DNA of 64,000 nucleotides from Rhodospirillales bacterium (GTDB lineage Bacteria > Pseudomonadota > Alphaproteobacteria > ATCC43930 > CGMCC-115725). The translations under genes and the position numbers were made by a program. Below the pieces are notes generated by a model, which saw nothing but the letters and a program-made list of their open reading frames with translations, had not been told where the DNA came from and did no database searches. Shown piece after piece: positions 1-64,000 of this stretch. Position 1 is the first letter of the stretch. Each line of letters begins with the position of its first letter. The stretch spans positions 62,001 through 126,000 of the forward strand of contig JAQGIC010000047.1 in the NCBI GenBank assembly GCA_028288725.1, read 5' to 3'.

Positions 1-469
1 CGGCCACGTCGAGCCCGCTCTCGCCGGCGAGTTCGCAATCGACGATCGCGAGATCTGGCTGCTGCTCCAGTCCGGCCAGCGCCTCGGCGCCGTCGGCGGC
101 TTCGATCAGACGATAGCCCAGCGCTCGCAGCAGTTCGACCAGCACGAGACGGACATCGAGATCGTCGTCTATGATCAGAATGGTCCGTTGCCGCGCCGCC
201 GCTTCCGGCCGGAGCATCGGATCGACGGGACGTTCGTCTCGCTGCATGATGCCGCCGAGGGCCAATATGCGGTCGACCAGCCCTGTGCCGCGGCCGATCG
301 TGTCCAGCCCATGCTCGGCGATATCGATGATCCGCGCTTCGGCCGATCGGCTGCGGATCAGTTCCAGGCAAGCGGTCATCGCCAGCAGCAGATTGTTGAA
401 ATCATGCGCCAGGCCCGCAGCCTGCTTGCCGATGTCCGGATCCTGCTCGTGTCTGGGTGGCGCGGGCAC
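1..469 (-). CDS. Histidine phosphotransfer (DHp-like) + receiver protein, C-terminus beyond window
   Basis: 156 residues are visible and the gene runs off the left edge. I chose a GTG start at 469-467, one codon after the stop of the upstream response regulator and in the same frame, so the two are almost certainly co-transcribed. Residues 17-75 resemble the dimerisation/phosphoacceptor helices of hybrid kinases, with GLAHDFNNLL and His22 as likely phosphoacceptor. Residues 96-156 begin a receiver domain, with the IIDDD acidic pocket at 99-103 and predicted phosphoacceptor Asp144. Between them there are only about 20 residues, so the ATP-binding (HATPase) domain normally found there is absent. 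It may act as a phosphorelay shuttle, not an autokinase; this is inference. The missing 3' end could hold more domains. Confidence 0.7.
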   Translation of the reverse strand, partial: MPAPPRHEQDPDIGKQAAGLAHDFNNLLLAMTACLELIRSRSAEARIIDIAEHGLDTIGRGTGLVDRILALGGIMQRDERPVDPMLRPEAAARQRTILIIDDDLDVRLVLVELLRALGYRLIEAADGAEALAGLEQQPDLAIVDCELAGESGLDVA

Positions 470-472
470 GCT

Positions 473-844
473 TCAGCGGGCACAGACGGCGTTGACCGTC
501 TCCAGCAGGTCGCCGGCAAGGAACGGCTTCTTCAGTACCGGAGTGTCGACGCTGGCGGGTAAATGCGCGGTTTCCTCGCGCCCGGTCATGATGATGAACG
601 GTATGTTCCGCTCGGCCAGGATCACGGTGACCTCGCTGGCATCGCTGCCGTCCAGCATCAGGTCGACAAGCGCCCCCGCCCCCTCGAAGCGATGGGCGGC
701 CTCGATCGCGCTCGCCACCGTCTCGCACGGTCCGACCGTGCGATATCCGGCGCGCGTCAGCGCATCCTCGATATACATCGCGATCAGAGGTTCGTCCTCG
801 ATGATAAGGATTTCCGGTGCATCGATCGATCGGGATTCCATCAT
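473..844 (-). CDS. Single-domain response regulator (CheY-like receiver)
   Basis: About 123 residues consisting of one receiver domain and no output domain. The acidic pair is seen in LIIEDEPLIAMYIEDAL, the likely phosphoacceptor Asp lies in LVDLMLDG, the Thr in IIMTG and the conserved Lys in LKKPF. The start region reads TTG-ATG-ATG; I took the first ATG, since a start further upstream would approach the mapped promoter. It is the first gene of a two-gene unit with the DHp-receiver protein 3 bp downstream. A perfect EcfG-type promoter lies just upstream at 866-891. Stand-alone receivers of this type in Alphaproteobacteria often act as phosphate sinks or modulators of HWE kinases that feed PhyR; that role here is inferred from the promoter and sequence type. 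Confidence 0.85.
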   Translation of the reverse strand: MMESRSIDAPEILIIEDEPLIAMYIEDALTRAGYRTVGPCETVASAIEAAHRFEGAGALVDLMLDGSDASEVTVILAERNIPFIIMTGREETAHLPASVDTPVLKKPFLAGDLLETVNAVCAR

Positions 845-865
845 CAACCCGCAGTTTCCCCGACA

Positions 866-891
866 AACGGAGGGCTTTACAGAAACGTTCC
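866..891 (-). promoter_or_regulatory. EcfG (sigma-ECF15) promoter of the response regulator
   Basis: On the minus strand GGAAC (891-887), a 17-nt spacer and CGTT (869-866) match the general stress response promoter exactly. The expected transcription start is some 15-20 nt before the start codon of the downstream response regulator. Confidence 0.8.
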
Positions 892-951
892 CCAGGAATT
901 GTGACGGAAGTTCCGCACTTTTCAGTGGAAGTTTCGTCCTTCCGGACCGGC

Positions 952-2547
952 TCAGGCGGCGATCGAGCGAATCGCGCGGCCGGCGGTCAGCACCATCGTA
1001 CCCCAGGCCGGCAGCAAAAGATCATTTTCTTCGCGATCCCAGGCACAATAGGCGAAACGCGCCGGGGTTGATGACAAATTGAACACGCACAGGACGCGCT
1101 CGTGGCCCAGGCGTCGCACGAAGCTCAGCACGTCGCCGTTGCGATGGATTTCGTCGATGCCGCCGCGCAGCAGGGCGGGCATCGCCTTGCGCGCCTTCAG
1201 GAACCGGCGCCAATGGGCGAGCGCGCTGTCGGAATCCCGTTCCTGGACATCGACCGCCCGGGCGCGATGCTCGGCCGGTACCGGCAGCCATGGCGTACCG
1301 GTGGTGAAGCCGCCGGCAGGGGCCGCCTCCCGCCAGGGCATCGGCGTCCGGCCGCCGTCACGGCCGCGGAATTCCGGCCAGAAGGCGATGCCGAACGGAT
1401 CGCGCAACTGATCATGGGAGAGATCCGCCTCGGGCAGGCCCAACTCGTCGCCCTGATACAGGCAGATCGGGCCGGGTAGGCAGCCCAGCAGGGTCATGAA
1501 CGCGCGTTCCGCGGCCGGATCGGCACCGCCCCAGCGACTGGCGAGCCGGACGACATCGTGATTGCCGAAGGCCCAGCACAGGCCATTGCCCTCGATCGCG
1601 CTCTTGGCCTCGACCAGGGTTGCTTCCAGGATCGCGGCCGAGACGCCGCTGCGCAGCAGGCGAAGCGTATAGGCCAGATGCAGCCGGCCCGGCCGGGTAT
1701 ATTCGGCGATCCGCTCGAACGCGCCCGGCTGGCTCGACACCTCGCCCAGCGTCACGGTGCCGGGGTATTCGTCGGTCAGTGCCCGGATGCGAGCCATGAT
1801 GGCGAGCGCGTCGGCATGCAGCATGTCGTGGTCGTGGCGCTGGAGTGCGAACGGCTTCGACGGGATCTTGCCATCGGCGGGTGGCAACGGCGGATTGCCG
1901 CGCAGAGCCGGGTCATGCGCCATGAAATCGATCGCATCCAGACGGAAGCCGTCGACCCCGCGATCCAGCCAGAAGCGGCCGGTCGCCAGGATCGCATCGA
2001 GCGTCGCCGGATTGCGCAGGTTCAGCTTCGGCTGGCTGGTCAGAAAATGATGCAGATAATATTGCCGGCGCCGCGGCTCCCAGGTCCAGGCGCTGCCGCC
2101 GAACACCGACAGCCAATTGTTGGGCGGCGTGCCGTCAGGCTGCGGGTCGGCCCAGATATACCAGTCGGCCTTGGCGCCGGTCCGGGCGGTGGCGCTGTCC
2201 TTGAACCAGGCGTGCTGGTCGGACGTATGGCTCCAGACCTGATCGAGGATGACCTTGAGGCCCAGGCGATGGGCGCGCGCGATGACCGCGTCCGCATCCT
2301 CTATCGTGCCGAAGATCGGATCGACCGCGGTGTGATCGGACACGTCATAGCCGAAATCACGCATCGGCGAGCGGCAGAAGGGCGACAGCCAGATCGCATC
2401 CACGCCCAGCGAGGCGACATAGTCGAGATGCTGCAGGACGCCGGGGAGATCGCCCCATCCGTCACCGTTCGAATCAGCAAAGCTCAGCGGATAGATCTGA
2501 TAGATCGCGGCTCCCTGCCACCAGGGCAGATTCGGGTCATGAGGCAT
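952..2547 (-). CDS. GH13 alpha-glucosidase (oligo-glucosidase type)
   Basis: 531 residues, the usual length of GH13 alpha-glucosidases. The N-terminus WWQGAAIYQIYPLSFADSNG is typical of the family, followed by the TIM barrel and a C-terminal beta domain. Catalytic residues are visible: nucleophile Asp204 (GFRLDAIDF), acid/base Glu269 (VTLGEVSS) and the third acid Asp331 (FGNHDVVR). It hydrolyses terminal alpha-glucosidic bonds of maltose-type oligosaccharides; no signal peptide is seen, so it is probably cytoplasmic. It sits beside the stress-controlled trehalose/glucan locus but is separated from that operon by other genes. The exact linkage preference (alpha-1,4, alpha-1,6 or sucrose/trehalulose) cannot be read from the sequence. 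No EcfG-type promoter is evident in the 170 bp upstream. Confidence 0.9.
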   Translation of the reverse strand: MPHDPNLPWWQGAAIYQIYPLSFADSNGDGWGDLPGVLQHLDYVASLGVDAIWLSPFCRSPMRDFGYDVSDHTAVDPIFGTIEDADAVIARAHRLGLKVILDQVWSHTSDQHAWFKDSATARTGAKADWYIWADPQPDGTPPNNWLSVFGGSAWTWEPRRRQYYLHHFLTSQPKLNLRNPATLDAILATGRFWLDRGVDGFRLDAIDFMAHDPALRGNPPLPPADGKIPSKPFALQRHDHDMLHADALAIMARIRALTDEYPGTVTLGEVSSQPGAFERIAEYTRPGRLHLAYTLRLLRSGVSAAILEATLVEAKSAIEGNGLCWAFGNHDVVRLASRWGGADPAAERAFMTLLGCLPGPICLYQGDELGLPEADLSHDQLRDPFGIAFWPEFRGRDGGRTPMPWREAAPAGGFTTGTPWLPVPAEHRARAVDVQERDSDSALAHWRRFLKARKAMPALLRGGIDEIHRNGDVLSFVRRLGHERVLCVFNLSSTPARFAYCAWDREENDLLLPAWGTMVLTAGRAIRSIAA

Positions 2548-2719
2548 ACGGAACTCGATTGGACAATGACTTCACGAGCGAACCCTGCGCCTGGGGGGTT
2601 AACACCCGGTTTCGAAGCGAACTGATTAGCATTCCCCCAAGTTGGTAGGCGATGAACCAATTCACATCCAGGTTCTTTAATAGGGCAGCATTGCGTCAAA
2701 AAAGCGGAAACGGGCGAGG

Positions 2720-3880
2720 ATGACGAGGCCGGAAATGGAGCAAATGGATCCGCTCGAACCTATCGGGCAGCCGGTTTTCTATGATTTGACGCCCGACCAG
2801 GCGGCGGAGGATGGCGGGCGCGACCTGCCGCTGCCGTCGGACCCGAAAGCCGTGTTCCTGGGCGGGTTGTTTGCGATCGCCGTGCTGGTCGTCTGTCGGC
2901 TGGCGGCGGAGATCGTTCTGCCGCTGATCTGCGCCTGTCTGCTCAAACTGTTGTTGCAGCCGGCCGTGCGCGGGCTGGAGCGGCTATGGTTGCCGCGGCC
3001 GCTGGCGGCGCTGATCTCGGTTGCCTTGCTGGTCGGATTGCTGGTGGCCTTCGGCACGCTGGTATCGGCACCGGCGACGTCCTGGATCTCCAAGCTGCCC
3101 CAGGCAGTGCCCAGGCTGGAGCAGCGCCTCAGCGTGCTGCGTCGACCGATCCAGGCGGTCGACGAACAGATCAAGCGGATCGAATCGCTCGCCGGCACGT
3201 CGGCACCCGGCACTAACATGACCGTCGTGGAACGGTCGCCCCCGATGGAGGAGACCCTGTTCACCGGCACGCGTGCCGTGTTGGGCATATTGCTGACCAG
3301 TCTGCTGTTCTTGTTCTTTCTGCTGATTTCGGGTGACACCTTCCTGCGTCGCCTGATTGAAATCCTGCCGCGTTTTCGCGACAAACGGCAGGTCGTCGAC
3401 ATCGTCCAGCAGATCGAGCGGGATATCTCGGCCTATCTGGTAACTGTTACGATCATGAACCTGCTGGTCGGTATCGCGACCGGGCTGTTGACTTGGTCCG
3501 TCGGGCTCGAGAGCCCGGCGCTCTGGGGCGTCATGGCGTTCCTGCTGAACTATCTGCCGATCCTAGGCCCCAGCGCGGGCGTCGGGCTGTTTCTGCTGAT
3601 CGGGCTGTTGAGCTTCGACAGCCTGTGGCACGCCTGCCTGCCGGCGGCCGGCTATCTCGCCATTCACCTGGTCGAAGGCGAGGCGGTGACGCCGATGCTG
3701 TTGGCCCGCCGCTTCACGCTCAACCCCGTCATCGTCGTGCTCTCGATCGTGTTCTGGTACTGGATGTGGGGCGTACCGGGCGCGATCCTGGCCGTGCCGA
3801 TGCTGGCGATCAGCAAGATCGTCTGCGACCGCATTCGGGGCCTGAGCGCTTTCGGCCATTTCCTCGGCGGGAATGCCTGA
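2720..3880 (+). CDS. AI-2E family transporter (PerM/TqsA-like membrane protein)
   Basis: 386 residues, slightly longer than the usual 340-370 because of a hydrophilic N-terminal tail of about 45 residues. It has the AI-2E family layout: two to three N-terminal transmembrane segments (about 48-115), a soluble helical insert (about 120-185) and a C-terminal bundle with the conserved NYLPILGPSAG and HLVEGEAVTPMLL motifs. Family members include an AI-2 exporter and Na+/H+ antiporters, so the substrate cannot be assigned. A weak purine-rich ribosome site (gcgagg) precedes the ATG. It lies directly upstream of small stress-type genes that have their own predicted EcfG promoter. Confidence 0.85.
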   Translation: MTRPEMEQMDPLEPIGQPVFYDLTPDQAAEDGGRDLPLPSDPKAVFLGGLFAIAVLVVCRLAAEIVLPLICACLLKLLLQPAVRGLERLWLPRPLAALISVALLVGLLVAFGTLVSAPATSWISKLPQAVPRLEQRLSVLRRPIQAVDEQIKRIESLAGTSAPGTNMTVVERSPPMEETLFTGTRAVLGILLTSLLFLFFLLISGDTFLRRLIEILPRFRDKRQVVDIVQQIERDISAYLVTVTIMNLLVGIATGLLTWSVGLESPALWGVMAFLLNYLPILGPSAGVGLFLLIGLLSFDSLWHACLPAAGYLAIHLVEGEAVTPMLLARRFTLNPVIVVLSIVFWYWMWGVPGAILAVPMLAISKIVCDRIRGLSAFGHFLGGNA

Positions 3881-3883
3881 GGG

Positions 3884-3909
3884 GGAACCAACGGCCCGGG
3901 CGACCGGTT
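3884..3909 (+). promoter_or_regulatory. EcfG-type promoter for the small stress genes
   Basis: GGAAC (3884-3888), a 17-nt spacer and GGTT (3906-3909), differing from the consensus -10 (CGTT) by one base. It begins 3 bp after the AI-2E stop and about 25 bp before the start codon of the 64-residue protein, which is appropriate spacing. Confidence 0.6.
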
Positions 3910-3934
3910 GGGGGCGTGAAGGAGGACGCCGATC

Positions 3935-4129
3935 ATGTCCGACGCCACGCAAAAGCCCGATCTCGGCCAGGCCCACGGCGCCAAGCCGGATCGTGGACGT
4001 GCCAGCGGCCACACGCCGCCGGACCATGCCGAGCCGCGGCGCGCGCCCACGGGCGCCTCGAACCGGCCCGACCACATGGATCCGACCGAGAAGGCGCGGC
4101 CCCGCGACACCGGCCGCTCCGGTGCTTGA
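3935..4129 (+). CDS. Small hydrophilic protein, function unknown
   Basis: 64 residues, very polar and rich in Pro, Arg, Asp, His and Gly, with no predicted membrane segment; probably intrinsically disordered. I recognise no family. It is supported as a gene by a strong ribosome-binding site (GGAGG, 9 nt before the ATG), by the EcfG-type promoter just upstream and by its position 22 bp before the PRC-barrel gene, with which it probably forms a transcript. Small disordered proteins are common in stress regulons, but a specific role cannot be given. Confidence 0.6.
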   Translation: MSDATQKPDLGQAHGAKPDRGRASGHTPPDHAEPRRAPTGASNRPDHMDPTEKARPRDTGRSGA

Positions 4130-4151
4130 AGTCCAACTGAAAGGAAGTGTC

Positions 4152-4553
4152 ATGCAGCCGATCACCGAAAACCGCTCGCCCGGCGGCCATGCGCGAATCA
4201 TCCGCGCCGCCAAAGTTCAGGGCACTGCCGTCACCAACCCGGCGAACGAAGATCTGGGCAGCATCCGCGACGTGGTGCTCGATAAGTTCGACGGCTCCGT
4301 ACGTTACGCCGTGCTGGAGTTCGGCGGCTTCCTCGGCCTGGGCAGTAAGCTGTTCGCGCTGCCCTGGGAATTGCTGAACTACGACGAGGGCGTCGATGCC
4401 TATGTCATCGACATCGACAAGGACGTCCTGCGACAGGCACCGGGCTTCGATTCCGACAATTGGCCCGACATGGGAGCCGTCGAGTTCGATACCGGCTTGC
4501 GGGCCTATTACGGGCTCAGCCCCGAAGCGACGCTCCGGCGCGAGATCATTTAG
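4152..4553 (+). CDS. PRC-barrel domain protein
   Basis: 133 residues. The central part (about 15-90) is a PRC-barrel with the typical DLGSIRDVVLDKFDG and YAVLEFGGFLGLGSK stretches, the fold shared with RimM and photosynthetic reaction-centre H subunits. Stand-alone bacterial PRC-barrel proteins of this size are frequent members of stress and sporulation regulons, usually without a defined biochemical role. The ATG follows an AAGGAAGTG ribosome site. It lies downstream of the EcfG-type promoter and just before a DUF2934 gene, a common companion in such clusters. Confidence 0.8.
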   Translation: MQPITENRSPGGHARIIRAAKVQGTAVTNPANEDLGSIRDVVLDKFDGSVRYAVLEFGGFLGLGSKLFALPWELLNYDEGVDAYVIDIDKDVLRQAPGFDSDNWPDMGAVEFDTGLRAYYGLSPEATLRREII

Positions 4554-4665
4554 CGCGGCCGTCCCGTCAGAGGCCACCCCGCCGAAAAGTTCGCATGATC
4601 CGGATTTTTCGCGGAACTCCCCGCCAGCCCGAAGACTTTTCGTGGAATGGAAATAACGAGGAGCC

Positions 4666-5028
4666 ATGACAATGTCGGATGAACGTCGCCAGCAGATCAG
4701 CGAGAAGGCCTATCGCCTATGGCAGACCGAAGGTCAGCCCCAGGGACGCGACCTCGATCATTGGGTCCAGGCCGAGGGGGAGGTGAGTTCGACCCAGGCC
4801 GAGACGAGCGGTTCGACCCAAGCCAACGAAGGCGAGGGTAACCGTACCGCCGCCCGCGCCTATAACCGCAAGGCCAAGCAGTTCGCTGAAAACGGCCCGG
4901 TCGAGCAGCAGGCACGCAAGGCCAAGGCCGACCTGGACGGCCCTGAAGGCAAGGCGTTACGCGAGGCCGAACTGATCGGTAAGAGCCACAGCCACGGCGA
5001 AGATCCTGCGGTCAGGCGATCCACGTGA
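4666..5028 (+). CDS. DUF2934 domain protein
   Basis: 120 residues. The N-terminal 45 residues match DUF2934 (helix with ISEKAYRLWQTEGQPQGRD, then a W), a short domain found in many alphaproteobacterial stress-associated proteins. The rest is polar, with repeated S/T/Q and a charged tail. A GAGGAG ribosome site precedes the ATG; a second ATG two codons later is equally possible. It ends in the region where the ecfG upstream sequence begins. It is probably part of the stress-protein group with the PRC-barrel gene; molecular function is unknown. Confidence 0.75.
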   Translation: MTMSDERRQQISEKAYRLWQTEGQPQGRDLDHWVQAEGEVSSTQAETSGSTQANEGEGNRTAARAYNRKAKQFAENGPVEQQARKAKADLDGPEGKALREAELIGKSHSHGEDPAVRRST

Positions 5029-5081
5029 AGCGGAATTCGTCGCTATTGACGGATCGAGAACTCGTTGATTGTCGGTCTGGC

Positions 5082-5107
5082 GGAACCTTGAATTCCGACC
5101 CATCGTT
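5082..5107 (+). promoter_or_regulatory. EcfG-type promoter upstream of ecfG (autoregulatory)
   Basis: GGAAC (5082-5086), 17-nt spacer and CGTT (5104-5107), a perfect match. It lies about 100 bp before the start chosen for ecfG. Its position argues that the much longer open frame beginning at 5025 is not the true protein start. Autoregulation of ecfG is known in several Alphaproteobacteria. Confidence 0.8.
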
Positions 5108-5204
5108 TGATCCTAGACACCAGACACATTCAGTCGAGCGCCTACGATCTGTTGACGATCGGGGAAACTCGCCGGCTCACATCCGATCAAGACTGGGGAT
5201 CAAT

Positions 5205-5780
5205 GTGGCCTATGATGATGAATTCAAGGCGGAATTGGTGGAAAATCTGCCGCATCTCCGCGCTTTTGCGCATTTGATTGCGCGAAATCATGCCCTTGCC
5301 GAAGACCTTGTCCAGGATACGATCGTCCGGGCGTTGGCCAATCGCCATCAATTCAAGCCCGGAACCAACCTCAAAGGCTGGCTGATCATCATCCTGCGCA
5401 ACCGATTCTTCAACGAGATGCGGCGGAGCAGCCGCAAATCCGAGGTCAGCATGGAGCATCAGGTCGATCTGGCCATGGTCGATGGCGGCCAGGAGATCGG
5501 CGTCGAGATCCGGGACTTCACGTCGGCCTTCAGGAACCTGCCGCCGACCCAACGCGAAGCGCTCGTGCTGGTCGGCGCCAGCGGCTTTTCCTACGAGGAG
5601 GCTGCGGAAATCGCCTGTTGCCCGGTCGGCACCATGAAAAGTCGGGTCTCGCGCGCCCGGGCAGAGCTGGAGAATCAGCTCCATGGTGTCGAGATGCCCG
5701 AAAAATGGGCCAGTCTCGGATTGAAGCCGGAAGCAGACCGCTCCCCGCCCGCTCCGGAGCCGCGCCGCGTCGGACGCTGA
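5205..5780 (+). CDS. ecfG: General stress response sigma factor EcfG (ECF15 family)
   Basis: 191 residues from the chosen GTG. Sigma region 2 spans about 8-75 (ELVENLPHLRAFA, LAEDLVQDTIVRALAN, TNLKGWLIIILRNRFFNEM) and region 4 about 105-160 (LPPTQREALVLVGASGFSYE, then VGTMKSRVSRAR). This closely follows EcfG of other Alphaproteobacteria. It directs RNA polymerase to GGAAC-N16/17-CGTT promoters under general stress and is held inactive by NepR until PhyR is phosphorylated. The open frame extends upstream to 5025, but homology begins near YDDEFKAEL, a GGGGA ribosome site precedes the GTG at 5205, and the EcfG promoter lies inside the longer frame. It is about 20 kb from nepR/phyR, not adjacent as is common. 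A strong terminator follows at once. Confidence 0.88.
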   Translation: MAYDDEFKAELVENLPHLRAFAHLIARNHALAEDLVQDTIVRALANRHQFKPGTNLKGWLIIILRNRFFNEMRRSSRKSEVSMEHQVDLAMVDGGQEIGVEIRDFTSAFRNLPPTQREALVLVGASGFSYEEAAEIACCPVGTMKSRVSRARAELENQLHGVEMPEKWASLGLKPEADRSPPAPEPRRVGR

Positions 5781-5814
5781 AAAGGCCCCGGCTGAGTATC
5801 CAGCCGGGGCCTTT
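5781..5814. terminator. Bidirectional rho-independent terminator
   Basis: A perfect 14-bp stem (5781-5794 with 5801-5814), a 6-nt loop and T-runs on both strands (A-run at the left, six Ts at the right). It starts at the base after the ecfG stop and ends just before the stop of the convergent small exported protein, so it serves both genes. Confidence 0.9.
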
Positions 5815-5815
5815 T

Positions 5816-6130
5816 TTATTTGGGCGCCACGCCGGCGTCCGGTGTCGGCGGCTTGATCACGGGCATGCTCTGTGCCCCCGGATCCGGGGGTGTCTGGCTC
5901 ATGCCCGGATCGACGCTGGCGGGTGGACGCACCACGCCGTTGGTGCGCGACAGTTCCTTGCTCAGCGGCTCGGCCGTGCCGGTTTGCGGCACGGGATGCT
6001 GCTCGAGCGGCGGTCCGATCTTATCGGGCGGCGCCCTGTCGATGTCCGGCTGCGATGGGGTCTGGATCTGTGCCAGCGCGGTGCCCGCGACGGCGAGACT
6101 GAGAACGAGAAAGCCGGCGGTCAATCGCAT
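5816..6130 (-). CDS. Small exported proline-rich protein, unknown function
   Basis: 104 residues. A GGAGG ribosome site sits 5 nt before the ATG at 6130. The N-terminus (basic MR, hydrophobic core LTAGFLVLSLAVAG, TALAQ cleavage region) is a Sec signal peptide cleaved near residue 20. The mature part is about 84 residues, rich in Pro, Asp, Gln and Thr, low-complexity and probably disordered in the periplasm. No family recognised. It is convergent with ecfG and shares its terminator. A similar small Pro/Ser-rich exported protein is encoded at 62633-62962, which may indicate a class of such proteins in this genome. Confidence 0.7.
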   Translation of the reverse strand: MRLTAGFLVLSLAVAGTALAQIQTPSQPDIDRAPPDKIGPPLEQHPVPQTGTAEPLSKELSRTNGVVRPPASVDPGMSQTPPDPGAQSMPVIKPPTPDAGVAPK

Positions 6131-6191
6131 GATTTCCTCCGTTAACGCCAGTGCTTCCTCTCTCAACCCGCGAGACCGGCGTTACGTTGCC

Positions 6192-8828
6192 TCATTCCTC
6201 CGCCACCAGCAGGCCAACCGGAAAATCACCCAGGAGGTCGCCGACTGGCAGCGCGCCGTCGACGGTTAGGCGGTCGCCGGTCAGGATGTTGCGATAGGCT
6301 CCGTTGGCCAGGCTGATGCTCGTGTCGCCCCATTGCGGTGCCGCGGCTTCGACCGGCCAGAGCCGCGGCCAGAAACGCGGTGCCAGCACGATGGCGCGGC
6401 CCTCGCCCTCGCGGGCGAAGCCGATCAGCAGGTCGGCCTGGGCGCCGTCGATCGCCAGCGGCTGATAGCGGCCCTGGGCGAGCAGCGGCGGCCGCCCGCG
6501 GCGCAACGCCAGCACCCGTCGGATCAGGAAGCTCTTGACCGCGCCATCATGCCAATGGGCCCGCAGCTTGCCGAGACCGACCCGCCCGGCCGCAAGCCGC
6601 CGGTCCGCGGCGGCGGCATCGGCCGGCCGGCGATTGTCGGGATCGACCATCGACAGGTTCCAGCCGTCCGAGCCTTGATAGAGATCCGGTACGCCGGGGG
6701 TGGTCAGGCGCAACAGCGTGGCCGAGAGCGAGGTGAGCGCCCCCCAGAAGCCGATCGTCTCGCAGAACCGGGCGACATCGATCGGCATGGCCGCCGAAAC
6801 GAAGCGGTCGAGCCGGGCCTCGTAATCGGTGTCCGGCTCGTTCCAGCTCGTCAGTTCCTTGGCCTCGCGCGCAGCCTTCAGCAGCGCGGGTCGGACGCGC
6901 GCGGTGAAGGCGGCGAGGCCGGCGGCATCGTCCGTCGCCAGGCCGGGCGGCCAGGCGCCGATTACGGTCTGATAATAGTAGATAGCATCGTTCGGGCGGG
7001 GTGCGATGGTGTTGGTCAGCCAGGCATCGAGCTGATCTTGCCAGAGGTCGGCCACCGAGGTCAGACACAGCAGGCGGGCGCGCGCATCCTCGCCGCGTTT
7101 GGTGTCATGGGTCGATCCGGCGATCATCTCGTCCGGACGCAGGCGCTGTTTGGTCTGGTTGAGCTCATGGAAGGCGGCGATCGACAGGGCGGTGGCGCCG
7201 GGTTCGCCCCCGACTTCGTTCAACGCCAGCAGCGGGACATGCTGGAAAAATACCGTGTCCTCCAGCCCCTTCGCCATGGCCGGGCCGGATAGTTGCTGGA
7301 ACAGCACTGCTGCCGCATGGGCCGATTCGCCCGGCATATCGCCGGTCAGGACCTCGTCCAGAAAACGCGCGAGCGCGGGGGGCTCGATCGCGGCGGCCTC
7401 GATCGCGGCCATGATCCGGGCTCGGTCCTGGTCGGCGATCGGCAGGCCGTCGAAATAGGTGCGATAGACCGTCAGATGCGAAATCGTCGCGATGACGGCC
7501 GCGCGGATCGTCAGGACCGGCCAGGCATCGGCGGCGAGATGGTGGAGGGCGTGGGCTAACCGCGTCATCTCGGCGGTGAATTCCGTCTCCAGGAAGCCCC
7601 GCTTGGCCGCCCGCACCATGTCGGTCGGATCGGAGGGCCGGCCGGTCAGGCGGCAATAATGCCGGATGATCGGCTCGGCGCCGGCCGGGTCGCAGAACAG
7701 CCGGTCGATCGGTCCCAGGCGGTCGTAGCCGGTCGTGCCGGCGACCGGCCAGGCGGGCGGCAGGCTCTCGTCGGCGCCAAGGATTTTCTCGACCAGGATA
7801 TAAGGATGGCGGCCCCGGGCGGCGATGGCGGCCGCCAGCCGGTCGAGGTAGGTCTTCGGATCGGCCAAACCGTCGATATGGTCGATGCGCAGTCCGTCGA
7901 TCAGGCCGTCGCCGACCAGATCGAGGATCAGTGCATGGCTCGCTTCGAACACCTCGGACCGTTCGGCGCGGATCGCGATCAGGTCGTTGATGGCGAAAAA
8001 GCGCCGATAGTTGATCGAGTCCGACGCCTGGTGCCAGTCGGCCAGACGCCAGCATTGCCGGTCCAGCAGTGCCATCAGACGATGCCGGCCGCTGCCGTTC
8101 CAGGCCGCCACCGCCGCTTCGATCGCCGGATGGCACTCCCGTCGACCCGCCAGTTCGGCCGCCAGAAGCTCCGCACGCGTGCCTAAAGCCGCGGTGGAGC
8201 GCGCCAGCGCATCGAGCGAAGCGAAGTCGCGGGCCAGCGGCAGCAGCTCCGGCGTGCCCGACGCGGCGTATTCCAGGATCGGTCCGACGCTGGTCGGCGT
8301 CACCGGCCAGATGTGATCGTGATATTGAACGGTGAAGCCGTCGCCGCCGAACACGAGCCGGATCTCGCCGGCCGCGACCAGATCGTTGGGATCGCCGCCG
8401 AGGAACGGCAACAGGACCTTGTCGACGAGTTCGGGCTGCGGCGGGTGCCAATCGATATCGAAGAACTGGGATGAGGCCGAGGAGCTGCCCCAGCGCAGCA
8501 GATCCATCCAGCGGCGATTGCCGGGGCCGATGCCCATATGGTTCGGCACGATATCGACGATGATGCCCAGCCCCTCGCGACGCAACGCATGGACCAGGGC
8601 CCGGTAGCCGTCCTCGCCACCCAGTTCGGGATTGATCTGGGCATGATCGGTCACGTCATAGCCATGGGTGCTGCCCGGCCGTGCGGTCAGAATCGGCGAA
8701 AGATAGGCGTGGCTTATGCCCAGCCGCGCCAGGAACGGCGCCCGCGCCGCCGTCTGGGCGAAGGTGAAGTCACGCGTCAATTGCAGGCGATAGGTTGCGC
8801 GCGGCGGGGTCCAGGACTGGTCAAGCAT
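6192..8828 (-). CDS. treY: Maltooligosyl trehalose synthase
   Basis: 878 residues. TreY converts the reducing-end alpha-1,4 bond of a maltodextrin into the alpha,alpha-1,1 bond of trehalose, giving maltooligosyl trehalose for TreZ. The N-terminus RATYRLQLTRDFTFAQ is diagnostic, followed by a GH13 barrel with STHGYDVTDH, VDIVPNHMGI, nucleophile Asp316 (GLRIDHIDGL), acid/base Glu347 (ILVEKILG) and a later THDTKRGEDARAR motif. Length fits the family (about 800-950). The ATG at 8828 lies inside the end of malQ (8-bp overlap), so this is the last gene of the seven-gene operon. A start further upstream within malQ is possible but not supported by homology. No clear terminator is seen after the stop. 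Confidence 0.95.
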   Translation of the reverse strand: MLDQSWTPPRATYRLQLTRDFTFAQTAARAPFLARLGISHAYLSPILTARPGSTHGYDVTDHAQINPELGGEDGYRALVHALRREGLGIIVDIVPNHMGIGPGNRRWMDLLRWGSSSASSQFFDIDWHPPQPELVDKVLLPFLGGDPNDLVAAGEIRLVFGGDGFTVQYHDHIWPVTPTSVGPILEYAASGTPELLPLARDFASLDALARSTAALGTRAELLAAELAGRRECHPAIEAAVAAWNGSGRHRLMALLDRQCWRLADWHQASDSINYRRFFAINDLIAIRAERSEVFEASHALILDLVGDGLIDGLRIDHIDGLADPKTYLDRLAAAIAARGRHPYILVEKILGADESLPPAWPVAGTTGYDRLGPIDRLFCDPAGAEPIIRHYCRLTGRPSDPTDMVRAAKRGFLETEFTAEMTRLAHALHHLAADAWPVLTIRAAVIATISHLTVYRTYFDGLPIADQDRARIMAAIEAAAIEPPALARFLDEVLTGDMPGESAHAAAVLFQQLSGPAMAKGLEDTVFFQHVPLLALNEVGGEPGATALSIAAFHELNQTKQRLRPDEMIAGSTHDTKRGEDARARLLCLTSVADLWQDQLDAWLTNTIAPRPNDAIYYYQTVIGAWPPGLATDDAAGLAAFTARVRPALLKAAREAKELTSWNEPDTDYEARLDRFVSAAMPIDVARFCETIGFWGALTSLSATLLRLTTPGVPDLYQGSDGWNLSMVDPDNRRPADAAAADRRLAAGRVGLGKLRAHWHDGAVKSFLIRRVLALRRGRPPLLAQGRYQPLAIDGAQADLLIGFAREGEGRAIVLAPRFWPRLWPVEAAAPQWGDTSISLANGAYRNILTGDRLTVDGALPVGDLLGDFPVGLLVAEE

Positions 8829-10929
8829 GGCGCTTCTTCCGTGGTTCGGCCCGGCGCGGTCGTTCCCGCAAATTCGAGAGGTCGTTGAAGCGCGGATCGG
8901 CCAGCATCTCATCGACCGAGAGGGGCAGGCGGCGGCGCCAATTCGGGTGCTCGTCCATCGTGCCGGGCAGATTGACCATGGTCTCGACGCTCAGCAGATC
9001 CTCGGCCTGGACCAGCATCAGCGCGCTCGGGCTGCGCGCGAGGAAGCGATGCACCGCCAGGATCAGCCGCTCGTCGAAACCCTCGGTATCCAGGTTCGGC
9101 GGCAACAACGCCTGACGCTTCAGCGCCGCCAGCAGGCGCTGCCGGTCGAGCGCGCGCCCGGCCTCGTCGCGATGCCGGGCGACGGCGTTCGGGTAGAGAC
9201 GCAACGCCTGGCGCTCCCGAATATCGGTGCCGAGCCACCAGCTTTTCAGCGGCGGCAGATCGTGAGTGCCCGCCGCGACGGCGGCCAGGGCCGGGTAGGC
9301 CGAGGGCGGCTTGAATCGGTCGCGCGCGCCGCGCTCGAACATCAGGATCCGGCAGGACATGATTTTCGCCCGCTGCATGCGTGGGCGGAAGGCGTGGGGC
9401 ACCGTGCCCAGATCCTCGCCCACGACGAGGCACCGATGACGCCGGCTCTCCAGTGCCAGGATGCGGATCATGTCCTCGAACGGATAGCGGATATAGGCGC
9501 CTCGTTCGGCCGAGGCGCCGTTCGGCACCAGGTACAGCTGTTTCAGCCCCATGACATGGTCGATCCTGAGCGCGCCGGCATGGCGCATGTTGGCGCGCAG
9601 CGCCGCGACGAGCGGGGCGTAGCCCTGGGCCCTCAGCGCGACCGGGCTATAGGCGGTCAGTCCCCAATTCTGGCCTTGCCGATTGAGCAGGTCCGGCGGG
9701 GCACCGACCGAAGCGCCGGTGATGTAGCTGTCGGGCGAACTCCAGGTGTCGGCGCCATAGGGATCGGCGCCGATCGCCAGATCGCGGTAGAGCCCGATCG
9801 ACAGGCCGGCGGTGCCGACCGCGCGGCCGAGCTGCCGATCGGCCTCCCATTGCAGATATTGGTGATAGAGGATCTCGTCGCCGTGCGCGGCGGCGAAGTC
9901 GGCGACGCCGGCGCCGTTGGCCGAACGCAGCGCCTCCGGCCAATCCTTCCAGGCGAATCCGTCCCGGTCGATCCGATCCGCCTGCAGGGAGTGGAATTGC
10001 GCGAAGCGGACGAGCGCCTCGCCGCCGGCCTGCTGAAAGCGGCGGAACGCCTGGCCGCGCTCGGTGGGCGCCGCGCCCAGATGCTGGTCCCGAAACGTCC
10101 GCCACAGCAGGCGCAGGACGTCGGACTTGGCCCGTGCGACGGCCGGATAATCGACCAGTCCCGCCGTTCGGGCCCGGGCCAGGCGATGGCCGAATTCATT
10201 GCCGGCGATCCTGTCGCGCGCCTCGGTCGAGGCGGCGAGGTCCGGCACCGCGGCGACGTCGATATAGAGCGGGTTGAGGAACAGCCGACTCGACGGCGAA
10301 TAGGGGCTGATGCGGTCGGGGGCGGCCGGGAACAGCGCATGCAGCGGGTTGACCCCGATCAGGCTGCCGCCCTGATGGGCGACGCCGGCGCCGAGCGCGC
10401 CCAGATCGGTGAAATCGCCAATGCCCCATTGCCCGGGCGACCGCAGGCTATAGAGCTGCGTCGCCAGGCCCCAGCTATGGCCGTCCGCCCCGGTCGGCAG
10501 GTGGCACGCGCCGGGCGAAGCGATGATCTGCAGCGCCACCCCGTCGTCGGGAAACGCCAGCCGGTGATAGCCGTCCGGAACCCGCGCCAGCACCAGGACA
10601 GGGGCGTCGTCGTCGATCTTGCCTTCCAGGCGCACGCCATCCTCGAACGTGACCATCCAATGCCGGCTTTTGACCAGCGGCGGCAGCGGGATCGCGATGT
10701 TTCGTCCGGAATCGATGACCAGGCAGCCGGGAGCCGACGCCAGATGCCGGCGGCGCTTCAGGCTGACCTTGGCGCTCGCCTCGCTATGGGCCGGAACGTC
10801 CATCGCTTCCAGCAAGGCGACCAGACTGTCGACCGGGGTCGTATGGGTCTTGCCCCAGACGTCGCGCCACTCGGTGCCGATGCCGACGTGGCCGGCCAGT
10901 CGATGCACCAGGGTCCGATAGGTGCTCAT
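8821..10929 (-). CDS. malQ: 4-alpha-glucanotransferase (amylomaltase)
   Basis: 702 residues, GH77. It disproportionates maltodextrins, moving glucan segments between chains; here it can recycle the short oligosaccharides left by GlgX and TreZ. The N-terminal extension (about 1-150) is of the long MalQ type. The catalytic part shows RSPGQWGIGDFTDL, a YSPSSRLFLNPLYID substrate loop, nucleophile Asp in LRIDHVMGLKQLY, acid/base Glu in VVGEDLGTVP and the third acid in GTHDLPPLKSWW. Its start overlaps the treZ stop by ATGA and its end overlaps the treY start by 8 bp, which indicates translational coupling. Confidence 0.95.
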   Translation of the reverse strand: MSTYRTLVHRLAGHVGIGTEWRDVWGKTHTTPVDSLVALLEAMDVPAHSEASAKVSLKRRRHLASAPGCLVIDSGRNIAIPLPPLVKSRHWMVTFEDGVRLEGKIDDDAPVLVLARVPDGYHRLAFPDDGVALQIIASPGACHLPTGADGHSWGLATQLYSLRSPGQWGIGDFTDLGALGAGVAHQGGSLIGVNPLHALFPAAPDRISPYSPSSRLFLNPLYIDVAAVPDLAASTEARDRIAGNEFGHRLARARTAGLVDYPAVARAKSDVLRLLWRTFRDQHLGAAPTERGQAFRRFQQAGGEALVRFAQFHSLQADRIDRDGFAWKDWPEALRSANGAGVADFAAAHGDEILYHQYLQWEADRQLGRAVGTAGLSIGLYRDLAIGADPYGADTWSSPDSYITGASVGAPPDLLNRQGQNWGLTAYSPVALRAQGYAPLVAALRANMRHAGALRIDHVMGLKQLYLVPNGASAERGAYIRYPFEDMIRILALESRRHRCLVVGEDLGTVPHAFRPRMQRAKIMSCRILMFERGARDRFKPPSAYPALAAVAAGTHDLPPLKSWWLGTDIRERQALRLYPNAVARHRDEAGRALDRQRLLAALKRQALLPPNLDTEGFDERLILAVHRFLARSPSALMLVQAEDLLSVETMVNLPGTMDEHPNWRRRLPLSVDEMLADPRFNDLSNLRERPRRAEPRKKRHA

Positions 10930-12734
10930 GGCTGGCCTCCCTGCTCGATCGTCACGGAAACGAAACGAGGCGGCAGCGCGTCGATCGCCTCATGACTCCG
11001 ATAGATCACCTGGCCGCGGCCCGTGCGGTGGACGGCCTCGACCGGCCGGTCGGACAGGTTGGCCAGCAGCGTCAATTCCGCGCCGTCGAGCCGCCAGCGC
11101 ACCTCCAGCCCGCCGGTGCCCAGCCGGACGAACTGCCCGCGCGGATGATCGCTGTTGGCCAGCAGCGGCGCGATATGGCGTCGGCGGAGCGCGATGAGTT
11201 CGCGGTAGAGTTCCAGCATGGCCGCGGGTTCGGATTGGTCCAGCACCGGCCAGTCGAGCTTGGCCGACAGGAAGGTCGCCTCCGCCAGCGGGTCGGGGAT
11301 GCGCGCCCGGGACGCCTCGTCGCGGAATTCCGGGAAGCTGGCGAATTCCGCGGCGCGGCCGGTGCGCACGGCATCGGCCAGATCGCCGTCGAAATCGCAG
11401 AAGAACGGGAACGGCCGTTCGGTCGCCCATTCCTCGCCCATGAACAGCATGGGGATGCCGGGGCTCAGCAGCAGGATGGCGGCGGCGGCACGCAGCGTCT
11501 CCCGGTCGGCGAACCGGGGCAGGCGCCAGCCATAGGCGTGGTTGCCGACCTGGTCGTGGTTCTGGATGAAATCGACGAAGGCGGTCGGCGGCAGATCGCC
11601 CGACGGCTCGCCCCGAGGCTCACCGCCGCGATGGGCCGAGGGCTCCCCCTGATAGACGAAGCCTTCGGCCAGCGCCAGACCGACCCGCGAGATCAGGTCG
11701 TCGGCATAATCGTCGTAATAGCCGCCATGGGCACCGGTCAGTGCCACCCGCAATGCATGGTGGAAATCGTCGTTCCATTGCGCGTCGTAAGGGCCGATGC
11801 CGCCGGCGCCATGGCCCAGGCGGTCCGCCTCGTTGGCGTCGTTCTCCAGGATCAGATGGATCTGCCGGTTCGGAAACGCCATCCGGACCGCATCGCCCAG
11901 CGCCTCCAGAAACGGCGGCAGGCTGTCGTCCTTGATGGCATGGACCGCATCGAAACGCAGCCCGTCCAGGTGGAATTCCTCCAGCCAATAGAGCGCGTTC
12001 TCGATGAAGAAACGGCGCACGTTGGCCGAGCCCGCATCGTCGAAATTGATCGCGGCACCCCAGGGCGTCTTGTGTTTTTCGGTGAAGAACCTGCTGGCAT
12101 AGGCATGCAGGAAATTGCCCGACGGCCCGAAGTGATTATAGACGACGTCCAGGATCACGCCGATGCCGCGGCGATGGCACGCGTCGACCATCCGCTTCAT
12201 CGCCTCGGGCCCGCCATAGCGTTCGGTCGGCGCGAACGGCAGCACGCCGTCATAGCCCCAGTTCCAGCGGCCGGGACAATCGGCGACCGGCATCAACTCG
12301 ATCAGGGTCACGCCCAGATCGACCAGATGGTCCAGATGCCGGACGATGCCGTCGAAATCGCCGGCCTCGGAAAAGGTGCCGGGATGCAGCTCGTAGATCA
12401 CGGCCTGCGGCCAGGGCACGCCGGCCCAAGCCGTGTCGGTCCAGTCATAGGCGTGGGGATCGACCACCGCGCTCAAGCCCAGCGCCCCGTCCGGTTGCCG
12501 GCGCGAGGCCAGGTCGGGGTAGAAGCCATTGCCGATGCGATAGCGATAGCGGGTGCCGACGGCGGCCTCGGTCGTGGTCAGGCCGAACCAGCCGTCGGCC
12601 TCCATGGTCATGGCGATCTGCCTGCCGTCCTGCAGCGTCAGCGACACGGTCTCGGCGTCGGGTGCCCACAGGCGAAAGCGGATGCCATCGTCGGTGATTT
12701 CGGCTCCGAAGGGCAGGGGGTGATGGCGTTTCAT
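10926..12734 (-). CDS. treZ: Malto-oligosyltrehalose trehalohydrolase
   Basis: 602 residues. It cleaves the bond next to the trehalose unit of maltooligosyl trehalose, releasing free trehalose, and so completes the TreY-TreZ pathway. The N-terminal carbohydrate-binding module (about 8-90, FRLWAPDAETVSLTL) is followed by the GH13 barrel with nucleophile Asp262 (GLRFDAVHAI), acid/base Glu297 (LILENDANE) and Asp394 (FIQNHDQVGN). DVVYNHFGPSGNFL is the TreZ form of conserved region I. It overlaps glgX by one base (TGATG) and malQ by four (ATGA). treZ and treY are split by malQ here instead of being adjacent. Confidence 0.95.
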   Translation of the reverse strand: MKRHHPLPFGAEITDDGIRFRLWAPDAETVSLTLQDGRQIAMTMEADGWFGLTTTEAAVGTRYRYRIGNGFYPDLASRRQPDGALGLSAVVDPHAYDWTDTAWAGVPWPQAVIYELHPGTFSEAGDFDGIVRHLDHLVDLGVTLIELMPVADCPGRWNWGYDGVLPFAPTERYGGPEAMKRMVDACHRRGIGVILDVVYNHFGPSGNFLHAYASRFFTEKHKTPWGAAINFDDAGSANVRRFFIENALYWLEEFHLDGLRFDAVHAIKDDSLPPFLEALGDAVRMAFPNRQIHLILENDANEADRLGHGAGGIGPYDAQWNDDFHHALRVALTGAHGGYYDDYADDLISRVGLALAEGFVYQGEPSAHRGGEPRGEPSGDLPPTAFVDFIQNHDQVGNHAYGWRLPRFADRETLRAAAAILLLSPGIPMLFMGEEWATERPFPFFCDFDGDLADAVRTGRAAEFASFPEFRDEASRARIPDPLAEATFLSAKLDWPVLDQSEPAAMLELYRELIALRRRHIAPLLANSDHPRGQFVRLGTGGLEVRWRLDGAELTLLANLSDRPVEAVHRTGRGQVIYRSHEAIDALPPRFVSVTIEQGGQP

Positions 12735-14884
12735 CAGATTGCCTCCCGATGCACGAACAGGGCGAGCGAGTGGGCTCGCAGGGGAAAGGGCCGGTGGGTC
12801 GTGATCTCGATGCCGCCCTCGATCAGGCCGGTTTCCTCGGCGGTATCGACCAGGGCGCCCCAGCGCATCGGCCGGGGTGTCTCGGGCGCGTGGAACACGA
12901 TGTCTTGGTGATGGGCGTTGATCAGGATCAGGAAGCTGACATCGACGTCACGCTGGCCGCTCAAGCCTCGATAATAGGCGCCGGCCCGGCCGTTCAGCAG
13001 ATAGCCCAGGCAGCGGGCATAGGGCTTGTGCCAGTCGTCGGACGTGTATTCCCGGCCTTCGGGCGTGACCCAGGTGATGTCCTTCAGCCCATCCGACTGC
13101 TCGGCGCCGCGCAGGAAGTGCGGGCGCGAGAACACGTGATGGTCCCGGCGCAGGCGGATCAGGAAGGTGACGAAGGACTGGAACTGCCGGTCATGCTCGG
13201 TGATGCCGGCCCAATCGATCCAGCTGAGTTCATTGTCCTGGCAATAGGCGTTGTTGTTGCCCTGCTGGGACCGGCCAAATTCGTCGCCAGACAACAACAT
13301 CGGCACGCCCAGCGACAACAGCAGGGCCGCGATCAGGTTGCGCTTCTGCTGACGCCGGAGCGCCAGGATCTTCGGATCGTCGCTCGGGCCTTCGACGCCG
13401 CAGTTCCAGGAATGATTGACGTCGGTCCCGTCGCGACTGTCCTCGCCATTGTCGGCATTGTGCTTCGCTTCATAGGAGACGAGGTCCTGCAGCGTGAAGC
13501 CGTCGTGGGCGGTGACGAAATTGATCGAGGCCCAGGGTCGGCGCCCGCCGTGACCGAAGATGTCGGACGAGCCGGCGAGCCGGCTGCCCATGTCGGCGAG
13601 CATGCCGTCGTCGCCCTTCCAGAACCGGCGGAGGACATCGCGATACTGCCCGTTCCATTCGGCCCAGCCGGGCGGAAAGCCGCCGACGCGGTAACCGTCC
13701 GGCCCCAGGTCCCAGGGCTCGGCGATCAGCTTCACCTCGTTCAGCACCGGATCCTGGCGGACGGCGTCGAGGAAGGCGCTGCCCTGGTCGAACGGCTGCT
13801 TCTCGCGCGCGAGGGTGGTCGCCAGATCGAAGCGGAAGCCGTCGACCCGCATCTCCGTCGCCCAATAGCGCAGCGAGTCCATGACCAGCTGCAGCACGCG
13901 CGGATGGTCGAGGTTCAGCGTGTTGCCGGTGCCGGTATAGTCGGTATAGAAGCGCCGATCCTCGTTCAGCCGGTAGTAGCTGAGATTGTCGATGCCGCGG
14001 AACGACAGGGTCGGCCCCAGGTGGTTGCCCTCGGCCGTGTGATTGTAGACCACGTCGAGAATGACCTCGATACCGGCCTCGTGCAGGCGGCGGACGGCAA
14101 TCTTCATCTCGTCGATGGCGCCGCTCGCCAGGTAGCGCGGCTCGGGCGCGAAGAAGCCCAGGGTGTTGTAGCCCCAGAAATTGACCTTGCCCCGCTGGAC
14201 GAGCGGTCGGTCGTTCAGGAAGGCATGGATCGGCAGCAGCTCGATCGCGGTCACGCCCAGTGCGACCAGATGATCGAGCATCGCCGGCGCCACCAGACCC
14301 GCGAGCGTGCCGCGAAAGCGCGGCTCCACATCGGGGTGGCACTGGGTCATGCCTTTGACATGGGCCTCCAGAATGATTGTCTCGGACCAGCTCGTGCGCG
14401 GACGGCGGTCGGGCCCCCAGGAAAAGGCACCCTCGACCACCTCGCATTTCGGCATGCCGCGGGCATTGTCGCGTCGGTCGAAGCTCAGATCGTCGCGGCT
14501 GCTGCCGGCGCGGAAGCCGAAATGGGCGTCGCTCCAGCGCAGCGGCCCGCGGAGCGACTTCGCATAGGGGTCGAGCAGCAGCTTGTGCCGGTTGAAGCGA
14601 TGACCGTTCCTGGGCTCGTAGGGCCCATGGCAGCGATAGCCGTAGAGCAGACCCGGCCGGGCCTCGGGCAGGTAGCCGTGCCAAGCCTGGTCGGTATATT
14701 CCGGCATGGCCAGGCGTGCCACCTCGCGGCTGCCGGTCGGGTCGAACAGGCAAAGATCGACCCCGGTCGCATGGGCTGAGAACAGGGAAAAATTCACGCC
14801 CGCGCCGTCCCAGGTCGCGCCCATCGGATAGGGCTTGCCGGGCAGCAGGATCGGATGCGGCGGCGGGGCATGGTCCAGGTTCAT
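12734..14884 (-). CDS. glgX: Glycogen debranching enzyme (isoamylase type)
   Basis: 716 residues. It hydrolyses alpha-1,6 branches of glycogen-type glucan, supplying linear maltodextrins to TreY. The N-terminal CBM48 (about 15-130, [20 protein letters not shown]) is followed by a GH13_11 barrel with [16 protein letters not shown], nucleophile Asp353 ([10 protein letters not shown]), acid/base Glu389 ([10 protein letters not shown]) and Asp461 (TAHDGFTL). The true start is the ATG at 14884 overlapping the glgB stop (ATGA); a longer open frame upstream lies inside glgB and has no homology. It ends in a TGATG overlap with treZ. Confidence 0.95.
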
Positions 14885-17055
14885 AGGCGCTCCGCCGTCA
14901 GGATCAGGGTCGCGAGCGGCGGCAGGGTGAGGACGACCGACTGGCCGTGGCCGTGCGACGGCACGGGTTCGCTGTCGACCCCGCCCGCATTGCCCATGTC
15001 GCTGCCGCCATAGAGGCCGGAATCGGTGTTGAGCCGTTCCGTCCAGCGCCCGGCGCGCGGCACGCCGACGCGATAGCCCCGGCGCGGCATCGGCGTGAAA
15101 TTGCACAGGACCAGGGCCATGTTCCGCCGACCGGCGTCGAAGCGCAGGAAGCTCAGCACGCTCTGATCGCTGTCGGTCGCGTCGACCCAGGCGAAGCCTT
15201 CCTGCAGGGCGTCCAGCCGATGCAGCGCGGTCTCGTCGCGATAGAGCTGGTTGAGGTCGCGCACCAGCCCGTGCAGGCCGGCATGCATCGGGTCGTCGAG
15301 CAGGAACCAGTCGAGCTGGGCGTCGTGGTTCCACTCGCGCTCCTGGCCGAACTCGCACCCCATGAACAGGAGCTTCTTGCCCGGATGCGCCCACATGAAG
15401 CCGTAATAGGCGCGCAGGTTGGCGAATTTCTGCCAACGGTCGCCCGGCATCTTGTTGATGAGCGAGCCCTTGCCATGCACCACCTCGTCATGGCTCAGCG
15501 GCAGAATGAAATTCTCCGAGAAGCCGTAGAGCAGGCCGAAGGTCAGTTTGTTGTGGTGGTATTTCCGGTGGACCGGGTCGAGGCTCATGTACTGGAGCGT
15601 GTCGTGCATCCAGCCCATGTTCCATTTGAAGCCGAAGCCCAGGCCGCCCAGGTATGTCGGCGCCGACACCATCGGCCAAGCAGTCGATTCCTCGGCGGCC
15701 GTGGTGACGCCTGGCGCTTCCGAGAACACCAGCTCGTTGAAGCGGCGCAAGAAATCGACCGCGTCCAGATTCTCCCGGCCGCCGAACTTGTTCGGCACCC
15801 ACTCACCGGCCTTGCGGCTGTAGTCTAGGTAGAGCATCGAGGCGACGGCATCGACGCGCAGCCCGTCCACATGGAAATTCTCCAGCCAGGACAGCGCGTT
15901 GGCGATCAGGTAATTCACCACCTCGGGCCGGCCGTAGTTGAAGATCAGCGTGTTCCAATCCTGATGGAAGCCCTGGCGCGGGTCGGCATGCTCGTAGAGA
16001 TGCGTGCCGTCGAACAGGCCCAAGCCATGCTGGTCGGTCGGGAAATGTCCCGGCACCCAGTCGAGCCACAGCGCCAGGCCGGCGCCATGGCAGGCATCGA
16101 CGAAATAGCGGAAATCGTCGGGCGTCCCGAACCGGCTGGTCGGCGCGAACAGGCCGATCGGCTGATAGCCCCACGAGCCGTCGAACGGAAATTCCGAGAT
16201 CGGCAGCACTTCGATATGGGTGAAGCCCAGGTTGGCGACATAGGGCACCAGCCGATCGGCCAGCTCGCGATAGCTGAGGAAGCGGCCATCCTCGTGTTTG
16301 GACCAGGAGCCCAGATGCAGCTCGTAGATCGAGATCGCGGCCTCGCGTGCGTTGCGCTCGGCGCGGCTCTTCATCCAGGCCTCGTCGCGCCAGACATGGC
16401 TCGGCAGGGCGGCGACGACCGATGCGGTCGCCGGCGGTCGTTCCGCCTGGAGCGCGACCGGGTCGGCCTTCAGCGGCAGCAACGCGCCGTCAGGACCCTT
16501 GATCTCGTATTTGTAGGAGGCACCGGCGGCGACGTCGGGGATGAACAGATCCCAGACCCCGGCGCCCGGATGCTTGCGCATCGCGTGGCGCCGGCCGTCC
16601 CAGTCGTTGAAGCTGCCGACCACGCTGACCGCCCGGGCATTGGGTGCCCAGACCGCGAAGCCCGTGCCGGCGACATCGTCCATGCTCATCGGATGGGCGC
16701 CGAGGCGGCTAAAGGCGCGGCGATGGGTGCCTTCGCCCAACAGATGCAGATCCATCTCCCCCAGCACCGGTCCGAAGCGATAGGGGTCTTCGAGATCGAC
16801 GATGCGATCGCCGGAACGGGCGCGCAGGCGATAGGCGAACCGCTTCTTCTTGCCCAGCCGGGCCTCGAACAGCCCGTCCTCGGTCTTGCGCTCGAACGGG
16901 GCGATCTCGGCCCCGTCCGCGCGGTCGAGCACGGCCAGGCTGTCGGCCCAGGGCACGAACGCACGGATCACCAGCCCGCCTGCCTCGTGCATGCCCAGGA
17001 ACCCGAACGGATCGCTCCGATAGGTTTCGTCGAGACGCTTGGCTGTCTCAGACAT
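14881..17055 (-). CDS. glgB: 1,4-alpha-glucan branching enzyme
   Basis: 724 residues, the usual length for GlgB with two N-terminal CBM48-type modules (about 12-110 and 120-220). It introduces alpha-1,6 branches into the linear glucan made by GlgE. The GH13_9 barrel shows [13 protein letters not shown], nucleophile Asp402 ([17 protein letters not shown]), acid/base Glu455 ([10 protein letters not shown]) and Asp523 ([13 protein letters not shown]). The ATG lies 8 bp inside the end of treS-mak and the stop overlaps glgX by ATGA. With GlgE and TreS-Mak it makes up the trehalose-to-glucan branch of the operon. Confidence 0.97.
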
Positions 17056-20000
17056 GGGCGCTTCCCTCGGTCAGTAGATCGATGATCCCTTGGATCGGAA
17101 TGGCGAGCCAGGCGGGTCGGTTGGCCAGTTCGTAGGCGATCTCGTAGAGCGCCTTGTCGATCAGCATCAGGTCGATCAGCGCCTGGGCGCCGGCGGGGTC
17201 CCTGGGCCAACTTTCGGTGCCTTCGATACCGGCGCGATAGGCGGCCATGAACGCCGCGATCGACCGATCGCGCCAATCGCGGCACATGGCCTGGAGGGCC
17301 GCGTTGTCGACCGACGGCAAATCGGCGGCGGCGCGTACGGCGGCGGCGGCGGCATAGTCGATCGAGCGGATCATGCCCGCGACATCCTTGATCGGCGTGT
17401 GCTTCTGCCGCCGTTGTTCGGTCGTACGGTTGGGCTCCCCCTCGAAATCGATGATCGCGAAGTCGGCCTGGGCGACCAGAACCTGGCCCAGATGATAGTC
17501 GCCATGCAGGCGGGTCTTCATCGCCTCGATCTTCAGGTTGCGCGACACGTCGATCCGGGCGAGCAGCTTGTCGCCGAGATCGAGCAGCTGCGTGATCGCC
17601 GGATCGGGCGCGATCGACTGCAGTGCGGCCAGCCGTTTGAGCATGGCTGCCGCACTCGCCTTCACGCCGTCGCGCCATTCGGCCGCGTCGGCGGCCGTGA
17701 TCGGCTCCGGCGCGAAGGCGGGGTCGGTCTTGCCGCTCGGGCAGAGCGCCCGGTGCAATTCGGCGGTCTGGTGGCCCAGGCGACCGATCAGCTCCAGGAA
17801 ATAGGCATGCGGGTCGCTCTGCGGGATCTGGGCATCGGCCGGTTCGCCCCCGCCGCCCCAGCGTTCCTGGAGGACCCGCTTCAGGTGATCCTGGGCATAG
17901 GACCAAGCATCGCCCTGATTGGCGACATAGCCGGTCAGCACGCCCAGCGCCGTCACGCCGCCGTCGCGGTCGATGCGTTCGATCGTGCCCAGCAACGGCG
18001 GCGTGCCGGCATAGCCGGCTTTCTCGGACAGGAAACGGCACATCTCGATTTCCGGATGCACGCCGTCGACCAGCCGCCGGTAGAGTTTCAGGACGCCGTA
18101 ATCCTGCACGGCGATCGAGCTGTTGGATTGCTCGACGCCCAACTGGCGGATCGCCGGCTCCTTCGGGAACGGATGGTCGGCGAATTTTGCGCTTGCGCGG
18201 AACAGCACCTTGCCGCCGCCGCGGAACGGCAGCACCCGCTCGGCGCCGATCGCGTCGATCACGGCCAGGGCCCAGCCGGCATGGATGCCGCCATCGAACA
18301 ATGCCCCCTCGGCGCGGAAGCGGCGGATATGGGCGAGCGTCGTGGGCTGGACCGCGACCCGCGTCTCGGAACCGGGCGCGCCCCAGACCAGGCCGAGCGG
18401 CATCAGATAGTGCTGGACCGCGCCATCGTTCAGCGTCGCCTCGACGATCGCCAGGCTCCAGGCCTCGGCCGCGTCGGGGCGCGCCAGGTCGGCGGCGTCC
18501 ACGATTTCTGCATCGGCCAGGCCGATGTCCTTGGCGGCGAACCAGCGCTGGGTCGGCAGGAACTGGCGCATCACGGTATGGCCCAGTTCCGATGCGGCGG
18601 CCCCGGCCATGAAATCGTCCCAGCCGCTGCGCAGCACCAGCGTGATCGGCTCGAGGCCGCTGTCGCGTCCGGCCTCGACCATCGCCAGCCCCCCTTCGAT
18701 CTGACTGGGCTCCAACAGCTTGAACCAAAAGAAACTATGACCGGCCATGGTCAGGTGATAGGGCCGGTCGCCGATCGGCGGGAAGCTCGACAGGCCCAGC
18801 AATTCGACCGGCACCCGACCGCGATAGGGCGCGAGGTCCAGCTCGACCGATTGGGCGGCGCGCGACAGGTTGACGACGCAGAGTACCAGCTCGTCTTCCA
18901 GGCTGCGGATATAGGCCAGCACCTTGCGGTTGTGCGGATAGAGGAAGACGAGTTTGCCGCGGCCCATCGAGCGCAGATCGCGTCTGACCGCCATCAGACG
19001 GCGCATGGAATTCAGCAGCGAGGTCGGCGAGCGGCTCTGCGCCTCGACATTGACCGACAGAAAACCGTATTCCGCATCCTGCACCGGCGGCAGGAACAGG
19101 CGGGCGGGATCGACGCGGGAGAAGCCGCCGTTGCGGTCGGGCGACCATTGCATCGGCGTGCGCACACCGTCGCGGTCGCCCAGATAGACATTGTCGCCCA
19201 TGCCGATCTCGTCGCCGTAATAAAGCACGGGCGTGCCGGGCATCGACAGCAGGATCGAATTCAGCAGATCGATCCGGCGTCGGTCGTTCTGCATCAACGG
19301 CGCCAGACGCCGGCGGATGCCCAGGTTGATGCGCATGCGCCGGTCGCCGGCGTAGAAGTCCCACAGATAGTCGCGCTCGCGGTCGGTCACCATTTCGAGC
19401 GTCAGCTCGTCGTGATTCCTGAGGAAGATCGCCCATTGGCAGCCGTCGGGAATATCCGGGGTCTGGCGCATGATGTCGGTGATCGGATGGCGGTCTTCCT
19501 GGGCGACCGCCATATAGATGCGCGGCATCAGCGGGAAATGGAATGCCATGTGGCATTCGTCGCCCTTGCCGAAATAGGGCAGCACGTCTTCCGGCCATTG
19601 GTTCGCCTCGGCCAGCAGCATCTTGTCGGGATAGTCAGCCTCGATCGCGGCGCGGATCTTGCGCAGCACGACGTGGGTCTCTTCCAGGTTCTCGTTGTTG
19701 GTGCCGTCGCGCTCGACCAGATAGGGCACGGCGTCGAGCCTCAACCCGTCGACGCCCAGATCGAGCCAGAAGCGCATGACGTTCAGCACCGCGCGCAGGA
19801 CGGCCGGGTTGTCGAAATTCAGATCCGGCTGATGCGAATAGAACCGATGCCAGTAGTAGGCATGGGCGACCGGATCCCAGGCCCAGTTCGAGGTCTCGGT
19901 GTCGCAGAAGATGACCCGCGTGTCCTGATAGCGCTGATCCGTGTCCGACCAGACGTAGAAGTCGCGATGGTTCGAGCCCGGCTTGGCGACCCGGGCGCGC

Positions 20001-20401
20001 TGGAACCAGGGATGCTGGTCCGAGGTATGGTTGATCACCAATTCGGTGATCACGCGCAAGCCCCGGCGATGGGCCTCCCGGACGAAGGCCTTGAAGTCGC
20101 TCATCGTGCCGTAGGCTGGGTTGACGTCCTTGTACTCGCCGATGTCGTAGCCGTCGTCGCGCAGCGGCGAGGGATAGAACGGCAGCAGCCAGATCGCCGT
20201 GACGCCCAGGTCCTGCAGATAGTCGAGCTTCTCGGTCAGACCCGCGAAATCGCCGATGCCGTCGTTGTCGGAATCGTAGAAGGATTTGATGTGCAGCTCG
20301 TAGATGATCGCGTCCTTGTACCAGTCGCGTTCGATCAGGATCTGCTCGGTCTCGCGTGCCGAGGCGGCCGTGGTTTCGGGTTTCTTCTCTCGGCGGCTCA
20401 T
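17048..20401 (-). CDS. treS: Trehalose synthase / maltokinase fusion
   Basis: 1,117 residues. The N-terminal 560 or so form TreS, which interconverts maltose and trehalose: nucleophile Asp223 ([15 protein letters not shown]), acid/base Glu265 ([12 protein letters not shown]), Asp331 ([12 protein letters not shown]). The C-terminal 550 or so form a maltokinase (Mak/Pep2) that makes maltose-1-phosphate with ATP; its kinase core shows [15 protein letters not shown] (Brenner-type motif) and [11 protein letters not shown]. Such fusions are common in proteobacteria with the GlgE pathway and channel trehalose toward GlgE. The start is the ATG overlapping the glgE stop (ATGA); the longer upstream frame lies within glgE. 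It is the second gene of the operon. Confidence 0.95.
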
Positions 20402-23343
20402 AAGGCAACTCCAACAGGCCGGACGCGCAGGATCATCGCGGGATAGGTCTCGGGGTCGAGCAGGACCACGTGCCGGGCGCCGGTCCACCAGCGGGCCTCG
20501 CCGGTGAACAGATCCTCGGTCTCGAAACTGCCGTCCGGCGGCAAACCCATCAGATCCAGGGGAAACACGATCTCGGAGCGCACGACATGGCGGGGGTCGA
20601 GCGTGACCGCGATCAGGACCCGGTCGGACCGATCGGGCGTGATCTTGCTGTAGAACAGCACGTCGCCATGGGACGCTTCGTGGAAGCGCAGATTGTCGAA
20701 CAGGCGCAGCGCCGGGCTGTCGCGGCGCAGGCGGTTGATCGCCGTGATCTCGGGCTTGATGTTGCCCGGTCGGTCCCAGTCCCAGACCTTGTACTGGTAC
20801 TTTTCGGAATTGAGGAATTCCTCCTTGCCCGGTACGGCTTCCGCCTCGCACAGCTCGTAACCGTTGTAGAGGCCGTAGAGCGGCGACAGGGTCGCGGCCA
20901 GCACCAGGCGGATGATGAAGCCCGGGCGGCCGCTGCTCTGCAGATACCAGGGCAGGATGTCCGGCGTGGTCGGGAAGAAATTCGGCCGATAATATTCGAC
21001 CGATTCGCCCTGGGTCAGTTCGGTCAGATAGTCGGCGATCTCGCGCTTGTCGTTGCGCCAGGTGAAATAGCTGTAGGACTGGCTGAAGCCGATCTTGGCC
21101 AGGCGCCGCATCATCTTGGGCCGGGTGAAGGCCTCGGCCAGGAACAGTACCTCGGGGTTCCGGGCGCGGATGTCGGCGATCAGCCATTGCCAGAAAGCCA
21201 CCGGCTTGGTGTGCGGATTGTCGACACGGAAGATCTTGACGCCCTGGTCGACCCAGAACCGCACCACGTCGCGGAGCGCCGCCCACAGGCTCTGCCAATC
21301 GGGCTGGTCGAAATCGACGTTGACGATGTCCTCGTAGCGCTTGGGCGGGTTCTCGGCGTATTTGATCGTGCCGTCGGGCCGGCGCTTGAACCAGTTCGGA
21401 TGTTCGGTGAGCCAGGGATGGTCCGGCGCGCATTGCACGGCGAAATCCATCGCCAGTTCCATGCCGTGGCCGTGGAGCGCCCGGAGGAATTCGCGGAATT
21501 CCTCGAGCGTGCCCAGGTCCGGGTCGATCGCGTCATGGCCGCCGGCGGCGCTGCCGGTGGCATAGGGGCTGCCGGGCTCGCCCGGTTTCGCGGTGGTGCT
21601 GTTGTTGCGGCCCTTGCGGTTGATCGTGCCGATCGGGTGGATCGGCACGAAATAGACCACGTCGAAGCCCATCGCCTTGATCTCGGGCAGGCGGGCGGCG
21701 CAGTCGGCGAAGCTTGCGGCGCGGGTCGGATCCGTGCCCTGGCTGCGGGGGAACATCTCGTACCAGGCGGCCGTGCGCGCGCCTTCGCGATCGATCATCA
21801 CCTGGCCGATCGGATCCTGGAAGCTGAGATCGCCCTGGTCGGGCACCCGTGCCATGGCGTGCGCGACCCGGTTGGACAGCATGAAAGCGGCCTGGTCGTC
21901 TTCCTGCAGGGTGGCCGCCTCGTCCAGCAGAGTGCGCAGCCGGGTCTCGTCGTCGCCTTCGGCACGGGCGGCGGCGGCCTCGACCAGTGCGCGGCCTTCG
22001 ATCAGCTCGAGCCCGAGCGGCCGGCCGGCCGCGCGTTTCTTGGTGACTTCATCGCGCCAACTGGCGAAATGATCGGTCCAGGCCGCGACGGCGAAGCGGG
22101 CTTCGCCGATGCGATCGAGCGCGATGCGGCCGCCCCAGCGGTCGTTGTCGATATGATGCATCGGCACTATGCGCCAGGCGTCGGCGCCCTGCGAGCGCAG
22201 CCAAAGGGCGGCCCGGATCTTGTCGTGACCGTCGCGGAAGATATCGGCCTGGACCTCCAGTACCTCGCCGGCGATGCGCTTGACCGGGAAACGGCCGCCG
22301 TCCAGTTCCGGCGTCACGCGTTCGATGATGATGTGCGCGGGGACGGCGGGTTTCGGCAGGTCGGCGCCGGCGAACAGATGCTCCCGCTCGCGGATGATGC
22401 GGACCAGGCGGATTTCACCCGGCTCGAGCAGCCGCGGCGAGGCCGGGAACAGGCGCGTCGGCGCGCCGGGTGTCACGTCCCGGGCATCGATGCCATCGTC
22501 CTCGATCAGGCCCAGCAGGGCATCGAGATCGACCGGCTGCGGCAGGGCCGGATCCGTGTTGATCAGCACCAGCAGCGTATCCGTCGGCGCCTCGCGCAGG
22601 ATCGCGGTGACCGACGAACCGCCGGTATCGAGCCGCATCATGCGGCCTTCCTCGTTCAGGCTCGGCAGCAAGGCCTTCAGGCGGTTGATCTCGGCAAGGG
22701 CGGCATCGTCGCGTCCCAGCCAGCTGGCCGGCACGATGATGCCGGTCGAGAGCGCGGCCGCCATCACCAGCCGGCGTCGGCGGGCAGGGGCGTCGTCGCC
22801 AGGCTCGGCCGGGAGGCCCGGCAGATCGGGAAAGCCCAGCGAGGCGGCGATCGGACGGGACGCGGCCTGCTGTTCCAGGAACCAGCCGGTGCGGCCGTCC
22901 CACCAGCGCACGCTGTTCAGCAGCAGGTCGAACCCGGCGCCGCGCAAAGACGAAAAATCCTGGGCGTCGCGCCCCAAGGCTTCTGCCGCGAAGAGGCAAC
23001 CGGGCGCCGCCGCATGGGCGGCATCGGTCACGGTGCGCCACTCGGTCGCCGCCCGGCGATGGGCGGTGACGGCCAGAAAGTCATCGACGCCGTCGTCCAG
23101 CGCTTGGCGCACGACCACGATGGCGGAAGCATCGGCGGCCACGGCCGCCATCACGCGCAATCCCGCTTCCCTGGCCGCCGCGCTCAGGCGTGCCAGCATC
23201 GGTCGATCCTGAGTCTCGGCCGGCGCCAGCAACGCCACCGTGGTGAATCCCAGTGCGGCAATCGACGGCAGCCGTTCGATCCAGTCGGGAAGATCCTCGG
23301 GATGGAGTGGCGACAGGGCGAGAATGCGGGGAGCCGTCTGCAT
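20398..23343 (-). CDS. glgE: Alpha-1,4-glucan:maltose-1-phosphate maltosyltransferase
   Basis: 981 residues, longer than the roughly 660-700 of actinobacterial GlgE. It transfers maltosyl units from maltose-1-phosphate onto growing alpha-1,4-glucan. Residues from about 338 match GlgE: the N/S beta-sandwich and helical domain (about 338-500), then the GH13_3 barrel with FPRSQGTDPTRAASF, nucleophile Asp708 (IFRVDNPHTKP) and acid/base Glu737 (LFLAEAFTRPKMM). The first 335 residues are an additional amylase-like barrel segment without recognisable catalytic acids. The ATG at 23343 follows a GGCGG ribosome site and is the first start with homology. It is the first gene of the seven-gene operon, with an EcfG-type promoter about 70 bp upstream. 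Confidence 0.93.
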   Translation of the reverse strand: MQTAPRILALSPLHPEDLPDWIERLPSIAALGFTTVALLAPAETQDRPMLARLSAAAREAGLRVMAAVAADASAIVVVRQALDDGVDDFLAVTAHRRAATEWRTVTDAAHAAAPGCLFAAEALGRDAQDFSSLRGAGFDLLLNSVRWWDGRTGWFLEQQAASRPIAASLGFPDLPGLPAEPGDDAPARRRRLVMAAALSTGIIVPASWLGRDDAALAEINRLKALLPSLNEEGRMMRLDTGGSSVTAILREAPTDTLLVLINTDPALPQPVDLDALLGLIEDDGIDARDVTPGAPTRLFPASPRLLEPGEIRLVRIIREREHLFAGADLPKPAVPAHIIIERVTPELDGGRFPVKRIAGEVLEVQADIFRDGHDKIRAALWLRSQGADAWRIVPMHHIDNDRWGGRIALDRIGEARFAVAAWTDHFASWRDEVTKKRAAGRPLGLELIEGRALVEAAAARAEGDDETRLRTLLDEAATLQEDDQAAFMLSNRVAHAMARVPDQGDLSFQDPIGQVMIDREGARTAAWYEMFPRSQGTDPTRAASFADCAARLPEIKAMGFDVVYFVPIHPIGTINRKGRNNSTTAKPGEPGSPYATGSAAGGHDAIDPDLGTLEEFREFLRALHGHGMELAMDFAVQCAPDHPWLTEHPNWFKRRPDGTIKYAENPPKRYEDIVNVDFDQPDWQSLWAALRDVVRFWVDQGVKIFRVDNPHTKPVAFWQWLIADIRARNPEVLFLAEAFTRPKMMRRLAKIGFSQSYSYFTWRNDKREIADYLTELTQGESVEYYRPNFFPTTPDILPWYLQSSGRPGFIIRLVLAATLSPLYGLYNGYELCEAEAVPGKEEFLNSEKYQYKVWDWDRPGNIKPEITAINRLRRDSPALRLFDNLRFHEASHGDVLFYSKITPDRSDRVLIAVTLDPRHVVRSEIVFPLDLMGLPPDGSFETEDLFTGEARWWTGARHVVLLDPETYPAMILRVRPVGVAL

Positions 23344-23410
23344 GTCCGCCTTTCGGTTTGAGCTCGGGCGGCGGAGGACGCCGTGGCGGCACCTGGCCGA
23401 CCACCTGAAA

Positions 23411-23436
23411 AACCGGAACGGACGGACGGAGGTTCC
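23411..23436 (-). promoter_or_regulatory. EcfG-type promoter of the trehalose/glucan operon
   Basis: On the minus strand GGAAC (23436-23432), 17-nt spacer, GGTT (23414-23411); one mismatch in the -10. It lies about 70 bp before the glgE start and would drive the whole glgE-treS-glgB-glgX-treZ-malQ-treY unit under the stress sigma factor. Confidence 0.65.
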
Positions 23437-23535
23437 ATGCTTTATTTCAGGAACCCTTTCAGGCGGCTGGATTTCCGGTGCATGACCGGAACAATCCGGC
23501 GCTTCGGGGTTTCCGGTCGCAGGAGGATTGGATTG

Positions 23536-23718
23536 ATGCCCGATACGCCCGCGCTGCCGCCCGAAGTACCCCCGCCGATCCCGATGCCTGCGGATATTCC
23601 GCCGCCGGCCACGCCCAGCCCCGGGCCGGATACGCCCGAGCCGGTCTCGCCGGTTCCGGGTCCCGATATTCAGCCGCCCTCGACACCGCCGACCGGCCCT
23701 TCGCCGACGCGCTATTAA
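23536..23718 (+). CDS. Small proline-rich protein, unknown function
   Basis: 60 residues, roughly 40 percent Pro with Thr, Ser, Asp and Glu; no signal peptide or membrane segment and almost surely disordered. Gene status rests on a GGAGG ribosome site 10 nt before the ATG. A possible but off-consensus EcfG promoter lies upstream (GGAAC at 23488-23492 with GGTT at a spacing of 15). It is divergent from glgE, and its stop codon overlaps that of the convergent sensor kinase. High-GC low-complexity frames can arise by chance, so confidence is moderate. Confidence 0.5.
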   Translation: MPDTPALPPEVPPPIPMPADIPPPATPSPGPDTPEPVSPVPGPDIQPPSTPPTGPSPTRY

Positions 23719-26033
23719 ATGGTTGCGCGGCCGGTCGCGGCTGAATCGATCAGTGTCGCCGCCGGCGCGTCCAGATGCCAGACGATGCCGGTCTCGGCGA
23801 AATCGAATGCCACCGTGCCGCGGAGCGCGCGGGCGACCAGGCGGCGGGTGATGTCGGTGCCGAAGCCGCGCCGGGTCGGTGGCACGACCGGCGGTCCGCC
23901 CGTCTCGGCCCAGCGCAGCCACAGCCGCTCGCCCTTTTCGGGATCGGACAGGAGACCCCAGCGGATCGAGACGCGGCCTTCGGGCACCGACAGCGCGCCG
24001 TGCTTGGCGGCGTTGGTCGATAGTTCGTGCAGGGCCAGTCCCAGATAGGGCACCGCGGCGGATGCCAGGCTGACGTCCGGTCCTTCGGTGGCGATCTGGC
24101 CGCTGCCGTCGATGTAATGGCCCAGTTGCGAGCGCAGCAGGTCGTCCAGCCGCGTGCCGGCCCATTCGACCTGGGTCAGCAGATCATGGGATTGCGCGAG
24201 GCTCTGCAGGCGGGCGGAGAAGCGATGGCCGAAATCCTCGAGCGAGCTCGCTTGCGCCAGGCTCTGGCGCGCGATCGCCTGGGTCACCGCCAGAATGTTC
24301 TTCGAGCGATGGGACGTCTCTCGCATCAGCAGATTGAGCCGCTGTTCGCGCTCGCGGATCTCCTCGATCGTGACGCTGCCCTCGGCCGCGACACTCCGGC
24401 CGGCGCTCGGAAACTCGTCCGCGGTGGCTTTGAGCGAGGCGAGCCGATGGGCCTGCTGCGGTTCGTCGAGCGGCACGGCGATCCGGGCCTCGGTCGGGTC
24501 GGCCGCGACCATCGGAACGGCCTTCAGCTGGCGCAGATAGGCTTTGAGCAATTTGGCCCGGAGCGGCGGGCGATCGGCATCGCAGGGCGCCAGACCGCCG
24601 ACCGACAGGCGCAGCATGCCCTGGCGCCGCTCGGCGGTAATGACCAGCATCGCCGCCGGATGATCGGCCAGGGCCTTCAGGTAGGGTGGCAGGACCGCCG
24701 CCAGATACAGGCCCAGCGAGATCGCCCGGTCGAGATCGATCCAGATCGGCTCGACATCCAGACCCAGATCGATCCGATGCGGTGGCGCCTCGGTCGATTC
24801 CCTGAGCGCGGCGACCACGCTGCGCAGCAGATCCTGCATGCGCACGCCGGTGACGTCGCCCGAGTCGTAGGCGACTCGATAGGCCACGGCCATGGCGCGG
24901 ACATAGTCCTCGACGAAGCGGATCTCCTCGCGCCGCTCCGGCGGCATATCCTGGCGATGCAGGCTCAAAAGGCTGGTGATGACCTGGAAATTGTTTTTCA
25001 CCCGATGGTGCAGTTCCAGCAGCAGCGCGCTCTTTTCCTCCGCCGTCTCCCGCAGCAATGCGGCGCGCCGGGCGGCATCGTTGGCCATGTGATTGAGCGA
25101 TTGGCCGAGCCCCGCCAGTTCGGTCGGCGCCGTCGCCACCTTGGCGCGCACCGAATGATGTCCGCGGCTGTGCGCGGTCGCGATCCGGCGCAAATAGGTG
25201 ATCCAGCGCAGCACCGATTGATCGACCGCCCAGATGGCGCCGGCGACCAGCGCGATCAGCATGAACGTGCCCTGGGCGAGCGTGGTCCAGAGCCGCCATT
25301 GATCGGTGCCGAGGAACGGGCGGATCTGCAGGGCCACGACCCGCACGGGGCTATGGGCCGAGACGGGGGCCAGCAGATAATGGAACGGCTCTGCGCCGGC
25401 GCTGGTCAGCGGATAGTCGCCGCGAACCGGGGTGGCGGGCAGGGCGTTCGGCCACCATTGTGGCGGCGCGTCCGATCGATGGCGTTCGGCCAGCACGCCC
25501 GAGGGCGCCACCAATGCGATCCCGCCCAGGAATCGGCTCGCCTCCGGCTGAAGGATGCGATCCAGCGTGTCGGACGAGACGCGCAGGACCACCATCGCGC
25601 CCGGCATCGGCCGGGCGATCAGCAGATGCGGCCCGTCCATGAGCAAGGCCGGCGCCACGCCCGTCGACAGTTGAGCGCGCAATTGCTCCTGCAGAGCGGC
25701 GTTGAGACCATCGCATGGCGCGCTGTCGTTGCCGACGAGGAAGGCCTGGTCGAAGCGCGGGTGGCGCGCTAGGTACGCCTCCGGCAGGGCGCAGACAGCC
25801 CCGACCGGCTCGATGTCATCGGCCTCCTGCAGCAGGCTCTGGAGCCGCTCGGCGACGAGCAGGATCGCGGTCTCGGATGCGTGGAATTGGAAGCGCCGGA
25901 GCGCGAGATCGCGGTTCATCGCCCAGATCAGCGCCAAAACGAGGATCGGGGCGATGACGACGAGCATCAGCAGGAGGATGCGTGAACGCAAGCCTCGCAA
26001 CAGCGACGGTCGCCTCGGTCGGCCGGTCATCAT
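23715..26033 (-). CDS. Membrane sensor kinase with two histidine-kinase modules (HisKA_2-like + HWE)
   Basis: 772 residues. Transmembrane segments at about 18-39 and 252-270 enclose a periplasmic sensor of about 210 residues without a family I recognise. A HAMP-like linker leads to a first phosphoacceptor helix of HisKA_2 type (LHHRVKNNFQVITSLLSLH, His343). The ATP-binding domain that follows is degenerate: at the N-box position it reads GLYLAAVLPPYLKAL, without the Asn. A second complete HWE kinase follows: SHRSKNILAVTQAIARQ with His575, N-box LALHELSTNAAKHGALS with Asn674, the WAE signature at 708-710 and G-box RRGFGTDI at 721-728. It lies 27 bp downstream of nepR in the same direction and opposite phyR, the position of the PhyR kinase in Alphaproteobacteria, so it probably phosphorylates PhyR. 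Confidence 0.85.
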   Translation of the reverse strand: MMTGRPRRPSLLRGLRSRILLLMLVVIAPILVLALIWAMNRDLALRRFQFHASETAILLVAERLQSLLQEADDIEPVGAVCALPEAYLARHPRFDQAFLVGNDSAPCDGLNAALQEQLRAQLSTGVAPALLMDGPHLLIARPMPGAMVVLRVSSDTLDRILQPEASRFLGGIALVAPSGVLAERHRSDAPPQWWPNALPATPVRGDYPLTSAGAEPFHYLLAPVSAHSPVRVVALQIRPFLGTDQWRLWTTLAQGTFMLIALVAGAIWAVDQSVLRWITYLRRIATAHSRGHHSVRAKVATAPTELAGLGQSLNHMANDAARRAALLRETAEEKSALLLELHHRVKNNFQVITSLLSLHRQDMPPERREEIRFVEDYVRAMAVAYRVAYDSGDVTGVRMQDLLRSVVAALRESTEAPPHRIDLGLDVEPIWIDLDRAISLGLYLAAVLPPYLKALADHPAAMLVITAERRQGMLRLSVGGLAPCDADRPPLRAKLLKAYLRQLKAVPMVAADPTEARIAVPLDEPQQAHRLASLKATADEFPSAGRSVAAEGSVTIEEIREREQRLNLLMRETSHRSKNILAVTQAIARQSLAQASSLEDFGHRFSARLQSLAQSHDLLTQVEWAGTRLDDLLRSQLGHYIDGSGQIATEGPDVSLASAAVPYLGLALHELSTNAAKHGALSVPEGRVSIRWGLLSDPEKGERLWLRWAETGGPPVVPPTRRGFGTDITRRLVARALRGTVAFDFAETGIVWHLDAPAATLIDSAATGRATI

Positions 26034-26060
26034 GAAAGGACGGAATCCCAGAAACCGGGC

Positions 26061-26369
26061 TTAGCGATCCTCGCGCTTGGACTTGGCTGCGGCCGGCTGC
26101 TCCGACTGGGCGCTTATCTTGGTGTCCAACTGCTGCAACAGATCGAGGAACCGATCCGGGACGGGTTCGCGCAGGACGGAATCATACATTGCCCGCAGCC
26201 GCCCCCCGATATGGGCCTCGACGTCCCCGTCCAGCGATATGCTTTGCGGCGCGGGCGTCCCGCCAACCACTTTCAGGCCAGGTCCCCTCGGTTCGCGATC
26301 GCCGTTCGATGCTCGCTTGGCCATCGAGACACTCCAGTCGTGCGCGTCGGGCAATCCGCCGTCGGCCAT
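26061..26369 (-). CDS. nepR: Anti-sigma factor NepR
   Basis: 102 residues. The NepR core is in the C-terminal half (HIGGRLRAMYDSVLREPVPD, then RFLDLLQQLD), two helices that wrap around EcfG or, under stress, the PhyR sigma-like domain. The flanking N-terminal 55 and C-terminal 15 residues are polar and probably disordered, as in other NepR proteins. The ATG at 26369 follows a CGGAG ribosome site; longer frames upstream have no support. It is divergent from phyR, has its own EcfG-type promoter and is followed by the sensor kinase after 27 bp. Confidence 0.93.
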   Translation of the reverse strand: MADGGLPDAHDWSVSMAKRASNGDREPRGPGLKVVGGTPAPQSISLDGDVEAHIGGRLRAMYDSVLREPVPDRFLDLLQQLDTKISAQSEQPAAAKSKREDR

Positions 26370-26454
26370 GTTTATTCTCCGGTCCATTGCGACCCCTGAT
26401 AGGAGTGTGATCCGCGAAATTTTGCCGGACTCAGAAATCGGGGTCCGTCCGCAA

Positions 26455-26479
26455 AACAGCGTAGCAGCGCTATGGTTCC
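26455..26479 (-). promoter_or_regulatory. EcfG-type promoter of nepR
   Basis: On the minus strand GGAAC (26479-26475), a 16-nt spacer and TGTT (26458-26455), one mismatch in the -10. It is about 85 bp before the nepR start and would transcribe nepR and the kinase. Confidence 0.6.
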
Positions 26480-26501
26480 CATTCGCCCCCATCGGGGGCA
26501 A

Positions 26502-26526
26502 GGAACCTCCTGGGGCTGAATGAGTT
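26502..26526 (+). promoter_or_regulatory. EcfG-type promoter of phyR
   Basis: GGAAC (26502-26506), a 16-nt spacer and AGTT (26523-26526), one mismatch in the -10. It is 55 bp before the phyR start. Together with the nepR promoter it makes a back-to-back pair in the same intergenic region. Confidence 0.55.
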
Positions 26527-26580
26527 AGCCAGTATATTCCAGTGGTCTCCACCACCCAGCGCCTTTATTTCGGGAACCTC

Positions 26581-27381
26581 ATGTCGATTTCCTCAAAGAT
26601 CGCTCCTCATCTTCCTTATCTGCGCCGGTTCGCCCGGGCGCTGGCCGGCAGCCAGGCGGGCGGCGACGCCTATGCCGTGGCGACGCTGCAGACGCTCGTC
26701 GAGGAGCCGGCGCTGCTGCCGGATGGAGAAGACGTCCGGATCGGGCTCTATCGGTTGCTGCTGCGGATCTGGTCGACCGTGTCCGTGAACGATCTGGTGC
26801 CCGAATCGACGTTGCGCCAACTGGGCGACGCCGCGCGGCACAGCTTGGAATCGCTGGCGCCGCGCTCGCGCATCGCCTTCCTGCTGACGGCCGTCGACGG
26901 TCTGTCCCAGGATCAGGTCGCCCAGGTGCTCGACTGTTCCGCCAACGATGCCGGGGCGCTGATCGCGACCGCGCAGGAAGAGCTGGCCCAGCAGATGGCG
27001 ACGGACGTGCTCATCATCGAAGACGAGCCGATCATCGCCATGGACCTGGAGACGCTGGTCGAAAGCCAGGGTCATCGCGTCATCGGAGTGGCGACCACCC
27101 GGACCGAGGCGCAGGAACTCGTGCGGCTCAACCGTCCGGGCCTCGTGCTGGCCGATATTCAGCTGGCCGACGGCAGTTCGGGCCTCGACGCGGTCAACGA
27201 TATTCTGAAGTCGTTCGACGTTCCGGTGATTTTCGTCACGGCGTTCCCGGAGCAATTGCTGACCGGCGAGCGGCCGGAGCCGGCCTTCCTGGTGACCAAG
27301 CCGTTCCGCATCGAAGCGCTCAAGGCGGTCATCGGCCAGGCGCTGTTCTTCTCGGAAACCGCCAAAGCCCCGGCGCGGTAG
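26581..27381 (+). CDS. phyR: General stress response anti-anti-sigma regulator PhyR
   Basis: 266 residues. Residues 1-135 are the EcfG-like mimic domain (IAPHLPYLRRFARALAGSQ; LAPRSRIAFLLTAVDGLS), and 142-260 a receiver with acidic pocket IIEDEP (145-150), phosphoacceptor Asp192 (LADIQL), Thr in FVTAFPE and Lys240 (TKPF). When phosphorylated, PhyR binds NepR and frees EcfG. The start is the ATG at 26581, where homology with other PhyR proteins begins; a longer frame starts at 26542. It is divergent from nepR and followed by a 26-bp palindrome before the convergent repressor gene. Confidence 0.96.
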   Translation: MSISSKIAPHLPYLRRFARALAGSQAGGDAYAVATLQTLVEEPALLPDGEDVRIGLYRLLLRIWSTVSVNDLVPESTLRQLGDAARHSLESLAPRSRIAFLLTAVDGLSQDQVAQVLDCSANDAGALIATAQEELAQQMATDVLIIEDEPIIAMDLETLVESQGHRVIGVATTRTEAQELVRLNRPGLVLADIQLADGSSGLDAVNDILKSFDVPVIFVTAFPEQLLTGERPEPAFLVTKPFRIEALKAVIGQALFFSETAKAPAR

Positions 27382-27399
27382 GGCGGCCGATGGTCTGGT

Positions 27400-27425
27400 G
27401 CTCTCCGATCGCGCGATCGGAGAGC
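27400..27425. terminator. 26-bp perfect palindrome between convergent genes
   Basis: The 13-base arms at 27400-27412 and 27413-27425 are exact reverse complements with no loop base between them. It sits between the phyR stop and the repressor stop, 2 bp before the latter. There is no T-tract on either side, so it could be a terminator hairpin or a protein-binding site. Confidence 0.5.
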
Positions 27426-27427
27426 GC

Positions 27428-28171
27428 TCAGACGCCGCCACCACGCCAGATCACTTTGCCGACGACCTTGATCTCGGACGCGAGTTCGCTCGAGATCACC
27501 TCGGGCTGATAGACCGGATTGTCGCTGATGACATACAGCGTGCCGTCGAATTTACGCTGAACGCGTTTGACCAGGCGCTCGCTCCGCGCCTCGAACACAT
27601 AGATGCCGAACTCGGTGAAGGCCTCCGCCCGCGTATCGATGAGCAGCAGGTCGCCGTCGCGGATCCCGGGTTCCATCGAATCGCCGACGGCGGAAATCAG
27701 CATGACCCGCTCCGGGTTCAGGTCGAACACCGCCCGGATCCAGTCTTGTCGAAAGGCGATGAATTCGGCCGGCTGTTCCGGCGCCGGCCTGCCGCTGCCG
27801 GCCGCGGCCGCTTTCGGCTTCTGCGGCAGCAGCAGGAATTCGTCGAGCGGCGGCCGATCGGTTCCGTCACGACCGACCGCGTGACGGTGGCTCGATGCGT
27901 CGCGCAGAATCGGCTGATCGCCCTCGCCGCGCACCAGCCAGGCGATGTCGACCCCGGCGGCGTCGGCAAAGCTGATCAGCCGCTCACGGCTGGGCTCCGC
28001 TTCGCCGCGCAACCATTTGCGCAAGGCCGAGGGCGATACGCCGGCGGCTTTGGCCAGCTTATCGGCGCTCGGCCAATGATCGAGCACGAACTGCAGGCGT
28101 GCCGTGAAGGCTTGCCGCTGGCCCCCGTGCTGAAAGGGGGAGGATGCGATCTCGTCGATTTTATTCCGCAC
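27428..28171 (-). CDS. Phage-type repressor: HTH + S24 (LexA-like) peptidase
   Basis: 247 residues from the GTG at 28171. The N-terminal HTH is at about 20-75 (DKLAKAAGVSPSALRKWLRG), a Pro/Ala-rich linker at about 110-140, and the C-terminal S24 peptidase fold at about 150-240 with the catalytic Ser in GDSMEPGIRDGD and the catalytic Lys in LVKRVQRKFDG. This is the layout of self-cleaving phage repressors and of the Mu-like c repressor, inactivated through RecA during DNA damage. It is divergent from a Ner-like protein. A start at 28240 is possible but adds residues without homology. No integrase or structural phage genes are nearby. Confidence 0.85.
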   Translation of the reverse strand: MRNKIDEIASSPFQHGGQRQAFTARLQFVLDHWPSADKLAKAAGVSPSALRKWLRGEAEPSRERLISFADAAGVDIAWLVRGEGDQPILRDASSHRHAVGRDGTDRPPLDEFLLLPQKPKAAAAGSGRPAPEQPAEFIAFRQDWIRAVFDLNPERVMLISAVGDSMEPGIRDGDLLLIDTRAEAFTEFGIYVFEARSERLVKRVQRKFDGTLYVISDNPVYQPEVISSELASEIKVVGKVIWRGGGV

Positions 28172-28265
28172 GAATCGGCACTCTTCCGCTTGAGGTGTTG
28201 GCACTTTTCCGCATAAACCTAGAAAGCTCCACCGCGGCATGATTCAATTGAAGTACATTTCGCTC

Positions 28266-28281
28266 ATTCTCTAAAGAGAAT
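28266..28281. promoter_or_regulatory. Candidate operator between repressor and Ner-like gene
   Basis: An inverted repeat with 6-base arms ATTCTC and GAGAAT around TAAA lies 10 bp before the Ner-like start. It overlaps a possible -10 (TAAAGA) whose -35 would be TTGAAG at 28248-28253. Its position suits binding by the repressor or by Ner. Confidence 0.45.
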
Positions 28282-28291
28282 TTTTTTCAAG

Positions 28292-28534
28292 ATGCCTGCA
28301 GATCAGTCCGATACGTCTGGTTCAAGCGCCGACTGGCATCCCGCCGATGTGCTGGCCGCGCTCAAGAAGCGCGGAAAGAGCCTCGCCGGGATTTCCGTCG
28401 CATCGGGATACCACCCCACCGCCGCCGGCAAAGCCCTCAAGCGCCCCTGGCCGGCCATGGAGCGAACCATCGCGGCCGAATTGGGCATAACGCCGGAAGA
28501 GATCTGGCCAAGCCGCTATCCGCGCCAGCGGTAG
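28292..28534 (+). CDS. Ner-like (Mu-family) winged HTH regulator
   Basis: 80 residues. It matches the Ner/Nlp family: WHPADVLAALKKRGKSLAGI, then a recognition helix in SVASGYHPTAAGKALKRPWP, then ERTIAAELGITPEEIWPSRY, a family-typical ending. In phage Mu, Ner represses early and repressor promoters and faces the c repressor gene, exactly as here. There is no clear Shine-Dalgarno sequence before the ATG (TTTTTTTCAAG), so translation may be weak or nearly leaderless. Cellular homologues (Nlp/SfsB) also exist, so domestication is possible. Confidence 0.8.
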   Translation: MPADQSDTSGSSADWHPADVLAALKKRGKSLAGISVASGYHPTAAGKALKRPWPAMERTIAAELGITPEEIWPSRYPRQR

Positions 28535-28824
28535 CCGGTCTGGTACGGCGCCCGATACGGCAGCGTTACCGTCCTAACCAGAGAATACGTCAAGTCAAGC
28601 GTGGTTCCCATTCGTGGAAATTCACACTATCGGATGAGAATTTCCTGAATTGTCGCACTTTTCGAGCACAAATGCACGCGCGGCCTGGAGGTAGTTCGAC
28701 CGCAGGCTTACGGTGCTGTCCCTGACAACCCGGGCGTCCGCGTCTTGCCGAATCGCCGAGGGCCCTACGGCGGGATGCAGGAAAATATCCCTGCTTTCGA
28801 CCAAGGTATATTTTTGCGAGAGGA
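28535..28824. other. Intergenic stretch, no gene recognised
   Basis: I find no convincing coding region here; a minus-strand open frame from 28988 has no ribosome site and no recognisable family. It contains a 12-base match (GGTTCCCATTCG) to the nepR-phyR intergenic region near 28603, without an EcfG -10 at correct spacing. The right end leads into the promoter of the YXWGXW gene. Confidence 0.4.
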
Positions 28825-28850
28825 CGAACCGTAGCGTCACCCGGGCCGTT
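28825..28850 (+). promoter_or_regulatory. Possible EcfG-type promoter of the YXWGXW gene
   Basis: CGAAC (28825-28829), a 17-nt spacer and CGTT (28847-28850); the -35 has one mismatch. It lies 82 bp before the ATG of the exported YXWGXW protein. Confidence 0.4.
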
Positions 28851-28932
28851 ATGCTGCGGACAGCCCGAATCCGCGGTGGGGTAACTCGATCGCGACGTCG
28901 ATCCGGGCTTCGAATACGAAGGGATCATATTC

Positions 28933-29898
28933 ATGCGGTTGCTGCGCTCCTCGGCCTTCCTCGCGGCGCTCGCCTTCGCCCCGCTCACGCTGCCGCAACC
29001 GGCGTCGGCGGCGGTGTTCGTTTCCGTGCAGATCGCGCCGCCGGCCCTGCCGGTTTATGTCCAGCCGCCGTTGCCGGCGCCGGGTTATATCTGGACCCCC
29101 GGCTATTGGGCCTATGCCGATGCGGGCTATTACTGGGTGCCGGGAACCTGGGTGTTGGCGCCGCAGCCGGGCCTGCTCTGGACCCCGGCCTACTGGGGCT
29201 GGAACGGCGGGGTCTATCTGTTCCATGCCGGCTATTGGGGTCCGCATGTCGGCTTCTACGGCGGCATCAACTACGGCTTCGGCTATGGCGGCGTCGGGTA
29301 TCTGGGCGGCCGCTGGGATCACGGCGAATTCGCCTACAATCGCACGGTCAACAACGTGACCATCACCAATACCCACAATATCTATAACCAGCGGGTTCCC
29401 GCCGGCCCGGCCAGCCGGGTCAGCTTCAACGGCGGCGCCGGCGGTCTCGCCGCCCGGCCGACGCCGGCCGAGGAGGCGGTCGCCCACGAGCGCCATATCG
29501 AGCCGACGGCGTTGCAGGCGCACCACCAGGAAGCGGCCGCTGCGAACCGGGCGCAATTCGCTTCGGTCAATCATGGCCGACCGGCGGTGGGGGCAAGCGC
29601 TCAGCCTGGCGTGATGTCCGGCCGGGGGGCCGTTCCCGCCCGCGCCGCGGGCGGCCCGGTCGGGAATGCGGCGCGGGTGCCGGGACCCCATCCGACCGTG
29701 GGGGCGGCCGGTCCCCGCCCGACGGGCGCCCAGCATGCCGCGGTCATGCCGAACGGACCGCGGGCCGGCGGACGTCCCGCGGCGGTGCCGCATGCGGCTG
29801 CCCAGGGGCGGCCGGCCCCGCGCCCCGCAGCACCGCCTCGTGCGGCCCGTCCCACCGCGGCCCCGCACCCGGCCGGACGTCCGGAAGAACGTCGCTAG
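28933..29898 (+). CDS. Exported YXWGXW-repeat protein with Pro/Ala-rich tail
   Basis: 321 residues. A Sec signal peptide (LLRSSAFLAALAFAPLTL, cleaved after PASA at about residue 27) is followed by the YXWGXW-type repeats: GYIWTPGYWAY, YYWVPGTWVL and LLWTPAYWGWNGG at about 51-95, then a Gly/Tyr-rich segment and an Asn-rich stretch (NNVTITNTHNIYNQ). The last 170 residues are Ala, Pro, Gly and Arg-rich and probably disordered. Such proteins occur in the envelope of Gram-negative bacteria and have no settled function. A hairpin terminator region follows the stop. Confidence 0.8.
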   Translation: MRLLRSSAFLAALAFAPLTLPQPASAAVFVSVQIAPPALPVYVQPPLPAPGYIWTPGYWAYADAGYYWVPGTWVLAPQPGLLWTPAYWGWNGGVYLFHAGYWGPHVGFYGGINYGFGYGGVGYLGGRWDHGEFAYNRTVNNVTITNTHNIYNQRVPAGPASRVSFNGGAGGLAARPTPAEEAVAHERHIEPTALQAHHQEAAAANRAQFASVNHGRPAVGASAQPGVMSGRGAVPARAAGGPVGNAARVPGPHPTVGAAGPRPTGAQHAAVMPNGPRAGGRPAAVPHAAAQGRPAPRPAAPPRAARPTAAPHPAGRPEERR

Positions 29899-29906
29899 AA
29901 AGCATA

Positions 29907-29980
29907 AGGCCTCCGCTGCCGGCGGGCAGCGGAGGCCTGAGCGATACCGGCCGGGTCCCGAGGGTACCCGGCCGTTTCTT
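29907..29980. terminator. Two hairpins between convergent genes
   Basis: First hairpin: perfect 14-bp arms 29907-29920 and 29925-29938. Second hairpin: 9-bp arms 29948-29956 and 29966-29974, followed by TTTCTTTT, a rho-independent terminator for the plus-strand gene. On the minus strand the first hairpin may terminate the LTXXQ gene. Confidence 0.7.
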
Positions 29981-29986
29981 TTGGCG

Positions 29987-30466
29987 CTATTGCGCCGTCG
30001 CGTCGGGGCCGGTGCCCTTGAACAGCGCGCGCTCCTGCTGATGCAGGCTTTCGAGTTGCGCGTGGGTCTGGGCGCTTTGGGCCAGTTGGGCCGGGCTCAG
30101 CAGCGCGCGGACCTGCAGCGCGGTTGCCAGATGCTGGCTCTCCAATTGCTGGCGGATCTGGTCGGCCTGCTGCTGGAGCGGGGTCAATTGCGCCTGGGTG
30201 ACCGCGCCGGTGCTGGCCAGCAGATCGCCGATCTGCTTGCGGTCCGCCCGGAGCTGCTGGGCCAGCGGCTTCGCCGTGCCCCGGCTCGTCTGCACGATCT
30301 GCTGGATCTGTGCCTTCTGCTCGGGCGTCAGGTTGACGCCTTTCAGAAAGCCGAACTCGCCGTGATGGCCGCCATGATGATCGCCCTGGCCACCGGGAGC
30401 GGCCAGGGCCGCGAGCGGAACGGCCGCCACGCATAGGGCAGCGATCAGCGTCTTCTTACCGAACAT
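29987..30466 (-). CDS. Spy/CpxP-like periplasmic LTXXQ protein
   Basis: 159 residues. The signal peptide (FGKKTLIAALCVAAVPLAAL, cleavage near ALA-APG at about 22) precedes a His/Gly-rich stretch (GDHHGGHHGEF), possibly metal-binding. A helical Gln-rich region carries two LTXXQ-like motifs: LTPEQKAQIQQIVQ and later LLSPAQLAQ. Spy and CpxP family members are periplasmic chaperones or stress modulators. No Cpx or zinc-resistance partner is next to it. It is convergent with the YXWGXW gene and upstream of another exported-protein gene in the same direction. Confidence 0.8.
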   Translation of the reverse strand: MFGKKTLIAALCVAAVPLAALAAPGGQGDHHGGHHGEFGFLKGVNLTPEQKAQIQQIVQTSRGTAKPLAQQLRADRKQIGDLLASTGAVTQAQLTPLQQQADQIRQQLESQHLATALQVRALLSPAQLAQSAQTHAQLESLHQQERALFKGTGPDATAQ

Positions 30467-30506
30467 TTGAATACCTCGGGACTGGTCTATCGGGAGCGAG
30501 GGCGCG

Positions 30507-30848
30507 TTATTGAACGATCCGCCAGGTGCCGTCCGGCTGCTGGCACGCGGTGCCGTAGCTTTGTTGCGGCTGACCGTTCACTTGGATGGTCGTCTGATAT
30601 TCGCGGCAGTTCTGGGTCGCCGGGGCCGGGACATAGGCGGTCGGGGCCGGGGCATAGGCCACCGGCGGCGGCGGGTAATAGACCGGCGGGGGCGCATAAT
30701 AGACCGGCGGCGGGCCGAACAGCGGCAGGCCGACGCCGACGCTGACGAAGGTTCTGGCTTCGGCCGGGGCCGCCGCCAAGCCGCTGAACAGGGCCGCCCC
30801 GGCAACGGCCGCGAGCAGCAGGGTCCTCGAAGACTTCTGGATCTGCAC
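30507..30848 (-). CDS. Small exported protein with 17 kDa-antigen-like C-terminus
   Basis: 113 residues. The signal peptide (SSRTLLLAAVAGAALFSGLA, cleaved after AEA near 31) is followed by a Pro/Tyr-rich low-complexity stretch with repeats of the PPPVYY/PPPVAY type (about 45-75). The C-terminal segment, starting NCREYQTTIQVNGQPQQSYG and ending in a WRIVQ tail, resembles the C-terminus of the rickettsial 17 kDa surface antigen family, but the glycine-zipper part of that family is missing. Function unknown; envelope-located. Confidence 0.7.
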   Translation of the reverse strand: MQIQKSSRTLLLAAVAGAALFSGLAAAPAEARTFVSVGVGLPLFGPPPVYYAPPPVYYPPPPVAYAPAPTAYVPAPATQNCREYQTTIQVNGQPQQSYGTACQQPDGTWRIVQ

Positions 30849-30974
30849 GGAAACCTCCTTTGCGCCATCCTGCCTAATGATATGGCAGATCGCGCCCGGA
30901 TCTCCCCAATCCGACCGGTCTTTTTTGGTAACGAACTATGTCGTTCGAAACCCGCCGCTGACGTGGGGCTTCGG

Positions 30975-31826
30975 CTAAGAGCCGTTCGGAAAGTCGGCGC
31001 CGATGCTGGTCTCCCGCCAGGCCTCGATCTCGGCCAGGCGGGCTCGGAGCTTGGCGGTAACGCCGTCGAAGGCGACGGCACCGAGCACCAGATGGCGCGG
31101 CGGGTGCTCGGCCTCGGTCAGCTCGACCATCGCCGCCGCCGCGCGCACCGGGTCGCCCGGCTGGGTGCCGCTGATCGCCGCCGTCGCCTTCATTCGGGCG
31201 CCCGCCGTTTCGGCATAGTCCGCGATCTTCACGGGCGTTTGCGTCAGGGAGCGTCCAGCCCAATCGGTGCGGAACGGGCCAGGCTCGACGCAGGTCACGT
31301 GGATGCCGAGCGGCTGGGTTTCGGCGGCGAGCGCATCGGAAAATCCCTCGATCGCGTGCTTGCTGGCCGCATAATAGCCGGAGCCTTGGAAGCCGATGAA
31401 GCCCGCCATCGAAGTGATGTTGATGATATGGCCCTTTCGGCGCGCCCGCATGCCGGGCAGCACCGTCCGGGTCATAGCGAACAGGCCGAAGACGTTGGCA
31501 TCGAACTGCGCGCGGATTTCCGCATCCACGCCTTCCTCGATCGAGGCCTGATAGCCGTAGCCCGCATTGTTGACCAGCACGTCGATCGCGCCGAAATGGG
31601 CTTCAGCCGCCTTTGCCGCCGCGTCGATCTGGCCCTGGTCCGTCACATCGAGACTGAGTGCGAGCGCGCGATCCCCGGCGCCGCGGACCAGATCGGCGAG
31701 GCGGGTTTTGTCGCGCGCCGTGACGACGGCACGTCCGCCGCGGGCCAGCACGAGCTTGGCCAGCTCATGGCCGAACCCGGTCGAACAGCCGGTGATGAAC
31801 CAGACGGGAGAGGTCTCGGATGTCAT
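30975..31826 (-). CDS. Short-chain dehydrogenase/reductase (SDR)
   Basis: 283 residues, classical SDR. The nucleotide-binding motif is in VWFITGCSTGFGHELA (about 8-23), NNAG at about 86-89 (VLVNNAGYGYQ), catalytic Ser in INITSMAGF and the YxxxK catalytic pair in YYAASKHAIEGFS. The basic residue after beta-2 (TARDKTRL) suggests NADP(H) preference. Substrate cannot be assigned. The nearest gene on the same strand is a small exported protein ending 20 bp further upstream; no pathway context is visible. Confidence 0.85.
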   Translation of the reverse strand: MTSETSPVWFITGCSTGFGHELAKLVLARGGRAVVTARDKTRLADLVRGAGDRALALSLDVTDQGQIDAAAKAAEAHFGAIDVLVNNAGYGYQASIEEGVDAEIRAQFDANVFGLFAMTRTVLPGMRARRKGHIINITSMAGFIGFQGSGYYAASKHAIEGFSDALAAETQPLGIHVTCVEPGPFRTDWAGRSLTQTPVKIADYAETAGARMKATAAISGTQPGDPVRAAAAMVELTEAEHPPRHLVLGAVAFDGVTAKLRARLAEIEAWRETSIGADFPNGS

Positions 31827-31846
31827 TGGAAGGGGTACCTTTCGCG

Positions 31847-32272
31847 TTATTTCGCCTTGTCATGCTCCGTCATGCCGACCGTCTTATAGTCGTAGGTCGG
31901 GTAGAATTCGGTCCGGTACGGACCCCAGGCGGTATCCTCCAGCACGCGGTTGACCTCGCGAATGCGCGAAGCGGGCAGGCGCAGCACGATGATCTGGCCG
32001 ATGCCCATCGCCACGGTCCAACTGACCACCTCCATCCCCGCCGGCGGGAATGCCTTGTAGAAGCCCTGCTTGGCCAGTTGCGCGTTCAGCTCGGCCAGCG
32101 GCCGCGACTGGTCATGCCTCAGGAAGATGGTCAGCAGGACGGCATTGTCCGGCGTGGCGGCGGCGGTCCCGGCCGCCGGAGCCGCCGTCGTCTGGGCCTG
32201 GACGGTGCCCGGTCCCGCCAGGATGCCGGCCAACATGGCCGCGATCGCAATCGTTCTGAATCCGTGCCGCAT
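31847..32272 (-). CDS. Exported protein of about 120 mature residues, unknown family
   Basis: 141 residues from the ATG at 32272, which follows a GGAG ribosome site. The signal peptide (TIAIAAMLAGILAGPGTVQA) is cleaved near QAQ at residue 26. The mature part contains NAVLLTIFLRHDQSRPLAEL, then a hydrophobic alternating pattern (WTVAMGIGQIIVLRLPASRI) and a Tyr-rich end (GPYRTEFYPTYDYKTV). It could be a small alpha/beta periplasmic domain with a muconolactone-isomerase-like look, but I cannot assign a family. It ends 20 bp before the SDR gene on the same strand and is probably co-transcribed with it. Confidence 0.7.
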   Translation of the reverse strand: MRHGFRTIAIAAMLAGILAGPGTVQAQTTAAPAAGTAAATPDNAVLLTIFLRHDQSRPLAELNAQLAKQGFYKAFPPAGMEVVSWTVAMGIGQIIVLRLPASRIREVNRVLEDTAWGPYRTEFYPTYDYKTVGMTEHDKAK

Positions 32273-32430
32273 CGGCCACTCCTGAAAAAGGGACGCGGAG
32301 CGGCTTGACGTCGCTTCGCGTCCGACGACGCCCCGGTCCCGGGACCATGCATTCCGGCCCGCAGCATGGTCCGGCGCCCGGGACAGGATCAAGCCCGCCG
32401 GCCTGCGACACAGGCACTCGGGGCCGCCGC

Positions 32431-34875
32431 CTATTGGGTCACCACCAACTGGCTGAGCGTCGTGCCGGCGGCCGACAGGTTGCGCACGCGGATGCCATGC
32501 AGGCCGGTGGTGAGCGCGCCGGTCCAGGTGCCTCTGCCGACCGGCTTTCCGTCGACGATGATCGTCAGGTTCGAGGGCGTCGCCGCATTGGTCGTGACCG
32601 TGAACGTGCCGGGCTTGGCGACCGAGACGGTCCAGGCCAGGTAGTCGCCGATATGGCTGAGCTTGTCGGTCGTCTTGCCGCTGGGGCTGACGCCCATGTC
32701 GAACGCCAGCGGCACTCTGCCCGGGATCGGAAAGGCGAAGGTCTGGGTCGGACGGGGCGCGGTGATCGCCTTGATGATCGCCGCCATCTTGGGCGTCGAC
32801 AATTCGTTGGTCGTCGGGCTGGCGATGCCGTAGGCGTTGTTGCCGGCCGCGTTGAACACGAACGGATAGCCGCCGCCCAGCTGGAAGAATCGATCGATCG
32901 CCCCGATCTCCTCGCCCTCCGCCGCCGCCGATCTGTTGGCGAGCAACTGCACGGCTGACGGCGAATCGCCGCCGACTTCGAAGCCGCCTTCGTAGCCCAT
33001 CTCATGCAGGCCGAACGCCTCGGCCCAGATCGTATCGCCCTCGGTCGAGGGGTTGGTCTGGCCCGCGCCCAGGATCGCCTCGACCGAGGCGGCCGCGGGC
33101 GATTTCGACGTCACATACCAGCCGGCGCCGCCACCCCAGAGATAGTAATTGGCCGGGCGCGCGATGGAGACATGCTGCCCGCCGTCGGCGTTGCCGTAAT
33201 AATTCTCCAGGAAGGTCAGGCCGACGGCCGCGGTGTTGTTGCTATTGGCATATTGCCACTCGAACACGGGCCGGACCCGGCTCATCATGCCGCTGTCGGA
33301 CCAGACGGCGCGAAACAGGTCGCTGATCCGGCGGGTCCGGTCGACCACCCGGCGCTGGGCCCAGATCGTGGGGCTGGTCGCACCGTCGTAGTTCAGCGGC
33401 GAGCCGCCGGCGGCGACGGCGGATACCGCCAGCGCCTCGTTCCCGGCCTGCTGCGGATAGTGCGCATTCCAGAGCTCGTTGGAATATTCGACATAGATCT
33501 TCAGATTGGCGTTGAGCGGCGGATAGGTGGGGTTCGCCTGCCGGCTGGTATAGGGATTTTTGCCGTCGCTGCCGTAAGCCAGCAACTGGGCCAGGCGGAT
33601 GACGTAATCGTCGTCGGCATAGAGCGGAACATTGATCCAGGCGTCCTTGCCGGTTTCGTTCGCGAGTGCCACCAGATATTCCAGCGCGCCGCCCTTGCCC
33701 TGCCAACCCCAGCCGGACACGAGCTGATCCTGGGTCGCGTCGCTCGGCAACGATCGTTCGGACCAGGTCGAGAGCTTGTTGCCCGTCATCGCCAGGTAAT
33801 CCATGAAGCGGATGCCGGTGAAATAGGACAGCAGCGCCTTGTAGTGCGCGTTGAACAGTTCGCCGTCGGCATAACTGGTGGTCGAGCCGGGCGCGACCGG
33901 CCGCATGATCTTCAGCCCGGTGACGCCGCTGCCGACAGCCGATCCGGCGGTACGTCTGGTCGTGGCAAAGCCGATGTTGGCAGCCGTCGTGCCGGTGGCG
34001 GACACGACCCATTTCGCCCGCGTGAGATTGGTCGCCGCGTCATAGCCGACTCCGGCCGGCAGCACCGTGCCGTAGCTCTTGCCCCCGACGACGAAGCTGC
34101 CGAGCTTGTTCCAGTCGGTCAGCTTGGCCTCGCCGTTGAAGCTCACCTCGTAGGTGCCGTGCATCTCCAGCCCATTGCTCCACAGCGGCAAGGTCGCATC
34201 CGTGCGCGGCCAGCCGTCGGCGTCGAGCGCGACCGACACTCCGACATCGGAATATCCGCCGAAATGGCGCGCCTCCTTGGCCGCATCGGCGAACATGGTG
34301 GCCTGGTCGTTGATGACCGGTGTCGACCCGTTGATGCCGAGCGGCGTCGCCGCATCGATCACCTGCTGCGGCACGGTCGGGCTCGACCAGCCCAGTTGCA
34401 GCGCGCCGGACTTGGAATGCTGCGTGTAATGGATCGACAGGTCATAGGACTGGCCGGCCTCCAGGGCCATCGCCTTGCGGTCGGTCTTGCTCGCCTGGCT
34501 CGGATCGTTGATCAGTTCGGTCCAGCCGGTCGTGCCGGGCTTGCGGATATAGAGCGCCGCGCTGTCGGTCGAGGCGAGCGTGAAGGTGTAGGTTTCCGAG
34601 ACCGACGGGATGACCGTGCCCGTCCAGACGCCGCTGAAGCCGCTCCAGCCGGCGGTCTTGAACGCGGGCGAGACGGAGCCGCCGGGCCCCTGGCCCTGCC
34701 AGTTGAAATCGATCCGGGCGTCGCGCCGCTGGAACGCGCCGCCGCCGCCGGTGCCTTCGGTATAGGCGCCGAGAAAGCCGCCCCAGAGTACGCCCTGGGC
34801 CTTGGCGGCGGGGGCGGCGATCGTCGAGGAGAGCAGAATGCCGAGCAGAGGCATGGTGCGGGAATTCCAAAGCAT
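32431..34875 (-). CDS. Large secreted PA14-domain protein, putative glycosidase
   Basis: 814 residues. The signal peptide ends near AKAQG (residue 27). A PA14-like beta-domain occupies about 30-165 (FNWQGQGPGG, GFSGVWTGTVIPSVSETYTF), a domain that often binds carbohydrate. A central region of about 350-650 residues has TIM-barrel-like features, notably YVEYSNELWNAHYP, whose Asn-Glu pair resembles the acid/base site of clan-A glycosidases. The C-terminal 90 residues look like a carbohydrate-binding beta-sandwich (FTVTTNAATPSNLTIIVDGK). No named GH family can be assigned by eye. The ATG follows a GGAAAGG ribosome site. No partner genes are near; exopolysaccharide or cellulose processing is only a guess. 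Confidence 0.75.
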   Translation of the reverse strand: MLWNSRTMPLLGILLSSTIAAPAAKAQGVLWGGFLGAYTEGTGGGGAFQRRDARIDFNWQGQGPGGSVSPAFKTAGWSGFSGVWTGTVIPSVSETYTFTLASTDSAALYIRKPGTTGWTELINDPSQASKTDRKAMALEAGQSYDLSIHYTQHSKSGALQLGWSSPTVPQQVIDAATPLGINGSTPVINDQATMFADAAKEARHFGGYSDVGVSVALDADGWPRTDATLPLWSNGLEMHGTYEVSFNGEAKLTDWNKLGSFVVGGKSYGTVLPAGVGYDAATNLTRAKWVVSATGTTAANIGFATTRRTAGSAVGSGVTGLKIMRPVAPGSTTSYADGELFNAHYKALLSYFTGIRFMDYLAMTGNKLSTWSERSLPSDATQDQLVSGWGWQGKGGALEYLVALANETGKDAWINVPLYADDDYVIRLAQLLAYGSDGKNPYTSRQANPTYPPLNANLKIYVEYSNELWNAHYPQQAGNEALAVSAVAAGGSPLNYDGATSPTIWAQRRVVDRTRRISDLFRAVWSDSGMMSRVRPVFEWQYANSNNTAAVGLTFLENYYGNADGGQHVSIARPANYYLWGGGAGWYVTSKSPAAASVEAILGAGQTNPSTEGDTIWAEAFGLHEMGYEGGFEVGGDSPSAVQLLANRSAAAEGEEIGAIDRFFQLGGGYPFVFNAAGNNAYGIASPTTNELSTPKMAAIIKAITAPRPTQTFAFPIPGRVPLAFDMGVSPSGKTTDKLSHIGDYLAWTVSVAKPGTFTVTTNAATPSNLTIIVDGKPVGRGTWTGALTTGLHGIRVRNLSAAGTTLSQLVVTQ

Positions 34876-35240
34876 ATTCCGGCCTTTCCATTGAACGTGG
34901 AGCGGACGCCGGCGGCCTGAAATGAATATTCTCTAAGCACGAATGTAAATTCACGCCGTATGAAAGAATAAACTTCAAAGTGCCGCTAGTTCGTCGTGGT
35001 TGGAAAAGTCGGATAACATTCGATGGAAATGAGTCCCATCCAAATCTGTGTTGGAGAAATAAATCATTTGTTAAGACTCGGATAACCGTCTGATTTCTCG
35101 TATAAAATGTAGCGATCTCTCTCTGTGTCATAAATTGGACCTGGGTTTCTCTCCTTTGGTTGTGGTTGGTCGTCCGGTCTTGGCAACGGGCCAGGCTAGG
35201 AGGAAGATCGAGCGACCGTTTCTGGAGTCCTCCACCGCCC
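34876..35240. other. AT-richer intergenic region between divergent genes
   Basis: 365 bp, visibly lower in GC than the flanking genes, between the PA14 protein and nadE, which diverge. It must hold both promoters, but no confident -35/-10 pair or EcfG motif could be chosen. No RNA gene or conserved small frame is recognised. Confidence 0.4.
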
Positions 35241-37283
35241 ATGCCCTTTCATTCGCTCTATACCCACGGCTTCGCCCGCGTCGCCGCCTGCACCCATCGG
35301 ACGGCGCTGGCCGATCCGGCGCGCAATGCCGAAGCCGTGCTGGCGATGGCAGCCGAACTGGACGTCCAGGGCGTGGCGCTGGCGATCTTCCCGGAGTTGA
35401 CGCTGTCCGGCTATTCGATCGAGGACCTGTTGCTGCAGGACGTGCTGCTCGACGCGGTCGAGCAGGCGGCCGCGACCGTGTTGGAACGATCGGCGGACCT
35501 CGGGATCATGCTCGTCGTCGGCGCCCCGCTGCGTCACGCCGGCCGGCTCTACAACACGGCACTGGTGATCCATCGCGGGCGGCTGCTGGGCGTCGTGCCG
35601 AAATCCTATCTGCCCACATATCGCGAATTCTACGAGCGGCGGCAGGTTGCGGCCGGCGACGCGCTGCGCGGCGAGATCACGCTGGCCGGCCAGACCGCGC
35701 CGATCGGCAACGATCTGCTGTTCGCGGCCGAGGACGTGCCGGGCTTCCTGCTGCATGTCGAGATCTGCGAGGACATGTGGATCCCGATCCCGCCCAGCGC
35801 CATGGCGGCGCTCGCCGGGGCCACGGTGCTCGCCAACCTGTCGGGCAGCCCGATCACGATCGGCCGGGCCGACAGCCGGCGGCTGCTGGCGCAGTCCGCC
35901 TCGGCCCGCTGCCTCGCGGCCTATCTCTATGCCGCGGCCGGCGCCGGCGAGAGCACGACCGATCTGGCCTGGGACGGCCAGGTGATGATCTTCGAGAATG
36001 GTGCCTGCCTGGCCGAGGCGGAGCGCTTCCCGGCCGAAGGCCAGTGCGTCGTGGCCGATATCGATCTGGACCTGCTGCGCCAGGAACGGATGCGCATGGG
36101 CACGTTCGACGACAACCGCCGGACCCACGCGGCCGCAGCCGATGCTTTCCGCACCATCGGTTTCCGGCTCGATCCGCCGGACGCCGACTTGGGGCTGCGC
36201 CGGCCGATCGAGCGCTTTCCGTTCGTGCCGGCCGATCCGGCGCGGCTGGAGCAGGATTGCTACGAGGCCTACAACATCCAGGTCGCGGGCCTGGTGCAGC
36301 GGTTGCGCACGACCGGGACTAGCCGGGTCGTGATCGGCATCTCCGGCGGCCTCGATTCGACCCATGCCCTGATCGTGGCCGCGAAGGCATTGGATCTGCT
36401 GGGGCTGCCGCGTACCAATATCCTGGCCTTCACCCTGCCGGGCTTCGCCACCGGTACGGAGACGAAGGCCAATGCCTGGCGCCTGATGAACAGCCTGGGC
36501 ACGACCGCGCGCGAGATCGATATCCAGCCGGCCGCGCGCCAGATGCTGGGCGACATGGGTCATCCGTTTGCCGACGGCAATCCGGTCTATGACGTCACGT
36601 TCGAGAACGTGCAGGCCGGCCTGCGCACCGACTATCTGTTCCGGCTCGCCAACCAGAACAACGGCATCGTCATCGGCACCGGCGACCTGTCCGAACTGGC
36701 GCTCGGCTGGTGTACCTACGGCGTCGGCGATCAGATGTCGCATTACAACGTCAATGCCGGCGTGCCGAAGACGCTGATCCAGCATCTGATCCGCTGGGTC
36801 GGGCATTCCGGCCAGTTCGCGCCCGGCGTTGGCCTGACGCTCGACGCGATCCTGAATACGGAAATCTCGCCCGAACTGGTGCCGGTCGAGGCGGGGGCGG
36901 CACCGCAGAGCACCGAGGCCAAGATCGGTCCCTACGCGCTGCAGGATTTCAACCTGTTCTACACGCTGCGCTACGGCTTCCGGCCGTCCAAGATCGCGTT
37001 CATGGCGTTTGCGGCCTGGGGCGACGTCGCTGCGGGTTCCTGGCCGTCGCATTTCCCCGACGACCGGCGCCGGTCCTTCACCCTGGCCGAAATCCGGCAG
37101 TGGCTGGAGCTGTTCCTGCGCCGCTTCTTCGCCTTCAGCCAGTTCAAGCGCTCGGCCCTGCCGAACGGACCGAAGGTCTCGTCCGGCGGCGCCCTGTCGC
37201 CGCGCGGAGACTGGCGCGCGCCGTCCGACGGCAATGCCGCGGCCTGGCTGGAGGAGCTGGAGCGCAACGTGCCGAAGGGGTGA
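35241..37283 (+). CDS. nadE: Glutamine-dependent NAD+ synthetase
   Basis: 680 residues. It makes NAD+ from deamido-NAD+, ATP and glutamine. The N-terminal nitrilase-fold glutaminase (about 1-300) shows the Glu in [11 protein letters not shown], Lys in [14 protein letters not shown] and Cys in [12 protein letters not shown]. The C-terminal synthetase (about 320-680) shows the P-loop [14 protein letters not shown] and the [12 protein letters not shown] motif. This is the long, single-chain form. The start was chosen where homology begins ([17 protein letters not shown]); open frame upstream has no similarity. It is convergent with the receiver-MBL gene, 20 bp apart. Confidence 0.95.
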
Positions 37284-37303
37284 GTGGACCTACCGGGACG
37301 TCG

Positions 37304-38605
37304 TCAATCGAGCAGCATATCGGATGCGATATTGGATGCATCGGTTTTCGCCATGTAATCGCATTCCAGGACCACTTCATGGCCTTCCTTCGGGACGACG
37401 CATCGCGTCGCCGAGTGCATGGCGGCGAGCAGCTCGTTGGCGATCTTGCCCTTGAGTTCGATCTTCGCGTCGTCCTGGTCCGGATCATGGTGGAACAGCT
37501 GGAGCTCGCGCACGCCCGCCGCATCGGCGATGCGCACCACCTCATTGATGCTCGAATGGCCCCAGGTGACCTTTTTCCGGTACTCGGCTTCGAAATAGGT
37601 CGCGTCCATGATGGCGATATCCGCCCCGCGCATGAAGTCGATCAGTTCTCGCTCGTACTTCGGATTATGATAGGCCGTATCGACGGGATAGATCTCATTG
37701 TCGGTAATATAGCAGAACGAGCGACCGCCGTAATTCACCCGATAGCCCAGGCACTTGCCCGGATGGGACAAATACATCGCCTTGACTTCGATGCCGTCGA
37801 AGTCGTAGGTGCCCGGCTCTAAGTCCTTGAAATAAGTCTTGGCGCCCATCTCGCGGATGGTGACGGGGAAATAGATGCCATCCATCTGCGCGGATACCAT
37901 CTCCTGCATCGTGATCTGACCGTGTTTGGCCCCGATGATTTCGAACTCGTTGCCCGGAATATACATCGGCGTAAAGAACGGGATCGCGTTGATATGATCC
38001 CAGTGGGGATGAGAGATGAAAACCTTTGCGGACCATTTTCCGCCGCGACTTGCCAGGAGATGATTCGACAGCTCCTTGATCCCGGTGCCGCCATCGAAAA
38101 TGAAATTACGCTCGCGGGGGAACTCCAGCGAAAGGCAGATCGTATTTCCGCCATAGATCAGCGACCGTTTTCCCGGAACCGGCAATGTCCCTCTGAGGCC
38201 CCAGTATCGGATGGTAATCGCATCCTTCATCAAGGCGAGGACTTGGGCGTTCAACGTTGCGGTTTTGAACGGCTTCAGGATGTATCCGGCGGCGCCGGCC
38301 TTGCGCGCCTGGGTGCGGTCGAACTCGTAAGGCTTCGCGCTGAGGATGATGACCTTCAGGTTCTGAAGCTCGGGGCTGCTGCTCAGCTTCTCGCACAGCT
38401 CGAGCCCATCCATCTCGCGCATCATGATGTCGGCGATGACGAGATCAGGCTGAAGTAGCGGGATCTCCGCCAAGGCTAATTTCGGACTGGTAAAAGTCTT
38501 TATCGTGTGGCCCGCCTCGGCCAATACCTCCGCCGTCAAGTCCAAAACGAACTGATCGTCGTCTACGATGCAGATAAACAACGGCTTCTTCGTTGCCGGC
38601 GTCAT
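37304..38605 (-). CDS. Response regulator receiver fused to metallo-beta-lactamase-fold hydrolase
   Basis: 433 residues. Residues 8-128 are a receiver domain: IVDDDQ (13-18), phosphoacceptor Asp59 (VIADIMM), Ser in ILSAKP and Lys111 (LKPF). Residues 130-430 are an MBL-fold domain of the RNase Z/PhnP-like group, starting with ITIRYWGLRGTLPVPG and carrying the metal motif SHPHWDHI (198-205) and later HHDPD. The hydrolase probably acts on a phosphodiester or similar substrate, with activity tuned by phosphorylation; both points are inference. A perfect EcfG promoter lies 250 bp upstream, and no cognate kinase is adjacent. The ATG follows a GAAAGG ribosome site. Confidence 0.85.
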   Translation of the reverse strand: MTPATKKPLFICIVDDDQFVLDLTAEVLAEAGHTIKTFTSPKLALAEIPLLQPDLVIADIMMREMDGLELCEKLSSSPELQNLKVIILSAKPYEFDRTQARKAGAAGYILKPFKTATLNAQVLALMKDAITIRYWGLRGTLPVPGKRSLIYGGNTICLSLEFPRERNFIFDGGTGIKELSNHLLASRGGKWSAKVFISHPHWDHINAIPFFTPMYIPGNEFEIIGAKHGQITMQEMVSAQMDGIYFPVTIREMGAKTYFKDLEPGTYDFDGIEVKAMYLSHPGKCLGYRVNYGGRSFCYITDNEIYPVDTAYHNPKYERELIDFMRGADIAIMDATYFEAEYRKKVTWGHSSINEVVRIADAAGVRELQLFHHDPDQDDAKIELKGKIANELLAAMHSATRCVVPKEGHEVVLECDYMAKTDASNIASDMLLD

Positions 38606-38855
38606 AGTGGTTACCTTTCAATATGCTGAGGATATGGCGACTTTCTGCTCATTTCGAGCGAATATGTCGCCGTATCCCACTCCTCGTCTCAATAAGCGCC
38701 GGTTCAAAATTCGCCAAGAGGTCGAGCACTGGTGCGCTGTCTTCGTCGGCCTGGGCTGACCACTTTCAATATAGCATTCTTCCGGATCGGCCGTGGTCGT
38801 GTTGAACAGAAATTCGCCTGCCGGTGGCTGCCGCGGCGTCTTGTGGTCACGCTTC
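38606..38855 (-). other. Long leader of the receiver-MBL gene, contents unclear
   Basis: About 250 bp separate the EcfG promoter from the start codon. The 9-base sequence TTTCAATAT occurs twice on the plus strand, near 38615 and 38763. An open frame on the minus strand through this leader (ending at 38618) has no clear start or family. A small RNA or regulatory leader is possible but not demonstrated. Confidence 0.3.
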
Positions 38856-38880
38856 AACGTTGCGCAAAAGCCCACGTTCC
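38856..38880 (-). promoter_or_regulatory. EcfG promoter upstream of the receiver-MBL gene
   Basis: On the minus strand GGAAC (38880-38876), a 16-nt spacer and CGTT (38859-38856), a perfect match to the general stress response consensus. Confidence 0.7.
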
Positions 38881-38941
38881 GCGTCCATCGAAAATCGATG
38901 GCCCCGGAGCCTTCGGACAGTCGTCTGATCTTGAGGGGAAA

Positions 38942-39016
38942 TGGTGCTGTTGGAGAGGATTGAACTCTCGACCTCCCCCTTACCAAGGGGGTGCTCTACC
39001 ACTGAGCTACAACAGC
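38942..39016 (-). tRNA. tRNA-Thr (anticodon GGU)
   Basis: 75 nt including an encoded CCA end. On the minus strand the acceptor stem GCTGTTG pairs with CAACAGC. The D-arm (GCTCAGTGGTAGAGC), the anticodon stem of five C-G pairs around loop TTGGTAA (anticodon GGT) and the T-arm (GTCGAGAGTTCAATCCTC region) are all present. It reads ACC and ACU threonine codons. Confidence 0.95.
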
Positions 39017-39285
39017 ATCCTGTTCGATCGCGGACCCGCTAGGGCCGGGGGATGGTACCCCTTCGAAGCGGCGCGGACCATGCCACAGGGTCGGCGCCCT
39101 TGCAAGCTATGCCGCTTCGGACCGCCATGCAGGCTCGGCATGTGTCGCGCGCGAAAAAAAGCGCTAAGGGCAGGGCGATTCGGCGGGCCGATTCGCCTGG
39201 GCGACGCTCGTTCGCCATAGGGTGGCCGCAATTCCGGGGCAGCATCGTCGGATCGCGGTTTCGACGGGCAGGGTAGGCTAAGAGG

Positions 39286-39459
39286 ATGGCGGACAAGGAC
39301 GAAACAAAGCCGCCGGGCGCGCGGGTCAGCGACGACGGCAAGGCGCGCCAGGCGCGCGAGCAGGCACGGCTGGCCGCGGCCTTGCGGGCCAATCTGGCGC
39401 GCCGCAAACAGCAGACGCGCGCGCGGTCCGAGGGCGACGAGGACGAGGGCCCGGGCTGA
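39286..39459 (+). CDS. Small charged protein upstream of murA
   Basis: 57 residues, extremely rich in Ala, Arg, Lys, Asp and Glu, with a helical core (ARQAREQARLAAALRANLAR) and an acidic tail (EGDEDEGPG). An AGAGG ribosome site stands directly before the ATG. A short protein of this composition precedes murA in many Alphaproteobacteria, as far as I recall; no function is known. It is 103 bp upstream of murA in the same direction. Confidence 0.65.
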   Translation: MADKDETKPPGARVSDDGKARQAREQARLAAALRANLARRKQQTRARSEGDEDEGPG

Positions 39460-39562
39460 GGGCAATTTTCTCTTTGCAACGTACCCGCAAACGCGCGATC
39501 CCTGGCTTCAACGGATAGGACGGGCTTGGTCGGTGTCGATCGGGCTCCTTGGTGAGTGGTAA

Positions 39563-40864
<1,302 letters not shown>

Positions 40865-40882
40865 AACCTAGTGGCCGATCCT

Positions 40883-40903
40883 AACGCTCGATTCTCGAGC
40901 GTT
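40883..40903. repeat. Short inverted repeat after murA
   Basis: 9-bp arms AACGCTCGA and TCGAGCGTT with a TTC loop, 19 bp after the murA stop. No T-run follows. A similar hairpin (arms CCGGTCGA/TCGACCGG around TCC) occurs at 45393-45411. Confidence 0.5.
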
Positions 40904-40937
40904 GGATGAATCGGTCCACCAGATCAATGAGTTGTGG

Positions 40938-40970
40938 TAAAATCAGGCGGACAACGTCCGTCTGATTTTA
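40938..40970. terminator. Long hairpin between murA and the DUF2948 gene
   Basis: Arms of 15 bases (40938-40952 and 40956-40970) pair with only one G-T wobble around a 3-base loop. The outer part is AT-rich (TAAAATCAG / CTGATTTTA), so it resembles a bidirectional terminator whose T-run is inside the stem. Confidence 0.55.
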
Positions 40971-40987
40971 TCCACCAGGGATATCCG

Positions 40988-41398
40988 ATGAAGCTGAGCG
41001 CGGTTGATGCAAAAGATCTGACGGTGCTGGCGGCGTTCCTGCAGGACGCGCTGGTGCTGATCGACGACATCGCCTATTTCCCCGAGGACGGGCAGTTCGT
41101 GCTGGTCGCCAATCGCTTCCAGTGGGAAACCGATCGCGTCGCCGCCAAGGAACATACCCGCACGACGACCGGCGTGACCTTCTCGAAGGTCACCGCGGTC
41201 AAGCGCAAGGGGTTCGATCTGCGCGACGGCGACGGCCTCTTGTCGCTGCTGACCATCACGGCGGAACCCGGAGCCCTGCAGCTGACCTTCTCCGGGGATG
41301 CGGCCATCCGTCTGGAAGTGTCGGAGATCCTGTGCCATTTACAGGACGTCGGCGAATCCTGGCCGACGAAATGGCGGCCCGATCACGCATCTGCGTGA
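40988..41398 (+). CDS. DUF2948 family protein
   Basis: 136 residues. It matches the DUF2948 family, short cytosolic proteins encoded between murA and the hisG/hisD genes in many Alphaproteobacteria, as here: KLSAVDAKDLTVLAAFLQDA, FPEDGQFVLVANRFQWE and ALQLTFSGDAAIRLEV are typical segments. It ends in a conserved WPTKWRPDH stretch. No function is known. It begins 18 bp after a strong hairpin and is probably translated with hisG. Confidence 0.88.
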   Translation: MKLSAVDAKDLTVLAAFLQDALVLIDDIAYFPEDGQFVLVANRFQWETDRVAAKEHTRTTTGVTFSKVTAVKRKGFDLRDGDGLLSLLTITAEPGALQLTFSGDAAIRLEVSEILCHLQDVGESWPTKWRPDHASA

Positions 41399-41415
41399 AG
41401 TAGGAGAAGAATTTC

Positions 41416-42081
41416 GTGCGTGGTAACGAGACGCTGGTCCTGGCCCTGCCCAAGGGACGCATCCTGAAGCAGGTCGTGCCGATGCTCGCCCGGACCGGGG
41501 TCGAGATCGAGCCGGAGTTCGACGACGAGAATTCCCGGCAGCTCCGCTTCAAGACGAACATCGCCGGCCTGGACGTGATCCGGGTGCGCAATTTCGACGT
41601 GGCGACCTTCGTCGCGTTCGGGGCGGCGCATCTGGGCATCGCCGGCAATGACGTGCTGATGGAATTCGCCTATCCGGAAATCTATGCGCCGCTCGACCTC
41701 AAGGTCGGCCAGTGCCACATGTCCGTCGCCGGCCCGCCGCACCTCCTGGCGACCGACGAGCCGACGCGCTGGAGCCACGTGCGCGTCGCCACCAAATATC
41801 CCGAGATCACGAAACGCTATTTCGCCACCCGCGGTGTCCAGGCCGAATGCATCAAGCTCAATGGCGCCATGGAACTGGCGCCGCTGCTGGGCCTGTGCAA
41901 GCGCATCGTCGATCTGGTGCAGACCGGCTCGACCCTGAAGGCCAACGGCCTGGTCGAGATCGAGCGCATCGCCGAGATCTCGTCGCGCCTCATCGTCAAT
42001 CGCCCGGCGCTGAAGACGCGGCCGGATGAGATCGGCGAATGGATCCGTCGGTTCGAAGCGGCGGTCGATGATGCCGCTTGA
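41416..42081 (+). CDS. hisG: ATP phosphoribosyltransferase catalytic subunit (short form)
   Basis: 221 residues, the short form that lacks the regulatory C-terminal domain and works with HisZ; hisZ is not in the window. It catalyses the first step of histidine synthesis, joining ATP and PRPP. Motifs: [31 protein letters not shown] and [18 protein letters not shown] (PRPP loop). The GTG start follows a GGAGAA ribosome site. It overlaps the hisD start by about 10 bp. Confidence 0.95.
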
Positions 42082-43396
42082 GGATTTGAAGCTGCGCGCG
42101 CCCCGCCGCCTGAACGCGGCCGACGCCGATTTCGAGCACCTGTTCGCAGGTCTGGTCGAGGAAAGCCGCGACACGGCGTCCGAGGTCGACCAGGTCGTGC
42201 TCGATATCCTGGCGACGGTCCGGGCCAAGGGCGACGCGGCGCTGGTCGACTACACCCGCCGGTTCGACCGGTTCCCGGCGACGATCGAGACGCTGCGCAT
42301 TTCGGCCGCCGAGATCGACAAGGCCGTCGCCGAAATTCCGTCCAAGACCCGGGCGGCGCTGGAACTGGCGGCCGACCGCATCAGCGCGTTTCATCGCAGC
42401 CAGATGCCGGCGGATCACGATACGGTCGATGCCGTCGGCGTCCGGCTCGGCTGGCGCTGGCGCCCGATCGAGGCGGTCGGGCTCTATGTACCGGGCGGCA
42501 CCGCGTCCTATCCGAGTTCCGTCCTGATGAACGCGCTGCCGGCCAAGGTCGCGGGCGTCGATCGCCTGGTGATGGTCGTGCCGACACCGGACGGCATCAT
42601 CAATCCGCTGGTGCTGGCGGCGGCACGCCTCGCCGGCGTCGATGAGATCTACCGCATCGGCGGGGCGCAGGCCGTGGCGGCACTCGCCTACGGCACCGAG
42701 ACGATCCGGCCGGTCGACAAGATCGTCGGCCCCGGCAACGCCTATGTCGCCGCCGCCAAGCGCCAGGTGTTCGGCACGGTCGGCATCGACACGATCGCCG
42801 GCCCGTCGGAGATCCTGGTCGTGGCCGATGGCCGGAATGATCCGGCCTGGATCGCGGCCGATCTCCTGTCCCAGGCCGAACATGACCGGGTCGCCCAGAG
42901 TATCCTGATCACCGACGATGCCGGTTTCGCCGACGCGGTCGTAGCCGCCGCCGCCGATCACCTGTCACGCCTGCCGCGCCGGGCGATCGCGGCCGAAAGC
43001 TGGCAGCGCCACGGCGCGATCATCGTGGTGGGCAAGCTCGACGATGCGATTGCGCTGGTCGACCGGCTCGCACCCGAACATCTGGAGCTGGCCGTGGCCG
43101 AGCCCGACCGGATGATGGCGCGCGTGCGCAATGCCGGCGCCATCTTCCTCGGCCGCCATACGCCGGAAGCGATCGGCGACTATGTCGCGGGTCCGAACCA
43201 TGTGCTGCCGACCTCGCGCGCGGCGCGGTTCGCGTCCGGTCTGGGCGTCAACGATTTCGTCAAGCGCACGACCTATGTCGGCTGCGATCCGGCCAGTCTG
43301 GCCGCGATCGGACCGGCCGCCTGTGAGCTGGCCGAGGCGGAGGGGCTGGGTGCCCATGCGCTGTCGGTGTCGATCCGCCTCCAGACAAAAGGCTGA
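42068..43396 (+). CDS. hisD: Histidinol dehydrogenase
   Basis: 442 residues. It carries out the last two oxidations of histidine synthesis (histidinol to histidine) using NAD+ and a zinc ion. Motifs: [71 protein letters not shown] (His and Gln metal ligands) and [10 protein letters not shown] (catalytic Glu-His). Two consecutive ATGs occur (42068, 42071) inside the end of hisG, indicating translational coupling. UPF0262 follows after 5 bp. Confidence 0.97.
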
Positions 43397-43401
43397 CCCT
43401 C

Positions 43402-43905
43402 ATGACCGGCGAAGCATCCCCTCCCGCTTCGCCCTCCAAGGCGATCATCGTCGACCTGACGCTCGACGAGCGCACGGTGATCCGGCGCAATGCCGACATT
43501 GAGCACGAGCGCGCGGTCGCGATCTTCGACCTGTTGGAAGAGAACATGTTCCGCCTGGTGGCTCAGCCGGAGGCCGGCCCGTTCCACCTCAATCTGTCGC
43601 TCGAGGACAATCGGCTGCTGCTCGACATCGAGACGCCGAAGCGCGAGCCGATCGACCGCATCATGCTGCCGCTCGCGACGTTCCGGCGGATCGTGAAAGA
43701 TTATTTCATGATCTGCGAAAGCTACTACGCTGCGATCAAGCGTTCGAGCCCGTCGCAGATCGAGGCGATCGACATGGGCCGGCGGGGTTTGCACAACGAG
43801 GGTTCGGAACTGCTGCGCGATCGGCTCTCCGACAAGATCGAGATCGATCTGCCGACGGCCCGGCGGCTGTTCACCCTGATTTGCGTCCTGCATATCCGGG
43901 GTTAG
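43402..43905 (+). CDS. UPF0262 family protein
   Basis: 167 residues. UPF0262 is an alphaproteobacterial family of unknown function, regularly encoded right after hisD; the match is clear in LDERTVIRRNADIEHERAVA, LLLDIETPKREPI and YFMICESYYAAIKRSSPSQI. It is probably cytosolic, with no signal peptide or membrane segment. Spacing of 5 bp to hisD and 12 bp to the phosphatase gene indicates one operon. Confidence 0.92.
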   Translation: MTGEASPPASPSKAIIVDLTLDERTVIRRNADIEHERAVAIFDLLEENMFRLVAQPEAGPFHLNLSLEDNRLLLDIETPKREPIDRIMLPLATFRRIVKDYFMICESYYAAIKRSSPSQIEAIDMGRRGLHNEGSELLRDRLSDKIEIDLPTARRLFTLICVLHIRG

Positions 43906-43917
43906 GGCGAACTCGCC

Positions 43918-44361
43918 ATGGCCTTGCAGCCCTCCGCCATCCTGTTTGCCTGTTCGATGAACTCGGTCCGCTCGCCGATGGCCGAAGCGATCATGAAGTA
44001 TCTGCACGGCCAGAGGATCTTCGTCGATTCGGTCGGCGTCCGGCCGGGCGAGCATGACCCGTTCGTCGATGCGGTCATGGAGGAGATCGGCATCGATGTC
44101 ACCAAGCACCGGGTGAAGACGTTCGAACAGCTCGACGACGATTATTTCGATCTGATCATCACGCTCTCGCCCGAGGCGCATCATAAGGCGCTGGAGATGA
44201 CCCGCACTATGGCGTGCGACGTCGAATATTGGCCGACCAACGATGCGACGGCAGTCGACGGCAGCCGGGACATGCGCCTCGACGCCTATCGCGACGTGCG
44301 CGACACGCTGCTGCGCCGACTGACCGAGCGCTTCTCGCCGGGGCCGGCGGCGGATGTTTGA
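43918..44361 (+). CDS. Low-molecular-weight protein-tyrosine-phosphatase/arsenate-reductase-like protein
   Basis: 147 residues. The P-loop CX5R is CSMNSVRSPMAEAI (Cys12), typical of the LMW-PTP/ArsC superfamily. The Asp loop expected near residue 110 reads AYRDVRDTL in place of the classical DP motif, so the catalytic acid is not certain. This gene follows UPF0262 and precedes infA in many Alphaproteobacteria; the substrate is unknown. Arsenate reduction is possible but there is no ars context. Confidence 0.85.
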   Translation: MALQPSAILFACSMNSVRSPMAEAIMKYLHGQRIFVDSVGVRPGEHDPFVDAVMEEIGIDVTKHRVKTFEQLDDDYFDLIITLSPEAHHKALEMTRTMACDVEYWPTNDATAVDGSRDMRLDAYRDVRDTLLRRLTERFSPGPAADV

Positions 44362-44374
44362 GATCGCGTCCGAT

Positions 44375-44403
44375 TCCCCTCTACCGCCGTTTGCGGGAGG
44401 GGA
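44375..44403. terminator. Hairpin between convergent genes
   Basis: Arms TCCCCT (44375-44380) and AGGGGA (44398-44403), plus an inner CCGC/GCGG pairing, lie between the phosphatase stop and the GNAT-fusion stop. No T-run on the plus strand, so terminator function is uncertain. Confidence 0.4.
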
Positions 44404-44408
44404 CCGCA

Positions 44409-45296
44409 TCAGCGGGACGGTGAGGGTAGCGCCGCCTCGAAATCGCCGACCGCCTTCTCGAACTTGTCGCGGCACCCGGTGTTGCAGAAGCCCACGACCT
44501 GGCCCTTGTACAGCGTCAATGAGTCGGCGCTGACCGGCTTGCCCGACCACGGACAGGTTTGGTTGATGCAGTCGGCGAGTGCGAGCGGTTGCACCCGGAA
44601 CGCCGCCAGGCTCTGCCTCTGCCGTCCGTCCGCCTCGAAATTCGCCGGCGCCAGCCATCGTTCGAACGCGGCCCTCACCGCCGGCCATTCGCCGTCGAGG
44701 ATCGAGAACCAGGCCGTGTCGCGATTGCGGCCCTTGTAGACGAGCGCCTGGCGGAACGTGCCCTCGTAAGTGAAGCCCAGGCGCTTCGCCGCGGCACGTG
44801 AGGGCTCATTGCGGTCGTCGCACTTCCATTCGTAGCGCCGATAACCCAACTCGTCGAATGCGCGGCGCATCATCAGGAACATCGCCTCGGTCGCGGCCGG
44901 CCGCTGCTGCAGGCGGGGCGAGTAGTTGATATGGCCGACCTCGATCACGCCGTTGGCCGGATCGATCCTGAGATAGCTGGCGAGGCCTACGGCGCGGCCG
45001 GTCGCAAGGTCGATGATGGCGTGGAACAGCGGGTCGGCGCCGGCCGCCATCTGGTCGAGCCAGGCGCGATAGGATACCAGCTCGCTGAAGCCGTCGACGC
45101 CCAGATAGGTCCAGTTGCGGCCATCCCTATCCTCGCGGTTGGCCTCGAACAGGTCGGCGGCATGGGTGGCCGGGACCAGCGGTTCGACGCGGCAGAAGCG
45201 GCCGGTCATCGCCGTCAGGGGCGGTAAGGGCCGGGAGATCCAGCCGGGCACGGCGCGACCGATCGGTTGATTCTGGACGTTCTGCTGGTCGGTCAT
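44409..45296 (-). CDS. GNAT acetyltransferase fused to a TRASH/YHS-like zinc finger
   Basis: 295 residues from the ATG at 45296. The N-terminal 225 residues are a RimJ/RimL-type GNAT domain (RFCRVEPLVPATHAADLFEA, RPAATEAMFLMMRRAFDELG, AAAKRLGFTYEGTFRQALVY), which would acetylate an amino group using acetyl-CoA. The C-terminal 60 residues contain four cysteines in NQTCPWSGKPVSADSLTLYK and GFCNTGCRDKFEKAV, spaced as in the TRASH/YHS metal-binding fold. The two are usually seen as separate proteins. No start with a clear Shine-Dalgarno sequence is present; the ATG was chosen for length and homology. Confidence 0.8.
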   Translation of the reverse strand: MTDQQNVQNQPIGRAVPGWISRPLPPLTAMTGRFCRVEPLVPATHAADLFEANREDRDGRNWTYLGVDGFSELVSYRAWLDQMAAGADPLFHAIIDLATGRAVGLASYLRIDPANGVIEVGHINYSPRLQQRPAATEAMFLMMRRAFDELGYRRYEWKCDDRNEPSRAAAKRLGFTYEGTFRQALVYKGRNRDTAWFSILDGEWPAVRAAFERWLAPANFEADGRQRQSLAAFRVQPLALADCINQTCPWSGKPVSADSLTLYKGQVVGFCNTGCRDKFEKAVGDFEAALPSPSR

Positions 45297-45392
45297 GAGG
45301 GCACTCGTCAGGGATACGGGAAGCCGCAGGCTTAGCCGATCCGAGCGGCTCCGGCCCAGCACCAGTCAGGGCGCCTACGGCCGACCACTTGG

Positions 45393-45411
45393 CCGGTCGA
45401 TCCTCGACCGG
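45393..45411. terminator. Hairpin at the end of the small minus-strand gene
   Basis: 8-bp arms CCGGTCGA and TCGACCGG around TCC, directly after the stop of the 75-residue gene on the minus strand. No T-run; it may be a weak terminator or a repeat related to that at 40883-40903. Confidence 0.4.
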
Positions 45412-45639
45412 TTATTCGTCAGCCTCGCCGGGATCGGCCGCATCGATCAGCATCAGCGCGCCCTGGCGGCTCAGAAGCTGATCATGTTCGTCGGCCAAAT
45501 CGATCTTGAACTGGGCGACGAGCGCCCAGTAGTGGCCCAGCAGCTCGTTTGTATGATTGCTGTTGCAGATGCCGAGTCGCTGCTCCATACGGTCGATCGT
45601 GGCGCGCAGCTCCTCGGTCGAGGGGGATCGGTCGGTCAT
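45412..45639 (-). CDS. Small soluble protein, unknown function
   Basis: 75 residues with a GGAG ribosome site 10 nt before the ATG. It is predicted mostly helical, with a possible coiled-coil (STEELRATIDRMEQRLG) and LLGHYWALVAQFKIDLADEH; no signal peptide, one Cys. No family recognised. It is divergent from infA and upstream of the GNAT fusion on the same strand. Confidence 0.6.
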   Translation of the reverse strand: MTDRSPSTEELRATIDRMEQRLGICNSNHTNELLGHYWALVAQFKIDLADEHDQLLSRQGALMLIDAADPGEADE

Positions 45640-45722
45640 GATGCGGCTCCGTTTCAGCCGGTGAAGCTCGATAATCCGAGCGTCCCACGAGCCGGGTGAG
45701 CGCTGCAACCCAGCCCTCACGT

Positions 45723-45748
45723 GGAACGCGCGCGTTCCCTCCTCCGTT
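45723..45748 (+). promoter_or_regulatory. EcfG-type promoter match upstream of infA
   Basis: GGAAC (45723-45727), a 17-nt spacer and CGTT (45745-45748), a perfect match. The -35 is the left half of a perfect 16-bp palindrome GGAACGCGCGCGTTCC (45723-45738). It is about 90 bp before infA and 85 bp upstream of the divergent small gene. Confidence 0.55.
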
Positions 45749-45840
45749 TTCAATCCGTTCTGTGATAAAACGCCGCGCGAAGCGGGCTGTGCAGGCACGG
45801 TGCCGCCGCTCACCCTAATGCAACCCAACTCAAGGTCGGT

Positions 45841-46059
45841 ATGGCGAAAGAAGATCTCATCGAGTTCTCGGGTACGGTCAGCGAACTGCTGCCCAATGCC
45901 ATGTTCCGCGTCAAGCTGGACAACAATCACGAGGTGCTGGCCCATACCTCGGGCAAGATGCGCAAGAATCGCATTCGTGTTCTGGCCGGCGATCGCGTCA
46001 ATGTCGAGATGACCCCCTACGACCTGTCCAAGGGTCGCATCACCTTCCGGTTCAAGTAA
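45841..46059 (+). CDS. infA: Translation initiation factor IF-1
   Basis: 72 residues, the full standard length, a single S1/OB-fold domain: [40 protein letters not shown] and [18 protein letters not shown] are canonical. IF-1 binds the ribosomal A site during initiation and is essential. It heads infA-maf-RNase E/G-yacG, a conserved alphaproteobacterial group. Confidence 0.98.
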
Positions 46060-46084
46060 GTCGATCGGGCGTGCAGGTGCACGC

Positions 46085-46699
46085 ATGAGCGAAAACTCGA
46101 TCCCTTTCGGCGACGCGCCGCATCCTCGCCTGGTGCTCGCATCCGCGTCGCCGCGCCGCGTCGATCTCCTGACGCAGATCGGCTATCCGCCCGACCTGAT
46201 CGCCCCCGCCGACATCGACGAGACGCCGCTCAAGGACGAGACGCCGGCGCGCCATGCCGAACGCCTGGCCGTGGAGAAGGCGCGCAGAATCGCGGCGGAT
46301 CACCCGACGGATTTCGTGCTGGGCGCCGATACGGTCGTCGCCTGCGGCCGGCGCATCCTGCCCAAGGCGGAGGATCCGGCGACCGCGCGCAAGTGCCTGA
46401 CGCTGCTGTCCGGCCGGCGTCACCGCGTGTTCGGCAGCGTGGCGCTGATCGGGCCCGACGGCAAGCTGGCGCTGCGACGGGTGCAGAGCGCCGTCGCGTT
46501 CAAGCGTCTTAGCGACGCCGAGCTCGACTGGTATCTGGCGAGCGGCGAGTGGCACGGCAAGGCCGGTGGCTATGCCATCCAGGGCCTGGCCGCCCGCTTC
46601 GTGCGCGAGATCGTCGGCTCCTATTCCAACATCGTCGGATTGCCGTTGTTCGAGACGACGCAGCTTCTGATCGGCCGCGGCGTCCGGGCCGGGGCTTGA
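46085..46699 (+). CDS. maf: Maf-like nucleoside triphosphate pyrophosphatase
   Basis: 204 residues. The Maf signature LVLASASPRRVDLLTQIG is at the N-terminus, with the conserved acidic motif VLGADTVVACGRRILPK and the YAIQGLAARFVREIVGSYSN segment. Family members hydrolyse modified or non-canonical nucleotides (dTTP/UTP- or m7GTP-type). It lies 25 bp after infA and ends one base before the RNase gene. Confidence 0.93.
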   Translation: MSENSIPFGDAPHPRLVLASASPRRVDLLTQIGYPPDLIAPADIDETPLKDETPARHAERLAVEKARRIAADHPTDFVLGADTVVACGRRILPKAEDPATARKCLTLLSGRRHRVFGSVALIGPDGKLALRRVQSAVAFKRLSDAELDWYLASGEWHGKAGGYAIQGLAARFVREIVGSYSNIVGLPLFETTQLLIGRGVRAGA

Positions 46700-46700
46700 G

Positions 46701-48077
46701 ATGGGCGCCCTGCGCCGCTTGATCGTCGAGCGCCGCCCGGGCGAGGCGCGCGCCATCCTGCTCGAAGACGAATTTCCGGTCGAACTGCGCATCGAGCGCG
46801 ATGCCGACGGCAGCCTTGTCGGCGCGCTGTTCTGGGGGCGCATCGTCCGCGTCGTGCCGACATTGCCGGGCTCCTTCGTCGAGCTGGGCCTCGACCGCCC
46901 GGCCTTTCTGCCCGGCGACAAGCTGCCCGGTGGGGCGGCCCCCGTCGAAGGAGCGCCGCTGATCGTCCAGGTCACCAAGGATGCGCGGGAGGACAAGGCG
47001 CCGGAAATCACCGCCGCGCCCTCGATGCCCGGCCGTCTGGCGGTCTGGACGCCGGCGCGCGCCGGTATTTCCGTCTCCCGCCAGATCGCACCGGCCGAAC
47101 GGGCTAGGCTCTCGACGCTGCTGGGCGAATTGGTTGCGCCGGGCGAGGGCATCGTCGTGCGCAGCCACGCGGTGGGTGCCAGGCGCGAGGAACTGGCGGC
47201 CGACATCGACCGGCTGCGCGCCGAACATGCGGCAATGATGGCCGCCGTGGCGGGCACGAAGCCACCGAAGCGGCTCGACATGGCGCCGGGGCCGGTCGAA
47301 CGCATCCTGGCCGGCCTCGACGCGACCCGGCTCGACGAGATCATCCTGGACGACCGCAACGCCTTCGCCGCCCTCAAGCATGAGTTCGGCGACCGGCTGG
47401 TGCTGGAGGCGGCCGGCGCGTTCGAGCGTCATGGCCTGGCCGACGTGTTCGAGGACGCTCTGGCGCCGCGGCTGCTGCTGCCGGGCGGCGGCGAGGTTGT
47501 GATCGAGAGCGGTCTCGCCGGCACCATGATCGACGTCAACATGGGCGGCGCCACCAGCGGGCGCGGCAAGGCGGCGGACGCGGTGCGCCGGCTCAATCTG
47601 GAAGCGGCGGCCGCGATCGCCCGGGCGCTGCGCCTGCGCAACATCGCCGGTGCCATCCTCATCGATTTCGTCACCATGCAGAACCGCGACCATCGTCGCG
47701 AGGTCGAGGGCGCCGTGGCCGCCGCCGCGGCGGGCGATCCCATGAGCTTGGAAATTCACGGCTGGACCCGGCTCGGCCATCTGGAAGCGACGCGACGGCG
47801 CTCGCTCGCTTCGCTGGCCGATCTGATGCTGGCCCCGGCCGGCGCGCGCCGGGCCAAGTCCGCGCGGACCGTGGCGCTCGAGCTGCTCGCAGCCCTGGCA
47901 TCGACAGCCTATGCCCCGGGCCGGATCGAGCTTACCCTGCACCCGACGGTCGCGGCCGAGCTCAAGGGTCCGCTCGCCAAGGCGCTGGAGACGGCGGCGC
48001 TGGGCGCCGGCCGGCCGATCGCCCTCAAGCTCGACGGGACGCGAGACCCCGAAAGCTTCGAGATCGCCTCCGTTTGA
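46701..48077 (+). CDS. Ribonuclease E/G family protein (short)
   Basis: 458 residues. It matches the RNase E/G catalytic core: the S1-like N-terminal part (about 30-90), then the DNase I-like subdomain with the metal-binding aspartates in MIDVNMGG and AILIDFVTMQ. It lacks the zinc-link cysteines (CPxCxG) and the long RNase E scaffold tail. Proteins of this kind sit next to maf and infA in Alphaproteobacteria in addition to a true RNase E elsewhere. It probably cleaves single-stranded RNA; whether it forms dimers without the zinc link is an open point. yacG follows 22 bp later. Confidence 0.88.
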   Translation: MGALRRLIVERRPGEARAILLEDEFPVELRIERDADGSLVGALFWGRIVRVVPTLPGSFVELGLDRPAFLPGDKLPGGAAPVEGAPLIVQVTKDAREDKAPEITAAPSMPGRLAVWTPARAGISVSRQIAPAERARLSTLLGELVAPGEGIVVRSHAVGARREELAADIDRLRAEHAAMMAAVAGTKPPKRLDMAPGPVERILAGLDATRLDEIILDDRNAFAALKHEFGDRLVLEAAGAFERHGLADVFEDALAPRLLLPGGGEVVIESGLAGTMIDVNMGGATSGRGKAADAVRRLNLEAAAAIARALRLRNIAGAILIDFVTMQNRDHRREVEGAVAAAAAGDPMSLEIHGWTRLGHLEATRRRSLASLADLMLAPAGARRAKSARTVALELLAALASTAYAPGRIELTLHPTVAAELKGPLAKALETAALGAGRPIALKLDGTRDPESFEIASV

Positions 48078-48099
48078 TCAGACCGTGAGAGACTGCCAG

Positions 48100-48279
48100 A
48101 TGAACGCTGCCGCCAAGCCCTGTCCGATCTGCGGCGAGCCGCCGGACGTGGTGTTCAATCCGTTCTGTTCCAAGCGCTGCAAGCATATCGATCTGCACCG
48201 CTGGTTCGGCGAGACCTACCGGGTCGAAACCCAGGATTCGCCCGACGACATGACCGGGCTGCCGGAAGACGAGGAATAG
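48100..48279 (+). CDS. yacG: DNA gyrase inhibitor YacG (zinc-binding)
   Basis: 59 residues. It has the four-Cys zinc site CPICGEP and FNPFCSKRCKHIDLHRW of YacG, which binds GyrB and blocks gyrase in E. coli. An acidic tail follows (DSPDDMTGLPEDEE). It begins 22 bp after the RNase gene and is the last gene of the infA group. The roughly 240 bp after it show no gene I can support. Confidence 0.93.
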   Translation: MNAAAKPCPICGEPPDVVFNPFCSKRCKHIDLHRWFGETYRVETQDSPDDMTGLPEDEE

Positions 48280-48517
48280 CGGACGGCCACCGCGGCCTGC
48301 TTCGCCCTTGAGTCCCGCCTCCGCCGTAAGCGGACACGACGAGGTCGAGCGGCGCGGCACATACGACGGCTTTGCCTGCAAGGTCCCGAAACAGGTAGAT
48401 GAAATCCTTCCCTACGGCGGCGATCGGGCATCGCCTTCATCCCTTCCGCCAGCGTTGCCATCGGACACTCCACGGGCTCGTTGAAATCTGCCGGCAGCAT
48501 ATGCCAGAGGTTTGCCC

Positions 48518-49123
48518 TCAGGGCGTCTTCTGCACCGGCGGCAGGGTGCCCGGCTTGGCGCCGCCGCGCTTGATCGCCCAATCGATCAGGGCCAGCGCAT
48601 CCGAGCCCGACCAGTCGGCGCCGCCTTCGAACCGGCCGATCTCGTTGCCATCCCGGTCGAGCAGCACGGTGGTCGGCAGGCCACGGACCCTGAGCGCGCG
48701 GCCGACGGCGCTTTCGGCGTCGGTATAGCGGGGCAGGGCAGTGAGGTTGTTCTTTTCGAAGAACGGATCGACCACCTTGCGCCCCGTGCGGTCCTCGGAA
48801 ATGGTCACCACGTCGAAATCGGCGCCGCCGCGCGTCTGCTTCAGCGCCTCCAGCGAGGGCATTTCCTTGACGCAAGGGGCGCACCAGGTGGCCCATAGAT
48901 TGACCAGGGTGACCTTGCCTTTGAAATCCTTGAAGCCCAGGGTCGCGTTGTCGCCATCGGAAAAGGCGACGTCGGGCGCTGGTGCCGGCGGAGTCTGGAG
49001 GATAAACTCGTGCATCGCACCGGCGAGCGGGGGTGCCTCGCCCTTGTCGGCGAGCGCCGTCGCCACGGCCCCGCCGGTGACGAGCAACAGCGTGAATACG
49101 AACAGCTTGACCTTGAGCCTCAT
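48518..49123 (-). CDS. TlpA-type membrane-anchored thioredoxin
   Basis: 201 residues. A single N-terminal signal-anchor (KLFVFTLLLVTGGAVATALA) is followed by a periplasmic thioredoxin fold: LVNLWATWCAPCVKEMPSLE with the active site WCAPC, and the cis-Pro in RGLPTTVLLDRDG. The family reduces periplasmic disulfides, for instance in cytochrome c maturation. It is divergent from argH, 37 bp apart, the usual arrangement in several Alphaproteobacteria. Confidence 0.9.
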   Translation of the reverse strand: MRLKVKLFVFTLLLVTGGAVATALADKGEAPPLAGAMHEFILQTPPAPAPDVAFSDGDNATLGFKDFKGKVTLVNLWATWCAPCVKEMPSLEALKQTRGGADFDVVTISEDRTGRKVVDPFFEKNNLTALPRYTDAESAVGRALRVRGLPTTVLLDRDGNEIGRFEGGADWSGSDALALIDWAIKRGGAKPGTLPPVQKTP

Positions 49124-49159
49124 GACTTCGTGCCTAGCGATTTTCCGGGAGAGTGAATT

Positions 49160-50614
49160 TTGACCAAGGCGGATATGGCCCGCGATGCGGCGGCGGATCA
49201 AGCCCCGGCTGCAGCGCAGGGCACGGTGACAAAGGCCGCCAACGAGATGTGGGGCGGCCGGTTCGCCGCCGGCCCGGCCGCGGTCATGGCCAAGATCAAC
49301 CAATCGATCAGCTTCGACAAGCGGCTCTATGCCCAGGATATCCGCGCCTCCCAGGCCCATGCCGCCATGCTGGTCAAACAGGGCATCATCGGGCCGGACG
49401 ACGGTGCAGCGATTGGCCGCGGCCTCGCCCAAGTTCTGGCCGAGATCGAGGCCGGCGATTTTCAGTTCGACGAGGCGCTCGAAGACATCCACATGAATGT
49501 CGAGGCGCGCCTGGCGCAGCTGATCGGCCCGGCGGCCGGCCGCCTGCACACCGGCCGCTCGCGCAACGACCAGGTCGCGACCGATTTCCGGCTGTGGGTG
49601 CGCGACGCGATCGACCGGCACGACCGTCAGCTCCAGGCGCTGCAGGCGGCGCTGATCGCCCAGGCCGAACAGCATGCCGGTACGGTGCTGCCGGGCTTCA
49701 CCCATCTGCAGGTCGCCCAGCCGGTGACCTTCGGCCATCATCTTTTGGCCTATGTCGAGATGCTGGGGCGCGACCGCGGCCGGTTCGCCGATTGCCGCAA
49801 GCGCCTGAACGAGAATTCGCTGGGCTCGGCGGCGCTGGCCGGGACGTCCTTTCCGATCGACCGGCATGCCACCTCGGCGGCGCTGGGCTTCGATCGGCCG
49901 ATGGCCAACTCGCTCGACGGCGTGTCCGACCGGGATTTCGCCATCGAGTTCATGGCGGCCGCCTCGATCCTGTCGATGCATCTGTCGCGGCTCGCCGAGG
50001 AACTGGTGATCTGGACGACCGACGCATTCAAGTTCGTGTCGTTGAGCGACGCCTTCACCACCGGCAGCTCGATCATGCCGCAGAAGCGCAATCCGGACGC
50101 GGCCGAGCTGGTCCGCGCCAAATCGGGCCGGGTGATCGGCGCGCTGGTGGGATTGCTGGTCATGATGAAGGGCCTGCCGCTCGCCTATGGCAAGGACATG
50201 CAGGAGGACAAGGAGCCGACGTTCGAGGTCTCCGAAACCATCGACCTGTGCCTGGCCGCGATGACCGGCATGATCGCCGATCTCAAGGTCAACGCCGCGG
50301 CGATGCGGGCCGGCACGGCGCGCGGCTTCATCACCGCGACCGATCTGGCCGACTGGCTGGTCCGCCGTCTGGGCCTGCCGTTCCGCCAAGCCCACCACAT
50401 CACCGGCTCGATCGTGAAGCTGGCCGAGGATCGCGGCTGCGGGCTGGAGGATCTGTCGCTGGCCGACATGCAGGCGATCGAGGGCGGCATCACCGACGAG
50501 GTGTTTTCGGTCCTGTCGGTCGATAGCGCGGTCGAAAGCCGTACCAGCTTCGGCGGCACCGCGCCGGCCCAGGTCACCGCCCAGGTCAAATCGGCGAAGG
50601 AGCGCTTTCTATGA
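49160..50614 (+). CDS. argH: Argininosuccinate lyase
   Basis: 484 residues. It cleaves argininosuccinate into arginine and fumarate. Motifs: [37 protein letters not shown] and the fumarase-superfamily signature [15 protein letters not shown] took the TTG at 49160 because a GGGAGAG ribosome site lies 7 nt before it; an ATG five codons later is an alternative. The end overlaps the lipoprotein start by ATGA. Confidence 0.97.
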
Positions 50615-50895
50615 ACGGCCGCCTCAATCGCGTCACTCTCGTCGTGATGCTGGCGCTCAGCCTTGCCGCCTGCGGCAAGAAGGGCGCGCCGGCGGCGCCC
50701 AAGGATCAGCCGAACGTCTATCCGCGCGCCTATCCGAACGATCCGACCCAGCCGGCGACGACGCCGGATCCATCCGCCTTTCCGTCCCACGACGATCTTC
50801 GACGGGTTTATCCGAACGATCCGACCAGGCCGATAACGACGCCGGACCCGTCGGCCTTCCCGTCCAACGATACCTCGACGCGGAGCCCCGAATAA
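50611..50895 (+). CDS. Small lipoprotein (LptM/YifL-like) with duplicated segment
   Basis: 94 residues. The lipobox LSLAAC places the lipidated Cys at residue 21, followed by [11 protein letters not shown], the usual look of the short lipoprotein between argH and lysA in proteobacteria (LptM/YifL type, assisting LptD assembly in E. coli). After that the protein carries a direct duplication of about 22 residues, with YPNDPT(Q/R)P(A/I)[10 protein letters not shown] occurring twice. It overlaps argH by 4 bp and precedes lysA by 4 bp. Confidence 0.85.
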
Positions 50896-50899
50896 CGTC

Positions 50900-52165
50900 A
50901 TGCCCGAAGTTTTCACCTATCAGCACGGTTCGCTCCATGCCGAGGCGGTCGATCTGGCCCTGATCGCGGCCGAGGTCGGTACGCCGTTCTATTGCTATTC
51001 GAGCGCGGCCATCACCGAACGCTACCGCCGCTTCGCGGCGGCGGTGGCGCCGCTCGGTGGCCGGATCTGCTATGCGGTCAAGGCCAACTCGAACCAAGCC
51101 GTGCTGGCCACGCTGGCCCGGCTGGGCGCCGGCGCCGACGTGGTGTCGGAGGGCGAGGCCCGCCGCGCCGTCGCGGCCGGCATCCCGCCCGAGCGCATCG
51201 TGTTTTCCGGCGTCGGCAAGACCGAGGCGGAATTGGCATATACGCTCGACACCGGCATCGGCCAGGTCAATATCGAGAGCGAGCGCGATCTGGAACTGCT
51301 GAGCCGTTTGGCCGCCGCGCGCGGCAAGCGCATGCCGATCGCGATCCGGGTCAATCCGGACGTCGACGCGCTGACCCATGCCAAGATCTCGACCGGCAAG
51401 GCCGAAAACAAATTCGGCATCGACATCAACCAGGCGCCGCGCGTGTTCGCCCGGGCGGCGGACCTGCCCGGGGTCGAGCCGATGTCGGTGGCGCTGCATA
51501 TCGGCTCGCAACTGACCGATTTCGCGCCCTATGAACAGGCGTTCGGCCGGGTCGCCGAATTGGTCCGCAGCCTGCGGGCCGCCGGCATCGCCATCCGCCA
51601 TCTGGATCTGGGCGGCGGCATCGGCGTGCCCTATCACGGCGGGCCGGCACCGGACGTCGCCGCCTATGCCGAGATCGTGCGCCGCACCGTGGGCGATCTC
51701 GATTGCGCCCTGCTGTTTGAGCCGGGGCGCTATCTGGTGGCGGAAGCCGGCGTGCTGGTCGGCACGGTGATCGATGTCAAGCAGGGGGCGACCCGCCGCT
51801 TCGTCGTCGGCGATTTCGCCATGAACGACCTGATCCGCCCAACGCTGTACGAGGCCTATCATCCGGTCCTGCCGGTCGCGGAGCCCGTGCGGGGTGCGAC
51901 ATCTTCCATCGTGGATGTGGTCGGCCCGATCTGCGAGACTGGGGATTTCCTGGCGCGTGATCGGGCCTTGCCGCCGGTCGAGCCGGGCGATCTGCTGGCG
52001 GTGACCCATGCCGGCGCCTATGGAGCGGTCATGAGTTCGACCTACAACACGCGGCCGATGGTACCGGAAGTGCTGGTCAATGGCGCGGACTGGGCGGTCG
52101 TTCGCCCGCGGCCGAGCTATGAGGCCCTGATCGGCCTCGACCAAATCCCCGGCTGGCTCGCCTGA
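50900..52165 (+). CDS. lysA: Diaminopimelate decarboxylase
   Basis: 421 residues. It decarboxylates meso-diaminopimelate to lysine with PLP. Motifs: CYAVKANSNQAVLATLA with the PLP Lys, HIGSQLTDFAPYEQAF, LDLGGGIGVPY, LFEPGRYLVAEAGVLV, and the second-domain GPICETGDFLARDR with the active-site Cys and AGAYGAVMSSTYNTRP. It overlaps the following gene by one base (TGATG). Confidence 0.98.
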   Translation: MPEVFTYQHGSLHAEAVDLALIAAEVGTPFYCYSSAAITERYRRFAAAVAPLGGRICYAVKANSNQAVLATLARLGAGADVVSEGEARRAVAAGIPPERIVFSGVGKTEAELAYTLDTGIGQVNIESERDLELLSRLAAARGKRMPIAIRVNPDVDALTHAKISTGKAENKFGIDINQAPRVFARAADLPGVEPMSVALHIGSQLTDFAPYEQAFGRVAELVRSLRAAGIAIRHLDLGGGIGVPYHGGPAPDVAAYAEIVRRTVGDLDCALLFEPGRYLVAEAGVLVGTVIDVKQGATRRFVVGDFAMNDLIRPTLYEAYHPVLPVAEPVRGATSSIVDVVGPICETGDFLARDRALPPVEPGDLLAVTHAGAYGAVMSSTYNTRPMVPEVLVNGADWAVVRPRPSYEALIGLDQIPGWLA

Positions 52166-54639
52166 TGGCGACGGTCCCGGCATCGCCCCTGGTCCCCGCT
52201 CCGGCGGCGGTCGAGCGACGCCAGGACCATGGCTTCATCCATCTGCTCGCCTGGGCTTCGCTGGTCTGGGAGCGGGCCTGGCCGGCCTTCTGGCCGGTCA
52301 CGGCCGGGGTGTTGGGCTTCATCGTCGCAGCATTGTTCGATCTGCCCTCGCTGCTGCCGGGCTGGCTGCATCTGCTTCTGCTGCTGGGCTTCATCGGCGG
52401 CATCGGCTGGGCTTTCGCGCGGGCGCTGCGGGGAATGCGCCTGCCGGCGCCCGGGGCCACGAGCCGCCGGTTGGAACGGGACAGCGGCCTCATCCATCGT
52501 CCGCTCGCCACGCTGGTCGACAAGCCGGCCACCGGCGACGCGCTGGCGCTGGCGGTGTGGGAAATCCATCGGACCCGGGTTGCCGCCTCGATCCGCCATC
52601 TGCGCTTGAAATGGCCCGACGCGGGTCTGCTCGCGCGCGATCCGCGCGGGCTGCGCGTGGCGCTCCTGCTGCTGGCGATCATCGGCTGGATCGGCGCCGG
52701 TCCCGATGCCGGCGCGCGGCTCGGCCGGGCCTTCGTGCCCGCGTTCGACCGGGGCGGGGCCGCCGCCACGACCGGCCTCGATCTCTGGATCACGCCGCCC
52801 GAATATACCGGCCTGCCGCCGATCTATTTCGGTACGGACGCGACCCATCCGAGCGTGGCCGCCGACAAGCCGGTGCCGGTGCCGACCGGCTCGACCCTGC
52901 TGGTGCAGGTCCATGGCGGCCGACGCGTGCCGGACCTGACGATCGACCGCACGGCCACGCCGCTGGACGCCATCGCCGGCGGCGATTATAGCGCCACGAC
53001 CAAGCTGACCGATGGGCAGCATCTGACCGTCACCCAGGCCGGCACCGCGCTCGCCAAGCTCGATCTGGTCATCGTGCCGGATCTGCCGCCCAGCGCCGAA
53101 TTCGCCGCACCGCCGGCCGCGACCCCGTCGGCCGCCCTGCGGCTCGATTATCGCGCGACCGACGATTACGGCGTCACGGGAGTGCGCCTGGAAGTTCGCC
53201 GGGCCGAGGCGGAGGGTGACGCGCCGCTGCTGATCGATCTGCCGGCCGCCGGCAACGATCGCAAGGAATTGCGTGGCACGACGTATCAGGACCTGACCGC
53301 GCATCCCTGGGCCGGGCTGCCGGCCGAATTGCGGCTGATCGCGACCGATGCCACGGGCCAGACCGGCGCCTCCAAGCCGCTGCGCATCACCCTGCCCGAA
53401 CGCCAGTTCCACCACCCGGTGGCCAAGGCGATCATCGAGCAGCGCAAGCTGCTGGTGACCCTCCCGGATCAGGCCGACGTGGTGGCCGAGACGCTGAGCG
53501 ACCTGTCGATCCAGCCGAGCTTCTTCCGCAATGATTTCGCCGTGTTCATGGGCCTGCGCGCGGCCGTGCAGAATCTGGCGCGGCAGCCGGTTGGCGAGGA
53601 GCTGGCCGGCGTCGAGCAGCTGATGTGGGAAATCGCGCTCAAGATCGAGGACGGCAACGTGCCGGATGCGCAGAAGTCGCTGCGCGAGGCGCAGCAGGCC
53701 CTGCAGGACGCGCTGGCGCGCGACGCACCGGATGCCGAGATCCAGAAGCTGATGCGCGACCTGCGCCAGGCGATCCAGCGCTATCTGCAGGCGATGCTGG
53801 AGAATGCGCAGAAGGACGGCCAGGCGCGGAACGATCGGCCGTCCGATCCGTCGCGCACGCTGTCGCCGCAGGATATCGACCGGATGCTGAACCAGGCCGA
53901 ACAGATGGCCCGTTCCGGCTCCAAGGACGCCGCGCGCCAGGCGCTGGCGCAATTGCAGGATCTGCTGGAATCGCTCAAGGCCGCCAAGCCCGGCCGCGGG
54001 CAGGCCGGCAGTCCGGGCGACAAGGCGATGCGGCAGATGCAGGATCTGGCGCAGCAGCAGCAGCAATTGCTCGATCGGTCCTACCGGCAGAACCAGCGCA
54101 ACGCAGCGGGCCAGCCGGGCTCGCCCGGCAGGGATGGGCAGCGCGGCGCCGGCAAACAGCCGGGTGCCCCCGGCGATGGGAGCGATTTGGCCGGTGCGCA
54201 AGAGGGCCTGCGCCAGCAGCTCGATAAATTGCGGCAGCAGATGGGCCAGCAAGGCGGCCAGGCCGGCCAGTCGCTCGACCGGGCGGGAAAGGCCATGCGG
54301 GACGCAGTCGACGCGCTCAACCGCGGCCAAGGACAGGACGCGCTCGGCCGCCAGGGCGAGGCGCTCGATCAATTGCACGAGGCGGCGCGCGCCATGGCCG
54401 ACCAGATGCGCGACCAGGATGGCGACGAGGACGGTCCGCCGCAGAACGCCGATTCCGATCCGTTCGGCCGCGCGCCCTCCGGCCGCGGCGGCATCGATCG
54501 CGGCGACGTGCAGATCCCCGAACAGTCGGAAATGCAGAAAAGCCGTGAGATCCTGGACGAATTGCGCCGCCGCGCCGGCGAACGCGCCCGGCCGACCGAG
54601 GAACGGAACTACATCGATCGGCTGCTGCAGCGGTTTTAA
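52165..54639 (+). CDS. TIGR02302 family membrane protein
   Basis: 824 residues. Two or three transmembrane segments are in the first 175 residues (FWPVTAGVLGFIVAALFDL, LHLLLLLGFIGGIGWAF, VALLLLAIIGWIGAG). A large part outside the membrane follows: beta-rich until about 420, then helical and Gln-rich with coiled-coil character from about 430 (QQALQDALARDAPDAEIQKL; DLAQQQQQLLDRSYRQNQRN). It ends in a charged tail (RPTEERNYIDRLLQRF). The family is encoded directly after lysA in many Alphaproteobacteria and has no defined function; a role at the envelope or in division is inference. Confidence 0.88.
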   Translation: MATVPASPLVPAPAAVERRQDHGFIHLLAWASLVWERAWPAFWPVTAGVLGFIVAALFDLPSLLPGWLHLLLLLGFIGGIGWAFARALRGMRLPAPGATSRRLERDSGLIHRPLATLVDKPATGDALALAVWEIHRTRVAASIRHLRLKWPDAGLLARDPRGLRVALLLLAIIGWIGAGPDAGARLGRAFVPAFDRGGAAATTGLDLWITPPEYTGLPPIYFGTDATHPSVAADKPVPVPTGSTLLVQVHGGRRVPDLTIDRTATPLDAIAGGDYSATTKLTDGQHLTVTQAGTALAKLDLVIVPDLPPSAEFAAPPAATPSAALRLDYRATDDYGVTGVRLEVRRAEAEGDAPLLIDLPAAGNDRKELRGTTYQDLTAHPWAGLPAELRLIATDATGQTGASKPLRITLPERQFHHPVAKAIIEQRKLLVTLPDQADVVAETLSDLSIQPSFFRNDFAVFMGLRAAVQNLARQPVGEELAGVEQLMWEIALKIEDGNVPDAQKSLREAQQALQDALARDAPDAEIQKLMRDLRQAIQRYLQAMLENAQKDGQARNDRPSDPSRTLSPQDIDRMLNQAEQMARSGSKDAARQALAQLQDLLESLKAAKPGRGQAGSPGDKAMRQMQDLAQQQQQLLDRSYRQNQRNAAGQPGSPGRDGQRGAGKQPGAPGDGSDLAGAQEGLRQQLDKLRQQMGQQGGQAGQSLDRAGKAMRDAVDALNRGQGQDALGRQGEALDQLHEAARAMADQMRDQDGDEDGPPQNADSDPFGRAPSGRGGIDRGDVQIPEQSEMQKSREILDELRRRAGERARPTEERNYIDRLLQRF

Positions 54640-54750
54640 GGGCCGGCTACGGCGCCCCGAATCAGGCTGCCGATCGAAGTGGGGAGAACGCCGATGCCCC
54701 AGAACGCAAGAGTTTTTGCCCCGCGACAACCCGACCGCCGTTGCCGAAAA

Positions 54751-55290
54751 TCAACGGCGATCATCGACCCTTTCGAAGGTCATAGTGCTCATCAGCATGT
54801 GGATCTCGCCGACAGAGTTTGTCAGCGGCAGGATCAAATGGCGGTAGTAGGCCAGCGGTCGACCGAGCCAGTGCAACGTGCGCTCTGCTACGCTGACAAG
54901 GCCCTGATCGCGCACCGCGTCGAACTCTCGGCGCGCTTCACTCAGCAGCGGGCAGGGCATTTCTCCCAGCAGAGTCCCGCGAAGTTCGCCCAACATGTTC
55001 CGGCAGATCTCGGTGCCGGCGAGGCGCACGCGATAGTCCGTATGTTCAATACAGTCCCACAGGATAAGATGAGGCAGGGCATAGGCAAGATCGCAGGGAT
55101 CGATATCCGAGCGACGGGCAGCGCGATTCGATCCGCGGCGGGCATTCCAATAGGCCAGGACCCTCCGATGGGTCATCGGAAGCCGATCTTCGGGAACCTG
55201 GTCAGGCGCGACGGACAGGCTGAAAAGCGTGCGCTCCTCATCCAGGGAACTCGCCGCATCGATCCGCTCCATAATTGGTACTGTCTGCAT
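54751..55290 (-). CDS. PAS_5 domain protein
   Basis: 179 residues. The middle part fits the alphaproteobacterial PAS_5 family (PF07310): RRVLAYWNARRGSNRAARRS, DIDPCDLAYALPHLILWDCI, YRVRLAGTEICRNMLGELRG and YYRHLILPLTNSVGEIHMLM. These stand-alone PAS proteins have no effector domain; ligands are unknown. I placed the start at the ATG at 55290, after a GGGAG ribosome site; a GTG at 55299 is possible. A near-EcfG sequence lies upstream (GGAAC at 55396-55392) but with an 18-nt spacer. Confidence 0.8.
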   Translation of the reverse strand: MQTVPIMERIDAASSLDEERTLFSLSVAPDQVPEDRLPMTHRRVLAYWNARRGSNRAARRSDIDPCDLAYALPHLILWDCIEHTDYRVRLAGTEICRNMLGELRGTLLGEMPCPLLSEARREFDAVRDQGLVSVAERTLHWLGRPLAYYRHLILPLTNSVGEIHMLMSTMTFERVDDRR

Positions 55291-55592
55291 CGGTACCACT
55301 GCTCCCGATCAGTTCTTTACCGATCGTCGCGCCTCGCAGCGCTCGCCAGTTCAGGCCTCCTCATGGAATAACCCTTTCAGGCCCATGTTGGGTTCCATCT
55401 CGCACGCCCATAAAAAAGGCGGGATTCCGGTCGATGGCTACGTATGGTCGCCTGATTTCAGGCCGGCATACCAAAGTTGTGCGGTGGTACGTATTTCGCA
55501 ACTATGATTTCGATCGAGCGGCGTGGTGTGGAACGAGTTCGCCGAACGCCGTGACGAACTCTGGGAAGTCTGCCCTGCGAGCTGAGCCCAGA

Positions 55593-56381
55593 CTACTCCG
55601 GCGACCCATCGGTAAACACCACGACCGCGGACGACGCGTCCGCCGGCGGTGTCGCGATCGAGGTCTGGAACGGGGCGGTCTCACCGGCCAGCAGCTGGTC
55701 GCGGCCGATGGTGAAGTCCCAGGTCTTCAGCACGTCGCCCTTGGTGTTCTTCAGCGAGACGCGCAGCGATGGCACCTTGCGCACGCCGCCGGAAATATTG
55801 GCGACCTCGCCGGCCACGACCAGGGTCGGCGTGGTGTCGATCTTGGAAAAGGCCGGGGTCAGGTTGCGCACCTCCAGCCCGAAGCTGGGCGCATCGACCG
55901 GGATGCCGGCGAGCGCATAGAGCCGTTCCAGCGGCGGCCAGGCCGCGACGAGCGGACTGCGGGCGAACCACAGGCCGGCCGCCAGCAGGACCACAACCAG
56001 CGCCAGGGCGGCCCAGCCGATCATGAATTTGCTGATCCGACGCCTCGGCGCATGGATCGCCGGCAGATTGCGATCGCCGCCGATCGGTTCCGGCCGCGCC
56101 ATGAAGCTGGGCATCGGGTCGGCGGGCGGCTCTCCCGCCTCCGGCTCGTCGAACGGATCGAACGCCGGGCGATCCTGGTAGGACGAGGACATGGTCGGCA
56201 TGACCGGCGGCGGGGCTTCGACCTCGACCTGGCGCGTCAGCCGCGGCGGCGGCAGATCGTCGGGCACATCCTGATGCCAGCTCTTGTGACAGCGCGCGCA
56301 ACGCACGGTCCGGCCGCTGGCGCCGATAGCCTTCGGATCGACGACATAGCGAGTGGCACAGGCGGGACAGGTAAGGATCAT
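55593..56381 (-). CDS. MJ0042 zinc-ribbon / DUF3426 membrane protein
   Basis: 262 residues. The N-terminal MJ0042 zinc ribbon has the two CxxC pairs (LTCPACATRYVVD and VRCARCHKSWHQD). A Pro-rich linker, a transmembrane helix at about 118-138 (MIGWAALALVVVLLAAGLWF) and a C-terminal DUF3426 beta domain (VVAGEVANISGGVRKVPSLR) follow. This is the alphaproteobacterial protein commonly encoded divergently from ftsE-ftsX, as here, and suspected to act at the envelope or in division. No function is proven. Confidence 0.88.
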   Translation of the reverse strand: MILTCPACATRYVVDPKAIGASGRTVRCARCHKSWHQDVPDDLPPPRLTRQVEVEAPPPVMPTMSSSYQDRPAFDPFDEPEAGEPPADPMPSFMARPEPIGGDRNLPAIHAPRRRISKFMIGWAALALVVVLLAAGLWFARSPLVAAWPPLERLYALAGIPVDAPSFGLEVRNLTPAFSKIDTTPTLVVAGEVANISGGVRKVPSLRVSLKNTKGDVLKTWDFTIGRDQLLAGETAPFQTSIATPPADASSAVVVFTDGSPE

Positions 56382-56627
56382 GCGGTCGCTGAATGGATCT
56401 TGAACGTTTCAAGGGTGACGGCCGGGAGACGGACGCGACGGCGGGGCTCGAAAGCCAGCGCGATTGTCCACTCGACACAAGGCCGCGTCCAGCGCAAAAC
56501 GCCTCGCCCGTGACGCGGGGCGCACGGGCGAGGTTGCAGGCGAGGGCGGGGACGGCTACATCGTCGGGGGGCGGGCCCGCTTGTCCCTTCGCCGTCCCTC
56601 GCCGCCCGCCCTGGAGATCCGACGCCC

Positions 56628-57323
56628 TTGGTCCGTTTCGAGAATGTCGGCATGCGCTACGGCTCGGGTCCCGAGGTGCTCCATGACGTCGAGCTCGACC
56701 TCGAACCGGGCGGCTTCTTCTTTCTGACCGGGCCCAGCGGGGCCGGCAAATCCACGCTGCTGAAGCTGATGTATCTGGCGGAGCGGCCGACTCGCGGGCG
56801 CATCACCCTGTTCGATCGCGACGTCGCCACCCTGTCCCGAGCCCAGCTGCCGGCGCTCCGACGACGGATCGGCGTCGTGTTTCAGGAATTCCGCCTAATC
56901 GAGCACCTGTCGGCGCTCGATAACGTGGCTCTGCCCCTCCGGATCGCCGGCCAGGGCGAGGGCCGGGTGCAGGATCACGTGGTCGATCTGCTCAACTGGG
57001 TCGGCCTCGCCGATCACATCCATGCGCGCCCGCGCGAGTTGTCGGGCGGCCAGCAACAGCGCCTCGCCATCGCGCGCGCCGTCATCAGCCAGCCGAGCCT
57101 GCTGATCGCCGACGAGCCGACCGGCAATGTCGATGACGCGATCGCGCTCCGGCTGCTCTATTTGTTCGAGGAACTCAATCGGCGCGGCACCACGGTCGTG
57201 ATCGCGACCCACAACCAGGCGCTGATCGACCGGTTCGGCCATCCGGTGCTGCACATCGAGGGTGGTCGTCTGGAGCGGCGGCCCGGCCGTCGGGAAATTC
57301 CCGGCAGCCGGGAGCTGGTCTGA
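56628..57323 (+). CDS. ftsE: Cell division ATP-binding protein FtsE
   Basis: 231 residues. ABC ATPase: Walker A GPSGAGKSTLLKL, signature LSGGQQQRLAIARA, Walker B LLIADEPTGNVDD and the switch His in VIATHN. With FtsX it forms the divisome complex that activates peptidoglycan amidases. The start is the TTG at 56628, with CTGGAG 11 nt before it; homology begins there (VRFENVGMRYGSGPEVL). It overlaps ftsX by one base. Confidence 0.95.
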   Translation: MVRFENVGMRYGSGPEVLHDVELDLEPGGFFFLTGPSGAGKSTLLKLMYLAERPTRGRITLFDRDVATLSRAQLPALRRRIGVVFQEFRLIEHLSALDNVALPLRIAGQGEGRVQDHVVDLLNWVGLADHIHARPRELSGGQQQRLAIARAVISQPSLLIADEPTGNVDDAIALRLLYLFEELNRRGTTVVIATHNQALIDRFGHPVLHIEGGRLERRPGRREIPGSRELV

Positions 57324-58216
57324 TGGCGCGGTCGCGCGACCTGCCGCTCGATCGGGACGGCTCGGCCCGGTTCCTGCCCTGGCTGGTCGCCCTCATGGTC
57401 TATCTGGCGGCGCTCACCATCGCCGGCGGGGCGGCGCTGCACGATGCGGTCCAGACCTGGGACGCCGGTCTCGCCGGCACGCTGACCGTCGAGCTGCCGC
57501 GGGGCACCAATGGCGCCGGCGTGCCGCAGGATCGGATCGACGCCACGCTGAAGCTTCTGGGCCAAATCCCCGGCGTGGCGCAGGCGACCCGGCTGGACGG
57601 GCCGGCGGAGACGCGGCTGCTGGCGCCCTGGCTGGGCCAGGACGTCGATGTCCAGGCTCTGCCGCTGCCCGTGCTGATCGACGTGCAATTAAAGCCGGGC
57701 GTTTCGCTCGACGCCGATACGCTGGCCCAGCGCCTGCGCATCGTGGCGCCGGGCACGACGGTCGAAAGCCACGGCTCCTGGCTCGATCGCCTGTTCCGCA
57801 TCGCCCGCCTGGTGCAGTTCGGTGCCGCGGCGATCGTGCTGTTGATCGGGCTGGTCGCCGTGATCACGGTGATCTTCACGACGCGGACCGGCCTCGCGAT
57901 CCATGCCCCGGTCGTGGAATTGGTTCATCTGATCGGCGCCAGCGACGCCTATGTCGCGCGTCAGTTTCAATGGCACGCCTTCCGGCTCGGCCTCGGCGGC
58001 GGCGGGATCGGGCTGGTCATGACGCTCGTCAGCTTCGCGGCGCTCAAATGGACCGCCCAGCAGGGGCTGCTGCCGGGCGAGACGGCGCTGCTGCCGGCGC
58101 TCCACCTGCCGCTGGCGGGTTGGATCGCGGTGCTGGCCCTGCCGCTGGTCATGGGGCTGGTCGGGCTGGCGACGGCGCGGCATACGGTGCTGCGCACGCT
58201 CGGGCGGATGCCGTGA
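57323..58216 (+). CDS. ftsX: Cell division protein FtsX
   Basis: 297 residues. The FtsX layout is visible: TM1 at about 21-43, an extracytoplasmic domain to about 165 (TLTVELPRGTNGAGVPQDRI is in it), then TM2-TM4 (IVLLIGLVAVITVIFTT, LGLGGGGIGLVMTLVSFAAL, WIAVLALPLVMGLVGLATA). It transmits the FtsE ATPase state to periplasmic amidase activators. Its stop overlaps the next gene by GTGA. Confidence 0.93.
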   Translation: MARSRDLPLDRDGSARFLPWLVALMVYLAALTIAGGAALHDAVQTWDAGLAGTLTVELPRGTNGAGVPQDRIDATLKLLGQIPGVAQATRLDGPAETRLLAPWLGQDVDVQALPLPVLIDVQLKPGVSLDADTLAQRLRIVAPGTTVESHGSWLDRLFRIARLVQFGAAAIVLLIGLVAVITVIFTTRTGLAIHAPVVELVHLIGASDAYVARQFQWHAFRLGLGGGGIGLVMTLVSFAALKWTAQQGLLPGETALLPALHLPLAGWIAVLALPLVMGLVGLATARHTVLRTLGRMP

Positions 58217-58845
58217 TCGGCTTCCTCCGCCGCCTGGCGCGCGCGTTCGGCCGCGCGTTCGGCATTCTTCTGTTCCTGGCGCTCGTCCTGCTCGGCGGGC
58301 TCGCCTGGTTCGCTCATGACATCGACACGCCGACGGACGACCCGGTCAGCACGACCGATGCGATCGTCGTCTTGACCGGCGGCAGCCAGCGTATCGACGT
58401 GGGCTTTCGCCTGCTGGCCGACGGCAAGGCGAAGAAGCTGTTCGTGTCCGGCGTTCACGAGGGCGTCGACATGCCCGAGGTGCTGAAGACCTTGCCCCAG
58501 ACGCCCCATTGGGTCGAATGCTGCGTCGTGCTGGGCCATTCCGCCGATAATACGGTCGGCAATGCGCTCGAAACCGCCGAATGGCTGCGCGCGGAGCATT
58601 TCCATTCGATCCGCCTGGTCACCGCGAGCTATCACATGCGTCGCAGCCTGTTGGAATTCGCCCGGGTGCTGCCGCCCGACGTCACCGTCATCCCGCATCC
58701 GGTGTTTCCCGAGGCAGTCCGGCCCGGACGCAGCTGGTTTTCACGCGCGGGCGCCGGTGTCATCGTCATCGAATATGTTAAATATCTGGGCGCGCTCGTG
58801 CGGCCGCTGTTCGTATCCCACCCGGTGTCATCGTCATCGCCATGA
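58213..58845 (+). CDS. YdcF/ElyC-type DUF218 protein
   Basis: 210 residues. An N-terminal membrane anchor (FGILLFLALVLLGGLAWFA) is followed by a DUF218 domain: AIVVLTGGSQRIDVGFRLLA, KKLFVSGV, ETAEWLRAEHFHSIRLVTAS and YHMRRSLLEFARVLP. Homologues (ElyC, SanA) act on lipid carrier or envelope integrity in E. coli. It starts at a GTG overlapping ftsX and ends overlapping plsC by ATGA, so it belongs to the same operon. Confidence 0.88.
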   Translation: MIGFLRRLARAFGRAFGILLFLALVLLGGLAWFAHDIDTPTDDPVSTTDAIVVLTGGSQRIDVGFRLLADGKAKKLFVSGVHEGVDMPEVLKTLPQTPHWVECCVVLGHSADNTVGNALETAEWLRAEHFHSIRLVTASYHMRRSLLEFARVLPPDVTVIPHPVFPEAVRPGRSWFSRAGAGVIVIEYVKYLGALVRPLFVSHPVSSSSP

Positions 58846-59603
58846 AAACCCTTCGGGCCTTCCTCTATAACATCGCGTTTTTCGCGGGCTCCGGCCTGCT
58901 GGTCACGATCGCGCTGCCGCTGATCTTCGGCCCCCGGCGATGGACCAACGCGCTTGCGCACACCTGGACCTGGTCGATGTTCACCCTGTTGAAACTGATC
59001 GTCGGGCTCGACTACGAGGTGCGCGGCCGCGAGAACCTGCCGCCGGGACCGGCGATCCTGGCGATGAAGCATCAATCGGCCTGGGACACGATGGCGATCT
59101 TCGCCCTGTTCGACGATCCGGCCGTCGTGCTGAAGCGCGAGCTGTGGCTGATCCCGGTGTTCGGCTGGTTCCTGCGCCGGCACGGCACCATCGCGATCGA
59201 TCGCCACGGCAAGGCGGCGGCGCTGAAGAAGCTGGTGGCCGACGCCGAGAAGGCTAAGGCCGCCGGCCGGCCGATCGTGATCTTCCCCGAGGGCACCCGG
59301 GGCCCGGTCGGCACCATGCTGCCGTACCAGCCCGGCGTGGCTGCGCTTTACAAGCAGCTGAATGTGCCGATGGTGCCGATCGCGCTCAACTCCGGCCTCT
59401 ATTGGGGCCGACGGACGTTCATGAAGCGGCCGGGCAAGGTTCTGGTTCAGATCCTGCCGCCGATTCCCGCCGGGGTCGATCGGCGCAAGGTCATGGCCCA
59501 ACTGCAACATGACATCGAGACGGCGACCAACGCGCTGCTGGCCGAAGCGGGTTGGGAAAAGCCTGTGGAAAACTCTGTGGACCAGTTGGCGCCCAGCCGT
59601 TGA
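58842..59603 (+). CDS. plsC: 1-acyl-sn-glycerol-3-phosphate acyltransferase
   Basis: 253 residues. It makes phosphatidic acid from lysophosphatidate. Conserved blocks: HQSAWDTMAIFAL (HX4D), GWFLRRHGTIAIDRHGKAAA, VIFPEGTRGPVG and VPMVPIALNSGLYWG. An N-terminal hydrophobic segment (about 10-35) anchors it in the membrane. The order ftsE-ftsX-ydcF-plsC with overlapping ends suggests a single operon. Confidence 0.94.
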   Translation: MKTLRAFLYNIAFFAGSGLLVTIALPLIFGPRRWTNALAHTWTWSMFTLLKLIVGLDYEVRGRENLPPGPAILAMKHQSAWDTMAIFALFDDPAVVLKRELWLIPVFGWFLRRHGTIAIDRHGKAAALKKLVADAEKAKAAGRPIVIFPEGTRGPVGTMLPYQPGVAALYKQLNVPMVPIALNSGLYWGRRTFMKRPGKVLVQILPPIPAGVDRRKVMAQLQHDIETATNALLAEAGWEKPVENSVDQLAPSR

Positions 59604-59814
59604 ATCGCCTGGGATTCCAACGATATTGGTTTAATCAGCCGACCCGAGGCGTGATGCTGACGAGGCGATCGGGGCGGGCGGCATCGGCCGGTAGGGCGTA
59701 ATGGCCGGGCTCAAGTATTCGCCCGGTTTATTTGGCGAAACCGCTTGGTAGCGGCGGTATTTTCTACAAACTGCTGACTTGGCGGACGCTGTCCGCCGCC
59801 GAGGAGTTGACGAC

Positions 59815-62370
59815 ATGGGCTTTCGCGCTGCCATTTCCCAGCAGATCTGGGACATGAAGTACCGGTTCAAGACGCCGGAAGGCGAGCCTGTGGATAAAAC
59901 CATCGAGGACACCTGGCGACGCATCGCCAAAGCTCTCGCGATTGTGGAAAAAGAACCGGCGCGGTGGGAGGAAGCCTTTTACGGCGCGCTCGAAGACTTC
60001 CAGTTCTTGCCGGCCGGCCGGATCGTGGCCGGTGCCGGCACCGAGCGGACTGTGACGCTCTTCAACTGCTTTGTGATGGGCACGATCCCCGACGATATGG
60101 GCGGGATCTTCGACAACCTGCGCGAGGCTGCGCTGACCATGCAGCAGGGCGGCGGCATCGGCTATGACTTCTCGACGCTGCGTCCCAAGGGCGCGCTGGT
60201 CAAGGGCGTCGGCGCCGATGCGTCCGGCCCCCTGTCGTTCATGGATGTCTGGGATGCGATGTGCCGGACCATCATGAGCGCCGGCTATCGGCGCGGCGCC
60301 ATGATGGCGACGCTACGCTGCGACCATCCGGATATCGAGGCCTTCATCGACGCCAAGCGCGAGCCGGGGCGCCTCAGGATGTTCAACCTGTCGGTCCTGG
60401 TGACCGATGCCTTCATGGCGGCGGTAAAGGCGGACGGCTCCTGGGATCTCACGTTCGGCGGCACGGTCTATCGCACGGTCGGGGCGCGGGTGCTGTGGGA
60501 TCGGATCATGCAGGCGACCTACGATTATGCCGAGCCGGGCGTGATCTTCATCGACCGCATCAATCGGCGGAACAACCTCGCCTATTGCGAGACGATCTCG
60601 GCGACCAATCCCTGCGGCGAACAGCCCTTGCCGCCCTATGGCGCCTGCCTGCTGGGCTCGATCAATCTGGCCAGCCTGGTGACCAGGCCGTTCGAACCCG
60701 ATGCCGGCCTGGATCTCGACCGCTTGGCCAAGCTGGTGCCGCTCGCCGTGCGCATGATGGACAATGTGGTCGATGTCTCGCGCTTTCCTCTGGCAAGCCA
60801 GGAGGCCGAGGCCAGGGCCAAGCGGCGGATCGGGCTCGGCGTGACCGGCCTCGCCGACGCGCTGATCATGTGCGGGCTGCGCTACGGCTCGCCCGCGGCC
60901 GTGGCCTTGACCCAGCAATGGATGGCGGCGATCCGGCGCGCGGCCTATGGCGCCTCGGTCGAGCTGGCGAAAGAGAAAGGGGCGTTTCCGCTGTTCGACA
61001 AGGATGCCTATCTGGCCGGCGAATCGATCGGCGAGCTGGAGGCCGACATTCGCGACGGCATCGCCCGGCATGGCATCCGCAATGCGCTGCTGACCTCGAT
61101 CGCGCCGACCGGCACGATCTCGCTCATGGCCGACAATGTCTCTTCGGGCCTGGAGCCGGTGTTCAGCTTCCGCTACACGCGCACGGTGCTGATGCGCGAC
61201 GGCGCGCGTAAGGACGAGGAGGTGAGCGACCACGCCTATCGCCTGTTCCGCACGCTCAAGGGCGAGGATGCACCGCTGCCGGATTGCTTCGCCGACGTGC
61301 AGAGCCTGACGCCGGACGATCACGTCGTCATGCAGGCGGCGGTGCAGAAATACATCGACAGCTCGATCTCCAAGACGATCAACGTGCCGGCCGACATCGC
61401 CTTCTCCGCCTTCAAGGACGTCTATCTCACGGCCTATGACACCGGTTGCAAGGGCTGCACGACCTATCGGCCGAACGAGGTGACCGGTTCGGTCCTGTCG
61501 GCGCCCGCGAGGGAGCGGTCGCCTGACATAAATTTGCCGGCGCCCCTCTTCGAGGCGCCGGCGCCCGCGAGGGAGCGGTCGCCTGACATAAATTTGCCGG
61601 CGCCCCTCTTCGAGGCGCCGGCGCCCGCGAAGGAGCGGTCGCCTGACGTAAATTTGCCGGCGCCCCTCTTCGAGGCGCCGGCGCCCGCGAAGGAGCGGTC
61701 GCCTGACATAAATTTGCCGGCGCCCTTCTTCGAGGCGCCGGTGCGCGAGCAGGGCGAACCGCCGGCGGCACCGATCGAGGAGGTGCGGCCGGCAGCGGGA
61801 CCGTCCGAGCGGGCGGCGCGGCGGGCCGAGGGCGGCGACGTGATCCAGCTGATGGAGCCGCTGTCGCGCCCCGATGCCCTGCAGGGGCGGACCTACAAGC
61901 TGCGCTGGCCCGAAAGCGACCATGCGATCTACATCACGATCAACGACGTGATGCAGGACGGCCGCCGGCGCCCGTTCGAAGTGTTCATCAATTCCAAGAA
62001 CATGGACCATTACGCCTGGACCGTCGGTCTGACGCGCATGATCTCGGCCGTGTTCCGGCGCGGCGGCGATGTCAGTTTCGTGGTCGAGGAATTGAAGGCC
62101 GTGTTCGATCCGCGCGGCGGCGCCTGGATGGATGGGCGCTATGTGCCGTCGCTGCTGGCCGCGATCGGCGACGTGATCGCCCGCCATCTGGTCGAGATCG
62201 GATTCATGTCGGGCGAGCGGGAGGAGATGCCGGTCCGCGCCCAGGTCGCGATCCCGGGCGAGGGTGCCGCACCGCGGCTCGCCCCGTGCCCGAAGTGCGG
62301 CGTGGCCGCGCTGGTGCGTCAGGAGGGGTGCGCGCAATGCACCAACTGCGGGTACTCGAAATGTGGATGA
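59815..62370 (+). CDS. nrdJ: Adenosylcobalamin-dependent ribonucleotide reductase (class II)
   Basis: 851 residues. It reduces ribonucleotides using coenzyme B12, so the organism can make dNTPs with or without oxygen. Seen: NCFVMGTIPDDMGG with the redox Cys, GGGIGYDFSTLRPKG, the active-site TNPCGEQPLPPYGACLLGSI (Cys and Glu), SIAPTGTISLMADNVSSGLE, and ITINDVMQDGRRRPFEVFIN of the C-terminal TSCPD domain. It ends in a Cys cluster (CPKCGVAALVRQEGC, then CTNCGYSKCG) for reductant transfer. The ATG at 59815 follows GAGGAG. The linker at residues 563-642 is made of four tandem 20-residue repeats. No cobalamin riboswitch is apparent upstream. Confidence 0.96.
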   Translation: MGFRAAISQQIWDMKYRFKTPEGEPVDKTIEDTWRRIAKALAIVEKEPARWEEAFYGALEDFQFLPAGRIVAGAGTERTVTLFNCFVMGTIPDDMGGIFDNLREAALTMQQGGGIGYDFSTLRPKGALVKGVGADASGPLSFMDVWDAMCRTIMSAGYRRGAMMATLRCDHPDIEAFIDAKREPGRLRMFNLSVLVTDAFMAAVKADGSWDLTFGGTVYRTVGARVLWDRIMQATYDYAEPGVIFIDRINRRNNLAYCETISATNPCGEQPLPPYGACLLGSINLASLVTRPFEPDAGLDLDRLAKLVPLAVRMMDNVVDVSRFPLASQEAEARAKRRIGLGVTGLADALIMCGLRYGSPAAVALTQQWMAAIRRAAYGASVELAKEKGAFPLFDKDAYLAGESIGELEADIRDGIARHGIRNALLTSIAPTGTISLMADNVSSGLEPVFSFRYTRTVLMRDGARKDEEVSDHAYRLFRTLKGEDAPLPDCFADVQSLTPDDHVVMQAAVQKYIDSSISKTINVPADIAFSAFKDVYLTAYDTGCKGCTTYRPNEVTGSVLSAPARERSPDINLPAPLFEAPAPARERSPDINLPAPLFEAPAPAKERSPDVNLPAPLFEAPAPAKERSPDINLPAPFFEAPVREQGEPPAAPIEEVRPAAGPSERAARRAEGGDVIQLMEPLSRPDALQGRTYKLRWPESDHAIYITINDVMQDGRRRPFEVFINSKNMDHYAWTVGLTRMISAVFRRGGDVSFVVEELKAVFDPRGGAWMDGRYVPSLLAAIGDVIARHLVEIGFMSGEREEMPVRAQVAIPGEGAAPRLAPCPKCGVAALVRQEGCAQCTNCGYSKCG
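61501..61740 (+). repeat. Four tandem 60-bp repeats inside nrdJ
   Basis: Four consecutive units of exactly 60 bp, in frame, encoding 20 residues each (APARERSPDINLPAPLFEAP and variants). Units 1 and 2 are identical. Units 3 and 4 each differ from unit 1 at two positions (shared G to A at unit position 11; A to G at 28 in unit 3; C to T at 46 in unit 4), and every difference changes an amino acid (R/K, I/V, L/F). Each unit includes an inverted repeat around CTTCGAGG flanked by GGCGCC. Confidence 0.97.
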
Positions 62371-62618
62371 TGCGGCGCGGCTGCCATCGCGCCGTCCGGA
62401 CACGCCATATCGGCCGAAGCGTGATTGTCGTCGCGGCCCTGCTGGCCTCCTGCGCCCAGCCGGACCGCGGTCGCTGCCTGGCGAGCCACGTGGAGACGCA
62501 CTACCATCCGACGGATGTGTTCCTGGGCGGCTCCGCGGGCTACACGCACGAATATTTCCGGAGCGAGGACCAGGAATGCGACCGCTGGGAATACCCCGAC
62601 GGTCGGCCAAAAACATAA
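62367..62618 (+). CDS. Small lipoprotein, unknown function
   Basis: 83 residues from the ATG overlapping the nrdJ stop (ATGA). A basic N-terminus is followed by a hydrophobic core ending in the lipobox LLASC, then AQPDRGRCLASHVETHYHPT and a Cys/Tyr-containing mature part of about 50 residues (GGSAGYTHEYFRSEDQECDR). Three Cys residues in the mature part could form a disulfide. No family recognised. Translational coupling to nrdJ is probable. Confidence 0.65.
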   Translation: MMRRGCHRAVRTRHIGRSVIVVAALLASCAQPDRGRCLASHVETHYHPTDVFLGGSAGYTHEYFRSEDQECDRWEYPDGRPKT

Positions 62619-62632
62619 GCCAACCTCGCTGG

Positions 62633-62962
62633 CTATTTGCTGCCGCCCCCTGCTTTGCCCGAGCCGTTTTTCTGACCGGGCGAGTTCGGGTCGCCGTTCG
62701 ATGGCGTCTTGTCGTCGGTCGCGGATGGGAATCCCGAACTGGTCGGCGAAATCGCCCCTGTGGCGCCTTCGCTCGGAAGCTTAGCCGGCGCCCGAACGCC
62801 TGTACCGTCGGTATCGATCCCCTTGCTGCCCGGGGGCGGGCTGTTCGTGGGTGCCATCGAAGCGGGCGGCGGGTTGGCCGTGCCCGCGCTATTCGTCTGC
62901 GCGATCGCGTTGGACCCCGTGACGGCCATGGCCGCCACCATGGCAAGGATGGTGGTCTTCAT
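62633..62962 (-). CDS. Exported Pro/Ser/Gly-rich small protein
   Basis: 109 residues. A GGAGG ribosome site lies 7 nt before the ATG at 62962. The signal peptide (TILAMVAAMAVTGSNAIAQ) is cleaved near residue 22. The mature protein is low-complexity, rich in Pro, Ser, Gly, Thr and Asn (NPPPASMAPTNSPPPGSKG; KTPSNGDPNSPGQKNGSGK) and probably disordered. No family recognised. It is convergent with the lipoprotein gene and resembles in style the exported protein at 5816-6130. Confidence 0.65.
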   Translation of the reverse strand: MKTTILAMVAAMAVTGSNAIAQTNSAGTANPPPASMAPTNSPPPGSKGIDTDGTGVRAPAKLPSEGATGAISPTSSGFPSATDDKTPSNGDPNSPGQKNGSGKAGGGSK

Positions 62963-63178
62963 TATGTCCTCCGGCGTTGAGCCTATGATGACCGACAACC
63001 GATGGAGAGAAACTTGGTTCAGTTCGCCGGCTTGGCCCAACGCAGAAAGGCCTTTTCGGCTGCCTCATAGCTTACAATTGGAGACTATCCAGTCGTCTAT
63101 ACAGCCTAGGCGCGATCGAATTCTAAAGACATTGTTCCCGATATGTTCTAATATTGAATCGTGGGTTGGGAGGTCGAC

Positions 63179-63400
63179 ATGAATGGTCACGATGTCGTTG
63201 GCGGCATTCTCGCCGTGAAGGCTGGGGTCGATACGATCAAGTCCCTGTGCGGCCTGCTTCCCATCAAGAAGGCCGACACCGCCCTGATCCCGATCTACCG
63301 TCTGGTGCCGTCGACGGAGGTCGCCGCGGCGCGCGAACAATGGGCGTTGCCGCGTCAGGCCGTGGGAACCGAAATCTCGAAGACGGCCCCCGGCTCGTAG
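63179..63400 (+). CDS. Small protein, unknown function
   Basis: 73 residues with a GGGAGG ribosome site 7 nt before the ATG. It begins NGHDVVGGILAVKAGVDTIK and has one Cys; no signal peptide is seen. Its 3' end overlaps the end of the convergent sensor kinase by 46 bp, which lowers confidence. No family recognised. Confidence 0.45.
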   Translation: MNGHDVVGGILAVKAGVDTIKSLCGLLPIKKADTALIPIYRLVPSTEVAAAREQWALPRQAVGTEISKTAPGS

Positions 63401-64000
63401 GTGAGCAGGCGGATGGAGCCGCCATGGGCGCGCAGCATCGACTGGACGATGCTGAGGCCCATCCCGGTGCCGCCGCTCTCCCGTCTGGTCGTGAACAGCG
63501 GATCGAAGATGCGGGCGCGATTGCGTTCCGAAACGCCGGTGCCGTTGTCCTCGACCGTCACGCGCAAATGATCCGGCGGCATCGCGTCGATGCAGATGCG
63601 AATGGCCGTCGCCCCATGCTGTACGGCATTGTCGATCAGATGCTGCAGGACGATGGTCGCATTCTCTTCGGACATCTCGATCTCGCGGCCGAGGTCGCCC
63701 GTCGCCTCGATTGCGATGGTGGGGTCGAGTTTGCCGGCCTTCGCGATCACCGGGGCCAGGCTCGTCCGGCCGCCGAGCTGTGGATTGTCGGCTTTCGCCA
63801 GTTCCCTCAGGCGGCGGACCAGCGCCGTCAGGCGCTCGGTATCGCCGATGATGTTGCCCAGGAACTTGTTGCGCTCGGTCTCGGTCATGCGATGGGCGTT
63901 GTCCCGCAGCAGTTCGGCGGCGCCCTGGATCGAGGTCAGCGGCGATTTCAATTCGTGGGAGACATGGGCGGTAAAGGTCGAGATGTAATCGGAGCGATCG
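63355..64000 (-). CDS. Sensor histidine kinase, C-terminal part
   Basis: About 215 C-terminal residues; the N-terminus lies outside the right edge. HisKA phosphoacceptor HVSHELKSPLTSIQGAAEL, N-box QHLIDNAVQHGATAI, G1 VEDNGTGVSE, F-box IFDPLFTTRRESGG and G2 GTGMGLSIVQSMLRAHGG are all intact, so this is a functional HisKA-type kinase core. The sensory part and partner regulator cannot be seen. Confidence 0.9.
   Translation of the reverse strand, partial: DRSDYISTFTAHVSHELKSPLTSIQGAAELLRDNAHRMTETERNKFLGNIIGDTERLTALVRRLRELAKADNPQLGGRTSLAPVIAKAGKLDPTIAIEATGDLGREIEMSEENATIVLQHLIDNAVQHGATAIRICIDAMPPDHLRVTVEDNGTGVSERNRARIFDPLFTTRRESGGTGMGLSIVQSMLRAHGGSIRLLTYEPGAVFEISVPTA

Follow-up and report, generated by a model that had tools for sequence, protein, structure and literature searches.

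A single-chain sensor joining a putative PhyT/PhyK-type module to an HWE kinase module at a phyR locus of a Rhodospirillales bacterium

Gene organization of the phyR locus

The window analysed here is a stretch of 64,000 nucleotides (positions 62,001 to 126,000, forward strand, of contig JAQGIC010000047.1, assembly GCA_028288725.1). It contains the genes of PhyR and NepR, with an EcfG-type promoter-like site ahead of nepR, and a sensor gene of unusual domain composition (Table 1). The nepR gene lies upstream of the sensor gene on the same strand with a gap of 27 bases. For phyR we took as the start the ATG in agreement with related genes; the open reading frame itself opens at 26542.

Table 1. 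Genes, protein parts and promoter-like sites of the window, with the evidence for each.
Feature	Position	Strand	Evidence and remarks
PhyT::HWE fusion sensor, 772 aa, whole gene	23715..26033	-	single open frame, ATG start
N-terminal sensor part, residues 1-273	25215..26033	-	hydropathy, aligned cysteines, AlphaFold2
Module 1, residues 274-530: HAMP-like linker, HisKA_2 DHp, CA-like domain without N-box Asn	24444..25214	-	Pfam, NCBIfam, AlphaFold2
Module 2, residues 558-765: HWE kinase	23739..24362	-	Pfam, motifs, 5epv match, AlphaFold2
nepR, anti-sigma factor	26061..26387	-	Pfam PF18557, 60.3 bits; start codon chosen by us
phyR, divergent from nepR	26581..27381	+	Pfam PF22029, PF22233, Response_reg; NCBIfam PRK09191, 349.5 bits, above cut-off
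Probable ecfG, about 20 kb from nepR	5025..5780	+	NCBIfam families, tree; mechanical ORF
EcfG-type promoter-like site, GGAAC-N16-TGTT, 67 bases before nepR start	26455..26479	-	pattern search
EcfG-type promoter-like site, GGAAC-N17-CGTT, upstream of likely ecfG start	5082..5107	+	pattern search

The best families of the probable EcfG (PRK12547, PRK12516 and PRK12546) are shared with the EcfG of a Kiloniellaceae genome (G374), with scores below the subfamily cut-offs. Homology sets in only around residue 61, which makes a true start near 5205 probable. In a quick tree without bootstrap the product grouped with the EcfG genes of phyR loci (support 87, on a long branch), and it is a likely EcfG candidate. 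Two other sigma factors of the genome, C140 and C80, were rejected as EcfG, since both fall among other sigma factors of the family; in addition, the sister genome G010 contains a counterpart of C140 at 94%. Between the ecfG candidate and the sensor gene lies a trehalose/glycogen cluster with TreY, MalQ, TreZ, GlgX, GlgB and a TreS-maltokinase. The promoter pattern, built on what we take to be the EcfG-type consensus, gave five matches in the window where 1.03 are expected, and one shuffle in 100 had as many.

Domain structure of the sensor

The preliminary description had claimed two kinase modules in the sensor, a degenerate one followed by a complete HWE kinase. The Pfam scan found HisKA_2 at residues 340-413 and HWE_HK at residues 572-653 of the same chain, and this agrees with the motifs and with the missing N-box Asn of the first module. 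The gene was thereby confirmed to encode one chain with two histidine-kinase modules, and two phosphoacceptor domains are found where the usual PhyT/PhyK form has one module. Weaker matches, below the Pfam cut-offs, were obtained for HAMP at residues 283-318 and for a C-terminal HATPase at residues 658-743. No receiver domain (Response_reg) was found by Pfam in the chain and no sensor domain between the two modules, and PADLOC gave no match. The codon-position GC is even along the whole open reading frame, and the join therefore does not look like a frameshift.

Hydropathy places two transmembrane segments at about residues 14-43 and 252-275, which flank a predicted periplasmic domain with Cys81 and Cys107. 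In module 1 the motif HHRVKN starts at residue 342 (HHRVKNN), so that the HRxxN histidine is His343. Module 2 is complete: its DHp histidine, His575, is invariant among 15 aligned HWE domains, NAAKHG from residue 674 provides the HELxxN asparagine (Asn674), WAETGGP from residue 708 provides the W708-A-E710 signature, and GFG stands at 723. The N-box asparagine is thus lost from module 1 only.

Predicted structures

The AlphaFold2 model is confident over about residues 251-520, where 10-residue means of pLDDT are 70-92 and mostly above 80. It shows DHp helices at 304-362 and 365-390 followed by an α/β CA-like domain, and the structural check proposed in the preliminary description, a DHp/CA fold for residues 340-530, thus leaves the two-module reading standing. 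The top structural matches of module 1 are chains of the EL346 kinase (VIA Z 15.2 with rmsd 4.7 and 168 aligned for one, Z 14.4 with rmsd 3.8 and 167 aligned for the other), and the CA domains of many further kinases match at Z 12-13. The Foldseek list also includes the phosphotransferase ChpT (4fpp and 4fmt), at rmsd above 10.

The alignment for the whole-chain model was restricted to PhyT rows, as mixed PhyT/HWE alignments put the PhyT helix onto module 2. Module 2 was poorly modelled in the whole chain because of these PhyT-only rows, and it was therefore modelled separately, with a mean pLDDT of 84.9. The pTM of the whole-chain model was 0.39, a value at which the model is uninformative on the arrangement of the two modules.

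Module 1 resembles PhyT and PhyK

Judged by sequence, module 1 is a PhyT/PhyK-type protein. The NCBIfam PhyK model NF051872 matched residues 259-513 with 125.5 bits, below its whole-protein cut-off of 750; the same model gave 143.2 bits on the PhyT of G374. When the fusion was aligned with eight PhyTs from a whole-sequence search (nine sequences), Cys81, His343 and the RVKNN stretch were invariant. Both Cys81 and Cys107 were invariant in a larger alignment of 22 PhyT/PhyK proteins (the fusion and 21 from named genomes); the invariance of HRVKN in this set is by construction, since the 21 were collected with the HRVKN pattern. In a quick tree without bootstrap module 1 grouped with the PhyTs of Kiloniellaceae and Chthonobacter (support 96), and an enlarged tree of the same kind placed it in a clade of Kiloniellaceae, Chthonobacter and family-f213 PhyTs (97), with a long branch for the window protein. 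The closest relatives are distant, with 33-37% identity at best among the matches listed.

At the N-box site module 1 reads AAVLPPYLK, compared with, for example, EAITNAQKH in relatives that keep the asparagine. The residue is retained in Caulobacter and many other PhyT/PhyK proteins, and it is also absent from the PhyTs of Kiloniellaceae, Chthonobacter, family f213 (4/4), G834, G571, G178, G350, G162 and Sphingobium. Where a PhyT gene and a separate HWE kinase gene occur in the same stretch, five of the six PhyTs are without the asparagine, and the one of G099 retains it. No HATPase match at E ≤ 1 was found in module 1 scanned alone, nor in the PhyTs of Kiloniellaceae, Chthonobacter and Sphingobium. 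Because the same loss occurs in other PhyTs, the degeneration of the CA domain is inherited, and we rejected it as the surprising property of the protein. Degeneration of this domain has already been published for PhyT; the novelty lies in the fusion to an HWE kinase, for which other genomes have a separate gene.

Module 2 resembles HWE kinases found beside phyR

By the same kind of comparison, module 2 belongs to the HWE kinases, and to a kind that often stands beside phyR. Among solved structures, the Brucella LOV-HK domain is the closest in sequence (5epv, E 1.2e-34). The best HWE matches came from G331, G374, G238 and G303 among 385 genomes of the class, and from G566, G834, G810 and others among 397 genomes of another order, with up to 52% identity among the matches listed. 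Fourteen loci of these closest relatives were opened, and phyR was in the stretch at ten of them. Among the seven loci from the class sample it was present at G374, G238, G121 and G162 and not at G331 (the best match), G303 or G169; among the seven from the other order it was present at six, G563 being the exception.

In a first tree, whose bootstrap had not converged, module 2 fell into a set of 21 rows (98/90) with phyR-locus kinases of Kiloniellaceae and G238. In an enlarged quick tree without bootstrap it lay inside a side of 43 rows (99), next to the kinase of G566 (83), and the nearest kinases by path, those of G566, G554 and G810, all adjoin phyR. The placement of module 2 inside its clade is weak. 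A recent duplication of the other HWE kinase of the genome (C49) was rejected as the origin of module 2, the two lying in different clades.

Distribution of the fusion

We collected 53 other phyR stretches by similarity to the fusion protein; they are not a random sample, many are short, and near-duplicates such as L069 and L209 are included. A two-module protein was present in none of them (0/53), in line with the earlier statement that sensors of PhyR loci normally have one module. A single-module PhyT without an HWE kinase was found in 39 stretches, a PhyT with a separate HWE kinase in six, an HWE kinase only in six, and neither in two (L169, where the contig ends, and L172). The six stretches with both genes separate around one phyR are L069, L209, L180, L183, L349 and L350. 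In the Kiloniellaceae (L069 and L209) and in G834 and G571 (L349 and L350) the order is HWE kinase, phyR, then nepR, ecfG and phyT, with phyR divergent from nepR.

In 43 of the 45 PhyT-bearing stretches ecfG lies between phyR and phyT, which is not so at the fusion locus. The exceptions are L221 and the Sphingobium stretch L278. In L278 nepR directly precedes phyT, as at the fusion locus, and ecfG lies beyond phyR. The position of nepR directly before the sensor gene was accordingly rejected as a unique trait. Because of L278 the absence of ecfG from its usual place also has a partial precedent, whereas the fusion has none.

The search for homologues with this tandem order yielded no second example in the genomes and plasmids covered. 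None was found among the 257 other HisKA_2/HWE open reading frames of the collected loci (251 without nested ORFs). No match spanning both modules was listed in the 39 genomes of the family, in the 43 genomes of the order (these 39 included), or in the 385 genomes of the class with the best two candidates per genome scored. There was likewise none in the 61 genomes of the order of G374, and none among the matches listed for the 397 genomes of another order (best two candidates per genome). The 804 matching plasmid records held no place covering 80% of the query, and a scan of the named genomes with the single fusion protein gave no match. The open-access papers listed, including the accessible portions of PMC10359499 and PMC4558063, yielded no report of a PhyT-HWE fusion. 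A single example gives no indication that the joined form is under selection.

In G013, a genome of the same family, a related phyR lies at a contig end, and two of the HWE fragments of that genome are also at contig ends.

Receivers and other kinases of the genome

A HisKA_2 search of the genome gave four places, namely the fusion, C119, C103 and the HWE kinase at C49, the last below the cut-off, and the whole fusion protein as query found the same four. Two single-domain receivers adjoin HWE/HisKA_2 kinases of the genome, at C119 and at C49 (L176 and L177). In the C49 receiver the sequence is PFVFVTGYG, which departs from the SdrG/MrrA motif PFxFATG(G/Y) at one residue. The receiver gene and the end of the HWE kinase gene overlap; the best NCBIfam receiver model for this protein scored 54.9 bits against a cut-off of 151. 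The exact motif gave no match in the genome, but the pattern is an insensitive one that was missing also from 20 of 29 other genomes. It matched in nine of 30 genomes, and only five of the ten matched places read as receivers.

Proposed mechanism and alternatives

Phosphotransfer by single-module relatives has been described. In Sphingomonas melonis Fr1 the phosphoryl group of SdrG~P passes to His341 of PhyT (formerly PhyP) and on to PhyR, and PhyT tethers unphosphorylated PhyR, according to the accessible text of PMC5898713. The available part of PMC5964349 describes PhyK of Caulobacter crescentus as a HisKA_2 phosphotransferase acting from MrrA to PhyR, and published text also reports that PhyK function requires a periplasmic cysteine.

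The fusion is a new wiring, seen once, in which each half is of a known kind and from which we infer a function. We favour, with somewhat better than even confidence, the reading that a PhyT/PhyK phosphotransferase has been fused to an HWE kinase, and that module 2 supplies phosphoryl groups for PhyR, either directly or through a receiver and His343. A signal sensed by the PhyT part would control module 2, which would autophosphorylate His575 with ATP. The phosphoryl group could then go directly to PhyR, which module 1 would keep at the membrane next to the kinase. Alternatively, a single-domain receiver could hand a phosphoryl group to His343, from which it would reach PhyR. PhyR~P would bind NepR, and EcfG would be freed. 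The fusion would thus hard-wire one kinase to a phosphotransferase which, in the studied species, is fed by several separate kinases.

The preliminary description had allowed module 1 to be a dimerisation or phosphatase unit, or to accept phosphate from module 2 or from another kinase. Acceptance of phosphate by module 1 is probable from its kinship with PhyT and from the published relay. Phosphorelays alternate His and Asp. Because they pass through Asp and the chain has no receiver, direct transfer from His575 to His343 is doubtful.

Both special cases of the favoured reading are possible, and each has evidence on its side. That module 2 phosphorylates PhyR while module 1 only tethers or sequesters it, His343 being unused for transfer, can be entertained tentatively. 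In PMC5898713, as far as its accessible text goes, the S. melonis Pak kinases phosphorylate PhyR in vitro with NepR and PhyT binds unphosphorylated PhyR, and the insensitive SdrG/MrrA pattern had no exact match in our genome. However, His343 is retained in the same HRVKNN context as in functional phosphotransferases, which suggests use, and two single-domain receivers stand beside kinases of the genome. That module 2 and other kinases would instead feed a single-domain receiver, which would pass phosphoryl groups to His343 and so to PhyR, is conceivable to a similar, less than even, degree. It draws on the biochemistry of PhyT and PhyK (accessible parts of PMC5898713 and PMC5964349) and on the near-match of the C49 receiver and its overlap with an HWE kinase gene, although with its score far under the cut-off this receiver is only a candidate SdrG/MrrA orthologue. 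Such a route would follow the Pak-SdrG-PhyT-PhyR logic, except that one polypeptide would carry out both the first and the third step.

Module 1 might also be mainly structural, serving dimerisation and the transmission of signals to module 2, with a vestigial His343. The loss of the N-box asparagine is consistent with this, and so is the lack of a sensor domain between the modules, compared with the PAS, MASE1, ETR1_N or phytochrome domains of HWE relatives; but the retained HRVKNN and the PhyT kinship speak against it, and we consider it unlikely. A module 1 acting as a PhyR phosphatase opposed to the kinase of module 2, as the preliminary description had also suggested, would recall the first proposal for PhyP, cited in PMC5898713. 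In the accessible text of that paper phosphatase activity of PhyT on PhyR was undetected in vitro, though its authors did not exclude a switch in vivo, and this reading appears very improbable. Finally, no other genome had the fusion in the searches made, as would be expected of an assembly or annotation artefact. This explanation is hardly credible, since the gene is one open frame with even codon-position GC on a 129-kb contig of an assembly that is 99.66% complete, and a random join would rarely stay in frame, leave the domains whole and bring together these two partners of the locus.

Returning to the favoured fusion of phosphotransferase and kinase, we suggest, as a speculation that falls short of even odds, that a single membrane sensor generates the phosphoryl group and also hands it to PhyR, which would be docked on that very molecule. 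In the studied species kinase and phosphotransferase are separate and linked by a diffusible receiver hub. Here proximity would replace this hub, or a receiver would be needed only for the step from His575 to His343 within a dimer. A natural fusion would represent a direct functional link between the phosphotransferase and one kinase, and it bears on how far kinases act on PhyR directly, as opposed to solely by way of the SdrG/MrrA relay. The roles of His343 and His575 are separable by point changes within a single protein, which would lend itself to studying the cooperation of kinases and PhyT. The fusion shows another wiring of a well-studied general stress response.

Comparison with known systems

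PhyT was at first taken for a phosphatase and PhyK for a kinase. Kinases of the TodS type have two kinase modules in one chain, as the fusion has, with a receiver between them; the fusion is not a TodS-like tandem kinase, since no receiver stands between its modules.

PhyT of S. melonis Fr1 is similar in its phyR locus, membrane anchor, putative periplasmic sensor and degenerate ATPase domain (accessible text of PMC5898713), and in its HRxxN DHp, where His341 corresponds to His343 of the fusion. It differs in being a single module with no fused kinase module. PhyK is likewise of the HisKA_2 kind, as the match of its NCBIfam model to module 1 reflects, but it is a single module and its own CA domain is well conserved. 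The Paks of S. melonis, also kinases of the HWE/HisKA_2 type, phosphorylate both SdrG and PhyR in vitro, as the available part of PMC5898713 describes; unlike module 2, they are separate cytoplasmic proteins with genes scattered through the genome. The HWE kinases of phyR loci (for example that of the Kiloniellaceae stretch L209 and those of G554, G566 and G810) are among the nearest relatives of module 2 and adjoin phyR, whereas they are encoded by separate genes with N-terminal parts of their own.

PhyT and HWE kinase modules and the periplasmic cysteines

PhyT and an HWE kinase, the two modules that are fused in the window's sensor, were found as separate genes near phyR in several lineages, namely in L180 (genome G099), L183 (G162), L349 (G834), L350 (G571) and L069/L209 (Kiloniellaceae). 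Near phyR in other lineages, one of the pair was present and not both. The N-box Asn of the ATP site was absent in five of the six PhyTs from the stretches with separate genes.

Two periplasmic Cys residues (81 and 107 in the numbering of the window's sensor) were invariant in all 22 aligned PhyT/PhyK proteins, and both were also present in 11 of 11 proteins of a second set, which had five proteins in common with the alignment. In a smaller alignment of the sensor and eight PhyTs found by whole-sequence search, Cys81 alone of the two was among the invariant residues. The pair is a possible disulfide or redox sensor of PhyT/PhyK proteins.

Distribution and genomic context

Among the 43 genomes of the order, the PhyR sigma-like domain scored above 40 bits only in the window's own genome, G013, G039, G040 and G041. 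The genuine PhyR of G042 scored just 35.2 bits to this domain, against 179 bits to the window's PhyR, and matches below 40 bits elsewhere in the order may therefore include PhyR. In the sister species G010, the domain had no match above 32 bits, and the sensor had no match in the search of the family genomes. The stress system may be patchy within the order, judging from these searches.

The trehalose/glycogen cluster is flanked by the probable ecfG and by the PhyT::HWE gene; its last ORF (20398-23340) had no match at the threshold used for that cluster. The site at 5082-5107, ahead of the likely start of the probable ecfG, fits the EcfG promoter consensus.

Features around the stress locus and on contig C49 of the same genome
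Feature	Location	Strand	Remarks
Probable EcfG general-stress sigma factor gene	5025-5780	+	distant from nepR
Trehalose/glycogen cluster	6192-23340	-	TreY, MalQ, TreZ, GlgX, GlgB, TreS-maltokinase
Helix-turn-helix protein with S24 peptidase domain	27428-28240	-	repressor-like; adjoins phyR
CheB-CheR-PAS-HWE kinase	G000:C49, L176 1705-5234		1054 aa

On C49, the kinase gene is overlapped by a gene for a single-domain receiver, whose motif PFVFVTGYG is similar to the PFxFATG(G/Y) motif of SdrG/MrrA, the phosphate donors to PhyT/PhyK in studied species.
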